Assembly (NCBI RefSeq): GCF_024713945.1
Contig: NC_134680.1
Coordinates: forward strand, 3,434,001 to 3,498,000
Direction of reading: 5' to 3'
DNA from: Dermatophagoides farinae
Lineage: Eukaryota; Arthropoda; Arachnida; Sarcoptiformes; Pyroglyphidae
Length of the DNA: 64,000 nt
Positions 1-64,000 of this stretch are shown here, in pieces. The translations under genes and the position numbers were made by a program. Each line of letters opens with the position of its first letter. Position 1 is the stretch's first letter. The notes beneath the pieces are model-generated. The model had not been told where the DNA came from. It did no database searches and worked only from the letters and a program-made list of their open reading frames with translations.

Positions 1-1750
1 CTCTCTCTCTCTCACTTATTTCTGGGTATGTATGCCCGTGTCATGTTGAACCAAAATATCTACTAAAAATATTGAAACACGAAATTTTTTTTTTTTTTTG
101 AACTAAATCGAATAGCAGCCGACGCCAACAACAACCGCAACAGCAACAACCACGATCAAAATCTAGGTCAAATTTTCATCGACAAAACATCGAAAAACGG
201 GCAGACTGAATAAATGTAATGTGTGTATAACAACAAGAAGACGACAAAACGAAAACCAGCTTGTCCAGAAGAAGAAGAGAGAGAGAGAGATAGAGAGAGA
301 GAGAGAAACCAAGAAAAACGAAACCAGATCATCAGAACAGTGCCCGAATAGAATATTTATTTTTTTTTTGTTCAAGAAAAAAATGACGTTCCAAAACCAG
401 AAATCAAAACAATCGAAAAAAGAGAAACCAGCTTGTATTGTTGAATGATGATGATGATGGTATCAAAATCCTGAAACAAACGACCTGAGAAAGTTTGATC
501 AACCGAAAGAACAACGAACCTAAACACTCTCTCTTTTCTGGTTTTTCAAAACAAATAATAATATAATGATGATGGAAAATTTGATGGAAATTTCTCTTTC
601 ATCAAAAAATTATCATCATCCATTCTAAAATTGTACACACTTGTTCTCATGTCGATTTATTTTCGGTTTCAATTTTGAAAATATCTCTACTACCACCACC
701 AACACCACCACCTACAACAACAGCAACAACCGAAATTGAAGACGAAAGTTGTTTTTTCTTTTTTTTGTTGCTTTTGGTTGGTCGTCGCTTGCATTTCATT
801 TTCTATTTTCAAAATTCATTTTCATTTTCATTTTCGATCCATTCATTCATTTATTCATTTAGGTATGTATTGATATTTCAGAATTTTTTTTTTGACGATT
901 CTCAATTTTCATTTCATTTCATTTGTTTCATCTTTATCTTCTCTTTCTGTGTGTGTATGTATGCATGTATGTATGTAAAAAATCATTGTGTTATTCAGCC
1001 TAAATAATTCATCATTCAAAACAAAACAAAACAAAAAAAAATAGTGTAAGTTTTCCAATCCAAATCCATCCATCTATCCATGGAAATGTGATTCATATGA
1101 TTTGATTTTTCCTGTGTGTGTGTGTGTGTGTTAGATAAAGTATACAATTTAGAATAATAATATATAAAATGAGCAAGCAAAAACAAAATCTAATATTTCA
1201 AGCAGTTGTTGTTTAGTAATAATTAACATTCGAATATTATTTTGATAATCGTCGTAGAAGCATAATCATCAGGATAGAATTTGTTTATTTATTTATTTTT
1301 TATTTGTCAATTCATTTTTTCTTCATTTGAATAAAAAAAATCGATATCACACACATGTTCGATTAGATTAATTTTCACGATCAATATATTCCATATTATC
1401 ATAGTCGTTTCCGAAATAGAAAGAGAGAGAGAGAGAGAAAATGAATTTTGTATGAAAAAAACATTAAGTTTCATCTTTTATCATCATCATCATCATCATC
1501 GTTTTTTTTCTTGTTTTTTTTCCACTTTCGCTTTTACTTGATAGCAATCACCATCAATCAATAATCAATAATGAATGATTTGACCATGCTTTATTTTTTT
1601 TTCTTCATCATTTCCACTGTGATTAATTGATATATAGATATATAGAAATTATTATTATTAAAAAGATTTGATGATTTGAATTTCCACAACAAAAAACAAC
1701 AAAAAAAAAATAAATTTGAATCACACAAACAATACGACATACGAAAAATA
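1..1750. other. Low-complexity 5' flank, no gene seen
   Basis: I find no supportable gene here. The stretch holds a (GA)n tract near 277-306, a (GT)n tract near 1113-1131, short (TCA)n runs and many poly-A/T runs. Small open frames in it are made of simple sequence and lack mite-like codon use. It is probably upstream and 5' UTR sequence of the KCTD9 gene. Confidence 0.6.
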
Positions 1751-3722
1751 ATGGCATTCAACAATGGAACACAACATAAACGTGTTACTATTTATATAGA
1801 TACAAGACCACACAATAATATTGATCAATTACAAAAATGTCATTCACATCCATATGGCAAGGTATATTATTATATTATGATGTTGTGTATGTTTAAGAAA
1901 AAACAAAAAAAAAATTAATAATCTCTTTTTTTTATTCATTAAATAGGTTTTTGCCATGCCCAACGATATCGATACATTAATAGCGGATATTAATAAAAAA
2001 TTTCGAAAAAATTTAAAAAATGACACAATAAAGTTTGTCGAATCATCAAATGATAAACAACAACAACAACAACAACAACAATTACGTTTATTTACTTGTA
2101 CAAATGGTGAAATTGATGATATAAATCTAATACGTGATGATGAAATATTATTTGCTTGTTTTGTTAATAATGATACCGGTGATATTATGACTGCCAAATG
2201 TTTATGTATGATTCATGATGAAAATAATAGTAACGGCGACAACAACAACAACAACAACAACAAAATAATTGATAATAAACAACAACAAAAACAATCTGAT
2301 AATTATTATAAACAATTACAATTGCAATCATCATTCCGTAATAGTAGTTGTAGCAGTTGTGGTAATGGAACAAATAATTCATGTACAAAAATGATTATGA
2401 AAACAAAATTAAATGATGAATGGATTAAATTAAATATTGGTGGTCGAATATTTACAACAACACGTTCAACAATCATTGCAAAAGAACCAGAATCAATGTT
2501 GGCAAAAATGTTCGATACATTATCATCATCAACATTTGATTTAATCAGCAACAATAATAACCAACGAAATGAAATTAATGTAAACGATTGTTTGAATGAA
2601 AAACAATCGATGGATAATAATAATGATGATAAAAACTGTGATCATAATCTAATGCCAAAAATTGATGAAAATAATGGTGATGATGATTTACCGTGTAACA
2701 ACAGCAATTCCACAACAACAATGACAATGACAAGATTATTAATCGATAATAATAATACCTGTATTGTACCATCATTAATCGATGAACAAGGTGCCTATAT
2801 GATTGATCGTAGTCCTGAATATTTTGAACCATTATTAGGCTATCTACGACATGGTAATCTAATCATTGATAAACATTTAAATCCAATGGGTGTATTGGAA
2901 GAGGCAAAATTCTATGGTTTCTATTCACTAATACCGGAATTAGAGGCAACCGTATTACAGGAATCATTATTACAAAATACAATTGAACGTTCCATTGGTT
3001 TGGCACCATTAACACGTAAAGATGTTGTTAAAGCAATCATACAAACATCAACGGCAACACGTCTTCGATTTCAAGGTGTCAATTTATCTGGTGCCGATCT
3101 TTCACGGCTAGATTTAAGTAATATAAATTTTAAATATGCAATATTACGTGGTGCTAATCTACAGGGTGCTACATTAAGTAATTGTTGTTTGGAACGTGCC
3201 GATATGTCTAAATGTAATTTGGAAGGTGCATCATTAATCAATTGTCATATGGTATGCTGTAATCTTGAAGGTTCAATATTACGTGGTTCAAATATGGATT
3301 CACCAACATTAACTGAATTGACTAATTTGGAAGGTGCAAATCTTAATGTAAGTCAATGAATGAATGATTCATTTGATGATAATTTGTTAATTGTTTTTTC
3401 CTTTTCATTTGTATTCAGAATGTTAATCTTGAAGGATCAAAAATGCATCGTGTAAATCTAAGGATTGCATCATTGAAAAATGCTAATGCACAGAATTGTA
3501 ATCTTGATCATTCATGTTTAGCCGGTGCTAATCTTGGTAAATTATTTTCGACAATGAAGAAATAATTCATAATAATTCTATTCAATTTTTTTTCCTTTTA
3601 CAGAAAACTGTGATCTATCCGGATCCGATTTGAATGAAGTAAATCTACGTGGAGCAAATTTAAAAGGAACTAGATTCGATCTAATACATACACCATTACA
3701 TATGTTTTATTTGACTAGTTGA
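1751..3722 (+). CDS. KCTD9: BTB/pentapeptide-repeat protein KCTD9
   Basis: Four exons: 1751-1861, 1947-3347, 3419-3536 and 3604-3722, all with GT-AG borders and matching phases. The product matches KCTD9, a substrate adaptor of Cullin-3 ubiquitin ligases. In order it has an N-terminal KHA-like domain (RVTIYID, then [15 protein letters not shown]), a T1/BTB domain ([16 protein letters not shown], then [20 protein letters not shown]), and a C-terminal right-handed helix of pentapeptide repeats of the A(D/N)Lxx type ([30 protein letters not shown]). Two Gln/Asn-rich inserts lengthen it: one between KHA and BTB (about 2050-2330) and one inside the BTB domain (about 2525-2770). The start is chosen because exon 1 supplies the KHA N-terminus and joins in phase 0. 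An AATAAA lies at 4156-4161. Confidence 0.93.
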
Positions 3723-5102
3723 AAAAAGTGTGTGTAAAGGATGGAAAAACATATGGAAATTTTCGCCATCAATTTTTATAAGCGTTTTTTTTTGGATCCA
3801 TTGTTCATCGTCATCATCACTATCCACAACTAATACATTGCCATTTAAGAATTCAAACATTGATGATACTCATTCAAACATAAAAACACATGCACACACA
3901 CACACACTAATTTATTATCAATTAATTCAGGCTAATAAAACCAAATTTCATGTCAAAACAAAATATGAAAAAAAAAGAAAATTTCCCAATTATCAAATCT
4001 CTTACCCCGATACACACAAATACAAAACTAGGCCGGTATCAAAAAAAATTGTAAACCAACGATAACAACAACAACAGCAAAAAAAATTCTATTACAATAT
4101 TACACAACAGACATCACATACACACAAAATTTCTTTTTATAATTACTACTAATGTAATAAAATGAAAACGAGAATAAAAGCAAAAATAATCAAATTTTAA
4201 GTTATATAAAAATCATTATCACAGTTTGATTTTTTTTTCTTTGACCAGTTTATTCTGGAATCAAATCGAATAAACTGAAAAAAAATCCTCATTCCTTATT
4301 CCCCCCCAAAAAAAACACATCATCATGAATCGGAATCATCCAGTTGATGAAGGTTGATGGTGGTGGTTAAACTCTCTCTTTTTTTACAAAAAAAAAAAAA
4401 AAAATGGTGTTGAAGGTGAAGGTGATTATGTGGCCTTGTTGGTTGGTTGATTGGTCAAGACGTTTGATCAATGATGATGATTGTCGTTGTTGTTGATTGT
4501 CAGAAAGTTATACCTGTTACACCTGTTATGTATACTATTATTATGTGGCTATGTGGCTAGGGTTTTTTTTCGGGATAATAAATTATCATTCGAATCAATT
4601 GCTCATCATCTTGAGATTGGAGATTGGTGAACTAGAAAGAAAGAACGAGAGAGCGAGAAAGGGGGAGAGAGAAAAAAATTCCTTGAGAAAAATTTTCGTT
4701 TTGCTTGGTGCTTTCGAAGGTCGAAAACGGGTTTTTTTAATTTTTTTTGAGTAGAATTTTTTTTCCAAAAAAATGTGGTTCGTCGTCAAATGTGGTTGAT
4801 AGGCTCAATCTAGCAAATATGTATGGGGAGGTAGGCAGAAAAATAGGTAGATTAGATAGATATAAATCGTATTCAATAACCAAATAGATTGTTGAAAAGA
4901 TAAGATTGACCGTAAAAAAAAGTTTTTTTTAGTTACTTTACTTTAATTTTTTTTTTTTTTTTTTTGGAAAAATGAAATTGAAAAATGTTCAACAAACAAG
5001 TAAAGTGAAATGAAATTAAAGAACTTCATCATTCTTGATCATCATCATCATCATCATCATTATTATTGAAAAGGTTTTTTTTTGGTCAGATTATATATTG
5101 TG

Positions 5103-5127
5103 GTTAGTTAGTTAGTTAGTTAGTTAG
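5103..5127. repeat. (TTAG)n microsatellite
   Basis: About six TTAG units in a row. The unit is four bases, so it is not the five-base TTAGG telomere repeat of arthropods. Confidence 0.85.
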
Positions 5128-5319
5128 CTGGTTGTTTCTGGTGGCGCTACATCCAGGATGATTATGATGATGATGATGATGGTCATCATCATGTGAACAT
5201 GTAGAGAAAATAGGAGACAAGACAAAAAAAGACAAAATCAACCCTGCTGTGTGTGTTTTTATCACATCATCACCGTATATATAAAGATTGTGCTGTGTTG
5301 TTTAATCGTTTATTATTAT

Positions 5320-5371
5320 TTGTTTGTCTGTTTGTTTGTTTGTTTGTTTGTTCATTCATTCATTCATTCAT
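5320..5371. repeat. (TTTG)n followed by (TTCA)n microsatellites
   Basis: Two adjoining tetranucleotide tracts, a TTTG run with one interruption followed by a TTCA run. They lie about 90 bp upstream of the P450 start codon. Confidence 0.85.
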
Positions 5372-5461
5372 CATAATCATTGATTTGAATTAAAGAATCA
5401 TTTATTTTTATTTTTTTTTTTTTTTTGAGAAATTTTTCGAGCAAAAAGCAAAACAAACAAA

Positions 5462-8400
5462 ATGTTACCATTTATTCCGTTGGAAATGTTTTCATCATCA
5501 ATAACAACAACAAAATTGATGGCCATAATTATCATTATAACCATATTAATAACGGTATTTATGGCAATAATCATTTCATCATGGATTCGTAATCATTTGA
5601 AATGTCTATGTCAACGAGGAATATCCGGAAACAATGATTCAATATTTGTTCAATCGAAATCATCCTTAACAAATGAAAATCAACATAAACAACAATTACG
5701 ACAACGGCAATGGAAATCATCAAAGAATAATAATAATAATAATAATGATATAAAAGATTCGTCGTTGAAGATGGAATTATCGATGAAAAAAATTATTGAA
5801 AAATTTTTCCAAAAACTATACCGGAAATTTTTCCGACCAAATAAACTAGAACAATCGATTGGATTATTGAAAGTTGATAGACTATCATCATTGGAAAATG
5901 TTTATCATCTGCCATGTAAGTTTTATATGTGTGTTTTGTTAAATTGTTAACTTTGTCACAAAAACATTTTTCAAAATTTTCAAACAAAATTCCGATCATT
6001 TTCAACACAACAGGTTTCGAACTTTAACATCATCATTATCACATGATGAAGGTCAATATCATATGGACCGATAATCAATGACGATAGTGATTGAGATTGA
6101 GATTTAAATATTTATATAATTTATCACCTAGATTTTGTTTATCATTATTGTTTTTAGATTTGGAAGAAAAAGTTGCAAAAAAAAAAAATTTAAAATTTTT
6201 AAAAGCCAAAGACGACCATCACACATTTACATATACAAACTTTCACTTGTTTGTTTATATGTTAATAAAAAAAATACAAACACACGACAAACATTTTATC
6301 TAGATAAATTCGAATGTAAAATGATGAAAAACAAAACGATAAAACATTCGATCCAGGCCAAGGTCATATGTGTGTGATGATCGCTTTGCATTTTTTTCCA
6401 CTTGTTGATTCTATATGATGATAACAAAGATGATGATGGAACACCCGTCGATTGATCGAAATTTCTAAGGCCTTTAAGGCATTAAATATACACAAAACTA
6501 ATTTTCAAACTAATAATGACATGGTATTGGTTGTTGATGACATTTCTCAGGCTAGAAAAAATTATTTCATTTGTTTACAATTTATTATCATTTTGTCCTT
6601 GGCCTTGGCTTTGAAAATGATTATGATGATGGGTGAATTTTTTTTTTTTTTTGTAATTCACTTGTCATCCAATGAATTACGACTTTGATTTTTTTCGATA
6701 ATTTAAATAATTTCTTTTCTTTCTTCCTTACACACGCATGTATATTCGTAGATGCACCTGGTCCATTTACATTACCAATTATTGGTAATCTTTTTCAATT
6801 GGCAAAATATTCAAATAATCCATGGGTTGGTTTCGATAATTTCCGCCAACAATTTGGTCCGATTTGTCGGCTACAATTGGGTCGATTTCCCACCGTACTG
6901 ATATCATCAGTCGAAACAATGCGTGAAGTTTTAATCACAAAAGGTGAACATTTCGCTAATCGTCCACATTTTAATCGTCATGCGCTATATTTTGATATGG
7001 ATCGACAAAATGCATTAGCACTTTGTGATTGGACCGATGTACATAAACAACGACGATCGATTGCACATGCAGCGGTTATACCAAGATTTGGTACACAAAC
7101 ATTTCAACGTTTATCCGGTTGTATACGTATAGCTAATCAACGATTATTACAACAAATACGACGTAATGACGATTCATTCATCACCTGGGAATGGAATGAA
7201 AATTCTACAAAAACAATCAATTATTCAGTTATCATGTCAAATATTTTTTCATTTCTTACTTGATAAAGATATTGTCGATTCAGAGCGTGAGGGTATGAAT
7301 TGTGGATCTAAAATCGATGATTCATTGAAATCGTTTGTAGAAATAGCCGAAAAATTTGATTATATATTTTCCGATATAAATGAAATGTATATAAGCGATT
7401 TTCTACCATTTTTACAATATTTTACGCCCATACGACGATATTTTCATTCATTATATCAATGTTCAACATGGATATTTTGTCAGGTCGAACAAATTGTTAT
7501 GGAACGTTTTGAACAGCTTTGCTTGAAACGTAAACAACAGAAAATTATTGATAATGGGAATGGTAAAATTTCCGGTGTTCCCTCTGAAATTGACAAATCA
7601 TCGTCATCAACTTCGGAAATTAATTGTGATGAACGTTTTGTTGATCGTATATTATTACAGAAACAATATAAATCATCGGCAAAATTTTTGGATTTTATTC
7701 TTGAACATTATCTGGAAAATGAACGTACAATGCAATGGAATGAAATGATGTATGAAATCGGTGATTTAGTTGGTGGGAATTCGGCCGTTGGAAATCTACT
7801 GTTTCGTTTATTAGGTCATTTGGCCATTAATCCGGAAGCACAACAACAACTATATGATCAAGTGAAATCGATTGCAATCGAAAAAGAGGAATCGATTGTT
7901 AATTTGAATGAAGAAGCAAAAGCTAGACGACAGAAAAACGTACAACCAATGATAATGATTGAAGATCAACATCGATTACCTTTGGTTACGGCAGCCATTA
8001 TGGAAACATTACGTCTAACATTATCACCGATCGTACCGCATTTAAGCCGTTGGGATACATCTATTCAAGGTTTGATCCACGATTGATTGATTAATGGATC
8101 ATTAATAATTGAATTTATTTTTTTCAGGTTATTTCATACCTAAAGGAACGATGATCTTATTCAATATTTATCACCTGAATTTATCGGAAAAATTATATCC
8201 AAATCCATTTAAATTTGATCCAAAACGTTTTATTACCAACGATGGATCCGTACTGAAACCAGATCATTTTTTTCCATTTTCACATGGCCGCCGTTCATGT
8301 TTAGGCTATAAAATGGTCAATACAATCATATCGACAACGGTGGCTAACCTATTATTGGAATATCGATTAACATCGCTTTCATTGGAAAATCATAAACAAA

Positions 8401-8489
8401 TCGAACGAATGTTACAGCCGAAAGGAAGTCTTGCACTACCATATAGACCGGGTGATTGTTATAATATTGGCCTCATTACACGTAATTGA
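5462..8489 (+). CDS. CYP307A: Cytochrome P450, CYP307 (spook)-like, with one apparent frameshift
   Basis: Exons 5462-5915, 6752-8069 and 8128-8489. The protein is a microsomal P450. It has a membrane anchor near residues 19-41, a proline hinge (APGPFTLPIIGN), a helix C stretch ALCDWTDVHKQRR, the I-helix GDLVGGNSAVGN, ExxR in METLRL, FDPKRF, and the heme loop FFPFSHGRRSCLG. The ALCDW...QRR stretch and an I-helix with GG-SA in place of AGxDT fit CYP307A (Spook), a Halloween-family enzyme of the early 'black box' step of ecdysteroid synthesis. Within exon 2 the frame shifts by one base at a six-T run (7244-7249); reading five Ts restores SNIFHFLLDKD and gives about 710 aa. The N-terminus before the proline hinge (about 150 aa) is longer than usual and Asn-rich. 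The 836 bp intron 1 is long for this window. A sequencing error is the simplest cause; a decayed copy is possible. Confidence 0.8.
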
Positions 8490-8933
8490 TTGATTGGATA
8501 AGCAGCAACCATTTTTTTCTCATTCATCCATCCATCAAATAAGCAAGAAAATTTTATAAATCCGAATTGAGTTACGAATGGAGAACTCAGAGATTTTTTT
8601 TCGATTTTTAAATTCATTTCATTCATTGGCACTTGTTTACCGAAACAATTTTTGGATCATTTCTTATTTCAATTTTTTTTTCATTTGTAGATTTTATTTG
8701 ATTATCACTATGATTATTATAAAGTTTTTTTTTCATTTTCATTTGATTTCCATTACCAATATATAATACATATAATAATGTTCGATTTTTCGAATTTTTT
8801 TTTGAATTATCATTGATTCATTTTTTTTACATAAAAACAAAAAAAAAATGTTGCACATATTTTATTATTCATTCATTTCATACATATTTGGAAATTTTAT
8901 AGATAAATCTTTGGTGAAAGAATAAATAAATAA
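8490..8933. other. Intergenic, AT-rich
   Basis: No gene seen; poly-T and poly-A tracts only. It contains the P450 3' UTR and the promoter of the next gene. Confidence 0.5.
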
Positions 8934-9620
8934 ATGGATTCAAGTATAAACGGTTATCTTGTTGAATCCACATCGGATGGTCGAATTGTTGGATTTTTTT
9001 ATGGAACTTATCATCAGATTAAAACACCACCACCATCTATTGATTTGTCGAAACGATTGAAAAAAATTCGTATGTTACCATTTAATCCGTGCATTGAACA
9101 TGATGAATTAGCTGAATTTCGTTTATTAAATCATAAGAATCGTGTTATTATACAAAATTATTGTATGAATCAACAATCGAATGATGATATATCAATGATT
9201 TGGTTTGGTTATGATGATGACCACCAGAATCGATTCATTACATTCAATACGAATGGTGTATTAGTTCTTTGTGGTCACGTTTCAATCGTATCGACGACTA
9301 TGACGACCACAAATGAATCATCATCACCTGTAGAACATTATGAAGGTGCTTGTACCATAAATTTATTTGGTGGTTCATCATTTATAGAATTCAATAATAA
9401 TGTTATTCAAATTCATTTATTATCATCATCATTTGGTGATCATTCGAATCGATTCGCAACCAATACGAAGATACCATATCGATTTCTTCAGCGTTTGATT
9501 AGTCATAGACAGCGGGATATGTTGAAAATTGATAACAAGAACAAAAATGATAATCGTGATGATTATCATACGATTGAATCATTAATGTCATTGGAAACAT
9601 TCGATCATTTATTTTATTGA
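8934..9620 (+). CDS. Uncharacterised 228-residue protein, single exon
   Basis: I do not recognise this protein. It is an uninterrupted 228-codon frame with codon use like its neighbours, no signal peptide and no membrane segment. Visible features are an N-terminal stretch with SDGRIVGFFYGTYHQ, a central part rich in beta-type residues (FITFNTNGVLVLCGHV, then TINLFGGSSFIEFNNNVI), and a basic, Asn/Asp-rich C-terminal tail. The segment after the start looks globular rather than simple sequence, which supports a real gene. An AATAAA lies 61 bp after the stop (9681-9686). It runs tail to tail with the ninjurin gene on the other strand, 100 bp between stops. No function is proposed. Confidence 0.65.
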   Translation: MDSSINGYLVESTSDGRIVGFFYGTYHQIKTPPPSIDLSKRLKKIRMLPFNPCIEHDELAEFRLLNHKNRVIIQNYCMNQQSNDDISMIWFGYDDDHQNRFITFNTNGVLVLCGHVSIVSTTMTTTNESSSPVEHYEGACTINLFGGSSFIEFNNNVIQIHLLSSSFGDHSNRFATNTKIPYRFLQRLISHRQRDMLKIDNKNKNDNRDDYHTIESLMSLETFDHLFY

Positions 9621-9680
9621 TAGATAATTATTACTACTACTAATACTATAACAACTTATTAATATTTTGATTTAAAATCC

Positions 9681-9686
9681 AATAAA
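9681..9686 (+). promoter_or_regulatory. Polyadenylation signal AATAAA
   Basis: Canonical AATAAA 61 bp downstream of the orphan gene stop codon at 9620. It is the only clear signal before the convergent ninjurin gene begins. Confidence 0.55.
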
Positions 9687-9720
9687 ATTGGAAAACAATT
9701 TTTTTTCTGATAATGTTCAA

Positions 9721-10846
9721 TCAACGTGCTGAAATAAATACGGATAAAAATATATTGACAACCGTAACAATGAATACGGCTAATAATATCCAATTCGAAT
9801 ATGAATCTGCAACTCTTTGATAACGATGATGAATGTAAACATTATGACGACTATTTAGTATCAACAATATTCCAATGATTATTTGTAAAAATATTGATAT
9901 ACAAATACAGGCAAGATTTGTTGTAAAATAAAAATCTAATGATCCTGTATTAGTATTGGTATGAAATATTGTAGCCCATGTATTAGTATCGCCTCTGTTT
10001 CCGGATGATGGAATCGATGATACGGATGATGATGCGATAGGAACATCACGTTCATAATGATAAAGAAGATATTTTAATTGTGAACAATTAGCCGATAATA
10101 ATGCAATCACTAACATTCCTTGGGCAACATTTTTTTTAGTAGTATAAAGACTAACATCGATTCGATCATTATCCGTTTTTCCATGTTGTTGTTGTTGTTG
10201 TTGTTGTTTTTGTTGATCATCATTTATAATATTTTTACCCTTATACTTTTGTTGATAATGATAATCATCCATTTGTATCCAATTTGCTCCAGAATCTTTT
10301 GGTATCATTCGTGTACGTGGTGAACAATCATCATCATCGAAATCTAGATAACCATTTAAGTCATCGGTTGATAATTGTTGAGGATTTCGATTCAAATGCT
10401 GATGCTGTTGTTGTTGTTGTTGTTGTTGTGATGAACCATTCATTGAATTCTGGATTCCGGATTGTGGTGATGCTGTTATAATAATCGATGGTGATGAAAT
10501 AATTTGTTTTTGATCGTCAATATCCATTTCCTTAGAATCAATGATTCAATTATTTTAGAGATAAAAAGATTTTCTTTCGAATAAAACTTACATTATTATT
10601 AGTCATTGGAATTTGTTTTCTTGGAATTCGTGGTGATAGGCCATTATTTTTCAGCTGTTGTTGTTGTTGTTGTTGTTGAACATCACTTTGATACGATTTA
10701 ATACTACTATTGGATGTTGGTGAATTTTTTTGTAATTTACTCATCATCCCAATTATTGGTGATGATGAATTCGGTTGATCATCATCATCATCATCATCAT
10801 TATTATTATTGTGAATCGATGATGACGGTGGTGATGATGTACTCAT
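9721..10846 (-). CDS. Ninjurin family protein (copy 1)
   Basis: Two exons on the minus strand: 10592-10846 and 9721-10530, joined in phase 0 across a 61 bp intron, 354 aa. The C-terminal third is a ninjurin domain: YTTKKNVAQGMLVIALLSAN (amphipathic N-terminal helices, consensus Y-ATKK-VA-GM-D-ALL-AN), SQLKYLL, then two membrane segments (IFLQIIIGILLILNSRHN and ILLAVFIVTVVNIFLSVFIS). Ninjurins are small plasma-membrane proteins that act in cell adhesion and, in vertebrates, oligomerise to rupture membranes in dying cells. The first 200 residues are disordered, with Gln, Asp and Ser runs encoded by CAA/CAG tracts, and are much longer than in typical ninjurins (total about 150-250 aa). Head to head with a second ninjurin. 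Confidence 0.85.
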
Positions 10847-12764
10847 TATAATTAGTGATGATGATTGATTTAATAAAATTTAAACAATTTATTTGTGTAG
10901 AACGTTAATGTTGTTTTCAAATATATGGTTTCACACTGAATAGTTTTAAATCAATAGTACGATCATGATTATGGCCAAAAAAACTTTTACTTTTTTTCAT
11001 TGAATACGATGCGCGTAGGTAGATAAACTTGTTGAATCGAATAATGAAACAAAAAAAAACGTTCAACACGTACAAATTTGTAAATTTATTCTTTTGGGTC
11101 AAATCAACAAGTTCTTCGAACCATATAAAGTCATATTGATGATGAAATGAATAGGATATTAGCTAAAAGTGAAAAAATTGAACAAAATTATTATTATGTC
11201 ATCGCATACAAATGCAAACAAACAACATATTTACTGAATACAAGTTTTTGATTTTTACAACCAAATCAAAATCGAATGATTAAATTATTGTAATGATTCC
11301 AAATAGTCAGTTCAGAAAGGCGTCAACCAAAAAAAAAAATATGGTTATCATTTTTGCGATTCGATTAGAAAAAACGATGAAAGTTAAAATGTGAGTTTTT
11401 TGATGTTTTCTTTTCTCACACACCAAATCTATTGATTCTTGATCGATGATACATGATCAATGTAAAGGCAAAACAATTTTTCTTGAAAAAATTTTCTGTA
11501 TTTCAATTGTATATTATATGCTTGCCAGATTTTGTTCCAGTTGATCATTATCCAGATGACAACGATGACGATAATGATGCATATAAATAAATTTGTTGAA
11601 AATGATTAGTGTGGAAACAAAAATAATTCGAAGCTAAAACTGGGATAAATTATTGAATAAAAATTTCAATATTCACATTCAGATTTTTTTTTCTACCTTA
11701 ATATTTTTGGAAAGGCGTTTACCATCAATATTGAGTTTTTTTACTTAACGAATATTCATTCATTAATTCACACACAATGATTGATTTAACTGAAATTCGC
11801 CCAAATATTTCAATGAATGGTGATGATAGGCGTGCGCAATTACTATGAATTTTTTTTCTGGTAGATAGATTTTTGTTTTGTTTTTTTTTTTTTTTTGGTT
11901 CTCGGTTCGGGATTCAAAATTTGATTTTCGGTTTTTTTTGTTTTACAACAACAACGAGCCAATACACAAGTCTAATGTGTATGACGCCTGTCAAATATAA
12001 ACTAATAAAAACCATATAAATAGTTTTTGAACATTTATAATGACTCCAATGGTACGAGCCAACGCCCAAACGTCGTCATCATCATTAAACATTATGGATG
12101 ATTATTCTGGTTGGTAAAAAAACCAATATTAAAAGGACAAGAAAAACTAAAATATACACACCACAATATTGTTGTTGTAGTTCAATTGGGAGATATTATT
12201 TTAGAAACATTTTTATGGACAATTAGCCGTTGTTGTTATTTTATCCGTTCGATTCTTTTCATTCATCATCCGCGTACATAGCTCTCCAGGATTCTATTAT
12301 TTTCTTTTGTTTTAACACCTCATGCATCATCATTGGATTCCATTATTAGATTCAGATATCCCGCTAATTCAATAATGAAAATATAGAAGAAATCTGACGA
12401 TATATATCCTATGACGCATTATTTAATAATATCGATCGTTTTGGGTGTTTGTCTTTTATTATTCATCATTATTATTCTACGAAGATTAATTTGTTGACAA
12501 CAACAAGAAAAAATAATGTTTTGAATGTACAATTTTTTTCATATTTGTACATGGACATGGAAATTGAAAAAACCCAAAAATCTCATCAACTTGATGGAGA
12601 TTTGAAGTCGTTGTTGGATTTCATTCACGAAATTAGAATTGATTCGAATTCGAATCGATCATATTCATCGTACGGCTGATCATAGCTATAAATGGTAAAC
12701 AAAAAAAAAAAAAAAAAAAAGAAAAGAAAAGATATATTAGATTGAGAAAAAAACCACTTTCATA
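10847..12764. other. Intergenic region between divergent ninjurin genes
   Basis: About 1.9 kb without a supportable gene. AT-rich with poly-T tracts. It separates two divergently transcribed paralogues and should hold both promoters, unless unseen 5' exons lie here. The open frame near 12449-12679 looks like chance. Confidence 0.5.
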
Positions 12765-15352
12765 ATGATGATAATGATGATGACATCGAAACATTTGCAG
12801 CCAATATCGTCATTGCCAAAACCATCATCATCAACACCTGTTTCTATACCACATGTATTTGTGACAAATCGTCATCATACACATCCTCCTACAACATCAT
12901 TTTTAACGCTACAGCCATCATCATTATTGGCCATCAATGATGGTAATGATAATGTTTTTTCATCATCATCATTATTATCTGTACCAAAATTCATATCACA
13001 ACCACCACCACAACCATCGACAACAACAACCACGTCCGTAACAACATCTATGAATTTACCAAATGATGATAATAATCATCATAATAATCAAAATAAGACT
13101 TATGCCGTTACGATAACTGAAAATTATCGAAAAGCTCCACTTGTAAGTACATATATTGTATTCAAAAAAAAAAAAAAAAAAAAAAAATCAATCAATCGAT
13201 CAAACAATCAACAAAAAAACATCTGTGTGTCAAATATTTTCACAATTTATTTATTTACAATTTGTTCTTGTCATGTTCAATTTAAGACAATTTATAATAG
13301 AATTCGACACATGATGATCAAATTTAAAGGAATGATGATTTTCTATTGTCAAAATTTTCCTTATTTTCATTTCATTGTTTTTTTTCTCATACAATTCAAA
13401 ACTTTTTTAAATGGGGAGTGTGTGTGTGTGTGCCATACTCTACATTTCTCACAAATGATAATGATGATGGTCACGTGTTATAACAGAAAGAAGAATGAAT
13501 GAAAAAAAAATCATAATTACTTTTAATGAATGTTAATAACTTGTTGTTTGTAACAACCATCATCATCTTGTATCTTGAAATTTTTTTTTTGATTATTTTC
13601 GTTCCGAATACGATTCAGACTTTAATCAACAACAACAACATTCAATTCAACAAATAATAGAATCATTTGAACCATAGAGTAATTTTGATTTTTGTTGAAA
13701 TTTGGTTTTCGGTATACAATGGTAAGATCGAATAATGTAAAACATTGGCTACACGATTTATTTATTACATCTTCAATGGTAATTATTATTTATTTATTTA
13801 TTTAAACAAAACAAAATCAAATTCTTTTAGATCTTCTTCTCTTCTTCGATATATATTTGTTCGATCAAAGTTTTTTTTTGTTTTGTGTGTGTGTTTCTTC
13901 TTTTTCTCTTCAATCATTATCATTATTAGAACAAAAACAACAACAAGAAGAAGAAAACACGATCAATAAATAATAACAACAACATCATCGTCTATAGCGA
14001 TTGTTGATTATCTATGGATAGTTAAAAATTATTTTAAAAAAATTTTTTCTCATACAGCTAGAGTTAAAATTTCGCGAATGATACGCAAATTACAACAACA
14101 ACAACTTTAATAATTTGCACATCTGCCATGTTGTTTCTCTTTTAATATATTGTTCATCATCATAATGATAATGATGATGATTTAGATTTTGTATTTTTTT
14201 TTCAAAAAAAAAAAACTTTCGGTAAATGGATGAATGTACAGGTCATCATCATCATCGAAAACCGATTGTTACAAACATTGCACAACATATACATTTTGAT
14301 TGTATTATTTTGATGGATTTTGATTTTATTGAAAATTTATTTATTTTATTGTAAAAAATATTTATTGATTTTTTTTCCATTTGGATTGATGAAATCATAT
14401 CGTCGTTTAATCGGTTACCATCGTCGTAATAGTGACCGTTATAATTCAATAACAAATAATCCATCAACATCATCATCAATAATAATGCCATTCGAACGTG
14501 TTCGATTTACAAAACCACCGATGGCCAATTTACGTGCCATTAGTAATCCAAATATAAATGCCAACAACAACAATAATAATTATATTCCTTATGTCTCTAT
14601 TTTATTTATTCATTTGAATAATAATGTTTGATAAAATTAATCATTTTGTTTTGTTTTATATTTTGTTTATACAATCAAACAGGCTGATGAAGAAACGGCA
14701 AGCGATCTAAATGGAAATGGAAATAATGGTAGTGGTGGTGGTGTTATCGATATAATCGATTTGAAACAATCATCATCATCACATCAATCGAATCATAATC
14801 GTACACCTATTATGGATATGAATATGTATGCAACACGTAAAACAATTGCACAAGGTATTATGGATCTTGGTCTTATGTGTGCTAATGCTTCACAATTAAA
14901 ATGTAAGATGATCGATAATTACTAATATGAAATAAAAATTGATTTCCTATTCAAATTTTTTTTCAGATGTCCTAATCAATGCTAATCATCATCGATATTT
15001 TCAAGTGACCGTTTCATTAATTGTCATATCAATATTGATGCAAATCATTGTTGGCATCATGTTCATTGCATTAGGACGTTTGAATATTAATTATGGCCAT
15101 GATCGTCGTCGTGCTGATATGATGAATAATGCAAGCGTTATTGTTATATTTTTGGTTACAGTCATCAATGTTTTAATCACCGCTTTTGGTCCAAGTGAAA
15201 CAATTCAATCATCATCGTCATCATTATTGTCATCACCATCGACGGCCATATATCATCATGGATCGATTTTGAATTCTGATCATCAATCACCATCGGCACT
15301 GAAACTTACCTCATGGACTAATCTATATCCTGATAGTAAAAGCAATGATTGA
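12765..15352 (+). CDS. Ninjurin family protein (copy 2), with a possible alternative first exon
   Basis: Best model: exons 12765-13142, 14683-14902 and 14967-15352 (phases 0 and 1), 327 aa. The ninjurin core is clear: MYATRKTIAQGIMDLGLMCA, SQLK, then YVLINANHHRYFQVTVSLIV, a membrane hairpin with QIIVGIMFIALGRLNINY and VIVIFLVTVINVLITAFGP. It is closer to the family consensus than copy 1 (ANASQLK, ITAFG) and has an intron after SQLK that copy 1 lacks. A second open stretch with mite-like codon use starts at ATG 14389 (KSYRRLIGYHRRNS, PFERVRFTKPPMANLRAI) and could join the 14683 exon in phase 0 from a weak donor at 14593 or near 14629. It has no acceptor upstream, so it would be an alternative first exon. 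The N-terminus is therefore uncertain; the domain is not. Confidence 0.82.
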
Positions 15353-15582
15353 ATTATTCCTGTTTTTCTCTATCAATCCATCCATATACAATTGAACGTT
15401 CCATTTTTCCAATTCATAGATAAGAATTTTAGAAATTTAAATTATGAAAATTAGAAAACAAAAACACAAATTTTTTATTTTCAAAAAGCATTTTTTCTGT
15501 TTTGATAAATGATTTATACAAAAATGTTGAATTTGAATTTAGATTTGAAATTAGAAAATAAAAAAAAAATTGATTTCGATTT

Positions 15583-16934
15583 TCAATCATCATCGTCATC
15601 ATCATCATTGAACATGTTCATTTCATCGTCGGAAATTTGATAATCACTGCATTCATCATCATCATTATTGATTGTAGTTGATTCGAATTTAGTTCGTTTT
15701 GTTTTTGACGATGATGGTCGATCATCATCATCATCGTCATCATCATCACATTCATTCGATTGTTCTTCATCAATTTTTATTCGCTTTTTACTTGTAGCCA
15801 TTTTTTCTTGTTGTTTTTGGCGAACATTTTCTTCTTGTTGTCGTTTTCGTGATAATCTAAGAAAATTTCGTCGCTCAATTCGTTTCTTTTGTTCGACAAT
15901 CTCTTCGTTTGTTTTTTGTACATATGAATGATAAAGTATTTCACCAGACATGATACCATTTTCTACTTTCACCAATTCCATTGTAATACGTGGTCCGATT
16001 TCATATAATCTAAATGGATGAATGAAAACAATGAATTTCGATGAATTGTTTACACATACATAATCATACTTACTTGATAGAACTTTTTTCATTCACCAAA
16101 TTTCCCGATTTATTACCAACTTTTTGTGGTAATGTTACCTGTCCGATTTTTGTTTGCTCTTCATCATCTTCGTATTCCGAATCTGGATCTAAATGTTCCA
16201 TTGCTTCTTCAACTGAATGAAATTGACCAAGATCCGGAATCTTTTTGCCTGTAACCAATTTTCGTACCATTTTCGATAGGCCAACAGGTTTCACTTTGAT
16301 TGCATAATGTCGTAATTCAATTTGGTTGGTTTCCGAATCCAATGATAGTAGTAAACAGCGATGAATTTTTGACAATTGAACAGTTTGAATATCAATCGTT
16401 GGAAACATATTACGCCACATTGATGTTTGTAGCTGAATCCTCTTGTCTTCAGATTCCGAACCGAAACCATTCAATACTAAAAGTGGTGCATTCTGAAATA
16501 ATTTTGTGTTTATTTGCGGTCGACGTTGTACGGCCACAACATCATGTGCTAATGTACAATTCAGAATTTTATACGTAACAGTCGGACCACGTGGAACACG
16601 ACATAAACGCATATAAGGTGCAATGGAAGATTCGGTAAAAATGATCATATGACTAACGTTTAAATAACTTGAAATCGAAACGAAATCTTTGATTGTATTC
16701 TTTTTTCTAACTTTAAGTTTAGAAGCCGTAAAAGGTTCCATAATTTGTCGTACATTTCGAAGTAATTGATCAATTGGTTTGCTTATACTACCACGATGAA
16801 TAACGAACGAATGTGGTGCTTTGACCAGTTCTTTTGGCTCCTCTTTGGATCCTTTAGACTATAGAATAAAAAAATTTAAATATTGGATTAAACTACAATT
16901 CGATACAAACCCTTTTCTTTCTACGACGAGCCAT
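15583..16934 (-). CDS. PPAN: Ribosome biogenesis protein PPAN/SSF1 (Brix domain)
   Basis: Three exons on the minus strand: 16911-16934, 16074-16858 and 15583-16009 (introns 52 and 64 bp; phases 0 and 2), 411 aa. The protein starts MARRRKKR and continues with KAPHSFVIHRG, IMEPFTASKLKVRKKNTIKD, RVPRGPTVTYKI, PLLVLNGFG, RHYAIKVKPVGLSKMVRKL and LYEIGPRITMELVKVENG, the ordered blocks of the Brix domain of Peter Pan/Ssf1. This nucleolar factor acts in 27S pre-rRNA processing and 60S subunit assembly. The tail is basic, then acidic (Asp runs), as in the family. It is head to head with TRMT10 over a 221 bp gap with E-boxes. Confidence 0.93.
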
Positions 16935-17155
16935 TTTTCATCAAAAAAAAGACAAAATAATTATGAAACCGAAACACGATGATCTCGAGTGTTTACATTC
17001 AAATTCACGCGTGTTATCCTCAAAATTCGGATCCTATTCATAAAACACGTGACCACTTCGTTGTTTTTTCACGTGTTATCCAAATTGCAATTTGGCCAAT
17101 TTTGCTATTTTTCTCAACAATTATAATTTTTTAACGAAATTTTCATCCATTCCCT
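16935..17155. promoter_or_regulatory. Bidirectional promoter with paired CACGTG E-boxes
   Basis: The 221 bp between the PPAN and TRMT10 start codons contain perfect CACGTG palindromes at 17046-17051 and 17070-17075 and a CACGCG at 17006-17011. The first CACGCG and the last CACGTG are each followed by TGTTATCC or GTTATCC, giving a repeated composite CACG(CG)TGTTATCC. CACGTG is the Myc/Max-type E-box enriched at ribosome-biogenesis genes in animals, which fits both flanking genes. The function here is inferred. Confidence 0.65.
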
Positions 17156-18106
17156 ATGGAATCTAATGATGCTGTTGTTTGTACCGAAGACAAATCCATT
17201 TCAAGTTCAGACATTCAGAATAATGAAACTGATTTGAATAAAAGTTCATCAAATTCATCGACTAATGGTGATGATGGCCAATCTGAATCAAATTCAAAGT
17301 TATCAAAACGAAAACAAAGACGGTTAAAACGTGAACAAAAATGGGCGGAAACTCGTGCAGAACGTCGACGTGAAGAGAAAAAAAGACGCCGTGAACGTCG
17401 GCAGCAAGATAAACTTAATGGAACGCTCGTCAAAAAACCGCGATTACAAACAGTTTCAATGTCTAATTCTACTTGTAAAACAATCATTGTTATCGATTGT
17501 GATTATGAAAAGTTTATGAATGAAAATGAATTAAGAAAACTTTGTAAACAGCTAATGTATTGTTATGCGATTAATCGTCGAAGTTCGGTACCGGCTCAAT
17601 TATGGATTACATCCGTACGTGGTAAACTATATGAACTAATGGAACGTTTTCATCATAGCTATCATAATTGGGATTGTAATGTAACCGATAAACATTGGAC
17701 AGAAGTTTTATTTCCAAACAATAATGATTATAAATCAAATCCAAAAGTAATCTATCTAACAGGTGATGCAAAAGAAACTATACCAGATTGTCGCCAGATA
17801 AAAGATTCAAATGATTATATATTTATCATCGGTGGTTTAATCGATCATAATCGTCATAAATGTCTATGTTTAAAACGTGCACATGAAGAATTTCAAATGA
17901 ATTATGGTCAATTACCGATTGATGGACATATACAAATGAATCAGCGACGAATTCTATCCATACCACATGTTTATGAAATTATGCTATTGGCATCGAACGG
18001 TATGATCGATCAATTTTCATGGACTGAAATATTTCAGAAAGTGATACCTATTCGAAAATTACAGTCGAAAGATATAATCAATAATAATAATAATGATGAT
18101 GAGTAA
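17156..18106 (+). CDS. TRMT10A: tRNA (guanine-N1)-methyltransferase, TRMT10 family
   Basis: Single exon, 316 aa. An acidic/Ser-rich N-terminus is followed by a highly basic coiled stretch (KLSKRKQRRLKREQKWAE) typical of TRMT10, then the SPOUT fold: TIIVIDCDYEKFM, CYAINRRSSVPAQLWITSV, VIYLTGDAKETI, YIFIIGGLIDHNRHK (the conserved catalytic-site Asp lies in GLIDHN), and QLPIDGHIQMNQRRILSIPH with the knot residues. The family methylates G9 (and sometimes A9) of tRNAs using S-adenosylmethionine. Assignment to TRMT10A rather than B is likely but not proven. Transcribed divergently from PPAN. The C-terminus is a short Asn/Asp tail. Confidence 0.92.
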   Translation: MESNDAVVCTEDKSISSSDIQNNETDLNKSSSNSSTNGDDGQSESNSKLSKRKQRRLKREQKWAETRAERRREEKKRRRERRQQDKLNGTLVKKPRLQTVSMSNSTCKTIIVIDCDYEKFMNENELRKLCKQLMYCYAINRRSSVPAQLWITSVRGKLYELMERFHHSYHNWDCNVTDKHWTEVLFPNNNDYKSNPKVIYLTGDAKETIPDCRQIKDSNDYIFIIGGLIDHNRHKCLCLKRAHEEFQMNYGQLPIDGHIQMNQRRILSIPHVYEIMLLASNGMIDQFSWTEIFQKVIPIRKLQSKDIINNNNNDDE

Positions 18107-18341
18107 AAAATGAATGTGAATAATTTATTCTATTATTTGTTTATTTATTTCATATTCAAAATATATTTCAAATATTATATATCCCAATTATATTTGTATT
18201 ATCGATTTTTTCTAATATATGAATAATAATCTATTATCAAATTTTAATTACGGAAGAAATTTCTCTTGATAATATAAAATGTCAACGGCAAAAAAAATGT
18301 CAAACTTTCAATGACAAAAACGACAATTCCAACATTTAATA

Positions 18342-19925
18342 ATGTTACCATCAAGTTTAACTGGAGAAAATTTTACCATTGGTTTTCGTAATGTAAGTGA
18401 TGTAAGAATTCTTGATGAAAAAAAAAATAATTTAATTTAACGAAAACATTATTATTATTGAAAAAGGATCTTCCATTCAATTGGATAACATGGAATTCGG
18501 CCAAAAAATCCTATCAAATTCAACGTGGAATCGAAAGTCGATTGATACAAGATTTAGCAGATTATTTTAATTTCACATATCATTTGATTAATATAAGAGT
18601 TTTTAATCCTAAAAATGTATCACACGAATCGGTTGTATCCAGAGTTCAGAATAAAGTATCGAAATTCAATGAAAATCTGTTTCATTTTGATTCTGACAAT
18701 TTTTTTCTTCTCAATCAAATAGGAAATTGATATTGGTCTCGGTGGAATTGCAATGACAAATAAACGTAAGCAATATGTCGATTATCTTTATCCACATGTT
18801 CTGAGTCAATATACATACATGATGGCTAGAAATAAAGCTCATTTTAATTATGAAAATATTATCCGGCCATTCGATACGGATGTGTGGTTATCATTATTAA
18901 TTGTATTCATCGTACTGGGCATTCTTGATTTAATTACACGTATGATTCAAACATCAAATAATTTGAATAAACCAACAAATCTTTTATGGATCAGTTTTAA
19001 TCTACTTCTTCGTCAACCATATCGTCATCTTGGATCGATACCATTATCCAGTAAAATGTTTATCATTATGTGGGCATTGTGTATTTCAATTATTATCAGT
19101 TTTTATTGTTGTTTCCTTCTGTCCACATTAACCACACAAACATCAATGAAATTACAAAATATTTATGAAATGACAGCGGCAATAAGTGCCGGTAAAGTAT
19201 TGCCAATTGGTGCAAATGTAAGCGTTGCACAGCATGCATTTTTTTCATCATCATCATCGAATATAATGGAATTTCAAGCAATAAGAGATAATTTTCAATC
19301 AACAAAAACAAGAAAAATGGCTATAGAATTATTGATGAATCAGATAAAAAATTCGAATAAAAAACATTCATTTCTTGAAAAAAATAATGAGAAAAAAATT
19401 GCTGTGCTTGCTTCAAGAGATTTTCTTCATTTTGATCAATTAATTAATGGTCCAGAATTACTTTATATACCACCGCGTAAGCCTGATTCATCATATTTTA
19501 CATTCATGATTTCGATACCGGTACGAACATCGTTTCCATATAAAGAACATTTTAATCGAATGTAAGTAGTAGTATTTTGTTAATGCATGTAAGGATGTAT
19601 AATATTTTATTTAAAATTGTCTAATCTAATCTAATGATCTAATAGAATTGGAATCCTACAAGATGCCGGTATATTGAATCATTATCGTTCGGATATTGAA
19701 ACAGATGAACATTGGAAACAAATGGGTATTAGTATTAGTAAAGCAAGAATAATAAATAATCAAGATTCAGAACGGAAAAATAATAAATATGATGATATTG
19801 TAATATTTGATTTTAAACTTGAACATTTGGAAAATATTTTCCGTCTCTATTTTCTTTGTAATATTCTGGCCATCTTTGTTTGTATAATTGAAATTGAATT
19901 TTTCATGCAAACATCTAGAATCTAG
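18342..19925 (+). CDS. Ionotropic-receptor-type glutamate receptor (IR), N-terminus uncertain
   Basis: Exons 18342-18392, 18467-18655, 18723-19561 and 19646-19925 (phases 0, 0, 2), 452 aa. It begins with the S1 half of an iGluR ligand-binding domain (GFRNDLPFNW), then EIDIGLGGIAMTNKRKQYVDY, which keeps the ligand carboxylate-binding Arg. Next come M1 (VWLSLLIVFIVLGILDLITR), a pore region (NLLWISFNLLLRQPYRHLGS), M3 (FIIMWALCISIIISFYCCFL), S2, and M4 near the end (LYFLCNILAIFVCIIEIEF). There is no amino-terminal domain, which is usual for variant ionotropic receptors. No signal peptide is seen, so a first exon may be missing upstream. Likely a ligand-gated cation channel in sensory cells; the ligand is unknown. 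Confidence 0.8.
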
Positions 19926-20091
19926 ATTCTAGATGAATAAATTTTAAAAAATGTATGAAAATATTTTTTTTTTATTCCCAGTAACAATAATAGAGAAAAA
20001 AACTATTTATATTATATTGTGATGATTATTACCGGTTGTTCGGAAATTCTTTCGAAGTTATTTAAATTGACAATATAAAGTAATATTAAAT

Positions 20092-23000
20092 TCACACTGA
20101 ATTTCCATTAACAGCAATTTCTGCCTGTATCTGTGAATGCCCATTATTTATATCATCAGTAACATTATTACAATGATGATGATGATCACCATTTCCATTG
20201 GCTATTGGAATATTGTCATTGCCATTTGTTAATGTTGTTGTTATTGATGATTCATTATCACGTAAACGTCTCATCATACGTAATGCTTTTCCTACACGAA
20301 ATTGTACAAATAATTCCATTGGATCTTCTTTTTTGATCCATTGTCGTGCATCCAATAGCTTTTGTTGACAATCATCAAACAATTCTTGTCCCATCAATAC
20401 GATGCCCAATTCTAGACAAGCGAATGAATACAAATGTCGATCATGTTTAATGATTTTTTTACTGTGAAAAAAATTTCCGTTTTTTTTGTGTCAATGATCA
20501 ATCAATGAATGAAAGAAAAAAGAAAAACATCATCAATTTATATGGAAAAAATGCATGATAATTTTTTACTTACTTTTTTACCACTTCAAGTAAACAAGTT
20601 TTAGCCTCATCCAAACGATCCAATTGCCTAAAACATGCACCTTTGATTAACATGAGTAGGAAATAGCTTTCATCACCTAAATAGTATTTTGAGAGAAAGT
20701 TTTTTTTTGTTTAATCGGATCATTATTATTTGGAATCATTAAATGATGATGATGATGATGATGTGATCGATAACACTTACTTAAATCGGATGAAAATTTT
20801 TTCAAATATTTATCTACATGATTAATAATAGGTAATAGATATTGTTCTTGGCCATAGATGAATATCATATGATTCCATGTGATAAACAGTTCCTTTTTTT
20901 ATTTTTATGAGAATTTTCAAAGAGAAAAAAACATTAAAATCGGACAGAAAAAAAAATTTAGAATAGTCAAAAACATCACTTACATATGTTGGACATGTTA
21001 GTCGACCTTCCTGTTGATATTTAATGAATTTTTCACAAGAAAATTTTTCCATCGGCAATCGTCGGCCAGCATAACGTTTTACTTTTTCAGGTACTTGACT
21101 ATTATTATTATTATTTCAATAGAGAGACAACGAGTGAAAAAATTATCCATTTTTTAATCAATCAAGATCCCGAGTACCAAAGAAAGAAAGAGAAAAAAAC
21201 AAATTTAGCCCGGAAATGAATGTCGTTAAATAATCGGCCGCCGTAAAAGGAACATACAAAAAAAGAAATGACCAAAAAAAAACGGAAAAAACATGAAAAA
21301 CAACTCACGTCAACAGTTCGTGTATTTTATCTCGTTGCTGTTGGATCGTTTCATCATTTGTCGATGAATGTTGTTGTTGTTGTTGTTGAACTTGTTTTTG
21401 TTTACGTTTTCCTTTGCCATTATTATTACGTTGCCGTTGTAATGGCTTTGATGGTGGTTGATCATCCAATAATTTTGTTTCCAAATACATGATACGAAAA
21501 CTTGCCTCCAAGTAGCACAAGGTTGATTGTGACCATACACATATATTACGTAAATCATGACAACATTGTATGGCTTTTTTCCAATCACCTTTAAGACTAT
21601 TTTGTTTCAAGATAAACCGAAAAGGATTAAATTGAATTGTGTAAAAATAAAAATACTAACGCATAACACCACATCAATTCCCAATGATATAATGTTGTTA
21701 ATTGTTTAATATCGATACAATTTTTTAGCCGTACACAAGCTTCAAAATCTGTGATTGCTTGTTCAAGATTATTTTCAATTAGTGATATTTTTCCCTTAAA
21801 TAATGAATACCATATTGACTATGGATATGAAAATAGAAAAAAAAATACATTCATTTAAAAACAAAATAATTTTACAATTTAAATTACCACAAACATACCA
21901 ATGAATTTGTTTTCAATCCATGTTGAATATAATTAATTGTATTCACCGTGCTTGTAGAACGTACATTCCACATTTGATCCAGATAACATTCATAAAATGA
22001 AACCAACATTTGTGCAACAAATGATCTTATATCATTAGCATCACTAGCTTCTCGTAATAATGCTAAACCTTCATATTTAGATCCTTTAAAACCGACCATC
22101 GATAATATAGACATTAAACGTTCTGGTACCATTGAAAACATTAGATTATAGATGCCAAGACCAAGTTTGACACCAGTAGTAAATGTACTTGCCGATGTTT
22201 CACTTGACCATTCTTTTGTATCCAATATTTTTGCAAATGATCTTCAAGATGATGAAAAAAAAACATGAATAAACAGTTTGTTAAAATGAATGATTCATCC
22301 AAATGAAACGATATAAGAAAAGATGATTATCCATGATCCATGATCCATGATTATAATGATGATGTATAGAAAGAAAGAGAGAGAGAAAAAAAAAGGAAAT
22401 TCAAGTAAAATAACGAAAAAAAAGGTCAGTGACTTTTATTATTTTCCATTCATTTTCATTCATAAACTGCTTTCTTCAAGGTATATTTCAAAAACAAAAC
22501 AAAACAAAAAAAAAACTTACTTAAACATCATATAAACTGATCGTAAACGATATGATACTTTCATTAGAACAAATATACTTTGATCAACACAAAATTCCAT
22601 CAATGTTGCAAAAACAGTTTGTTCGGCACGAATCAATTCAGCATGTAATTCCTCTATATACAATGTGTGGAAGAAAAGGATTTTTTTAATTCAATAAAAT
22701 TTGAATAAATAAATAAATCAAAAATTATCATCATTTACCATCATTAAATTGATTATAATCATGATCGAAAAACATTTTTACAAAAAAATTATCACGTAAT
22801 GTAAGTGAACGTATCTCTTCACAAAATTTTATCGTTTTTTGTGATGCTTCTTCCGCTTTTTTCACTTCTGGCTATATATTTTAATTGAATTTGTGGAATT
22901 ATAATTTTCACAAAATAAAAAATCACACATACCAATTCTAATGACATATAAACCTTGAAGAATAATAACATTGAATGACAATGTGAATGATACAATGATT

Positions 23001-23154
23001 GATCGGATAATTGTGATGATAATTCTACAGCATCCATATAACGATTATCGACCAATAATTCGACACATTTTTTACTTTTCATTATACTTTCATCTAATGG
23101 CATTAAATGCCGGATTGGTGGTTCATTTTCTTTCTGTTGTTGTTGTTGTTCCAT
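20092..23154 (-). CDS. TTC39: Tetratricopeptide repeat protein 39 (TTC39/IML2 family)
   Basis: Ten exons on the minus strand: 22933-23154, 22739-22871, 22521-22653, 21899-22241, 21661-21818, 21309-21596, 20984-21098, 20781-20892, 20574-20676 and 20092-20461. Phases close throughout, giving 658 aa, within the family range. Diagnostic blocks are ASTFTTGVKLGLGIYNLMFS, VPERLMSILSMVGFKGSKYE, SIWYSLFKGKISLIENNLEQ, YALKGDWKKAIQCC, VPEKVKRYAGRRLPMEKF and a C-terminal TPR array (DRLDEAKTCLLEVVK, LYSFACLELGIVLMG). The yeast relative Iml2 acts in lipid-droplet and inclusion-body clearance, and vertebrate TTC39B affects LXR turnover; the role here is inferred. A basic Gln-rich insert sits in exon 6 and a His/Asn-rich tail at the C-terminus. 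Confidence 0.9.
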
Positions 23155-26100
23155 TTTTGTTTATTGATCTCAATGATGATCGATCGATTGATTGAATTTA
23201 ATTAAAAATGACAATTAATGAAATTTTTTTTTTATGTAAAAAAACAAATGAGATTCAATTGAACAAAATTTCAATAATAAATCAATTTAATTTGAAACAA
23301 AAAATAAAATCCATATGATTACTGGAAATCATCATTTAAATTTATTTATCAATCAATTCAAAATAAAATTGGCAATGAAATTGAACACACAACTAAATTT
23401 TTTTTTGTTTGTTCATTTGTCGCTAATCGATGACGATGATTGATAACAATAAATGACAATGTCTGAACAATGAGAGCATTTATAAATGAGCAACAACGAC
23501 AAATCAAAATTGATATTAAAAAATTGATGATTGATCACGATATTTGAAATGTAAATTATTGTGGAATTGATTTAAAAGGAAATGTTTCAAAAAAAAAAAA
23601 AATAAAAAAATAGAGATGCACAAAACTTTGATAATTTCATCTGACGAAAAAAAGAAAAATCTTGTGATTCAATAGATGAGCAATAATTGAAATGAGAAAA
23701 AAACAATTCAAAAATTGATGAAAAAATCGAGGAAAAATAATGTTACCATTTCTGTCCATCCACAAATTGATTTTTTTTTTATTATTTTCCTCATTTAAAT
23801 GATCGATTTTTTCGATGTTATTGTTGGTGTTGGTATATGCAATTTGATCAATAATAAATGGAAAATTTATTCATGAAAAAATGGAAGGAAAAAATAAACA
23901 AATTTTTTTTTTTCTGTAACCAAAACTACCACAAAACACATTCAATAAGACTGTCAAATGTTTTGTCGAATTTTTTGTTTTTGGTTGCACACACACACAC
24001 ACACTCACAAGGAAAAGACCATTACTTGCATGAAATTACATTCAAATGTGGCACAATAATAATAATAATAATAATACGGTAATTGACAACAAATGAAAAC
24101 GGTGGCGGGAAAATGAATAACGATGAATAAAAAACGAAAATTGACCGGATGCACACACATTCGAAAACATGAAATAAAAAAAAAATTAGAAGTATAACAT
24201 GAACAAAATGAACAAGAACAATAAAACGTGTCTGTCACAACTTTCGAACAACGATTGGACGATAATAAGTGAGATATATAGAGAAAAAATTGGGAAATTG
24301 AGAAAAAAACATAAAGTGAAGTGAAATAAAAGGTAAATGTTTTCACTTTTTTTTCTACTTTTTCTCGGATGAATATCTCTATCTTTTTGTCTGTACATGT
24401 GTGTGTTTGTATCTTGGATCGATTCAATGTATGTGTGTGTGTTGAATTTGAAGCAAGATTTTTTGTTTTGTTTTCACTTCCATTTCTCTTTTTTTTTTGA
24501 TTTCAAAACTTGTTATCATTACCATGATACATCAGAAAAGATATTGATGATATTTGTACTAAAGAGGACATAGAAAAACTTTCCGTTTTGCCTTTTCCTT
24601 TTTTTTCTGACCACAACTATCATTATTATCATCATCATCATCGATAATCATTCATTAGCATCGTCATCATTAACAAAAGAGAAAAAAAACGAATTGGAAT
24701 CAACGAACTCATTTTATATAAATAAAACTTGGATGCATCGATAGCTTCGATGATGTTCAAAAAAAAAAAAAAAAAATTAAAAACATTCGATTTCGTTGAT
24801 GTTTGTTGACTGGTTTCTGATTTCCAGTTCATAGACCATGTATATAATATAGATGCAATGTATACATATGTATGATAAGGTTGATAACATGAAAATTATT
24901 CATCAATAGATTAGCAATATAAGAAAAAGAATCAATGTTGGATTAACTGTGTGTGTGTGTGTGTGGTGTGCGTCCGGTTGTTTATAAATATTAAATTTGA
25001 ATCGTGATTTGAATCGAAACCCGAGGAAATTTCAATACAAGAAAAGAAAATCAATCAATAATCAGCAAAAATATTTTGGCTGAAATTAAAAAAAAATTTT
25101 CTTTCATTAACAGAAACAAAAAATTTGCTAAAATTTTGACAACACAATTTTTTTTTGAAATCTAAATAAAATGATGATGATGATAAAATCATTTTATCAT
25201 TATCGGAATATCAACAAATATTTTCGAACATTCATCATCATCATCATTATATATACAAATTTTAATGCACCAATCTGACTTTGACACAATTATTTTGTTG
25301 CTGTTTTTGTTGTTTTGTTTTGTTTTCAACAGACTTTATTTATTATCTCTTTTTTTTCATTTATTTTTTCAATAATATTAAATTCAATGACTTTTTTTTG
25401 TCTAATCAAAATCAAAAGCATATATCTAATCGTGATTCACGAATGTTTTAAATAAATTATTATAATATGAATGTTTGAATTGAAAATTTTCAAATATTTT
25501 ACAATTTTAGCGCCATCTTGTTTCGATCAAATAAATTACACTAAAGTTTATCAAAAATTGATTGATAATGGATTGATTTAGATTTGAATGTTTTTTTTTC
25601 TCTCTCTCTATCAAATGAATCACTGATGATGATGAAAAGAAACGTAAAGAAAATCAACGCGATTCATACAATCCGTCAATGTTATTTTGAAAAATCAAAA
25701 TCAAATAATGATTAGCTTATTCAAATTTTATTATCAATTTTTTTTCTTGTTTTGTTTTTTGTTAAGTACGAATAATCAAATGATGCCGTTTCCAAATGAT
25801 ATGGATCCTAGCAAAAAAAAAAAAAAAATAAATTAAAAATAAAAATGATCAACGATCGATCAATATTTTTTTTTTGAAACAAAAAAACTTGTTGTTGTTT
25901 GTTCTATCGTTTTTTTTCGGCAAACATTCGATGATAATGGAGACTGATACATATATTCAAATCGAATACCAAAAATCAATTACAAGATATTGGTAAAGCC
26001 ATTTGGTGTTTATGTGACAAAATTTTATGTTTTTTTTTCTACACTCTGGTTTTTCTATTGCTGAATGACATCCTTTTTGCAATGTGTTGTTCAACATTAT

Positions 26101-26308
26101 CCTAAGCAAATAATACATGTTCAATTTTTCTATCCTCTACTACTACTGGATTTCCGGATAGATTGTCCATTTGTTATTCTTTTTTCAATCATTTTTCCTG
26201 AAATTTGTATTGTCTCTACTAAAAAACGGAAGACGAAAAAAGGTTCAATGCTCACCGTTCAATGATTATTTATTCATTATCATCAGGCTGAATTTAATCT
26301 TAATAATA
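23155..26308. other. Gene-poor 3.1 kb region
   Basis: No gene I can support. It is AT-rich, with (CA)n near 23990-24003, (TAA)n near 24057-24075, (GT)n near 24949-24964 and several TCATCA tracts. It should contain the TTC39 promoter and the promoter of the channel-less receptor gene. A sequence resembling a CTCF core lies at 25509-25522. Confidence 0.55.
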
Positions 26309-27430
26309 ATGATTAAATCGATTCAAACGTTTAATTGGCCATTTCTATTGTTAATTATTTTGGCTATACTGTTAATTAATCCATTCTATTTAACATCATC
26401 ATCATCTTCATCGTCATCATCGCTGGTATCGGCCAGAATTCTTGCCGGTGTGACTATTGAAGTGAGTGAATTGATTATTTATTATTTCGTTTCATTTTTT
26501 GATTCGATTATTATTCTTTCATCATATTATAATAGTCAGCACCATTCATTAATGTTGAAAATAATAAATTTACCGGTTTCTGTGTGGATCTAATGAATTT
26601 GATCGAAGAATTTACTGGCCTTAATTATAGCCTTTATCTTGTTGCTGATGGTACCTATGGTTTCGGTAATGAACATACAGGAAAAGTATCTGGACTTATT
26701 GGTGATGTCTATCTCAAAGTATGTTCTTTTTGTCCATTGACCTAGCATACTCATTAATGTTATCTTGTTTTTTTTTTTTTTTTTGATAATACAGAAAGCT
26801 GATTTTGCCATCGCTGATATGACCGTAACAGAAAAACGAAAACAATATGTAAATTTCACTGAACCATTTTTACGTTTCAGTTTTTCAGCCTTAGCACGAC
26901 GATCATTAGTAAAAAATCTACAAACAATGGATGATCTTGCCATAAAATCTGATCTAGCTATTGGAACATTTATGAATGGCAAAACAATGATTAATATGCA
27001 ATTAGTACGTGATAAAATACGTAATGTACAATGGTTATATGATCAATTATTACGCAATAAAACGAATCTAGTGACACGATTAGATGAAGCAATGTATAAA
27101 ATCTATCATGAACGTTATGCATTCATACAGGAAGAACCAAAAAATCTATATCTAGCATCAAAAGATTGTTCATTGAAAATGTTAAATGATCAAAATCTTT
27201 ATGTACCAGGTGAATATGCCATAGCATTCCGTCATGATTCACCATACATACAAAAATTTAATAATGCAATCAAATTCATCAAATATAAAGGCTATCTAAA
27301 AAGATTGATACGAAAACATTTTTACAATGCACAATGTATGAATAGCGCTTATAGCCAACATTGGCAACAACAATATTTTTATCAATTAATCATATCGGTC
27401 AGTTTAACATTATATTGGACAATACATTGA
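26309..27430 (+). CDS. Secreted or anchored iGluR ligand-binding domain lacking the ion channel
   Basis: Exons 26309-26461, 26536-26718 and 26795-27430 (phases 0, 0), 323 aa. A hydrophobic signal (residues about 12-31) and a Ser run precede S1: GVTIE|SAPFINVENNKFTGFC, VADGTYGFG, ADFAIADMTVTEKRKQYVNF. The conserved ligand Arg is R127. S2 follows directly: DDLAIKSDLAIGTFMNGKT, then RYAFIQEEP with the ligand-contact acid at E225, and the disulfide pair C237/C293. In ordinary receptors about 150 residues carrying M1, the pore loop and M3 lie between S1 and S2. Here the frame runs without interruption from residue 146 to 153 and nothing is inserted. A hydrophobic C-terminus (306-322) replaces M4 and ends at the stop, like a GPI signal or a single membrane segment. 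Predicted role: a glutamate- or amino-acid-binding surface or secreted protein, not a channel. Confidence 0.8.
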
Positions 27431-28102
27431 CGATAAGATTGCAATTACAATCAAACAAATAAAATCATCCATTTTTGATTATTATCATCATCTTTCATCA
27501 GTGTTTTGTATCGTCATCTAGAATAATCTAGATTGGATGAAACAACCGCACAATTTTTTTCTCTTTTTCTTTGTCACAAAATTTGATAATCAACGATAAT
27601 AATTAAATTATACCCAAAAAAAACGAACGAAAAAAACTATTAATCTCATTTTTTTTAATTTTTGAAATATATTGCCACTTTGTTTGTTCATAATAATTTG
27701 ATTTATAGGTGCTCTGATTACTTGTGATTAATTAATCAATTCTCTCAATTTGCTAAGTGCGGAATCAATAATTATTAATAGAAAAAAAATTATTATTTTT
27801 AATCTAATATCATCATTGTCGAAGGTCGAAATGGAAAACTTTTTTTTTTGCAATCGAATATATCGAATAACAAACACGGATTTGATTATTATTGGAGATA
27901 ACTGATAATTGATGGTGATAATCAGATCACTTGTTGATCACGTTTAAAACAATTATTGTTAATGGATGATATTGATATTGTGTGTGTGTGTGTGTGTGTG
28001 TGTGTATAAAAGTTAAATCCAAGAAATCCAATATCCATCGCTGTGTTTTGATTGAAAGTTTTTTCTTACAAACGATAAACGATACAATTTTTTTTTGTAA
28101 CA
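27431..28102. other. Intergenic with promoter of the two-module allergen-like gene
   Basis: AT-rich, no gene seen. A (GT)n tract at 27980-28004 abuts a TATA box at 28005-28012. Confidence 0.55.
27980..28012 (+). promoter_or_regulatory. (GT)n tract joined to a TATA box
   Basis: About 12 GT units run directly into TATAAAAG (28005-28012), 91 bp upstream of the ATG at 28103. The spacing fits a TATA promoter with a 5' UTR of about 60-65 bases. Confidence 0.6.
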
Positions 28103-28881
28103 ATGAAATTCTTAATCTATTCATTGGCATTTGCCGCTATGGCCGGTTTGGTTTTCGGTATGAATTTTTTGATTTATTGATTTCCTCACACTAAATTTGT
28201 TTCTTTTTGAAAGGTTCCGAAAACGAAAAAGATCCATATGATGTTGCCGAATCATTGATTAAACATGCTGATGCATTGAAAGAATATGCCGAACAGGAGA
28301 TACAAAAATATCAGAATAATTCACATTATCATTTGGCCATCATACGTTTGGAACATGAAATTCATCGTGTTGAAGCCATTGCCGATCAACTTCGTAATAT
28401 GACTAAAATGGAAAATATGACCGAACATTATATGCATCATTTCCATCAAATTGAAATGGAACTATTAATTTTTGAAAATATTATTGAAGAAGAATTATAT
28501 TATTTAGAACATGGTCACCACCATCATGATCATCATGATCATGATCATCATGATCATGATCATCATCATCATGATCATGATGATTCAGACATTATCGCCG
28601 GTGATGATTATAAAGATGCTTTGTTGAAAAAAGCACAACAACTTATCGATGAAGCTGAAGATGCAATAAAAAAATATGGACAAGGTAAAGATATCGATGT
28701 TCAGGTGATAAAATCCGAAGTTGTTATAATAAAAAACTTGGTAAAACAAATCAATGAAGCTAATAATCCACAAGCATTGGCCGTATTGGAATCAAATCTA
28801 GCTCAACATGAGGAAATTATTCGTAAATGGCTTGATGATATTGAACCACACACTACACATGCCCCAGTTACTATTGCTTGA
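28103..28881 (+). CDS. Secreted two-module allergen-like protein with His/Asp linker
   Basis: Exons 28103-28157 and 28214-28881, joined in phase 1, 240 aa. A clear signal peptide (MKFLIYSLAFAAMAGLVFG) ends at the intron, as in its neighbours. Two helical modules follow, about residues 25-135 (ESLIKHADALKEYAEQEI..., three helices) and about 165-228 (KDALLKKAQQLIDEAEDAI...IRKWLDDIEP). They are separated by a 27-residue linker of only His and Asp plus a few other residues (about 139-166). The module pattern of three amphipathic helices with a short second-helix bend resembles group 5/21 mite allergens (Der p 5, Der p 21), but identity is low and the family name is an inference. AATAAA at 29016-29021. 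Confidence 0.7.
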
Positions 28882-29353
28882 ATTTCTTTTTGTGTGTGAG
28901 AAAATGATTTATTCATTTTTGCGAAAAATTATTAATTCCTTTGATAATAATTTCTGCCCCAACAACAATAAGTTTGTTTATCAATTTTGTTTTTTATTGA
29001 AAAGAAAACGGAGAAAATAAACTTTGAAACCAATTCACTTTTTTTTTGTCATCGTTTAATTATTTTGTACAATTTCTATTCTATGCACTGGTACTAATAG
29101 TAATCATAGAACCTGTAATCGAATCAGATAAATAAAACACTTGAAACATTTTTTGGATACCTTATCATATTTAATTTGTACAAACTCTATTTATCTTTTT
29201 GATCAATCAATCAACCAGTTATTGAAAATTGGTCTTACAATTCATCAAATAAAAACCTATTGTGCCCAAGCCATTTGATTATCAATCATTTTTGTTTGAT
29301 TTCATGATTTACAATCCGAAATTGAAGAAAAATTCACAATAAACTTTTATAAA
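28882..29353. other. 3' UTR and promoter spacer, start of the tandem array
   Basis: Contains the AATAAA of the upstream gene (29016-29021) and, from about 29011, the sequence that recurs before each of the three one-module genes. A TATA-like box CAAATAAAAACC lies at 29246-29257, about 100 bp before the next ATG. Confidence 0.5.
29016..29021 (+). promoter_or_regulatory. Polyadenylation signal AATAAA
   Basis: AATAAA 135 bp after the stop of the two-module gene. The same string is part of the segment that recurs (with variation) before each one-module gene, which suggests the duplicated unit began in this 3' UTR. Confidence 0.5.
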
Positions 29354-29755
29354 ATGAAATCGTTCATCATTACATTCGTAGTCGTCACATTATTTGGCCT
29401 TACAATCGGTAATGTAGAATTGTTGTCGATTCGAAATTTTCATTATTCTTTTATCATTCCATATTATTAAAATATAGCGGCCCATATACCACAATCTGAA
29501 GATGATGTCATTGAAGCAGATCAATTAATTAACCGTGCACAAAATCTAATCAAATTAGGTCAGAATGCATTGGCCAATCACGAACATACGGAAAAAAATC
29601 ATGAAGCTGTTGAAGAAATCGAACAAACTATTAAATATCTTACATTTAGTATTCGTCGATTGAAACATGATCTTTGTCAATTAGAGTTAAAAGTGGAGCA
29701 GAATTTGATCAATAATTTTGAGAAACAGTTACATGAATCAATTAAAAAATTATGA
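29354..29755 (+). CDS. Small secreted one-module allergen-like protein, unit 1
   Basis: Exons 29354-29408 and 29478-29755 (phase 1 intron after the signal peptide), 110 aa. Signal peptide MKSFIITFVVVTLFGLTIA, then one helical module: DQLINRAQNLIKLGQNAL, NHEAVEEIEQTIKYLTFSIR, and LINNFEKQLHESIKKL. It resembles a single group 5/21-type module (GxxAL near the end of helix 1, a basic hinge, long third helix). One Cys. AATAAA at 29823-29828. Nearly identical in plan to unit 3 and a likely product of recent tandem duplication. The function is unknown; gut or secretory expression would be expected by analogy with mite allergens. Confidence 0.7.
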
Positions 29756-30300
29756 ACAGAATTATCATCAGAATGTTTGATCATGAGAATTTTCATCGTT
29801 GAAAGAATTAAATTCGAAATTCAATAAATAAAGAATTTAAAAAAATTGTGTCTATGATGTTGTGTTGATCGATGCGTTTGCTTGCTTATTTTTATTTTTG
29901 CTCATCATTAGAGGCCAAAGAAATGGTGGTCAAAGGTGAAAGAATTCATAATGGTATGGACAATAATCAATTTTGTTTTTTTTTTGTAAAAACCGAAAGT
30001 AAACTTTGAAACAGATTCAATTTTTTTATCTTAATTATTTTGTACAATTTTTATTCTCATCGTTCCTAGTAATCATCGAACCTGGGATTAAATGGTAAAT
30101 AAAACACTTGATACATTCGTGGATACCTTATCATACCTATTGTACCAACTTGATCTCAATCAATCAATCAATCAATTATTGAGAATGAATTATGGAATCA
30201 ACCAAATAAAAACCGTTGAAATATTTGATCATCAATCATCATCATTTTTATTTGATTTCACAACTTACGATACAAAATTGGAAAAAAAATAAAAACAAAA
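29756..30300. other. Spacer between array units 1 and 2
   Basis: Contains the 3' UTR of unit 1 (AATAAA 29823-29828), the repeated upstream segment from about 29985, and a TATA-like CAAATAAAAACC at 30203-30214. No gene. Confidence 0.5.
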
Positions 30301-30706
30301 ATGAAATCGTTCATTTTTACATTCTTAGTCGTCGCATTATTTGGCCTTACAATCGGTAATGTAGAATTGTTGTCGATGGAAAATTTTTTCATTCATGATT
30401 TCCGTTTTCTTTCTTTCTTTCTATTCCATAGCGGCTCAAATCCCGAAATCTGGAGATGATCTTAGCAAAGATCAATTAATTAATCGTGCCCGAAATCTGA
30501 TCCATGAAGGTCGCAATGCATTGTCCAATCACAAACATACGGAAAAAAATCATAAAACTGTTGAAGAAATCTATGAAATTATTGGTCAACTTAAAATGGT
30601 CATTCATCGATTGGAACATCAATTGAATGAAACGACATTGGAAAGAGAAGAGAATTTCGTGAATAATTTTGAACGACGATTACATGAATTAATTAGAAAT
30701 TTATAA
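30301..30706 (+). CDS. Small secreted one-module allergen-like protein, unit 2
   Basis: Exons 30301-30355 and 30432-30706 (phase 1), 109 aa. Signal peptide MKSFIFTFLVVALFGLTIA, then DQLINRARNLIHEGRNALSN, VEEIYEIIGQLKMVIHRLEH and FVNNFERRLHELIRNL. Same architecture as units 1 and 3 but the most diverged of the three. The 5' end of its intron matches the other two (GTAATGTAGAATTGTTGTCG) and its 3' end does not. Function unknown. Confidence 0.7.
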
Positions 30707-31361
30707 ATATTCATTCAGATGTGTTATGATTAAGATTAAATTTGTGTTTTTTTTTGTTTGAATTTTTTCCGTTTTGTAAAAAATTCATATTTATTGGTAT
30801 AATGTGACACATGACTCAACGAGAACTAGAGAGAAATACAAATTTTCGTAGAATTATGCAAAACAAAATAAAATTTACTGTTAAAAGTACTGGGTCACGA
30901 TACACAGTTTTTGGAACGGCTGTTCTAGAAAATTCATCATAAAAGATCAAATATCTTATTTGTGACATTTTTCAGTCATATTCCAAAAGATAATTGTTGA
31001 GGACTCATCTCAGGTGTACCTGCTGGTCATGATTTATCGTATAGTACGGACCACAATCAATTTTGTTATTTTTTTTTTGAAAACATAATTAAAAAACAAA
31101 CAAAAAATAAACTTTGAAACCAATTCAATTTTTTCTTTCGTTATCTTAATTATTTTGTACAATTTTTGTTCTCATCATGAAACCAGTGATTGAATGATAA
31201 ATCAAAAAAAAAACATTTTGGATACCTTATCAATCGATCGATCGAAATGGATCATTGAATCCACCAATAAAAACCAATGTTTATTGCAGTTATTTGATTA
31301 TCATTTTGGTTTGATTTGCAATTTACGATCCGAAATTGAAAAAAAACAAAACTTTTAAATA
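30707..31361. other. Spacer between array units 2 and 3
   Basis: No gene. About 30720-31070 is unique relative to the other spacers. The repeated upstream segment begins about 31075, with a TATA-like box near 31265-31275. Confidence 0.5.
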
Positions 31362-31766
31362 ATGAAATCATTCATCTTTACATTCATAGTTGTGGCATTA
31401 TTTGGCCTTACAATCGGTAATGTAGAATTGTTGTCGATTCGAAGTTTTCATTATTCTTTTATCATTCCATATTATTAAAATATAGCGGCCCATATACCAC
31501 AATCTGCAGATGATGTCATCGACAAAGATCAATTAATCAATCGTGCACAAAATCTGATCAAATTAGGTCAGAATGCATTGGCCAATCACAAACATACGGA
31601 TAAAAATCAGAAAGCTGTTGAAGAAATCGAACAAACTATTAAATATCTTACATATAGCATTCGTCGAATGAAAAATCATGATCTTACTCAATTAGCGTTA
31701 AGTTGGGAAAAGAATTTGATCAATAATTTTGAGAAACAGTTACATGAATCAATTAAAAAATTATGA
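31362..31766 (+). CDS. Small secreted one-module allergen-like protein, unit 3
   Basis: Exons 31362-31416 and 31486-31766 (phase 1), 111 aa. Signal peptide MKSFIFTFIVVALFGLTIA, then DQLINRAQNLIKLGQNAL, VEEIEQTIKYLTYSIRRMKN and LINNFEKQLHESIKKL. It differs from unit 1 by about 15 residues and one inserted Asn. Their 69 bp introns differ at a single base while the exons differ at roughly 9-11 percent of positions. AATAAA at 31835-31840. Confidence 0.7.
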
Positions 31767-32295
31767 ACAAAATTATCATCAAAATGTTTGATCATGAGAA
31801 TATTCATGGTTGAAAGAATTTTGATTTGAAATTCAATAAATAAAGAATTGAAAAAAATTGTATCTATGATGTTGTGTTGATCGGTGCGCTTGTTCTCATA
31901 TTTTTAATCTAAAATTCGATTTTAATAAAGATTAATCAAGAATGGTGCTTGTCATGATCATTATACTATTATCGTTTGTGATAGCATATTAGCCAATCTA
32001 ATTTAACAATCGTTATGATTTATAATCAATCAAAATGTTTTAGGTATTGTCAAACAGTTTGAGATATTTTTAGCAACTTTAGGCATAGAAAACTCGAGAA
32101 AAAGAAAAAAATGGAAATCCAATTAATTAATTGATTATCAATCAATCAATTGGATTTTCATTCAATTTTTATAGCATAACAAAAGCAATGAATCTTTGCT
32201 AAACTATATAAAATACCTTTACAAAAGGCCTATATTGTCATTTATTCATTGTTTTTTTCATCAAATTTTCCAGAAAACTTAATCCTCAATCAAAA
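31767..32295. other. Spacer with inverted repeat and TATA box
   Basis: No gene. A near-perfect inverted repeat lies at 32115-32157. A TATA box (TATAAAAT, 32207-32214) lies about 85 bp before the next start codon and fits a standard promoter. Confidence 0.5.
32115..32157. repeat. Inverted repeat, about 20 bp arms
   Basis: Arms AAATCCAATTAATTAATTGA and its near-reverse complement, with two or three mismatches and a 2-4 bp loop. It lies 50 bp upstream of the TATA box of the three-module gene. May be chance in AT-rich DNA or a cruciform/hairpin element. Confidence 0.6.
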
Positions 32296-33266
32296 ATGAA
32301 ATTGGCCGCATTGTTGGTTATTGCCATGTTTGGCATAACAATTGGTGAGGGATGATTACATTGAAAATATCATCCTGTTTTAAAATAATTTTTTTTTGAA
32401 TTTCAGCATACACCGTTCCAATCGCAAACGATGGTCGTGATGATTTGGCAAAAAAATATGAAGAATTAATTCAACAAGCACAAGATGCATTGAAAAAACA
32501 TCCACAAAACGAGAAAAATCGTCATGATTTCCAAAAGATTGAAGAGGAAATTTTCACCATCAGACAATTGATTGAAATGGTCCATTTCCATAAAGATGAT
32601 AGTAATCTTCAATGGGACAATCTACAATATCAAACACAGAAAAAAAAATTGGAAGAAATGATCAAAAAATTGGAACAAGATGATAATGGCGATGTGACAA
32701 CTTCTGCGCCGGTTATTATCGTTGGTGAATATGATAAAGATAAAATGATTCAAAGATGTGATGTTGTACTTAAACAAGCACAATCTGTTTGGGGTAAACA
32801 AAAGGAAACGCCAGAGAATAAAAAAATCATGGACGAACTATTAAAATGCATCATTGGCTTGACCGAATTGAAAAGTGAAATTCAACTAACACAATCTGAA
32901 TCAAATTTACAGATGGAAGAATTGTATCTGGAAACATATGAAAAAAAAGTACCAGATTTGATTAAAAAATTAGAACATCCAGAATCATTTATGATCACCG
33001 CTGATGACAATGATAATGATGATGATCGTGAAGAAGTAACAAATGAAGCTGTGAAATTAATCAAAGAAGCTAAAAATGTTTTACATCAACATCATAGCCT
33101 TTCACAACAGGATTATGAAAAAATTTTTACGGAAATGTCGATTCTTCGTGATCTGGTACAAAAAGCACAAATTTTCAAAAGTAAAGAACAATTTCATAAA
33201 ATCATGTCCGAAATGCGTGAACATAATAAAGTGATGCGTGAATTGTTGGACAGAATTGAACCATAA
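32296..33266 (+). CDS. Secreted three-module allergen-like protein
   Basis: Exons 32296-32344 and 32407-33266 (phase 1), 302 aa. Signal peptide MKLAALLVIAMFGITIA. Three helical modules of about 80 residues follow: first LAKKYEELIQQAQDALKKHP...MIKKLEQ, second MIQRCDVVLKQAQSVWGKQ...LIKKLEH, third VTNEAVKLIKEAKNVLHQHH...LLDRIEP. They are separated by Asp/Thr-rich linkers (DDNGDVTTSAP and DDNDNDDD). Each module has the same helix spacing as the one-module proteins next door, so this is an internal triplication of that unit. Group 5/21 allergen-like by pattern; function unknown. TATA box at 32207-32214, AATAAA at 33349-33354. Confidence 0.72.
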
Positions 33267-33883
33267 TTTTTTCTTTATTATAATTCATTTATTGTATTCT
33301 TTTTTTTAAATTTTCTTACCAATACTTACATTCCAATTTGATTTAGAAAATAAAATGATTAAAATTTATTGAATATTTCCAATTTCTTTTAATCATATAA
33401 ATAATGAATAGCAGAAATTTAAAACAAAAAAATTTGGGGCCGAATCCACCCCACTCCATCAACGACGTTATAAAACGTCACTCCACCAACGGAGGGTTAA
33501 TTAATTTAATTAATTATTTTTTTTAAAGGTCATGTATATTTTTTAAAAACATCATCATTCTGACTATTTGTTAATTCTTCACAAATAACTACCCTTCATC
33601 ATTATCGATAATTATGGAATGTGTAGAATTCTTGAAAACTTCATATATTTTTTGTACTACAAACACAAACATAAACATAAATTTACCTTTACCTTGATTC
33701 TTTTGGATCATTAAATGTTTTATATATTTTTTTCTATTTTCTATCTTCGATCGATATCGTTTGTCATTTTTTCGAAAAAGAATTTAATGAATGTTTATCA
33801 CTTATACTGAGTATACAACAAACACCATTTTGCTACAATTGTTTCATTCAAAAGAGAGAGAGAGAGATAGATAGATCAAAACA
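33267..33883. other. Intergenic, with a short GC-rich element
   Basis: AT-rich except for about 33436-33500, which is conspicuously GC-rich. That piece contains GACGTT-ATAA-AACGTC, a perfect six-base hairpin, flanked by the near-direct repeats CTCCATCAACG and CTCCACCAACG. A (GA)n run lies just before the next start. No gene. Confidence 0.5.
33349..33354 (+). promoter_or_regulatory. Polyadenylation signal AATAAA
   Basis: AATAAA 83 bp after the stop codon of the three-module gene, the first such signal downstream. Confidence 0.5.
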
Positions 33884-35428
33884 ATGCTCAAATTTTATTT
33901 ACAACGAATATTTGATTCAATAATTTCCATTATCAATGTTGAACAATTTGAAAATTCAAATAATAATGATTTTCCATTGTTTGAGGAATATTTTCATTAT
34001 CTTTATTCAATCATTATTCATAAGAATAAGGATATTATTCGTAAAATTTATTGGAAAATGTTCATCATAGCTATATGGTCATCACGTTTCCTGTATTTAT
34101 ATATTGTTGGCAATGATCGGTCCTATGAATGGCGTCTAATTCACTTTGATATAATTATTATGGCTAAAATTGATAATATATTCAATGTATATTTTGCCGC
34201 TATTGGTTGGATACTAGTATATTTAATTTATGTTTTATATTTTGGTAATCATACAGATGCAACACAATTAATTCATCGTGTATTGATTGATGGTGATCCA
34301 AGATTTTTTATACAAGAAAAATCTTTATCAATTACAATACAAAAACAAATGAAAAATATTAATGATAAAAATGTGGATTATTCTATTGAAAATTATAATA
34401 ATCAAGATCAACGATTAATATATGTACGGCATATACGTTTATGGATACGGATTTATCAACAAATATTTCAAATGATTTATATTATTTCATGTAAGTTGAT
34501 TGGTTTTCATATTGAATTGTAATTAATGAATAATAATTCCACATTCCAAATATACTATTATTTGAAAGATTTTTTGACTATAATTTATGAAGTACAAAAC
34601 ATCATAATTTTTTTTAATCACGGATATTTTTCTTCCATTTCTGGTATCATCAATATTCTGATTGGATTCATTCATCTAATATTTGTCGTTATTGGTAGTC
34701 GAATATTTTTGGATATTACATTTTTTTCAGTGCATTATTCGTCTCGATTACAATGATTTTATCTATAAAATTTAAACAGATTAAAACAAGATGGATGAAA
34801 AAAAATTATGAATCGATAAATTTTGATATAAAAGTTATACCAAAAATACGTAATCGTACTATACAGCTACTAATATTAACGGAAAGTGTTGATCGTACAT
34901 ATGCTGTTTTAATGTTTCTAATAATATTAGTAAATGGTCCAATGAATGCATATGTAACAATGATAATTACAATCAAATCAATACCATTCACTGAACAATT
35001 ATTATTTCTATCAATGTCCATATATCAATGGTCATTCATTTTTCTATTCCATTATACTGCTATACGTTTTGGTCAAAATATACATTATCCATCCAAATAT
35101 TTTATTAATCATTATTATTCATTAACACAACCGAATAATAATAATCATCATCATGGGAGTAATAGTAAAATGGTAAATATTCGTGATCGTTTACAATTAT
35201 CACATTGGTTTGAAAAATTTCATACAAAACGTTGTTATGGTCTTACATATGGTCGGACAAATCTAATTACAATGAATTCATTTGTTCGTGTAAGTATTTA
35301 AAAAAAAAATTTATTTTCAATTTCTTTTTATTTTCACTGTTCCATTCTCAATTAATTTTTTTTCCGTTTAGTTCATCGCATTCTATGCTAAATTCATGAT
35401 GATCGCATATAAATTGATCGATAAGTGA
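33884..35428 (+). CDS. Gustatory-receptor-like membrane protein (copy A), one apparent frameshift
   Basis: Exons 33884-34490, 34569-35289 and 35372-35428 (phases 1 and 0). It shares its whole length, intron positions and phases with the minus-strand gene at 36080-37516. About seven hydrophobic segments; near the C-terminus FHTKRCYGLTYGRTNLIT precedes a last exon, FIAFYAKFMMIAYKLIDK. Small final exons after a phase-0 intron and a conserved motif at the last membrane segment are typical of arthropod gustatory receptors, though the TYhhhhhQF motif itself is absent. Within exon 2 the frame slips at a seven-T run (34721-34727); one more T would align it with copy B and give about 461 aa. Sequencing error or a decaying copy. 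The family assignment is tentative. Confidence 0.6.
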
Positions 35429-36079
35429 AAATTAATTAAATAAATTATTTTTGCAAAATATTTTCTGTTTTCTTAAAAAAAAAATTACAGAAAACAAAAC
35501 GAAAAAAATAACCGTATAACCTGATCATTAATTTTTATCAAGGTTCGTTTTTTTCTGTTTTCGTTTTCTTGTCAGCCTAGGCTTCATTTCATCGAAATTC
35601 TTTCAATTATGCAATCATCGATCAACAAATTTTCTTCGCAGAAAAAACTAGTCACCAAGTAAATGTTAATGATTTCAATGGATGAACAGAATGCCAAAAA
35701 AAAATCAATGAATTCATCCGAAATTATATTATTAATTTGATTCAATTGTGGAGAGTGCTGAGAAAATTATTCAAAAATTTTTTTTTTAATATAACACACA
35801 CACACACACATATATTGACTGTTAATCATAAAATCAATGATTTGTTAACAGTGTGTGATTCAAAAGAAAAAAATATCATTATTATTATCATCATCATTAT
35901 AATCATAGAATATAGAATTATTCATTGTTCAAAAAATTATCATCACATAAATGGTAGAAAAAAATGTACAAGAATAAAATTGATTGAAATTTCACATAAA
36001 AATTCTTGTTCATCATCATCATCATCATCACCATGAATCGAATGTTAGACGTTGTGTGATTCTGGAAAAAAATTTTTGT
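35429..36079. other. Intergenic between tail-to-tail receptor-like genes
   Basis: About 650 bp between convergent stops; no gene. Contains (CA)n near 35797-35810, ATT/ATC runs near 35875-35900 and a (TCA)n run near 36010-36033. Confidence 0.5.
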
Positions 36080-37516
36080 TCATTGACGTAAAGCAATTAA
36101 TTTGTATGATATCATCATGAATTTCGCATAAAACATGAGAAACTGTTTTTTTTTTTGATTTTAGCAAAAAGACAAAGAAATAAAGCAAAAATAGAAATGA
36201 TTTCATTTAAAATATGATTTTTTTCACATTTCATAAAAAAATACCTTGAAAAATGTTTTCAATGTAATCACTTCGATACCGCCATACGTAATGCCATACA
36301 TTTTTTTTGTATGAAAATTTTCAATCCAAAACGATACTTTCATACGATTATTTAGGCTAATCAATAATAATGATGGATTTAGATAATTTCTAATGACATA
36401 TTTAGCTGGCCGATGAAGTTGATGAACATATTGTGTAGTGATCAAATGAAATATAAATATAAATGATAATTGATATGATATTATTGTTATGAATATAATA
36501 TTATTCAATATTGACATTTGTTTTTTAATCAATATCATAACCAGATAGGCATTTGTTGGATAATTTACCAATAAAAACAGAAACATCATAACACCATAAG
36601 TATGATCAGTACTATTGGTCATCTGTAATATTTCAATATTCATTTGTCTTATTTTGAATAATTTTCGTGATAATAATTTTCTTTTTGATGATAATCGTAT
36701 AATTTGTTTTAATTTCGTGAACAATGCAATTGTGATTACCACTTGAAATGTACCAACCAATAGACAGGTATCAATATTTTTTATTACAACCATTATCATA
36801 TAAATGAATAGAAAACATTGAAATAGTATCGATAAAAAACCATCTATTGAAGTGAAACAATTGAATCGAAATATTAGATAATATAATGATTTTATTTCAT
36901 AAACAAATAGATATACATCTGTAGTTAAGAATCAATAAATAATTAGTTAATATTAGATTCAATCAGATCAAAGAAATTACTTACAAGTAAAAAAATAAAA
37001 GATTATAAATACTTTTCGATAAATAATTGCCCATTTTCGTATACGATATACATAATATTCAGGAATTTTTGATTGATCATCATCATCATCGTCATCATCA
37101 TTCCAATCGATATTATTATTATGAAAAAATTTTGATTTCCCATGCACAAGAATTGATTGTATTAAATTTGTTGCCATCGTATTGTTACGAAAATAAAGTA
37201 TCTTAATGAAATATATGATCATGGCGAAAAATGTTGCCAACCAAATGTTCACTGTTTGATCAACATGTTCAACGATGACAATATTTAAATGGATTAGATG
37301 CCAATCAATATCTTTATTACTATTGGCCATTAGATAGATGAAACGTAAATCTAATATTATCATCAAAATTATCATCATTTGATAACGTCGACGATATCGT
37401 TGATCATGATCATTAGTAATGGCATATAGATGTTTAAAATAGATTCGATAAATATCAAAATTTTTATCATCATTATTAATAATTGTTAACAAACAGGATT
37501 TTATTGTTTCAAACAT
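36080..37516 (-). CDS. Gustatory-receptor-like membrane protein (copy B)
   Basis: Exons 36985-37516, 36245-36918 and 36080-36142 on the minus strand (phases 1 and 0), 422 aa. Hydrophobic segments include MMIILMIILDLRFIYLM, WLATFFAMIIYFIKILYF, KVFIIFYFFTYVYLF, GTFQVVITIALFTKL, YGVMMFLFLLVNYPTNAYLV and IIFITIISYQLSFIFIFHLI. Near the end FHTKKMYGITYGGIEVIT leads into a 21-codon last exon (FLMFYAKFMMISYKLIALRQ). That small exon is recognised because copy A has the same one. The middle exon begins 5' of its first Met (YVYLFVYEIKSLYYL matches copy A). Seven-membrane-segment topology, phase-0 last intron and paired duplication suggest a chemoreceptor of the GR superfamily; a different 7TM family cannot be excluded. 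Confidence 0.62.
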
Positions 37517-38410
37517 GTTTTTTTATTCACTAAAATCAGTGAAAATCGGAAAATTTCAATTCAATTTCAATCGTCCCATATAAATCAAGAGGCAAAATAA
37601 AAAAATAAAAATCAGCGAATGAATGATATAATTAAGCTATTTTTTTCGTTTTACAATTTTGAAAATGGAATTGAATTTAGAATATTTTTTTTATATATAT
37701 ACAAAAAAAACCATATTGCTGGAATTCATTTATCATGAGCATGATGATCATTATTATTTTTGCAAAAAGAAAAGTTTTTCAGATCAATTCACCATTTGTA
37801 TTAAATATTGATTTTTTTTTCTCTCTCTTTTACTCTCAACTTACTACTCTCTTATCGCTTATTACGTTATATTTCCCTATTCATACATTTATTCATTCAT
37901 TTGATGAATGTTGAAAGTCACGAAAAATATGAATGCGAATAAAATGATTGAAATGACATCATAGTTCTGCACTAAAAATATTTTTTAAAATGAAATCTGA
38001 TTTCCGTCAGTATTCTCCAGGTACACAGGAATAAAATTGAGAAAAAATTAAAAAAAAAAATCAATTTTTTCTATTTTTTTTCCATCAGCAATGAATCAAA
38101 CGAATAAAAAATCATTTTTCAACCACAAATAATCAATTCAATGCTCTTGTATTGTCAATCGATCGATTTTGAAAAAAAATCATGTGGTAACCATTTGTGA
38201 AGAACCGATTTCGAAATACCGATTCTTTTAAAAAGTTGTTACTACCGCCATCTAGTGTTCACCAACAATTAACATTTTTTTAATATTCATGATTCTATGA
38301 TCGAAATAATTATAATTTTTAACATAATTTTGCTTATTATTTTCATCATCATAATAAAAACAACAATTTATCATCATAAATCATTCGCAAAATCATTCTA
38401 TGGCAATTTC
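37517..38410. other. Intergenic with CTCF-like site
   Basis: No gene. A strong match to the CTCF core motif lies at 38245-38258, about 150 bp from the end of the zinc-finger gene. Confidence 0.5.
38245..38258 (-). promoter_or_regulatory. Candidate CTCF-type insulator motif
   Basis: Read on the minus strand, ACACTAGATGGCGG matches 13 of 14 positions of CCASYAGRKGGCRS, the CTCF core known from vertebrates and shared in insects. It lies between a chemoreceptor-like pair and a zinc-finger gene. One motif match does not show binding. Confidence 0.4.
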
Positions 38411-40126
38411 CTAAAGTTCTGTTATCCTTTCCGTTGTTGTTGTCGTTGTTGTTATTGGTTGAATTGGAATAGAATCCGAAGTTTCGTATCCAGAAATATT
38501 TTCCATTGTCTCATCAGCTGATGTTAATAATGAAGAAGATGATGATGGCGCCTGCGATGATATTGATGTCAACTGTTGTGAATATCGTACGTGATTTGGA
38601 TCCATTTCTAATTCTTTCAAATGTAATGATAATTCATATGGTTTCTTAAAACGTTGATTACAATGATAACATGTTTTGGAATGAAAATTCTTGAAATGGC
38701 GATTAACCTGTGCTCGTAGAAAATGCATATATGTACAATCATCGATTGAACATTGATAACCAACAATAGAATTATCCGGTGATCGTCGTAACATGAATAC
38801 ATTCGATGATATACGTTCACGTATCAATGTTTTTTCTTCTTTAAATCGTTCAATCATTTGCATAAATTCATTTTTCGAATGTACATTATGAGTTATTTTT
38901 CTTGATGATGATGACGACGTTGTGGCTGGTGTTGATAAAGCCGTCGTCCTTGTTGTTGTTGTTGTTGTTGTAGTGCTGTTTTCCCCACTATCACTTGGTT
39001 CCAAATTATTTACCATCATTGATTGCCGTTGATTTAATGATGATGATGTAGGTGATGTTAATATTGTCAACGAATTCGTGTCACTTTTTTGATATGGAAT
39101 CGTTTTTATTGTTATTGGCACAGATACCGGTGTTGATATTGTGGAATGAGATGTAGACGAATGAATCGTAGATCCATTATCTATTATTGAAACAATCGAT
39201 TGTTCTTGATGATTAGATTCATCATCATCGTCATCATCTTTGATTTGTATGTCGATTATCGGTTCAAACATATTATTATTATTTGAAATATTCTGTTCAC
39301 CATCATCATTATCATTTTGATTAATAATTTTTCGATGATTATTAATACCTATTATAGTTGATTGATCTTTTTGATTATGACGATGAAACGTTGTTACATT
39401 ATACATTGAATCATCATTATCGATACAATAGATTTGATTATCACCATTCATTGTTATTGTTTGTGCGTGTTCATCAAGATCTAAAATATCTTTATCAAAA
39501 TCCGTAATTATTGTTTCATCATTATTCATTTCACCATTACCATCAATCGATCCATCATCATCATCATCATCATCAATGATGAATTGCAGAAGATTATTAA
39601 TCTTTGTTTCCATTGAGTGTAGTTTGGCAAATTTCATTTCGAAAAAGTCTTTTAATTCTTTCACTTCTGAACAATATGTTTGAAAAATGTTGACAAGATT
39701 ATTCTGTACATGAAATTTTGTCTGTCGATTCAAATGTCGTTGTTGATAACCAGTTGATGATGTGTTGATGGTGGTGGTGGGCATTTGCTGGGTTTGTCGT
39801 CTTTGTTGACGATTTGTTCGTATGATTTGTTGTTGTTGTTGTTGTTGTGGTTGTTTGTTATTATTATTTTGGACAAAATTTGTTTGATTAAATTGTTGTT
39901 GTTGTTGTTGATTTATGGCCATTAAATTTGTTGTTGTATTCGTTGCCATTCTAATCGATGATGATGAGCGTTGGGCACTGGAATAATTTCCTCGGTGACG
40001 ATTATTCGATGATATTCGTGATGATAACATCATTCTTTTGTCGTTCATCAGATATGGACGATAGCGTTGTTGTTGAATATTTGAATCTAATAAATTTGTC
40101 GTAATCGTATTGGAATTTTGTTTCAT
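38411..40126 (-). CDS. C2H2 zinc-finger protein with long disordered N-terminus
   Basis: Single exon on the minus strand, 571 aa. Almost all of the first 430 residues are low-complexity (Gln, Asn, Asp, Ser and Thr runs) apart from a helical stretch near residues 140-185 (LVNIFQTYCSEVKELKDFFE) that may form a coiled coil. Two zinc fingers lie at about 457-510: CSIDDC...HFKNFH (C-x4-C-x12-H-x4-H) and CYHCNQRFKKPYELSLHLKE (C-x2-C-x12-H). They are preceded by a basic helix (FMQMIERFKEEKTLIRERIS). Probably a nuclear DNA- or RNA-binding protein; I cannot name an orthologue. The C-terminal tail is Ser/Thr-rich. Confidence 0.7.
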   Translation of the reverse strand: MKQNSNTITTNLLDSNIQQQRYRPYLMNDKRMMLSSRISSNNRHRGNYSSAQRSSSSIRMATNTTTNLMAINQQQQQQFNQTNFVQNNNNKQPQQQQQQQIIRTNRQQRRQTQQMPTTTINTSSTGYQQRHLNRQTKFHVQNNLVNIFQTYCSEVKELKDFFEMKFAKLHSMETKINNLLQFIIDDDDDDDGSIDGNGEMNNDETIITDFDKDILDLDEHAQTITMNGDNQIYCIDNDDSMYNVTTFHRHNQKDQSTIIGINNHRKIINQNDNDDGEQNISNNNNMFEPIIDIQIKDDDDDDESNHQEQSIVSIIDNGSTIHSSTSHSTISTPVSVPITIKTIPYQKSDTNSLTILTSPTSSSLNQRQSMMVNNLEPSDSGENSTTTTTTTTRTTALSTPATTSSSSSRKITHNVHSKNEFMQMIERFKEEKTLIRERISSNVFMLRRSPDNSIVGYQCSIDDCTYMHFLRAQVNRHFKNFHSKTCYHCNQRFKKPYELSLHLKELEMDPNHVRYSQQLTSISSQAPSSSSSLLTSADETMENISGYETSDSIPIQPITTTTTTTERITEL

Positions 40127-41463
40127 TGTGGTGGTTGTCGTATTAATTTCGATAAGGTAAGTGACAGAATTTTTCTTTTGATTTTCATTCGAAATTTCAT
40201 TCTAATACATACATGATATATATTTGCAAATTTGAATTAGAAAAATTGAATTAAATTTATTCGTAAATTAATCTAAAACAGAAAACAAACAACAATATCA
40301 ATCAATGGTAGTAAAAATCAATTGTTCAAAATTTATATATACCATTATCATCATTCAAAGAATCAATCAATTGATCGATATATGGTTGAATCAATCGAAA
40401 AACATGATTACGGCAATGACAATGACATTTCATTCGTAGGATGAGGCAAAAACAGCAACAACAATAAATAACATTACAAAAATGGAAGAAGTAGTAACGG
40501 TTCCTGAAGAAATATTTGTTTGTTTGTTGTTGGTATCATTGTAAAAGAATATTTATTTATTACATAGAATATATGTGTGAGCTCACTAAAATGTGAGAAT
40601 CGTTTTCCCCGTTTCTTCTTTTACATTGCTACTTCAAATTACATTACATACATGGCAGCCATTTATGTTTCAGTATTATTGCGTTTCGTCCACGATGACG
40701 ATGATGACATGTCACATATAACGGTGGAATCATGGAATTCTGTGCTTATATATAAGTGTGTGTGTGTGTGTGTGTGTGTGTGTCTGTTTCTACATCATGG
40801 AACTTAACATTATATAGATATATACTGCCGGTTTTTTTCTTTTTTATCGTTATGATGATCCACGTTTTTTCTCTCTCAACTATCCGGCCACCGATAAATT
40901 TAGGGCCAAATGATCATTCCATTACATCGGATATGATGAAACGATGGAACGAAAGGAAAAAAAATAAGCAACAACACTGTACATGTGGAAAGATTGGAAT
41001 TGAGAATAATGAGAATTTCAACAAATCCATGCCATTTTTGATAAAGACAATATAAGGGATGCCCCCACACACAATATATGATACAAACACACATACATAC
41101 ATTCGGAAACCGATGACATCACGATTGTATGCATGAACAGAGTATACTGATTCGGTTATTCGAAACCGATCCGGTCGTCGGGTACATGTATATATGGCAT
41201 TGTTTCATCATTACGATAATATTCTCGGGTAAATGGATGAATGCTATATAAATATAACAAGAATTCATTACTCTACAATGTTTTCAATATTTTTTTTTCA
41301 CTAAAAACTATTGATTTAAACTATCATTTAAAAAAATGCAAATCAAATTAAAAAAATTACAAACATACAATTATCTGTAATACAATTCATAGGAAAATTG
41401 TCAACGTTAATTTTGATAGATGATACGAAATCCATGAGAATAATTTTGATTCCTTTCTATTGT
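40127..41463. other. Intergenic, promoter side of zinc-finger gene
   Basis: No gene seen. Contains a (GT)n tract at about 40755-40782 and AT-rich sequence. Open frames here consist of repeats. Confidence 0.5.
40755..40782. repeat. (GT)n microsatellite
   Basis: About 13-14 GT units between the zinc-finger gene and the IR pair. It is one of many dinucleotide tracts in the window. Confidence 0.85.
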
Positions 41464-43664
41464 TCAAAAATGAGGAAGTTTAAATAATTTTTCATAAAGA
41501 ATTTCGGCAGAAAAAACAAGAACAGAGCAAATGATACCAAAGGTCCACAATAAGAATATTGAAAATACATGCATTAGTTGTACACCATCATGAACCACTG
41601 TTGAAGATGATGATGGTGATGATGAGGATGATGGAGATAAAAGTGATTGAAACATGGATTGATATTGACCATGTGATAACTTTCTTGAGATATTAGCAAA
41701 CCAAATATAGGCAAAACCAGATTCATATGTAAGTTGTATACTAAAAAAAAATATCAAATGATCTCGATATATAAAAATGAATGAATATAAAAATTATATT
41801 ACACATACTAAAGATCAATCACATTGCTCAATGGTGAATGTCGAGCAAGCGCTACGGCTAAAAAATCAGCACCAAATGAACCATGACCAACATGTAATGG
41901 TTTTTTGGCCATCAATTTCGATAAAAATATCAAAATTAATTTGGAATTAATATAAATGTAACGACCTTCAGGATCATTCTGAACAATATCGATACCATTC
42001 ACAACATTGTCTACCATTTTTTCATTGCTTCTATAAAAAAGATAATTATAAATTAAATAAAAATTAATCAAATTATAGATGAAACAAACCGATTTAAATG
42101 TTGACCAATAATATGTAAAGTTGTTAGAGCACTTGGTGAATTGACAAATGTATCATAATATGCACCATGTGGTACAGTAATAATTTTGTAAAAGCCCATT
42201 TGAGCTGCTTGTAATAGATCACCGATTGTATCGATTGGTTTTTGATATTTAGGAATTGTCAATAATGAATAGAATGAGGCACAGTAAGCGGGTGATAAAA
42301 CAATCATGGCTAAAATGAAGAGCAAATAAATGATTCTGATTTGATAATGCTCACGAGTATCTGTATCGATACTTTTGCTCAATAATATGGCATAAAGATT
42401 CATTGACATTGATGCAAATGAAGGCACTTTGCCATAATCGTGAGTATAATCCAAAAATTTTGTTGTCAAATAAAGTGTTAGTAAAATGGCAAAAAATGAT
42501 ATCAAGATTATTAACCATAATAACACTGAAAAAGGCTTCATAAAAAGCCATAATTGAGTTTTTTCCGCTGGAGATTGAGATATAAATCCTAATTCATCAG
42601 TTGTTATAATCGATGTAAAATGAATCGCTAGTGCTCTTGGGTAGGAAATCGAAATTCCGCAGATACCAATATCGGCAGTACCATTAAAAATATGACCAAT
42701 AGATCCTTTCCATATATCTGGACCGATAAGTTGACCCCAATTCTGTTCACCATCAATAAGATCATAGGTAAAGTTCATTTTCGTTGATATAAGATCAATA
42801 AAATATCGATCCAATGAATAGGGCATCAATTGAAGATTAGGAAATCTAATTACATAACAAAGTGGATTAAACTATAGAAACAAATAAAGAAAATCATCGA
42901 TAATTATTGTGAATCAATTGATTTTTTTAACTTACATCATTGACAACAACTTTCAATCGTTGTTGTTTAAGATTACATTTCAAATAGGATGTTTTAATTT
43001 TTTCAAAATCTTCGTCAGTTTTTGGTATGTACACAGAATTTGTCATTCGACACCCATCAAAAATTGGTCGTAAATGAATGGTTGTAGTCATGCTTTTCGA
43101 ATCGTTGCCAGCGATAACTATTAGACGAAAATTCCGGTCCAATTTCCAGATTAATTCAGATAATGATTTATACAAACAGTGAGTCAGATTAAAATTGCTA
43201 TTGGCCGTTATAAAAGCGAGCATATATGGTTGACAGCTATAACATTCATTGTATAATATTTGTAAAACTTTTATTAAACTCTGCAGATATGATTGAATTT
43301 CTTTCTTATGAATGGAATAAGATAAATTAAAAATTATCAATAAATTACGATCACGATATTCTGATTTTTGTCCTTGTTGAAAAACATTTGAATCAAGTTT
43401 ATCTGACGATTCATTTACGTACAAATCGAATGGACAATCAAAATCATTCAATCGATTCTTGACACGATTATCGATTGTATGATGAACATTTTTAATTAAA
43501 ATAATTTTCATTTTTTGAAATTTCAATGAATCTTCACTACATATTCGTTGTAGATAATACCATAGACTTTGATCACCTGGAAAGTGTAGAACAGAATTTT
43601 TCACTGTTTCAATAATGATAATTTTTAAAATGAATAATGATAAATGAATTAAAATTTTGATCAT
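41464..43664 (-). CDS. Ionotropic receptor (IR), tandem copy 1
   Basis: Exons 42936-43664, 42090-42871, 41809-42030 and 41464-41740 on the minus strand (phases 0, 2, 2), 669 aa. MIKILIHLSLFILKIIII forms the signal, chosen because copy 2 also begins MIK plus a hydrophobic run. A divergent amino-terminal region (about 220 aa) shares LRPIFDGCR with copy 2. S1 has YDLIDGEQNWGQ and ADIGICGISISYPRALAIHF, with the ligand-binding Arg kept. M1 is VLLWLIILISFFAILLTLYL, the pore region SFASMSMNLYAILLSKS, M3 IRIIYLLFILAMIVLSPAYC, followed by FYSLLTIPKYQKPIDT. S2 has RYIYINSK with Asn where classical receptors carry Glu, and M4 is FSIFLLWTFGIICSVLVFS. Likely a chemosensory cation-channel subunit. Confidence 0.85.
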
Positions 43665-44033
43665 TTCGTTATATGTAAATGTATACAATAATGATGTTCT
43701 TAAAATATATACCGATTTCAGAATAATAATAACTAAAATATTATTACACATGAAGACAGTCACCAAAACAATTATTTTTCCGAATCAATTAAAATTATTA
43801 TTGACATTCAAAGAAAATAAAAAAAAAAATTGGTAGCGAAAAAAAAATCTCAACAGACATATAATTATAATTATAGTAAAGAAATTCAGTACAAAATACA
43901 AAAAATAATAATGATTCATGTGTCAACTTTCTCATGAAAATTCTAATCTGATTGCCAACAGGAAAGATATATGAATACGCTACAATGTACATAAGTAGTT
44001 TCTTTTTTTTCATTAATTTTCTTCATAATGGCA
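43665..44033. other. Spacer between tandem IR genes
   Basis: About 370 bp, AT-rich, no gene; must hold the 3' UTR of IR copy 2 and the promoter of copy 1. Confidence 0.5.
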
Positions 44034-46357
44034 TTACAAATTTCCGATATCGGTCATTGGAAAGATAATATAAATAAACCATTTCCGATATAAGAATTCG
44101 CCAATCATACTCATTGATGAACCAAATAATCCGATCGTCCATAGCGCAAATGTTAATTGTAAATCATTAAATTGTAGTCCATCTGCGATTAATGATAATT
44201 CACGATTCTTACCACTACCATAAGATAGAATAAAATCATCGGCTTGTTGATTTTGAGCTGGAAAATAGCGAAACATTTGCCTGTACCAATGTTCATGTAA
44301 TCCGGCTTCATATGCAATTTTTATGCTATAAATATACACAGAAAATAGAAAAGACAATTTTTAATTTTGTTTCCTATAAATTCATTCCAAATAAACAGAA
44401 ATAATTACTGACTAAAAATCAAATGAACGAAATAATGGTGATTGTTTGGAAAATGCGAATGCAATTAAATTTGATCCAAATGAATCTTCACTAATATATA
44501 ATGGTATTTCAGCAAATAATTTTCTTGAAATTTCCAATGACATTTTTGAATCAATATAAATGAAACGTTTATCATTAGTAGTATTTTGTACAATTTGAAT
44601 TCCTCGTTCAATATTTGTTGCCATTGTTGAATGGCTTCTGTGTATGAGAAGAAAAAAAAAATCATGTCAAAATTCAATTTATTATTAGCATCACCATTAA
44701 TTACCGATTCATATGTTGACCAATTGTGTACGTCGTACCGGAATCAGGATCAGCATCAATAAATAATTCTAGATATGAGCTAAATTGTAATGTTATTATA
44801 TTATGACTATCACTTTGAGCAATTTGAATTAATTGATCGATTGTTTCAATCGGTTTCTGATATTGTACGATGGTTAAAAATGAATAATATGAACCACAAT
44901 ATGTAGGTGTTAGGACAACCATTGCTAACATAAACGATAGATAAAGGATTCGAATCTTGAATAATCGTGGAATCGTGAATGTTGTTATACTTTTACTTAA
45001 AAATATGGCATATAAATTCATTGCAATCATCGACGATGATGATGGTCGTTGATCATTAATCATCAGTGATTTTGAAATAAAATAAAGTGACATCAAAATG
45101 ATCAAGAATGAAACTAAAATTGCAAACCAAACTTTTATTTCGAGTGGTTGAAGAAAAATAAATTCTTGTTGTTCATCCATTGGAAACGGCGTTATGAATG
45201 TCAATTCATCAATTACAGTGAAATGAGTAAAATCAACAACTCTTGATCGATCAATATTCATCGACATACCACACATGGCTAGATCAGCTGAACCATTAAG
45301 TAGATGACCCACCGAACCACTCCATGATCGATTCGGACCAATACGATAGCCCCAATTCTGTTCAGAATCGATGAGTGTATAACGAAAATTTATTTTTTCC
45401 GATAATAATTCCATCATTTTATAATCAATCGAATGTGATTCCAATATGAATGTATCGAAATTACAATGTGGGGTAAACTTTTTTTCAGAATAATAATAAG
45501 AATCATTATTTTATTTATGACAAAATAGATATTAAAATTTAATTACAATTGCTTACATTATTGATGGCAGCAGACAACATTGTTTGATTAAGATCACATT
45601 TCCATGATGATGAGATGTTCATTTTTTCAAAATCAGGCCTGGTTCGTGGCATGAACACACCATTGAATAATCTACAACCATCAAAAATTGGCCTCAAATG
45701 TATTGCAGTGGTGGGGGTGGTGATATCCGTTCCATTCGAATTGGTTACAACAACAGTAGTGATTCGAAATCTTTTATCGGCTGATGGTAGTAATCGGATC
45801 AATAATCGATTCAAAATGTTTGTAAATTTTTCATGATGACCATGTGATTGTGTGAAAATTATGAATAAAAATGGCATACAAGTTAAACATTTTATATAAA
45901 TTATTTGTAATGATTGCATAAGAAAAGTGAATTTTAACCATAATTCATTATTATCCAAATTATCATCTTTGTTGTGAATAAATGATATATCAAATATCAC
46001 CAGAACATTTCGATAACGATTTTCTGGTTTTTTTCGATACGATAAATTTGAACTCAGTTCTTGTATGGTAATATTCGAATAAAGATCAAATGGACAATCC
46101 ATTTCATACAGATGTTTGCGAATAATCAATGTTGAACGTAAGGAATGTAGATTTTCAATCAAAATTATTGTCGTTTTTTGTGATGACGATGAAAAATATT
46201 TAAATTTTTGTAGATAATTCCATAAATTTGATTCCCCCGAAAATGGTTGAACATTGTTTGATGGTAAACAAAAATTTACATTAACATTTATTATCAATAA
46301 GAATAATAATAAGAACGTAATCATTATGAAAATCTTCAATTTCAACCATTTGATCAT
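44034..46357 (-). CDS. Ionotropic receptor (IR), tandem copy 2
   Basis: Exons 45557-46357, 44705-45477, 44413-44637 and 44034-44325 on the minus strand (phases 0, 2, 2, identical to copy 1), 696 aa. The signal is near residues 10-28 (IFIMITFLLLFLLIINVNV). The amino-terminal region has DCPFDLYSN and LRPIFDGCRLFNGVFMPRTR, both shared with copy 1. S1 has FRYTLIDSEQNWGY and ADLAMCGMSMNIDRSRVVDF, with the Arg kept. M1 is VWFAILVSFLIILMSLYFI, then MIAMNLYAIFLSKS in the pore, M3 IRILYLSFMLAMVVLTPTYC, S2 with RFIYIDSK, and M4 LTFALWTIGLFGSSMSMIGE. Same strand, exon plan and spacing as copy 1 show a tandem duplication; divergence is substantial. Confidence 0.85.
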
Positions 46358-46867
46358 GGTTGTTCTTGTTGATTATCAAAACTTGAAGAATTTATTGAAA
46401 ATGATGATAAAAAAAATTAATGAATCGATGAATGAATGAGAAAAAATCTAATCACATGTTCTAAAGCTAATAATTTTACTCACAAACAAAATGTTAATAT
46501 TATTATTATTGATCAAAATGTTTGAATCACAATTATTTTTTTTCTGTCAATAATAACAAAAATATTCAAGGGAGAAAAAATTATTACCTCGTGATAATGT
46601 GTGTGTGTGTGTGTGTATGTACGAGATACATTCTAATTTTGTCCCATTGTCAGACTGTTTGTAATAACCGGAATGAGAAAATTTTCGGAAAATGGGTGCA
46701 ATATTGTTGCAAATTGAAAAAATGTCATGAGAATAAATATTCACGATTTATTATATTATATTAAAAAGAAAAATTATTGTTTTTTTCAATCAAAAAAAAA
46801 AAAAAAAAAAAATTCATAATAAACATTCGATATGTCGTCGTCGATCATACATGATTTTGTTCAAAAT
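46358..46867. other. Spacer between IR copy 2 and the aminopeptidase gene
   Basis: No gene. Contains a (GT)n tract near 46600-46616 and a long poly-A run at about 46793-46812. The IR promoter should lie here. Confidence 0.5.
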
Positions 46868-49800
46868 TTATTGTCGATTTCTCAGCCATTCGAATATTTT
46901 CATACGATAATTTTTAGCCCAAACAATGTTTGTCTGTATTGTTTCCAATGATTTATTTAGATTTACATCGGAAACACCTGTATCACGATGTCTAATGAAA
47001 AATTGTTGAAATTCATTCAATTGTTTTTCCGTATAAATATAACGAGCAAAATATGTTGCTAATCGTCCCATATTTGATGATGATAATCGTTGGGCGAGAA
47101 TTTGGCGATAATTTTGTTGAAAATATTGCCATCCAATTTTAAAACCAACAGGTGTCCGTAATATATACGTGTAAAGACCAAGATAATCTTGACGACGAAT
47201 ATAATTTTGTTCCATACCATAATTCATTAGTCTATGAATCGAAAATATGATTCACAAAAAAAATCAAAATATCCAAACAAGAAATCATAAATTGAAAAAC
47301 ATACCTAGTGAGCAATTGTTTGTTCTGTGTTTGAGCCAATGCCTGTAGATAATTCAATTTCATTACCGTTGATTGTTCTTCATTGTATTTTTTCCATACA
47401 AAATTCCAATCATCAACATCATTTGATTCTTGTAAAGCGTAACGAAGTACGACAGTGATTATGTTTGGCGATATTCTATCGATATAACCTTGACGCCATT
47501 TTTTAAATTCTACTTCTGCTTCGGCTAAACATAAATCGAAACCATATGCACAGGCAAATGATGTGACTGTTGTTTGTAATCGTTGAGAATTCATATCTAT
47601 TTGCATGGATGATGATTCTTGAAGGTTGTAGTTTCGATAAACATCACGAACAAGATCATGTGCATATGAACGATATGCTTGTTGCATCATTTGATTCATA
47701 TTGGATTTGCCATCATCGAAATTAACATTACGAAAATATGGCCATAATTTTCCAAAAATGGTCGAACCGGTTGACCAAATCGAATACCTTTGATTTGTTT
47801 TCAATATTGAAAGTAATTCAAATACTGTTTCGAATGGCAAAAGATTTACGTTAGCTAAACGAAAAGCATCATACATAAGATGTGAATAATCTTGTGATGT
47901 TAAATGTAATTTTGACATTGTCGTTTGATCTTGAAATAATTTTGTCCATTTTTTCCATTCATCCATTGGATAATTAACAATATAGAATCCTTGAGAATCA
48001 CAATTGAATTTCAATGGAAAAGATTCATTATTATTTGATTGATTCAATTCGATTTCCTGTTGGCCATTCGAAATGAATTGGATTTTTGCTTCCGTGGATA
48101 CAGTATAATCGTTATAGTATGAAAGTGGAATAATATAATAATCGCTATGGAAATTATTGTGAAAAAAAAGAAATAATAATTAGTTTTTAATCTTTTAAAT
48201 GAAATCATAATCATTACTTATTGTTAGAGAATTTTCCACTGGATAAAAATCTTTCCTGTGTAATGATATATCGTGTACTGTTATCGATTCGGGTTATGTT
48301 TACATATGGAAATCCTGGTTTTAATGTCCATGATTCCAGGAATTTTCTTGTTTCATTGAATCCATCGATTGTAATTTCCGATATTTCGGTTAAAAACTGA
48401 TCAGCCGTAACAGTTTTATATTGATATTTTTTTAGATATTTTTGTAATTGACCATAAAATGATTCAGTGCCTAAAACATATTCAAACATTCGTAATATGG
48501 ATGAACCCTTTAAAGAGAAAGAGAGAGAGAGAGTGAGAGTGAGAGAAAACAAATTATCATTAAAATCAATGGATTCACATGAAAAAATATTAAATTGAAC
48601 CTTTTGATATGTAATATGTGATATATAGGAAATTTCGGCCGGTTTATCAATCGAAGATCTAGATAATGGATGGGCAGTAATACTTGCATCGGCATCCATA
48701 CCGAGAATATAATCAGTTATATAGAATAATTGTTTATAATTCCAATCTGGTTCAACTTTATCGACGGCAAACCATTCTAGATATGATGCGAATGCTTCGT
48801 TTAGCCATAGATCTGTCCACCAATCACAGGTGACTAGATTTCCAAACCACTAAAGAGAGAAAAAATAATAATCAATCAATGATTTGAATAAATAAAAAAA
48901 ACGAATACGAATACCATATGAGCAATTTCATGTGCAACAACGGAAGCAACCCTCATTTTATCCGAAGCCGATGATATGAGTTCATTCCATAATAATGCCG
49001 TTTCACGGAAAGTTAAAAGGCCCCAATTTTCCATTGCACCAGCACTAAAATCTGGTAAAGCTACAAGATGCATTTTTTCCAATTGATATGAATAATCGAA
49101 TTTTTTCTGAAAATTGCTAATTATATCCGATACTTTTGTCAATGAATAGGCTGTATTATTGATTTCCGGTGGTGATGAACAAATATCTACATTGATTTCG
49201 GTACCATTCAATGATTGTGTTTGATCATGATTACATTCAAAATCACTGATTATAAATGCCAATAAATAGGTGACCATTTTTGGTGTTTCTTCGAATTCTG
49301 TTCGTTTCCACGACGATGTTGTTGTTTCATTGGAAATCGTTTCGATCGATTTTGAATTCGTATTTGATATGGCAGTGAAATTATCATGATGTTCAATAGT
49401 TAGCTGAAATGTTGATTTAAATGATGGTTCATCAAAACATGGAAATGCTTGTCGAGCATGAGTATCCTGGAATTGTGTTGCAGCCAATTTTATTACATTT
49501 CCATTATCATTATATTTGCTTAGATAAAATCCAGTCATATCGGTACCAAGTTTACTATTGAAACTAAAATTCAATTGAATGTTCAATGGTTTTTCATCTT
49601 CAACGTTGATTGATTCTTTCATTTCAATAACCCAAAATTCATATGGTTCATATGCAAATGTCTGTTTAATCGATAATTCCGTATCAGAATTGAATACTTT
49701 TGATTCGGTTATATTCAATGATTTCGCGGCATGTAAAATTACATAACGAATTGTTTCCATTAGTTTAACATTGATTTCTACTGTTCCTTCAAATCGTTCT

Positions 49801-52800
49801 TGATCAATATCAACTTTTATCGATAAACGATAATGTTCGGGAATAACATTTGAATTCAAACGGAATTCGGTGAATGGACAAACATCATTTCCACACTATT
49901 TAAACAAAACAAGGGATAAATCAGATGATATTTGAGAATAAAATAAATTTCACTTACCAATAAAAATCGTTCCACTTCAACCATTCGATTTGCTATCCAA
50001 TTGATATTGCTATCGATTTGATTTAGGATACCATTTCGTTGATTTTGTGTGAGACCAATGTTTGGATATTTAGCGAAAAATTGTTTCATTTCATTTTTTT
50101 GTTCGGTGGTGAAAAAATATCTGGAACTAATACTACTTAATAATGATGACACTTTTGTCAAACGTAATGGTGAACCAGTTCGAATAAATTTTAGATAATT
50201 ATCCTTGAAAAATTTCCATAGTAATGCCAAACTGTTTCGATTATTACAGCCACTAACAGCAATGAATACGGAATATGAATCTTGTGATCGTATTACTTGA
50301 TTTGCTTCCAATGCTTGTGTTAATAACATTTTTAATAATTTTGAATCCTTAGTCTGTGCTAATGCATTCATATAGATTGAACGAAGTGTCGATGATGTTT
50401 CATTGGAATATTGTGACCAAACAAATAGCCATTGATCGGTTGAATTAGAATTTTGTATACCATAATCAAGTACAGTACTCAATAGATTTGGTGATGGAAT
50501 TTTATCCATTTGTTGATTCTGTTTACCAATGATCCATTCCTGAAATAATCGTTCACTTTGTTCAAGACAATCATTAATTCGGTTAAAACATGCCCAATCT
50601 AATATGGATGATCGTAATCTCCGTTTTGTAACCGGTTCATCGATTGTATCATTCCAACCCAATTCATCATAAACAGGTTGTACAAGATTTTGAAGATATT
50701 CACAGAATTTTCCTTCATACAAACTTGCATGTGATATATATCGTCGTATTGAGCTAAATCCACGTATAGCCGTTGTCCATGGCGATAAATGTGTTTCATT
50801 CCTTAGATATTTGGCCAAATTTAATGGAACATTATATGAAAGTAGATTAGCCTGTGCAAGATAGAATGCATCCATCATAAGGCCACTTCGATCAAGCACC
50901 GGTACTTCATTTGATTTATCCATGAATGTATTGATCCATTGTTGCCAAATTTTAGGTGAATAATTCACCAGATAATAACCAGAATGAAGTGCATTTAAAT
51001 TGATAGGAATTGATAGCGAATTATTTGCTGTGATTGTCATCGTTTCATTGATCATAAATTCTGTTTTCATATCTTTCCACGTTGAATCAAGATAATATTT
51101 GATCGGTATTTTCCATTTAGGTATCGTAGTATTTTTAGTTTCTTCCAAAAGAAATCGATCTTGAACTAGATTATATACGGTTTCATCACTAGATTCGGTT
51201 ACATTAATGTATGGAATACCGTTACTGTAGAACCAATCATGAATAAAATCACTCATTTTTATAGTTTGTTCATTAGTATCATTGAATACAAATTGTTCAT
51301 CGAATTCAGCCAATAACATTTCCGGTCTAACGCTTGTATATTTATGTTTGGCTAGATAATTACGAAGTGCTGCATAAAACAGATCACTTCCCATTACTGA
51401 TTCAATCATACGTAGAATTGAAGCACCTTTTGAATAGATTATACTCGAATCGAATTGTTCACTTTGTTCGGTACGTGTAACATTACGTATTAATGGATGA
51501 CTATCTTTAGCATCCGATAATAAACCATATTCAAATTCGGATATCAGAAACAAATCAAAAGTATTCCAATCTGGTTCAACGGCATTGACTGTTGTATATT
51601 GCATATAAGTTGCAAACGCTTCATTCAATGCGATAAAATCCCACCATTCACATGTGACCAGATTTCCAAACCAAAAATGTGCCAATTCATGTGCAATCGT
51701 ATTCATCATTGACATTTTTCGTTTCGAAGTTGTATCCTGTTCATGGAATAATAATGCCGTTTCACGGAATGTAATTAGACCCCAATTTTCCATTGCACCA
51801 TAAGAAAAATCTGGTATAGCAATTAAATCCACTTTCTTCATTGGATATGGATGACCAAGTAATTGTTCAAGATGTTCTAAACATTTCGGTGCCTTTTCCA
51901 ATGCATAATCTAATTTATGTTCTTGAAGATGTGATGCACAAACACCAACTGTAACCTGATTATTTTCAATCAAATAATGTTTGCAAACAAATTTACTGAC
52001 AGCCATTGCAACTAAATATGTAACCATATCTAATGATTCATTGAATCTTGTTTGTATCCATTCGGTATTGGGAATCTGTTTGACATCGATCACTTCCATA
52101 TTAGATAATGTTGTATTCATTTCTTTATCATGAATAATTGTAACGTTGAATTTTGATTTGAATGCTGGTTCATCAAAACACGGGAACACTTTACGTGCAT
52201 CGAAAAATTCAAATTGTGTTGATGCCATTCGGTAATTTTTATTTCCATCCGTATAGTTGGATCTATATAGGCCAGAAATACCAGCATCAAGAAGATTGGC
52301 AGTAAAATTAAATGTTAATTCATACGATCCAATCGATTGTTGTTGATCGAATTCAATTACAACAAATTGTTTTGGATAATATCGAAACATTGTTACATGT
52401 TGAATCGAATCCTTATTAATGGATTTTTTCACTGATATCAATTTTACTTGAAGCATTTGAGCTGCATGCAGAACAATTTGTTCGAATGGTTTTAAAGCTT
52501 CGATTTGAATATTAACACTACCATTGTAGATATTTGTGGTTAAATTAACTTGTATGGTTAGATCATAATGTCTTGGTTGAATAATGGTTTTATCAATACG
52601 TGTTTTTGCCCACGGACATGGTTTAGGTGTTCGATCTCCACAAGCATTCTGGCCAAACCATTCACCAACTTTTTCCTTATTATTCGACATCCAAGCTAAA
52701 TTGTATTCAATTCGAGCAAATGTCGATTCTTGTCCACTCATCGAAACTCCTGTTCGTTTATCTTTTAGAAAATTCCAGATATCTAATCGTCGTTTTTCAG

Positions 52801-55800
52801 TAACAGTATGATCGGCAAATCTTGTCATGATCATATCCATCTGATCGGTGGATAATTTTCTAGATAACATTGAATAATTGTTGGTAAAATATTGCCAAAT
52901 CATTTGTTCATGTTCATAACGTTGAATAATGTAGAGGAAAAATTGTACAAAATGATTATTCGAAACGATTGATTCATTCAATGCTAGATCTAAATATTTT
53001 TGAACAATTTTACTGTCGGATATATGACTTAATGCTTCAAGATAACCGGTCTTGTTGGTGTGTGAATCTTTTTCTATTGAAAATCTTTGCCAAACAAATT
53101 CATAATCTAGCGGATTTTTACTATATTTCATACCATACGATAATGTGGATGCAAATAGATCAGGTTTAATTGTGCTATTCTCAACTTTCCATTTGTCAAA
53201 CATTACGTGTGCATCTTTTAAACATTGATGATTACCACTACCACATGCAATTTGAATGATTATTTTTCGAAACATTCGTTCTATTATTGTTGAATTTTCA
53301 ATGTTCCAAAAATCGATACCACTATAATGTGATTGAGTTAAACGTCGTTCAAAATGGAGATATGATTCACGATATTCAGTACGTTCCATTTCCCAGGCAA
53401 GATTAGCAATCAATCTATAGATGAAACAAAAAAAAAAGTTTTTAAATTCCATTCTTACAAATCCAAAAAAAACTTACTTTGAATGAAATGTCCAAGGAAC
53501 ATAATGTGTTTCATGTACAAGATAATTATGCATATCCAATGCAATAAAATATGGTGCAAGTTTAGCACGTGATAAAAAATATGATGATGTTATTAATTCA
53601 CTACGATCATTCACCGTTAACAATGAAACAACGTTATCTTTATTGGCGATTAAATCATTGATCAATTTTGACCATTTTTCCGATGGATAATTAACAAAAT
53701 AGAATCCATTAAAATTTGGGTTGATTTTGATGATGCTATCAAAATAGTTTAATTTGCCAGTTTTTTCGGTTAAAAATTGAATCGTTGATTCTTTTACTTG
53801 TTGTTTTTCATCATATGTATAATATTGGAATGGAATGACATAAGTTAGATCATTCGGTGGACGATCACCATTTCGTATGAATCTTTCTTGTACATATTGA
53901 CAGGATTTGTTCACTTCATTATCATCGACGTCACAAGTGATATTAAGATATGGAAAACCAATTTGTTCAGTCCAAGAAATGATAAAATCTCTGGCATTCT
54001 GGGTATCATTATATGGCCAATTTTGTTCGAATGCTGCGTAAAGATTTTCACTTGTTGCTGTTTGATATTGCAGTGATTCAAGATATGATTGAATTGATTG
54101 TTGAAATGCATTCAAACCCATTGTCTTTTCAAACATATTCAATATTGTTGATCCTTTATTATAAACGATTCTTGTCACATATTTCATATCTTTTGGTTGA
54201 TTCACTTTACGTATTATTGGTTGAGATATTGGATCATAATCACCAACAATTGCCTGATATGTATAACTTTTGACGAACGTGTCCCAAATTTTCCATTCTG
54301 GATGAACAGAATCCATTCCTTTACATTCCATGAATGATGCAAAACCTTCATTTAACCATAGATCACCCCAAAAATTCATCGTAACGAGATCACCGAACCA
54401 CATATGTGCCAATTCATGTGCAATAACATTGCATGTATCTTTTTTCTCTTCAGAAAGATTATCCATTTCGGACCATAATAATTTTTTCTGACGATATTTC
54501 ACGAGACCCCAATTTTCCATTGCACCGGATGAAAATTGTGGTAATGCTATTTGATCCAATTTTGGTAGACTATATTCAATTCCTGTATAATTTTCATAAA
54601 ATTTTAGAATTTTCGGTGTTACACTTAAAGAATATTCACGATGATGTTGATCGTATAATGGCGATGAACATACACTAATCGATAGGTTGCGAAGTTCCAC
54701 ACTATTAATTCGTGAACATTCGAAATCTGATACAAGAATTGCAATCAAATATGTAACCATAGGTGGTGTCGTTGCAAATTTTGTTTCCATCCATTTATCA
54801 TTAATATCGTTGAATGATAAAGCATTCATATTTGATAATGTTTGTGCCATTGTTTTTGGATGTATCACTGTGATCGATATATTCGATTTGAATGATGGTT
54901 CATCAAAACACGGAAACATTTTTCTTGCATGTGTTGATTCGAATTGTGTTGCAGCTAGATTGATACGTGTACCATTATTTTTATCATCATACCAGCCATG
55001 ATAAAGGCCAACTAGACCACCTTTTGATAGATTACCATCGAAATTTAATTCCACCATATAATTATCACCTTTAGTTGTATTCATTTTCAATGGAATAACA
55101 TAGAATTCTAATGGTGAATATGTAAATCCACGTCCAGTGGATAACAATAAATCAGATTTGATTTCAGTTTCTCGTTTTTGTGTTGTTTGTTTTTGTGTAA
55201 TTTTCGGTGATGAAACGTCCAAAATATCAGCAGCATGAACAATGATATGATCGATTTCATCATCAATATTCACCTCTATCTTAACGGTACCATTATATCT
55301 TAATGTATCTGTATCAATTTGAATATTCAAATCATAATTCAAAGGTTTGACCAAACGATTCAATCGATATTGATTCCATGGACAATGTTTTGTATCGCAA
55401 ATATCGGTAACATATTCAATTACATTTTTATAGAATGATCGTGACCAACGAATATTAGCATCAATTAGATCCATTGTTTGTTGACGATAAAGTGCACTGG
55501 CACCGGCTTCAGGATATTTTTCAAATAATTCCATTACTTCTTGACGACGTTTATCTGTTGTAAAATGAAACGCAAAACGATATACAGCACGACCAACATC
55601 CGAATCATCCATTCCATATCGTTGTTGAATTTCTGGATAATGTTCACGATAAAAATTCCATGCTAAATCTAATCCAATTGAATTATCAGCCATATAGGCA
55701 AGAAATGTGAAAAAATCTTGTGTACGAAGATAATTTGTATCCAATGAATTATTGAGCAATCTTTGTAACATATCCACATTGGTTGTAGCTGTCATTGCTT

Positions 55801-58800
55801 TAAGATAGGTCATTTTTTCATTAGTTGTATTGGCCGAATCATAACGTTGTTGAAGAAAAGTGAATCTTTTATCTGTTGCTTCGAAATTTAGTGCATAATA
55901 TAAAAATACAGGTAATATATCCGGATCATAATTAGCGGTTGGATTTTTACTGTATTCATCGAACAATTGTGATGCTTTCTGTAGACAATCTTGATTGCCA
56001 TAATCACAAGCTAATGTCAATATTAATGAACGGAAAAGACGTTGATTCATATTATCATCTGATTTGGCCGTCCATCCAACATCATCATAATGATTGGCAA
56101 TCAATTTTGTTCGTACCCATTGATCGTAGGCAATACTCTGATCTTGTACAGCCATAAAAACTCGTATAAATTTTAACATATCGGCTGCATTTTTCCAAAC
56201 CATATAGGATTTTTCCAATCGAAGAAATTCGGTTAAACTTAAACATTGTTTATAAGGTAATCGACCAGCACGAGCGAGATAGAATGCATCCAATAATAGA
56301 TTGTTTCTATCTAAAGCACTTGTCTGATTCCAAACCTCCGATTCACTATTGTTCAATGTCTCAATCCATCGTTTCCATTGTTCCGTTGGATAGTTAACAA
56401 TAAAAACACCTTTTTGATCGACATTAAATTTTATCAAATCATCTACGCCAATTTCGATATCATCTTTGTACATTTCTTTTGTATACATTATGAATTTTTC
56501 AATATTTCCACTGATATCGGGAATTTTTTGATTAATCAAACGATATGTAATCGGAACAGACCATAAATATGTTGTCGTTGAATAGGGAGAATCTTTTAAA
56601 AATCTTTCCTGTACAAATTTCATCGTATTATTCTTATTATTCGTTGTGATTGTGATTACGGGGAAACCATCTTTTCGTAACCATGTTTGCATAATTTTTT
56701 CTATATCTAAATTTCTATCAGCAACACTGGACAATTCGTTCCAAAGATCACCGGTTAACGTATTTGAGTAGCTAAATTTTTTAATATAATTCTTAATGCC
56801 GATACGAAACGTTTCATCACCAACCATTGATTCCAACATTCGAATGATACATGATCCCTATTAGAGAAAGAGAGAGATAAAGTTCAAAAAAATAAAATCC
56901 TGAAAAATCTCAATCAATTTCAATCAACAAACTTTTGAATAAGTGATGGAATCAAAAACTGCTTGTATCGAATTATCATCAGTTACTTTTGTCTGTAATG
57001 GATGAGTACTAGTCATTGAATCCGACTCATATACACGAGCATATTCATTTATGGCATAAAAATCATGATAATTCCAATCCTTTTCCACATAATCTACGGC
57101 TTTATATTCCATAAATGTTGCGAATCCTTCGTTTAGCCAAAGATCATCCCACCATTTCATTGTGACCAAATTTCCAAACCACTAACAGGAATTAAATTGA
57201 ATTTTAAATATATTCAATGATTTTAAAAAAACACTTACCATATGTGCTAATTCATGACATATTATCTGGCAAATTTTAGTCTTCGACAATGTACTCGTTT
57301 CTTTTGAATCATAAAGAACATAGATATCACGATACGTGACTAGACCCCAATTTTCCATTGCTCCCATTTGAAAATCCGGAACGGAAATCATATCCATTTT
57401 AGGTAATGGAAAATCAATTTCAAAATATTTTTCCGAATAAAATTCCAATGCTTGAGGACCAACTCGTAATGCATAATCGGTTTTATCCAGATTTATCGCA
57501 CGATCATATGTATAGACACTGAAATTTGACAATAATGGACTAGATTTTGATACAAAATCACTGACAACAATTGCCACTAGATAGGTGGACATTTTTACAG
57601 AACGTTCGAACGTTGTCATTTTCATATTTTTATCATTCAATGATCGTTGAACAAATGATATGGGCATATTTGAAATGGCTGAATAATTGGCACCATGTTC
57701 AATTTGTAATGCAAATGTTGCCTTAAATTGTGGTTCATCAAAACATGGAAACACTTTACGTGCATATCCAGCTTGAAATTGTGTCGTGGCTAATTTGACG
57801 GTTTCACCGGTTTCAGAACGTTGATATTGTGAAAGATAAAGACCACTTAATTCTTTACTTAGTTTGCCATAGAATCGTAGTTCAACAACATATGTTTCAG
57901 GTAGAATTATTTTCTGTAATGGAATAATCCAATATTGATTTGGTCGAAACAAGAAATGTGTCATTTTCGTATCGAATAATGAAAGATTATCGTCATGTCC
58001 AGTAACATTAGCGATGAAAGGAATTGAAACTTCTACACGTGGTTGTTGTTTCGTATATACAGCCGATGATGTAATGTTCAAATCTTTTGAATGTAAAATT
58101 AGATAACGAATCGGACGATGAATTTCGATTTCAATTCGAACAGAACCGGAAAATTTTTCCTCATCCACCAAAACGGTAAGATTTACATCATAATGTTGTG
58201 GCCGTACAGATTCATCAAGTCGCCAACGTAACCAAGGATTTTCATTCGGATTACGATTATTTAATATTTTCGAAACATTTTGTTCATTATCCTCAATCCA
58301 TTGAATATTTTCACGTATTGTTTCGATAGCTTCGATACGAGCTCCTTGACCAGCACCAGCATCAGGATATTGGTGGAAAAAATCCATAACTTCTTGTAAG
58401 CGAGATTCGGAACGGAAACCACTAATAACTGAACGAACATACGTTCCTAATCGGCGATCATTCAAACCAAAACGTTTGATCAATTGAGGCCAATGATTTC
58501 GAATATATTCCCAAATCATTGATCTTCCAATGTCACTATTCGAAGCGATTGATTGTTGTACAGCGAAAAAATTTTCATTATTAATTTTATTCAAATCTTC
58601 AGAATATGATATCAATACGGATATAAGATTTGGATTAGTAGTCGATGTCAGTGAGGAAATTATTTTCGATTTTTCAATTGCATCTTTTTCAGATTCATAT
58701 AGATCCCACATACGTTGCCAATCCGATTCATTCGTACTGGCCTGTAAACCATATTTATAAACATATGATTTTGTATTCGAATCTAATCGCTTTCCACGAT

Positions 58801-61340
58801 CCATCCAATCACGAAATTGTTGATAACATTGTTTCGTGCATTTTTCATAGCCAACTTTACATGCTATCGTAATTAATACATTACGTAAGGCTATTTCATC
58901 CAGTTTTTGTGCAGAGTTGTCGGTTGTCGATAAATCAACATTTGAATCGAATGAATTGGCAACGATCGATTTGATAAAATCACGAAATTGTATCAATGCC
59001 AAACCACTTTCACCAAGTTTATTGATCAATGATGTGATTACATTATTAGCCACTGACCATGGAATATAATTTGTTTCCATTTCAAGATACGTGAATAGAT
59101 TGAGTAAACGATCATAGGATAGTGCCGATATCTCGGATAAACGATATGCATCATGTAATAGGTTTGCACGATCACCAACACTGAATGATTTGGAATTTCT
59201 TTTCAATTCACTAATCAATAGATCCCAATCTTCGGGTTGATAATTTACAACATAATAATCATGGCCATCAGGATTTAATTTGATCCAATCATTCGATTCA
59301 AGTTCATATCCAAGATCAACAATCATTTCTGATTGGTTGAATAAATGCGCAGATTGTTCTTGTTTTGGATGTCGATATTTGATATAAATATTCCATGGAT
59401 CTTCCAGTGGAATGGATGTTGAATTTGATCGATAAATTGTTTGTTTTAATCGTAGTTTCATTGTACTTCGCTGAGATTTGGATGGTGATTCACGAATCGA
59501 ACGTTTAAATGTTTGTTGTTCACGTTCAACAGTAATGATAGGATAACCATTGTGATAAAGCCATTTATTTAGAAAATTTTTTCCATCAATTTTAGTCGTT
59601 GTTTCAATATCCTTATAAAAATAACTCATCATTTTTTCTGTATCAACATTTGAATATTGATTTTCTCTAAGTAAATAGCTAAAATTTTCCATAAATTTCT
59701 TCCGCCCAATTATACTTTCAATCATATAAGCAATCGATGCACCTTTTGAATAGGAAATTGTATCGAATAGAGCCGTAATCTGATTCGGTGTAAGAATATC
59801 ATCCCTTTTCGGTACCAATGGATGTGTTTTAGATAAAGAATCGGTAGTGAATGCACGATGTAGATCATCGATTAAAAATCGATTCCATATATTGAATGAT
59901 GCGTCCAGGTGATCTTGACCATAATATTCGATAAATGATGCAAAACCTTCCTGAAGCCAGAGATCATTCCACCAAGTGGCTGTGACTAGATTACCTATCC
60001 ACTTTTTTTGAAATTTCATTTTAAAAAAATGGTCAGAATTTTGAGAAAAAATAATTCGAAACAATTACACTTACCATATGGGCTAATTCATGTGCAATAA
60101 CACTGGCTATTTTTCGCCTATCATTAACACAAGATTCATCGGCATCAAATAGGATATATGTTTCCTTGTAGGTGACTAGACCCCAATTTTCCATTGCACC
60201 GGATACGAATTCGGGTAAACCGATCAGATCTAATTTTTCCAATGATTGTGAATATGGAATGGCCGTTAGATTTTCATAATATGATAGAATAGTTGCCGCT
60301 GATTCACAGGCATACATGGTTTTTTCCACCTGATCTGGTCGTGAATAAACACGAACACGTGTACCGGTTGTTGTCTTTGTTTCTTTATATTCAAAATCAT
60401 TCACCGAAAATGCCACTAAATATGTGGACATTTTTGGCGTCTGTTTAAATGTTGTCCGGCTGAATCCGGTTTCAATACTCGGTACGGTTTCTTTTTCCAT
60501 TTGATTGGATATGGCTCTTAATCCGGTTGGATGGATTAACGTTATATCAAATGTAGCTTTAAATGATGGTTCATCAAAACAAGGAAATGCCATACGTGCA
60601 TATGTTGGTTCAAATTTTGTTGCCGTCATATAACGAATTTCATTTTTGATCGTTGTATATGGACTACGATAAAATCCGATAATCTGTCCATTTCGAAACG
60701 TACTGGAAAACGTAATCTGTAATGCATATTCCTCACCTTTAACCAATGATCCATCTAATTCAAATATACATCGTTCAAACTCCGTATTGCTAGAAAAATT
60801 TTCAATCGCAACCGATGGTTTCGATAATGAATATGATGATATGTTAAGATTTTTACAATTAAGTACAATTTGATCGATTGAATCGTTGAGAACTTGTAAC
60901 GTAATACGTACTGATCCATTGAAAAAATTTTCATTAGGATCGCTACGTATTTGTAGACGATAATTTATAGGTATGACATCATGATTAAGTAATAGATTAT
61001 CAGATATTGGTGGCGGCTTAGTCGATGTAATCGTTGTTTGTGATGTAGTCAATGTCGATGTGTAAGTTGTTTCAAAAGTTGTCGAGGTTGTTGTAGTCGA
61101 TTGATCTTTGGATAAATCATTATTCTCTATATAAATTTTGAATTATAATGGGTTGGTGTCTGTTTTTTTTTCACAATTTTCAACAAAAACAAAAAACTTA
61201 CTATTACGTTCAACAATGTATGCGGCTAAAAAACCGATAAACAAACAGGCCAATATGAATATGGCGAAACCTAATAATAAGGTTTTCGTACGGCCAGCTT
61301 TTGATGATGATGGTGATGTTGTCATCGATGCGCTTGCCAT
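46868..61340 (-). CDS. Giant membrane aminopeptidase with five tandem M1 units
   Basis: Eleven exons on the minus strand: 61202-61340, 60075-61126, 57239-60001, 56933-57181, 53478-56857, 49958-53414, 48915-49895, 48601-48849, 48218-48507, 47305-48144 and 46868-47231. All phases agree; 4,587 aa. Residues 21-43 form a type II membrane anchor and about 58-87 a Thr-rich stalk. Five gluzincin (M1, aminopeptidase N-like) units follow with HExxH at residues 392, 1313, 2215, 3103 and 4002. Each unit also has GAMENWG, a downstream (Q/N)E(G/A)FA zinc ligand and the catalytic Tyr (SYSKG, TYSKG, VYNKG, IYSKG, TYQKG), so all five look active. Units 1-2, 2-3, 3-4 and 4-5 are joined by open frame inside exons 3, 5 and 6 or by a phase-0 splice. 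Expected to trim N-terminal residues from peptides outside the cell, perhaps in the gut. Ordinary APNs have one unit of about 900 aa. Confidence 0.9.
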
Positions 61341-64000
61341 TCGAAAATTCTTTTCGTGGTTTTTTTCGCGGTTTTTAATTTTCCAAAAATATTTTTTTTA
61401 CTTTTATTGATTGATCGATCATCGAATAATTATGTTTACGATGATGATGGTGATAATCGTAGTCGTAGACCAATAATGGATGATGTTATCGAAAAATGAA
61501 AAAAATCGATATCTGAATTGAATGAAGGACAAACAGGTAAATATTTAAATTTTGATAGTTAAAATGTGAAAAAAATCTCGTTGATTGAATGAAAGAAAAT
61601 ACGGATAAACGAATTATTTTGAATGATGATAAAAATCACATCATACAATTATCGTCGTAACCGGAATGAATGATGATGATGATTATGATGATGATGATCT
61701 GAAATCATAATCATCATCATCTTTTTAATTATCACGATTTAAATGAAACAGAAATGAAAAGAAAAAAAAAGAAATAACGAAAAAGTTTCAAATGGCGCCA
61801 AAACAAAAACAAAAACAAAATTGTAGCCTATTTTAACACAAGAATGTATAAACATACACACAGAATGATTAATTTTCATCAATACAAAATTGTCGTCATC
61901 GTTATAATCATCATCGTTGTCGCTAATCATTGAGAAATGGTGAAAAGAGAATCAAAAAAAACGAGGAATAACAAATTGATCATCATCATATTCGTCGTTT
62001 GTTTGTACAAATTAATAAATGCGAACACATACACTCACACACACACACATACATATTGGGGGGAAAAAAGTAAAAGTAGAAGCAAGTGATAATGAAAAAT
62101 GAAATTCATCTTCGTCAAAATCATGATTGAATGAATGGTGAAAAAAAATTGAAATGCAAAATGAAAAAAAACCATAGAAACTCTTCATCATCATCAAAGC
62201 ATCATTATGATTCTTGAATTAAAAAAAAAGAAATAAATAATTCTCATTGCCAATGTAGTCAACTTGTCAAAACCAGTGACTGACTGACTAACTGACTTAT
62301 TCGAAAACAACAACAACAACAACAACAGCGAGAAAAAGATGAAGAACAAACCCCTAATCCATCAAATGTTATCCAATTCATCCATCATGATGATCATTTG
62401 GAAACAAAGAAAACATGTTTTATTTCATTTCATTTGGATTTCTTGATTTTTATACTATTTGATTATGACACATAAAGTGTGGAAGAAATTGAAATTGAAA
62501 ATGAATGAGACACAATAAAGTGTAATTGGATAATCAACATGAGTATCATAGAATCCGTCATCATCATCATGGCAATTCTACACAACCACATGGCATATAA
62601 ATAATTTCATTTCATTTTGTTACACACACACACTTGAAATGATTTTGTTTTGATTATTCGTTATAAATTTTGATTCTTCAGACACATACTGACACATAAA
62701 AAAAAGTTTATATTTTCATTTGACATCATCATCATCATCAAGTTTGATGGATTTGTATTTTGTAAAGTAAAATAGAAGAAAATGTAGAATATTTTTTTTT
62801 CGTGATTTATACACTCATCATCACCCCATATTCGAATGCCAAAAAAAAAATAAATAAAAAATAATGGAGTGTGTGTGTATGTTTATTCTTTTTCCAACTT
62901 CATCATCATCATATATAAATGACAGAATTGATAATTGGGTAAAAAAAATCAGTTTCATAAGATTTGTCAAAATGATGTGTGTGTGTGTGTGTGCATGTCT
63001 TTCATGATGTTGATGATGGTGAAAAAAAAACTCGTGATGTTTTCTTTTTTTTGGTTTCGGATGGTAGGTAGGAAATTTCCATCACTGAATATTTTTGTTT
63101 TGGGACATTTTATCTTGCCGTAAATATTGTTTTGATGTGTGTGTTGTCGGCGACTAAAACGACAGTGACGACGACGACGTCAAATCAAATTAATACTCTT
63201 TTTCGGTTGACATTGATTGAAAGGAAAAAGAACAAGAAGAAGAAAAAAAAACAAAAAGTTCCGGTGGGCATCAACCGAACGAGAAGATATCCACAAAAAA
63301 ATGAATGAATGAATGAATGAATGAAAGCAAAGCCCAAAAAAAAACGTTAACCAAATCATTTGGGATGAGAATTGTGTGTGTTGTGTATTTGAATGAAAAT
63401 AAAAGTTTTTTTTGTTTCTGAAAAATCCTAATATTATGTACAAAACTTTTAGAAAAAATATATGGATGATAACGATGAAAATCAATGATTTGTAAATTTC
63501 CCAAAAAAAAGAATCATCAATAATTAGATAATAATTGATGATGATGATGATGATGATGATGGGTCAACTTGTATTTTATTATTCTTACATTAGTCCTTGT
63601 ATTTCTCTGCAACTATTAATAAAATGAATATATATAAACTATATAAGTGGATAGCCTATTGTTTTTTTTTTTTATTTCTGACAGAAACATTGCACAAAAT
63701 AATATTCACACACAACACAGAGAACATCATCATCATCATCATCGATTTTTTGGCTCGATTATTTTTTTTTGTCTAATTAGCTTGTGATGACGATAGCGTA
63801 TATTCAAATAATAATATGGCTTCGATAAAATTTATGATGTATATATATATGACTGTTCGATAATGATTGTTATAAATGAAAACTACAACAACAATATTGA
63901 ATGTTGTTCTTATAACGAGAAAAATCGATTCAAAGAAGCGAAAAAAAGACAGAAAAAAAAATTTACCAAGAAAAAAAATCACCATAACCACCATGGTTGA
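61341..64000. other. Low-complexity flank, no gene seen
   Basis: About 2.7 kb of AT-rich sequence with TCATCA/GATGAT runs, (CA)n near 62036-62049, (GT)n near 62974-62991, (GAAT)n near 63301-63325 and poly-A/T tracts. The first part is the aminopeptidase promoter and 5' UTR. Open frames consist of simple repeats. A gene continuing beyond the window edge cannot be excluded. Confidence 0.55.

Follow-up and report, generated by a model that had tools for sequence, protein, structure and literature searches.

Related M1 aminopeptidases usually comprise one enzyme per chain. In the window, a stretch of 64,000 nucleotides of the mite Dermatophagoides farinae, five M1 units lie one behind the other on the minus strand. 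We favor, with a probability of about 0.7, the reading that the locus is one gene for one uncut type II "beads-on-a-string" ectopeptidase with five M1 units in series, which would have arisen by stepwise in-frame duplication and whose units would differ in preference and serve a digestive role. The DNA itself shows the frame, the domains with their catalytic residues, the one anchor and the short linkers.

A continuous reading frame across the unit borders

A minus-strand gene model rebuilt independently from the sequence spans positions 61340-46868 and comprises 11 exons, with 4,587 codons and a single stop at the end. Each of the ten introns has GT-AG ends, with lengths of 57-93 bp calculated from the exon coordinates, and in-frame stops are present upstream of the exon 1 ATG. 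The features of the model, with their basis in parentheses, are as follows.

61202..61340, minus strand: exon 1, short and basic N-terminus with the start codon, then the single transmembrane segment at aa ~21-43 (model, hydropathy)
60075..61126, minus strand: exon 2, Ser/Thr-rich stalk followed by the M1_N domain of unit 1 and the beginning of its M1 domain with GAMEN and HELAHM (model, Pfam)
57239..60001, minus strand: exon 3, remainder of unit 1, 1/2 border in open frame and start of unit 2 (model, Pfam)
56933..57181, minus strand: exon 4, part of the unit 2 M1 domain with the second zinc-binding Glu (model, M1 match in the genome scan)
53478..56857, minus strand: exon 5, remainder of unit 2, 2/3 border and most of unit 3 (model, Pfam)
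49958..53414, minus strand: exon 6, end of unit 3, 3/4 border and the whole of unit 4 (model, Pfam)
49895-48915, 48849-48601, 48507-48218, 48144-47305 and 47231-46868, minus strand: exons 7-11, unit 5 (model)
46867..46872, minus strand: AATAAA word that overlaps the TAA stop (46870-46868); a second AATAAA starts at 46752

Borders 1/2, 2/3 and 3/4 each fall within a single exon, and at border 4/5 the units are joined by a phase-0 splice. The border-spanning exons 3, 5 and 6 contain no stop in the coding frame, compared to 50-127 in each of the five other frames, an openness far exceeding chance. Three donors look weak (GTTCAA, GTATTC and GTTTGT), all of them at intron positions common to other units, namely between HELAHM and W or between Y-x-K and G. 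An earlier sequence-only reading had proposed an 11-exon minus-strand model of 4,587 codons with closing introns, no stop across the first three borders and a phase-0 join at the fourth; the rebuilt model reproduced it exactly.

Neighboring open reading frames

Immediately downstream, the peptidase gene is followed by two tandem ionotropic-receptor-like ORF pairs (42068-43784 and 44701-46372, minus strand), and the ORFs at 42068-42871 and 44701-45510 matched Lig_chan and Lig_chan-Glu_bd above cut-off. For an ORF at 18723-19565 (plus strand), the Lig_chan match was only below cut-off. Repeated helical-looking segments, perhaps two or three copies sharing a frame, were seen in the ORFs at 28195-28881 and 32400-33266 (plus strand), which we took to resemble group 5/21 mite allergens; this identity was not supported, as no Pfam family scored over cut-off and no allergen was found among the PDB matches. 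The ORFs at 33875-35301 (plus strand) and 36224-36931 (minus strand) are multi-pass and gustatory-receptor-like by eye, and the scanned part of these ORFs, 34699-35298, had no Pfam match.

Five M1 units behind one anchor

The limits of the five units were placed by eye.

58241..61028, minus strand: unit 1, aa 80-984, M1_N, M1 and ERAP1_C, exons 2-3
55400..58240, minus strand: unit 2, aa 985-1887, exons 3-5
52643..55399, minus strand: unit 3, aa 1888-2785, exons 5-6
49958..52642, minus strand: unit 4, aa 2786-3680, wholly within exon 6
46871..49895, minus strand: unit 5, aa 3681-4587, exons 7-11

M1_N, M1 and ERAP1_C are present in that order in all five units, with intron-split domains matched piecewise by exon. 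These Pfam matches, those listed all being above the curated cut-off, come from a scan of 9 of the 11 exons (exons 2, 3 and 5-11); the M1 piece on exon 4 was matched in the whole-genome M1 scan. GAMEN occurs at aa 356, 1277, 2179, 3067 and 3966, a spacing of 888-921 residues, and HExxH (as HE.AH) at aa 392, 1313, 2215, 3103 and 4002. The HExxH-x18-E zinc site, the GAMEN exopeptidase motif and the catalytic Tyr are kept in 5/5 units. Among these residues, unit 1 has QE as opposed to NE in units 2-5, and the zinc motif is typically spelled HELAHM, with HELAHF in unit 4 and HEIAHM in unit 5.

The hydropathy profile contains one strong hydrophobic segment, with a value of 2.87 at aa 21, the next highest in the whole protein being 1.37. 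The segment stands behind basic residues and is followed by a Ser/Thr-rich stretch, an N-terminus that, by hydropathy only, fits a type II anchor and stalk. The sequence-only reading had described five full M1 units with a period of about 890-920 residues and a single N-terminal membrane anchor; both descriptions agree with the domain content and motif spacing found here and with the profile, in which no internal segment comes near the first. Its view of the units as apparently active also holds at the level of sequence, because the catalytic residues are conserved in all five.

Two further features bear on surface exposure. A C-x6-C pair in ERAP1_C is common to the five units and ERAP1 and is missing from human APA, the mite paralogue C5 and the PSA-like row; because human APA and C5 are without it, the pair is no sure mark of export. 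Compared with 1000 shuffles, sequons were clearly enriched only in units 3 and 4, with borderline enrichment in unit 2 and none in units 1 and 5, and since the excess is clear in just those two units the glycosylation pattern lends weak support to exposure at the surface.

One uncut chain or several products

The four linkers, counted by hand from the terminal N-[IL]-x-W helix of one unit to the PW/PF of the next, are 20, 21, 25 and 19 residues long, and a C...C-P-(W/F) loop recurs in the linkers that precede units 3, 4 and 5. An alternative to the uncut chain is a five-unit precursor that secretory or gut proteases cut after synthesis, so that the enzymes become separate or are in part released. 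An analogy is offered by lactase-phlorizin hydrolase, which acts at the gut surface, has several units and is processed, and the mite protein has RxxR words at aa 564, 1871 and 1899 and many dibasic pairs within the units. However, none of the four linkers contains a dibasic pair, three of the four lack RxxR, and no RxxR or dibasic motif is common to them. RxxR words near a border are confined to 2/3, where RWSR (aa 1871, end of unit 2) overlaps the terminal NIRW helix of that unit and RLNR (aa 1899) lies just inside unit 3; the word at aa 564 and the sole R-x-[KR]-R of the protein (aa 799) are both inside unit 1. Furin-type processing at the linkers was rejected for lack of a shared motif. 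As the linkers are short and without a shared basic cleavage motif, the earlier suggestion of cleavage into separate enzymes was not supported, and we consider such a precursor improbable, although gut proteases may trim the chain.

Alternatively, internal promoters or alternative splicing could yield several transcripts or genes for separate one- or few-unit enzymes. There is an intron at the 4/5 border which, if retained, would let the frame continue for 33 codons to a stop, and seven AATAAA words, as a raw count, lie inside the gene upstream of 49000. Such products are nonetheless hard to reconcile with the other three borders, which sit in continuous exons, and those from inside the gene would have neither anchor nor signal segment, the only strong hydrophobic segment being the N-terminal one; introns of 57-93 bp leave no space for alternative anchor exons within the gene. 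We therefore regard separate transcripts as very unlikely. An assembly artefact joining separate gene copies can be practically dismissed, as 65-72% of aligned residues are not the same between units, the borders lie inside uninterrupted exons with an open frame and the gene lies in the interior of a 7.1 Mb contig.

Other M1 genes in the genome

The assembly contains a Der f 2 gene that departs from PDB 1ahk (Der f 2) at a single residue of the aligned stretch beyond the splice boundary and has a lower score against Der p 2, which identifies the host as D. farinae or a very near relative. A whole-genome scan for M1 gave 20 matches, distributed over the five-unit locus and six others. M1_N was matched at these seven loci as well, and ERAP1_C at four of the seven (C4, C5, C2 and C7). 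Family scans score the best candidates only, so there are at least this many M1 loci. Each of the six other loci has one unit, as judged by tblastn with the five units against 8-9.5 kb around each.

C1: TAF2, single unit
C2: PSA-like gene, single unit (label from motifs and tree)
C3: LTA4H-like gene, single unit (410 bits on a fragment, below the model's full-length cut-off)
C5: APN-type gene with intact motifs, single unit (label from motifs, tree and PDB hits of the C-terminal piece)
C7, L012 (G000 C7) 3269-5497: diverged, degenerate M1 paralogue with HSISH for HExxH and no GAMEN, single unit
C12, L013 (G000 C12) 2651-5446: intronless proteobacterial-type PepN (TIGR02414, 841.8 bits; cut-off 718.2)

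The C7 paralogue is probably a non-catalytic M1 protein. C12, a contig of 157 kb, probably represents bacterial DNA included in the assembly of the mite; no bacterial SSU rRNA was found on it among the five matches listed (5 of 155 candidates scored). C5 aside, the APN-type capacity found in the genome, itself a lower bound, thus lies in the five-unit gene, and if the protein is made as predicted, 5/6 of the intact APN-type units found would be on one molecule.

Relationships among the units and their origin

Pairwise identity is 28-35% among the units and 29-34% between the units and human APA, so that the units are about as distant from one another as from the human enzyme. At such values a recent repeat or duplication, an assembly echo and assembly collapse were all rejected.

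The larger tree included two human references (APA and ERAP1) and three paralogues from the mite's own genome, with no LTA4H. Its order, U1,(U2,(U3,(U4,U5))), is the order along the chain. Support in the ten-row tree was 100/98 for units 2-5, 100/98 for units 3-5 and 90/90 for units 4-5, and became 100/99, 100/98 and 92/92, respectively, without C7. A single clade for all five units received 89/89 with the long C7 branch and 61/83 without it, so that a common origin of all five appears weakly supported, with strong support for the groupings of units 2-5 and 3-5. In the ten-row tree, a branch with support of 100/99 separated C7 and the PSA-like row from the units, C5, APA and ERAP1. A further mark common to the units is HELAHM (HELAHF in unit 4, HEIAHM in unit 5) as opposed to the HE[L/I]xHQ of C5, APA and ERAP1.

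Because the tree nests in chain order, it suggests stepwise growth: an ancestral single-unit gene would have been extended by in-frame duplications within one transcription unit. The intron between HELAHM and W occupies the same alignment column in units 1, 2 and 5, and that between Y-x-K and G the same column in units 2 and 5 and also, as read from its sequence, in C5. These matching positions are as expected if genomic DNA was duplicated and some units lost introns afterwards, and do not fit retrocopying. The nested tree may be a record of a tandem family turning into one multi-enzyme gene.

Proposed function of the five-unit protein

As an uncut ectopeptidase, the protein would be a single type II membrane chain displaying five M1 (aminopeptidase N/A-type) zinc exopeptidases outside the cell. 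Each unit would cleave residues off the N-terminus of peptides, with a residue preference of its own, and one uncut surface molecule could in this manner trim peptides of mixed composition, presumably in a digestive role at the gut surface. We infer that the five-unit protein is expressed, matures uncut, is active, differs in specificity between its units and is located in the gut.

Differing preferences were assessed at the residues aligned to ERAP1 181/183/316/433, which, following work on ERAP1 and APA, we take to be pocket-lining positions. These are K/E/S/F in unit 1, Q/Q/M/F in unit 2, Q/E/S/gap in unit 3, Q/E/Y/D in unit 4 and Q/Q/A/gap in unit 5, a combination distinct in every unit, with the 433 column poorly aligned in units 3-5 (gapped in units 3 and 5, doubtful in unit 4). 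Unit 1, for example, has Lys at position 181, and units 2 and 5 have Gln at position 183. Since all five combinations differ, complementary substrate preferences are suggested. It is a tentative and rather doubtful extension that the uncut chain, each of its five aminopeptidases tuned to a different N-terminal residue, would form a covalent exopeptidase assembly line, achieving with one molecule what takes many in an insect-type APN cluster. If made as predicted, the protein would offer a natural test of whether tethered exopeptidases of different preference speed peptide breakdown. As the mite is a major source of allergens, the protein would also be a candidate surface or faecal protein of very large size from such a source.

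Comparison with known enzymes

In a PDB sequence search with exon 6 and exon 3 as queries, APA (ENPEP; 4kx7) ranked top, followed by ERAP1 and APN, with PSA lower, placing the units nearer to APA, APN and ERAP than to PSA by sequence. Predicted two-unit M1 proteins may exist in arthropods. In the portions of the open-licence literature covered by searches on tandem M1 enzymes, mite aminopeptidases and tandem-domain analogues, no multi-unit or five-unit M1 enzyme was described, and the text on "aminopeptidase" in PMC10434197, PMC7591027 and PMC9725168 contains no such protein. A pattern scan of viral contigs gave no match; among prokaryote contigs three stretches matched, none of them a relative, neither collection being informative on mite orthologues.

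Glutamyl aminopeptidase (APA) and aminopeptidase N (ANPEP) share with the mite units the three-domain architecture and the motifs, and their type II anchor plus stalk resembles the N-terminus of the mite protein. They carry one unit per chain, however, compared to five in the mite gene, and the zinc motif is HELxHQ in APA and ERAP1 as opposed to HE[L/I]AH[M/F] in the mite. Because one reading frame holds five catalytic units and not the single one of APN/APA-type enzymes, the predicted protein is classified as a variant of the APN/APA-type M1 ectopeptidases and not as an ordinary member. Insect APN gene clusters likewise gather several diverged APN-type units at one place, but there as separate genes, whereas in the mite they share one reading frame. 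In carboxypeptidase D, somatic ACE, polyserases and lactase-phlorizin hydrolase, a single chain, membrane-bound or secreted, likewise contains several catalytic-type domains that are homologous to each other; the mite protein would work in like manner, although these belong to other enzyme families and have two to four units.
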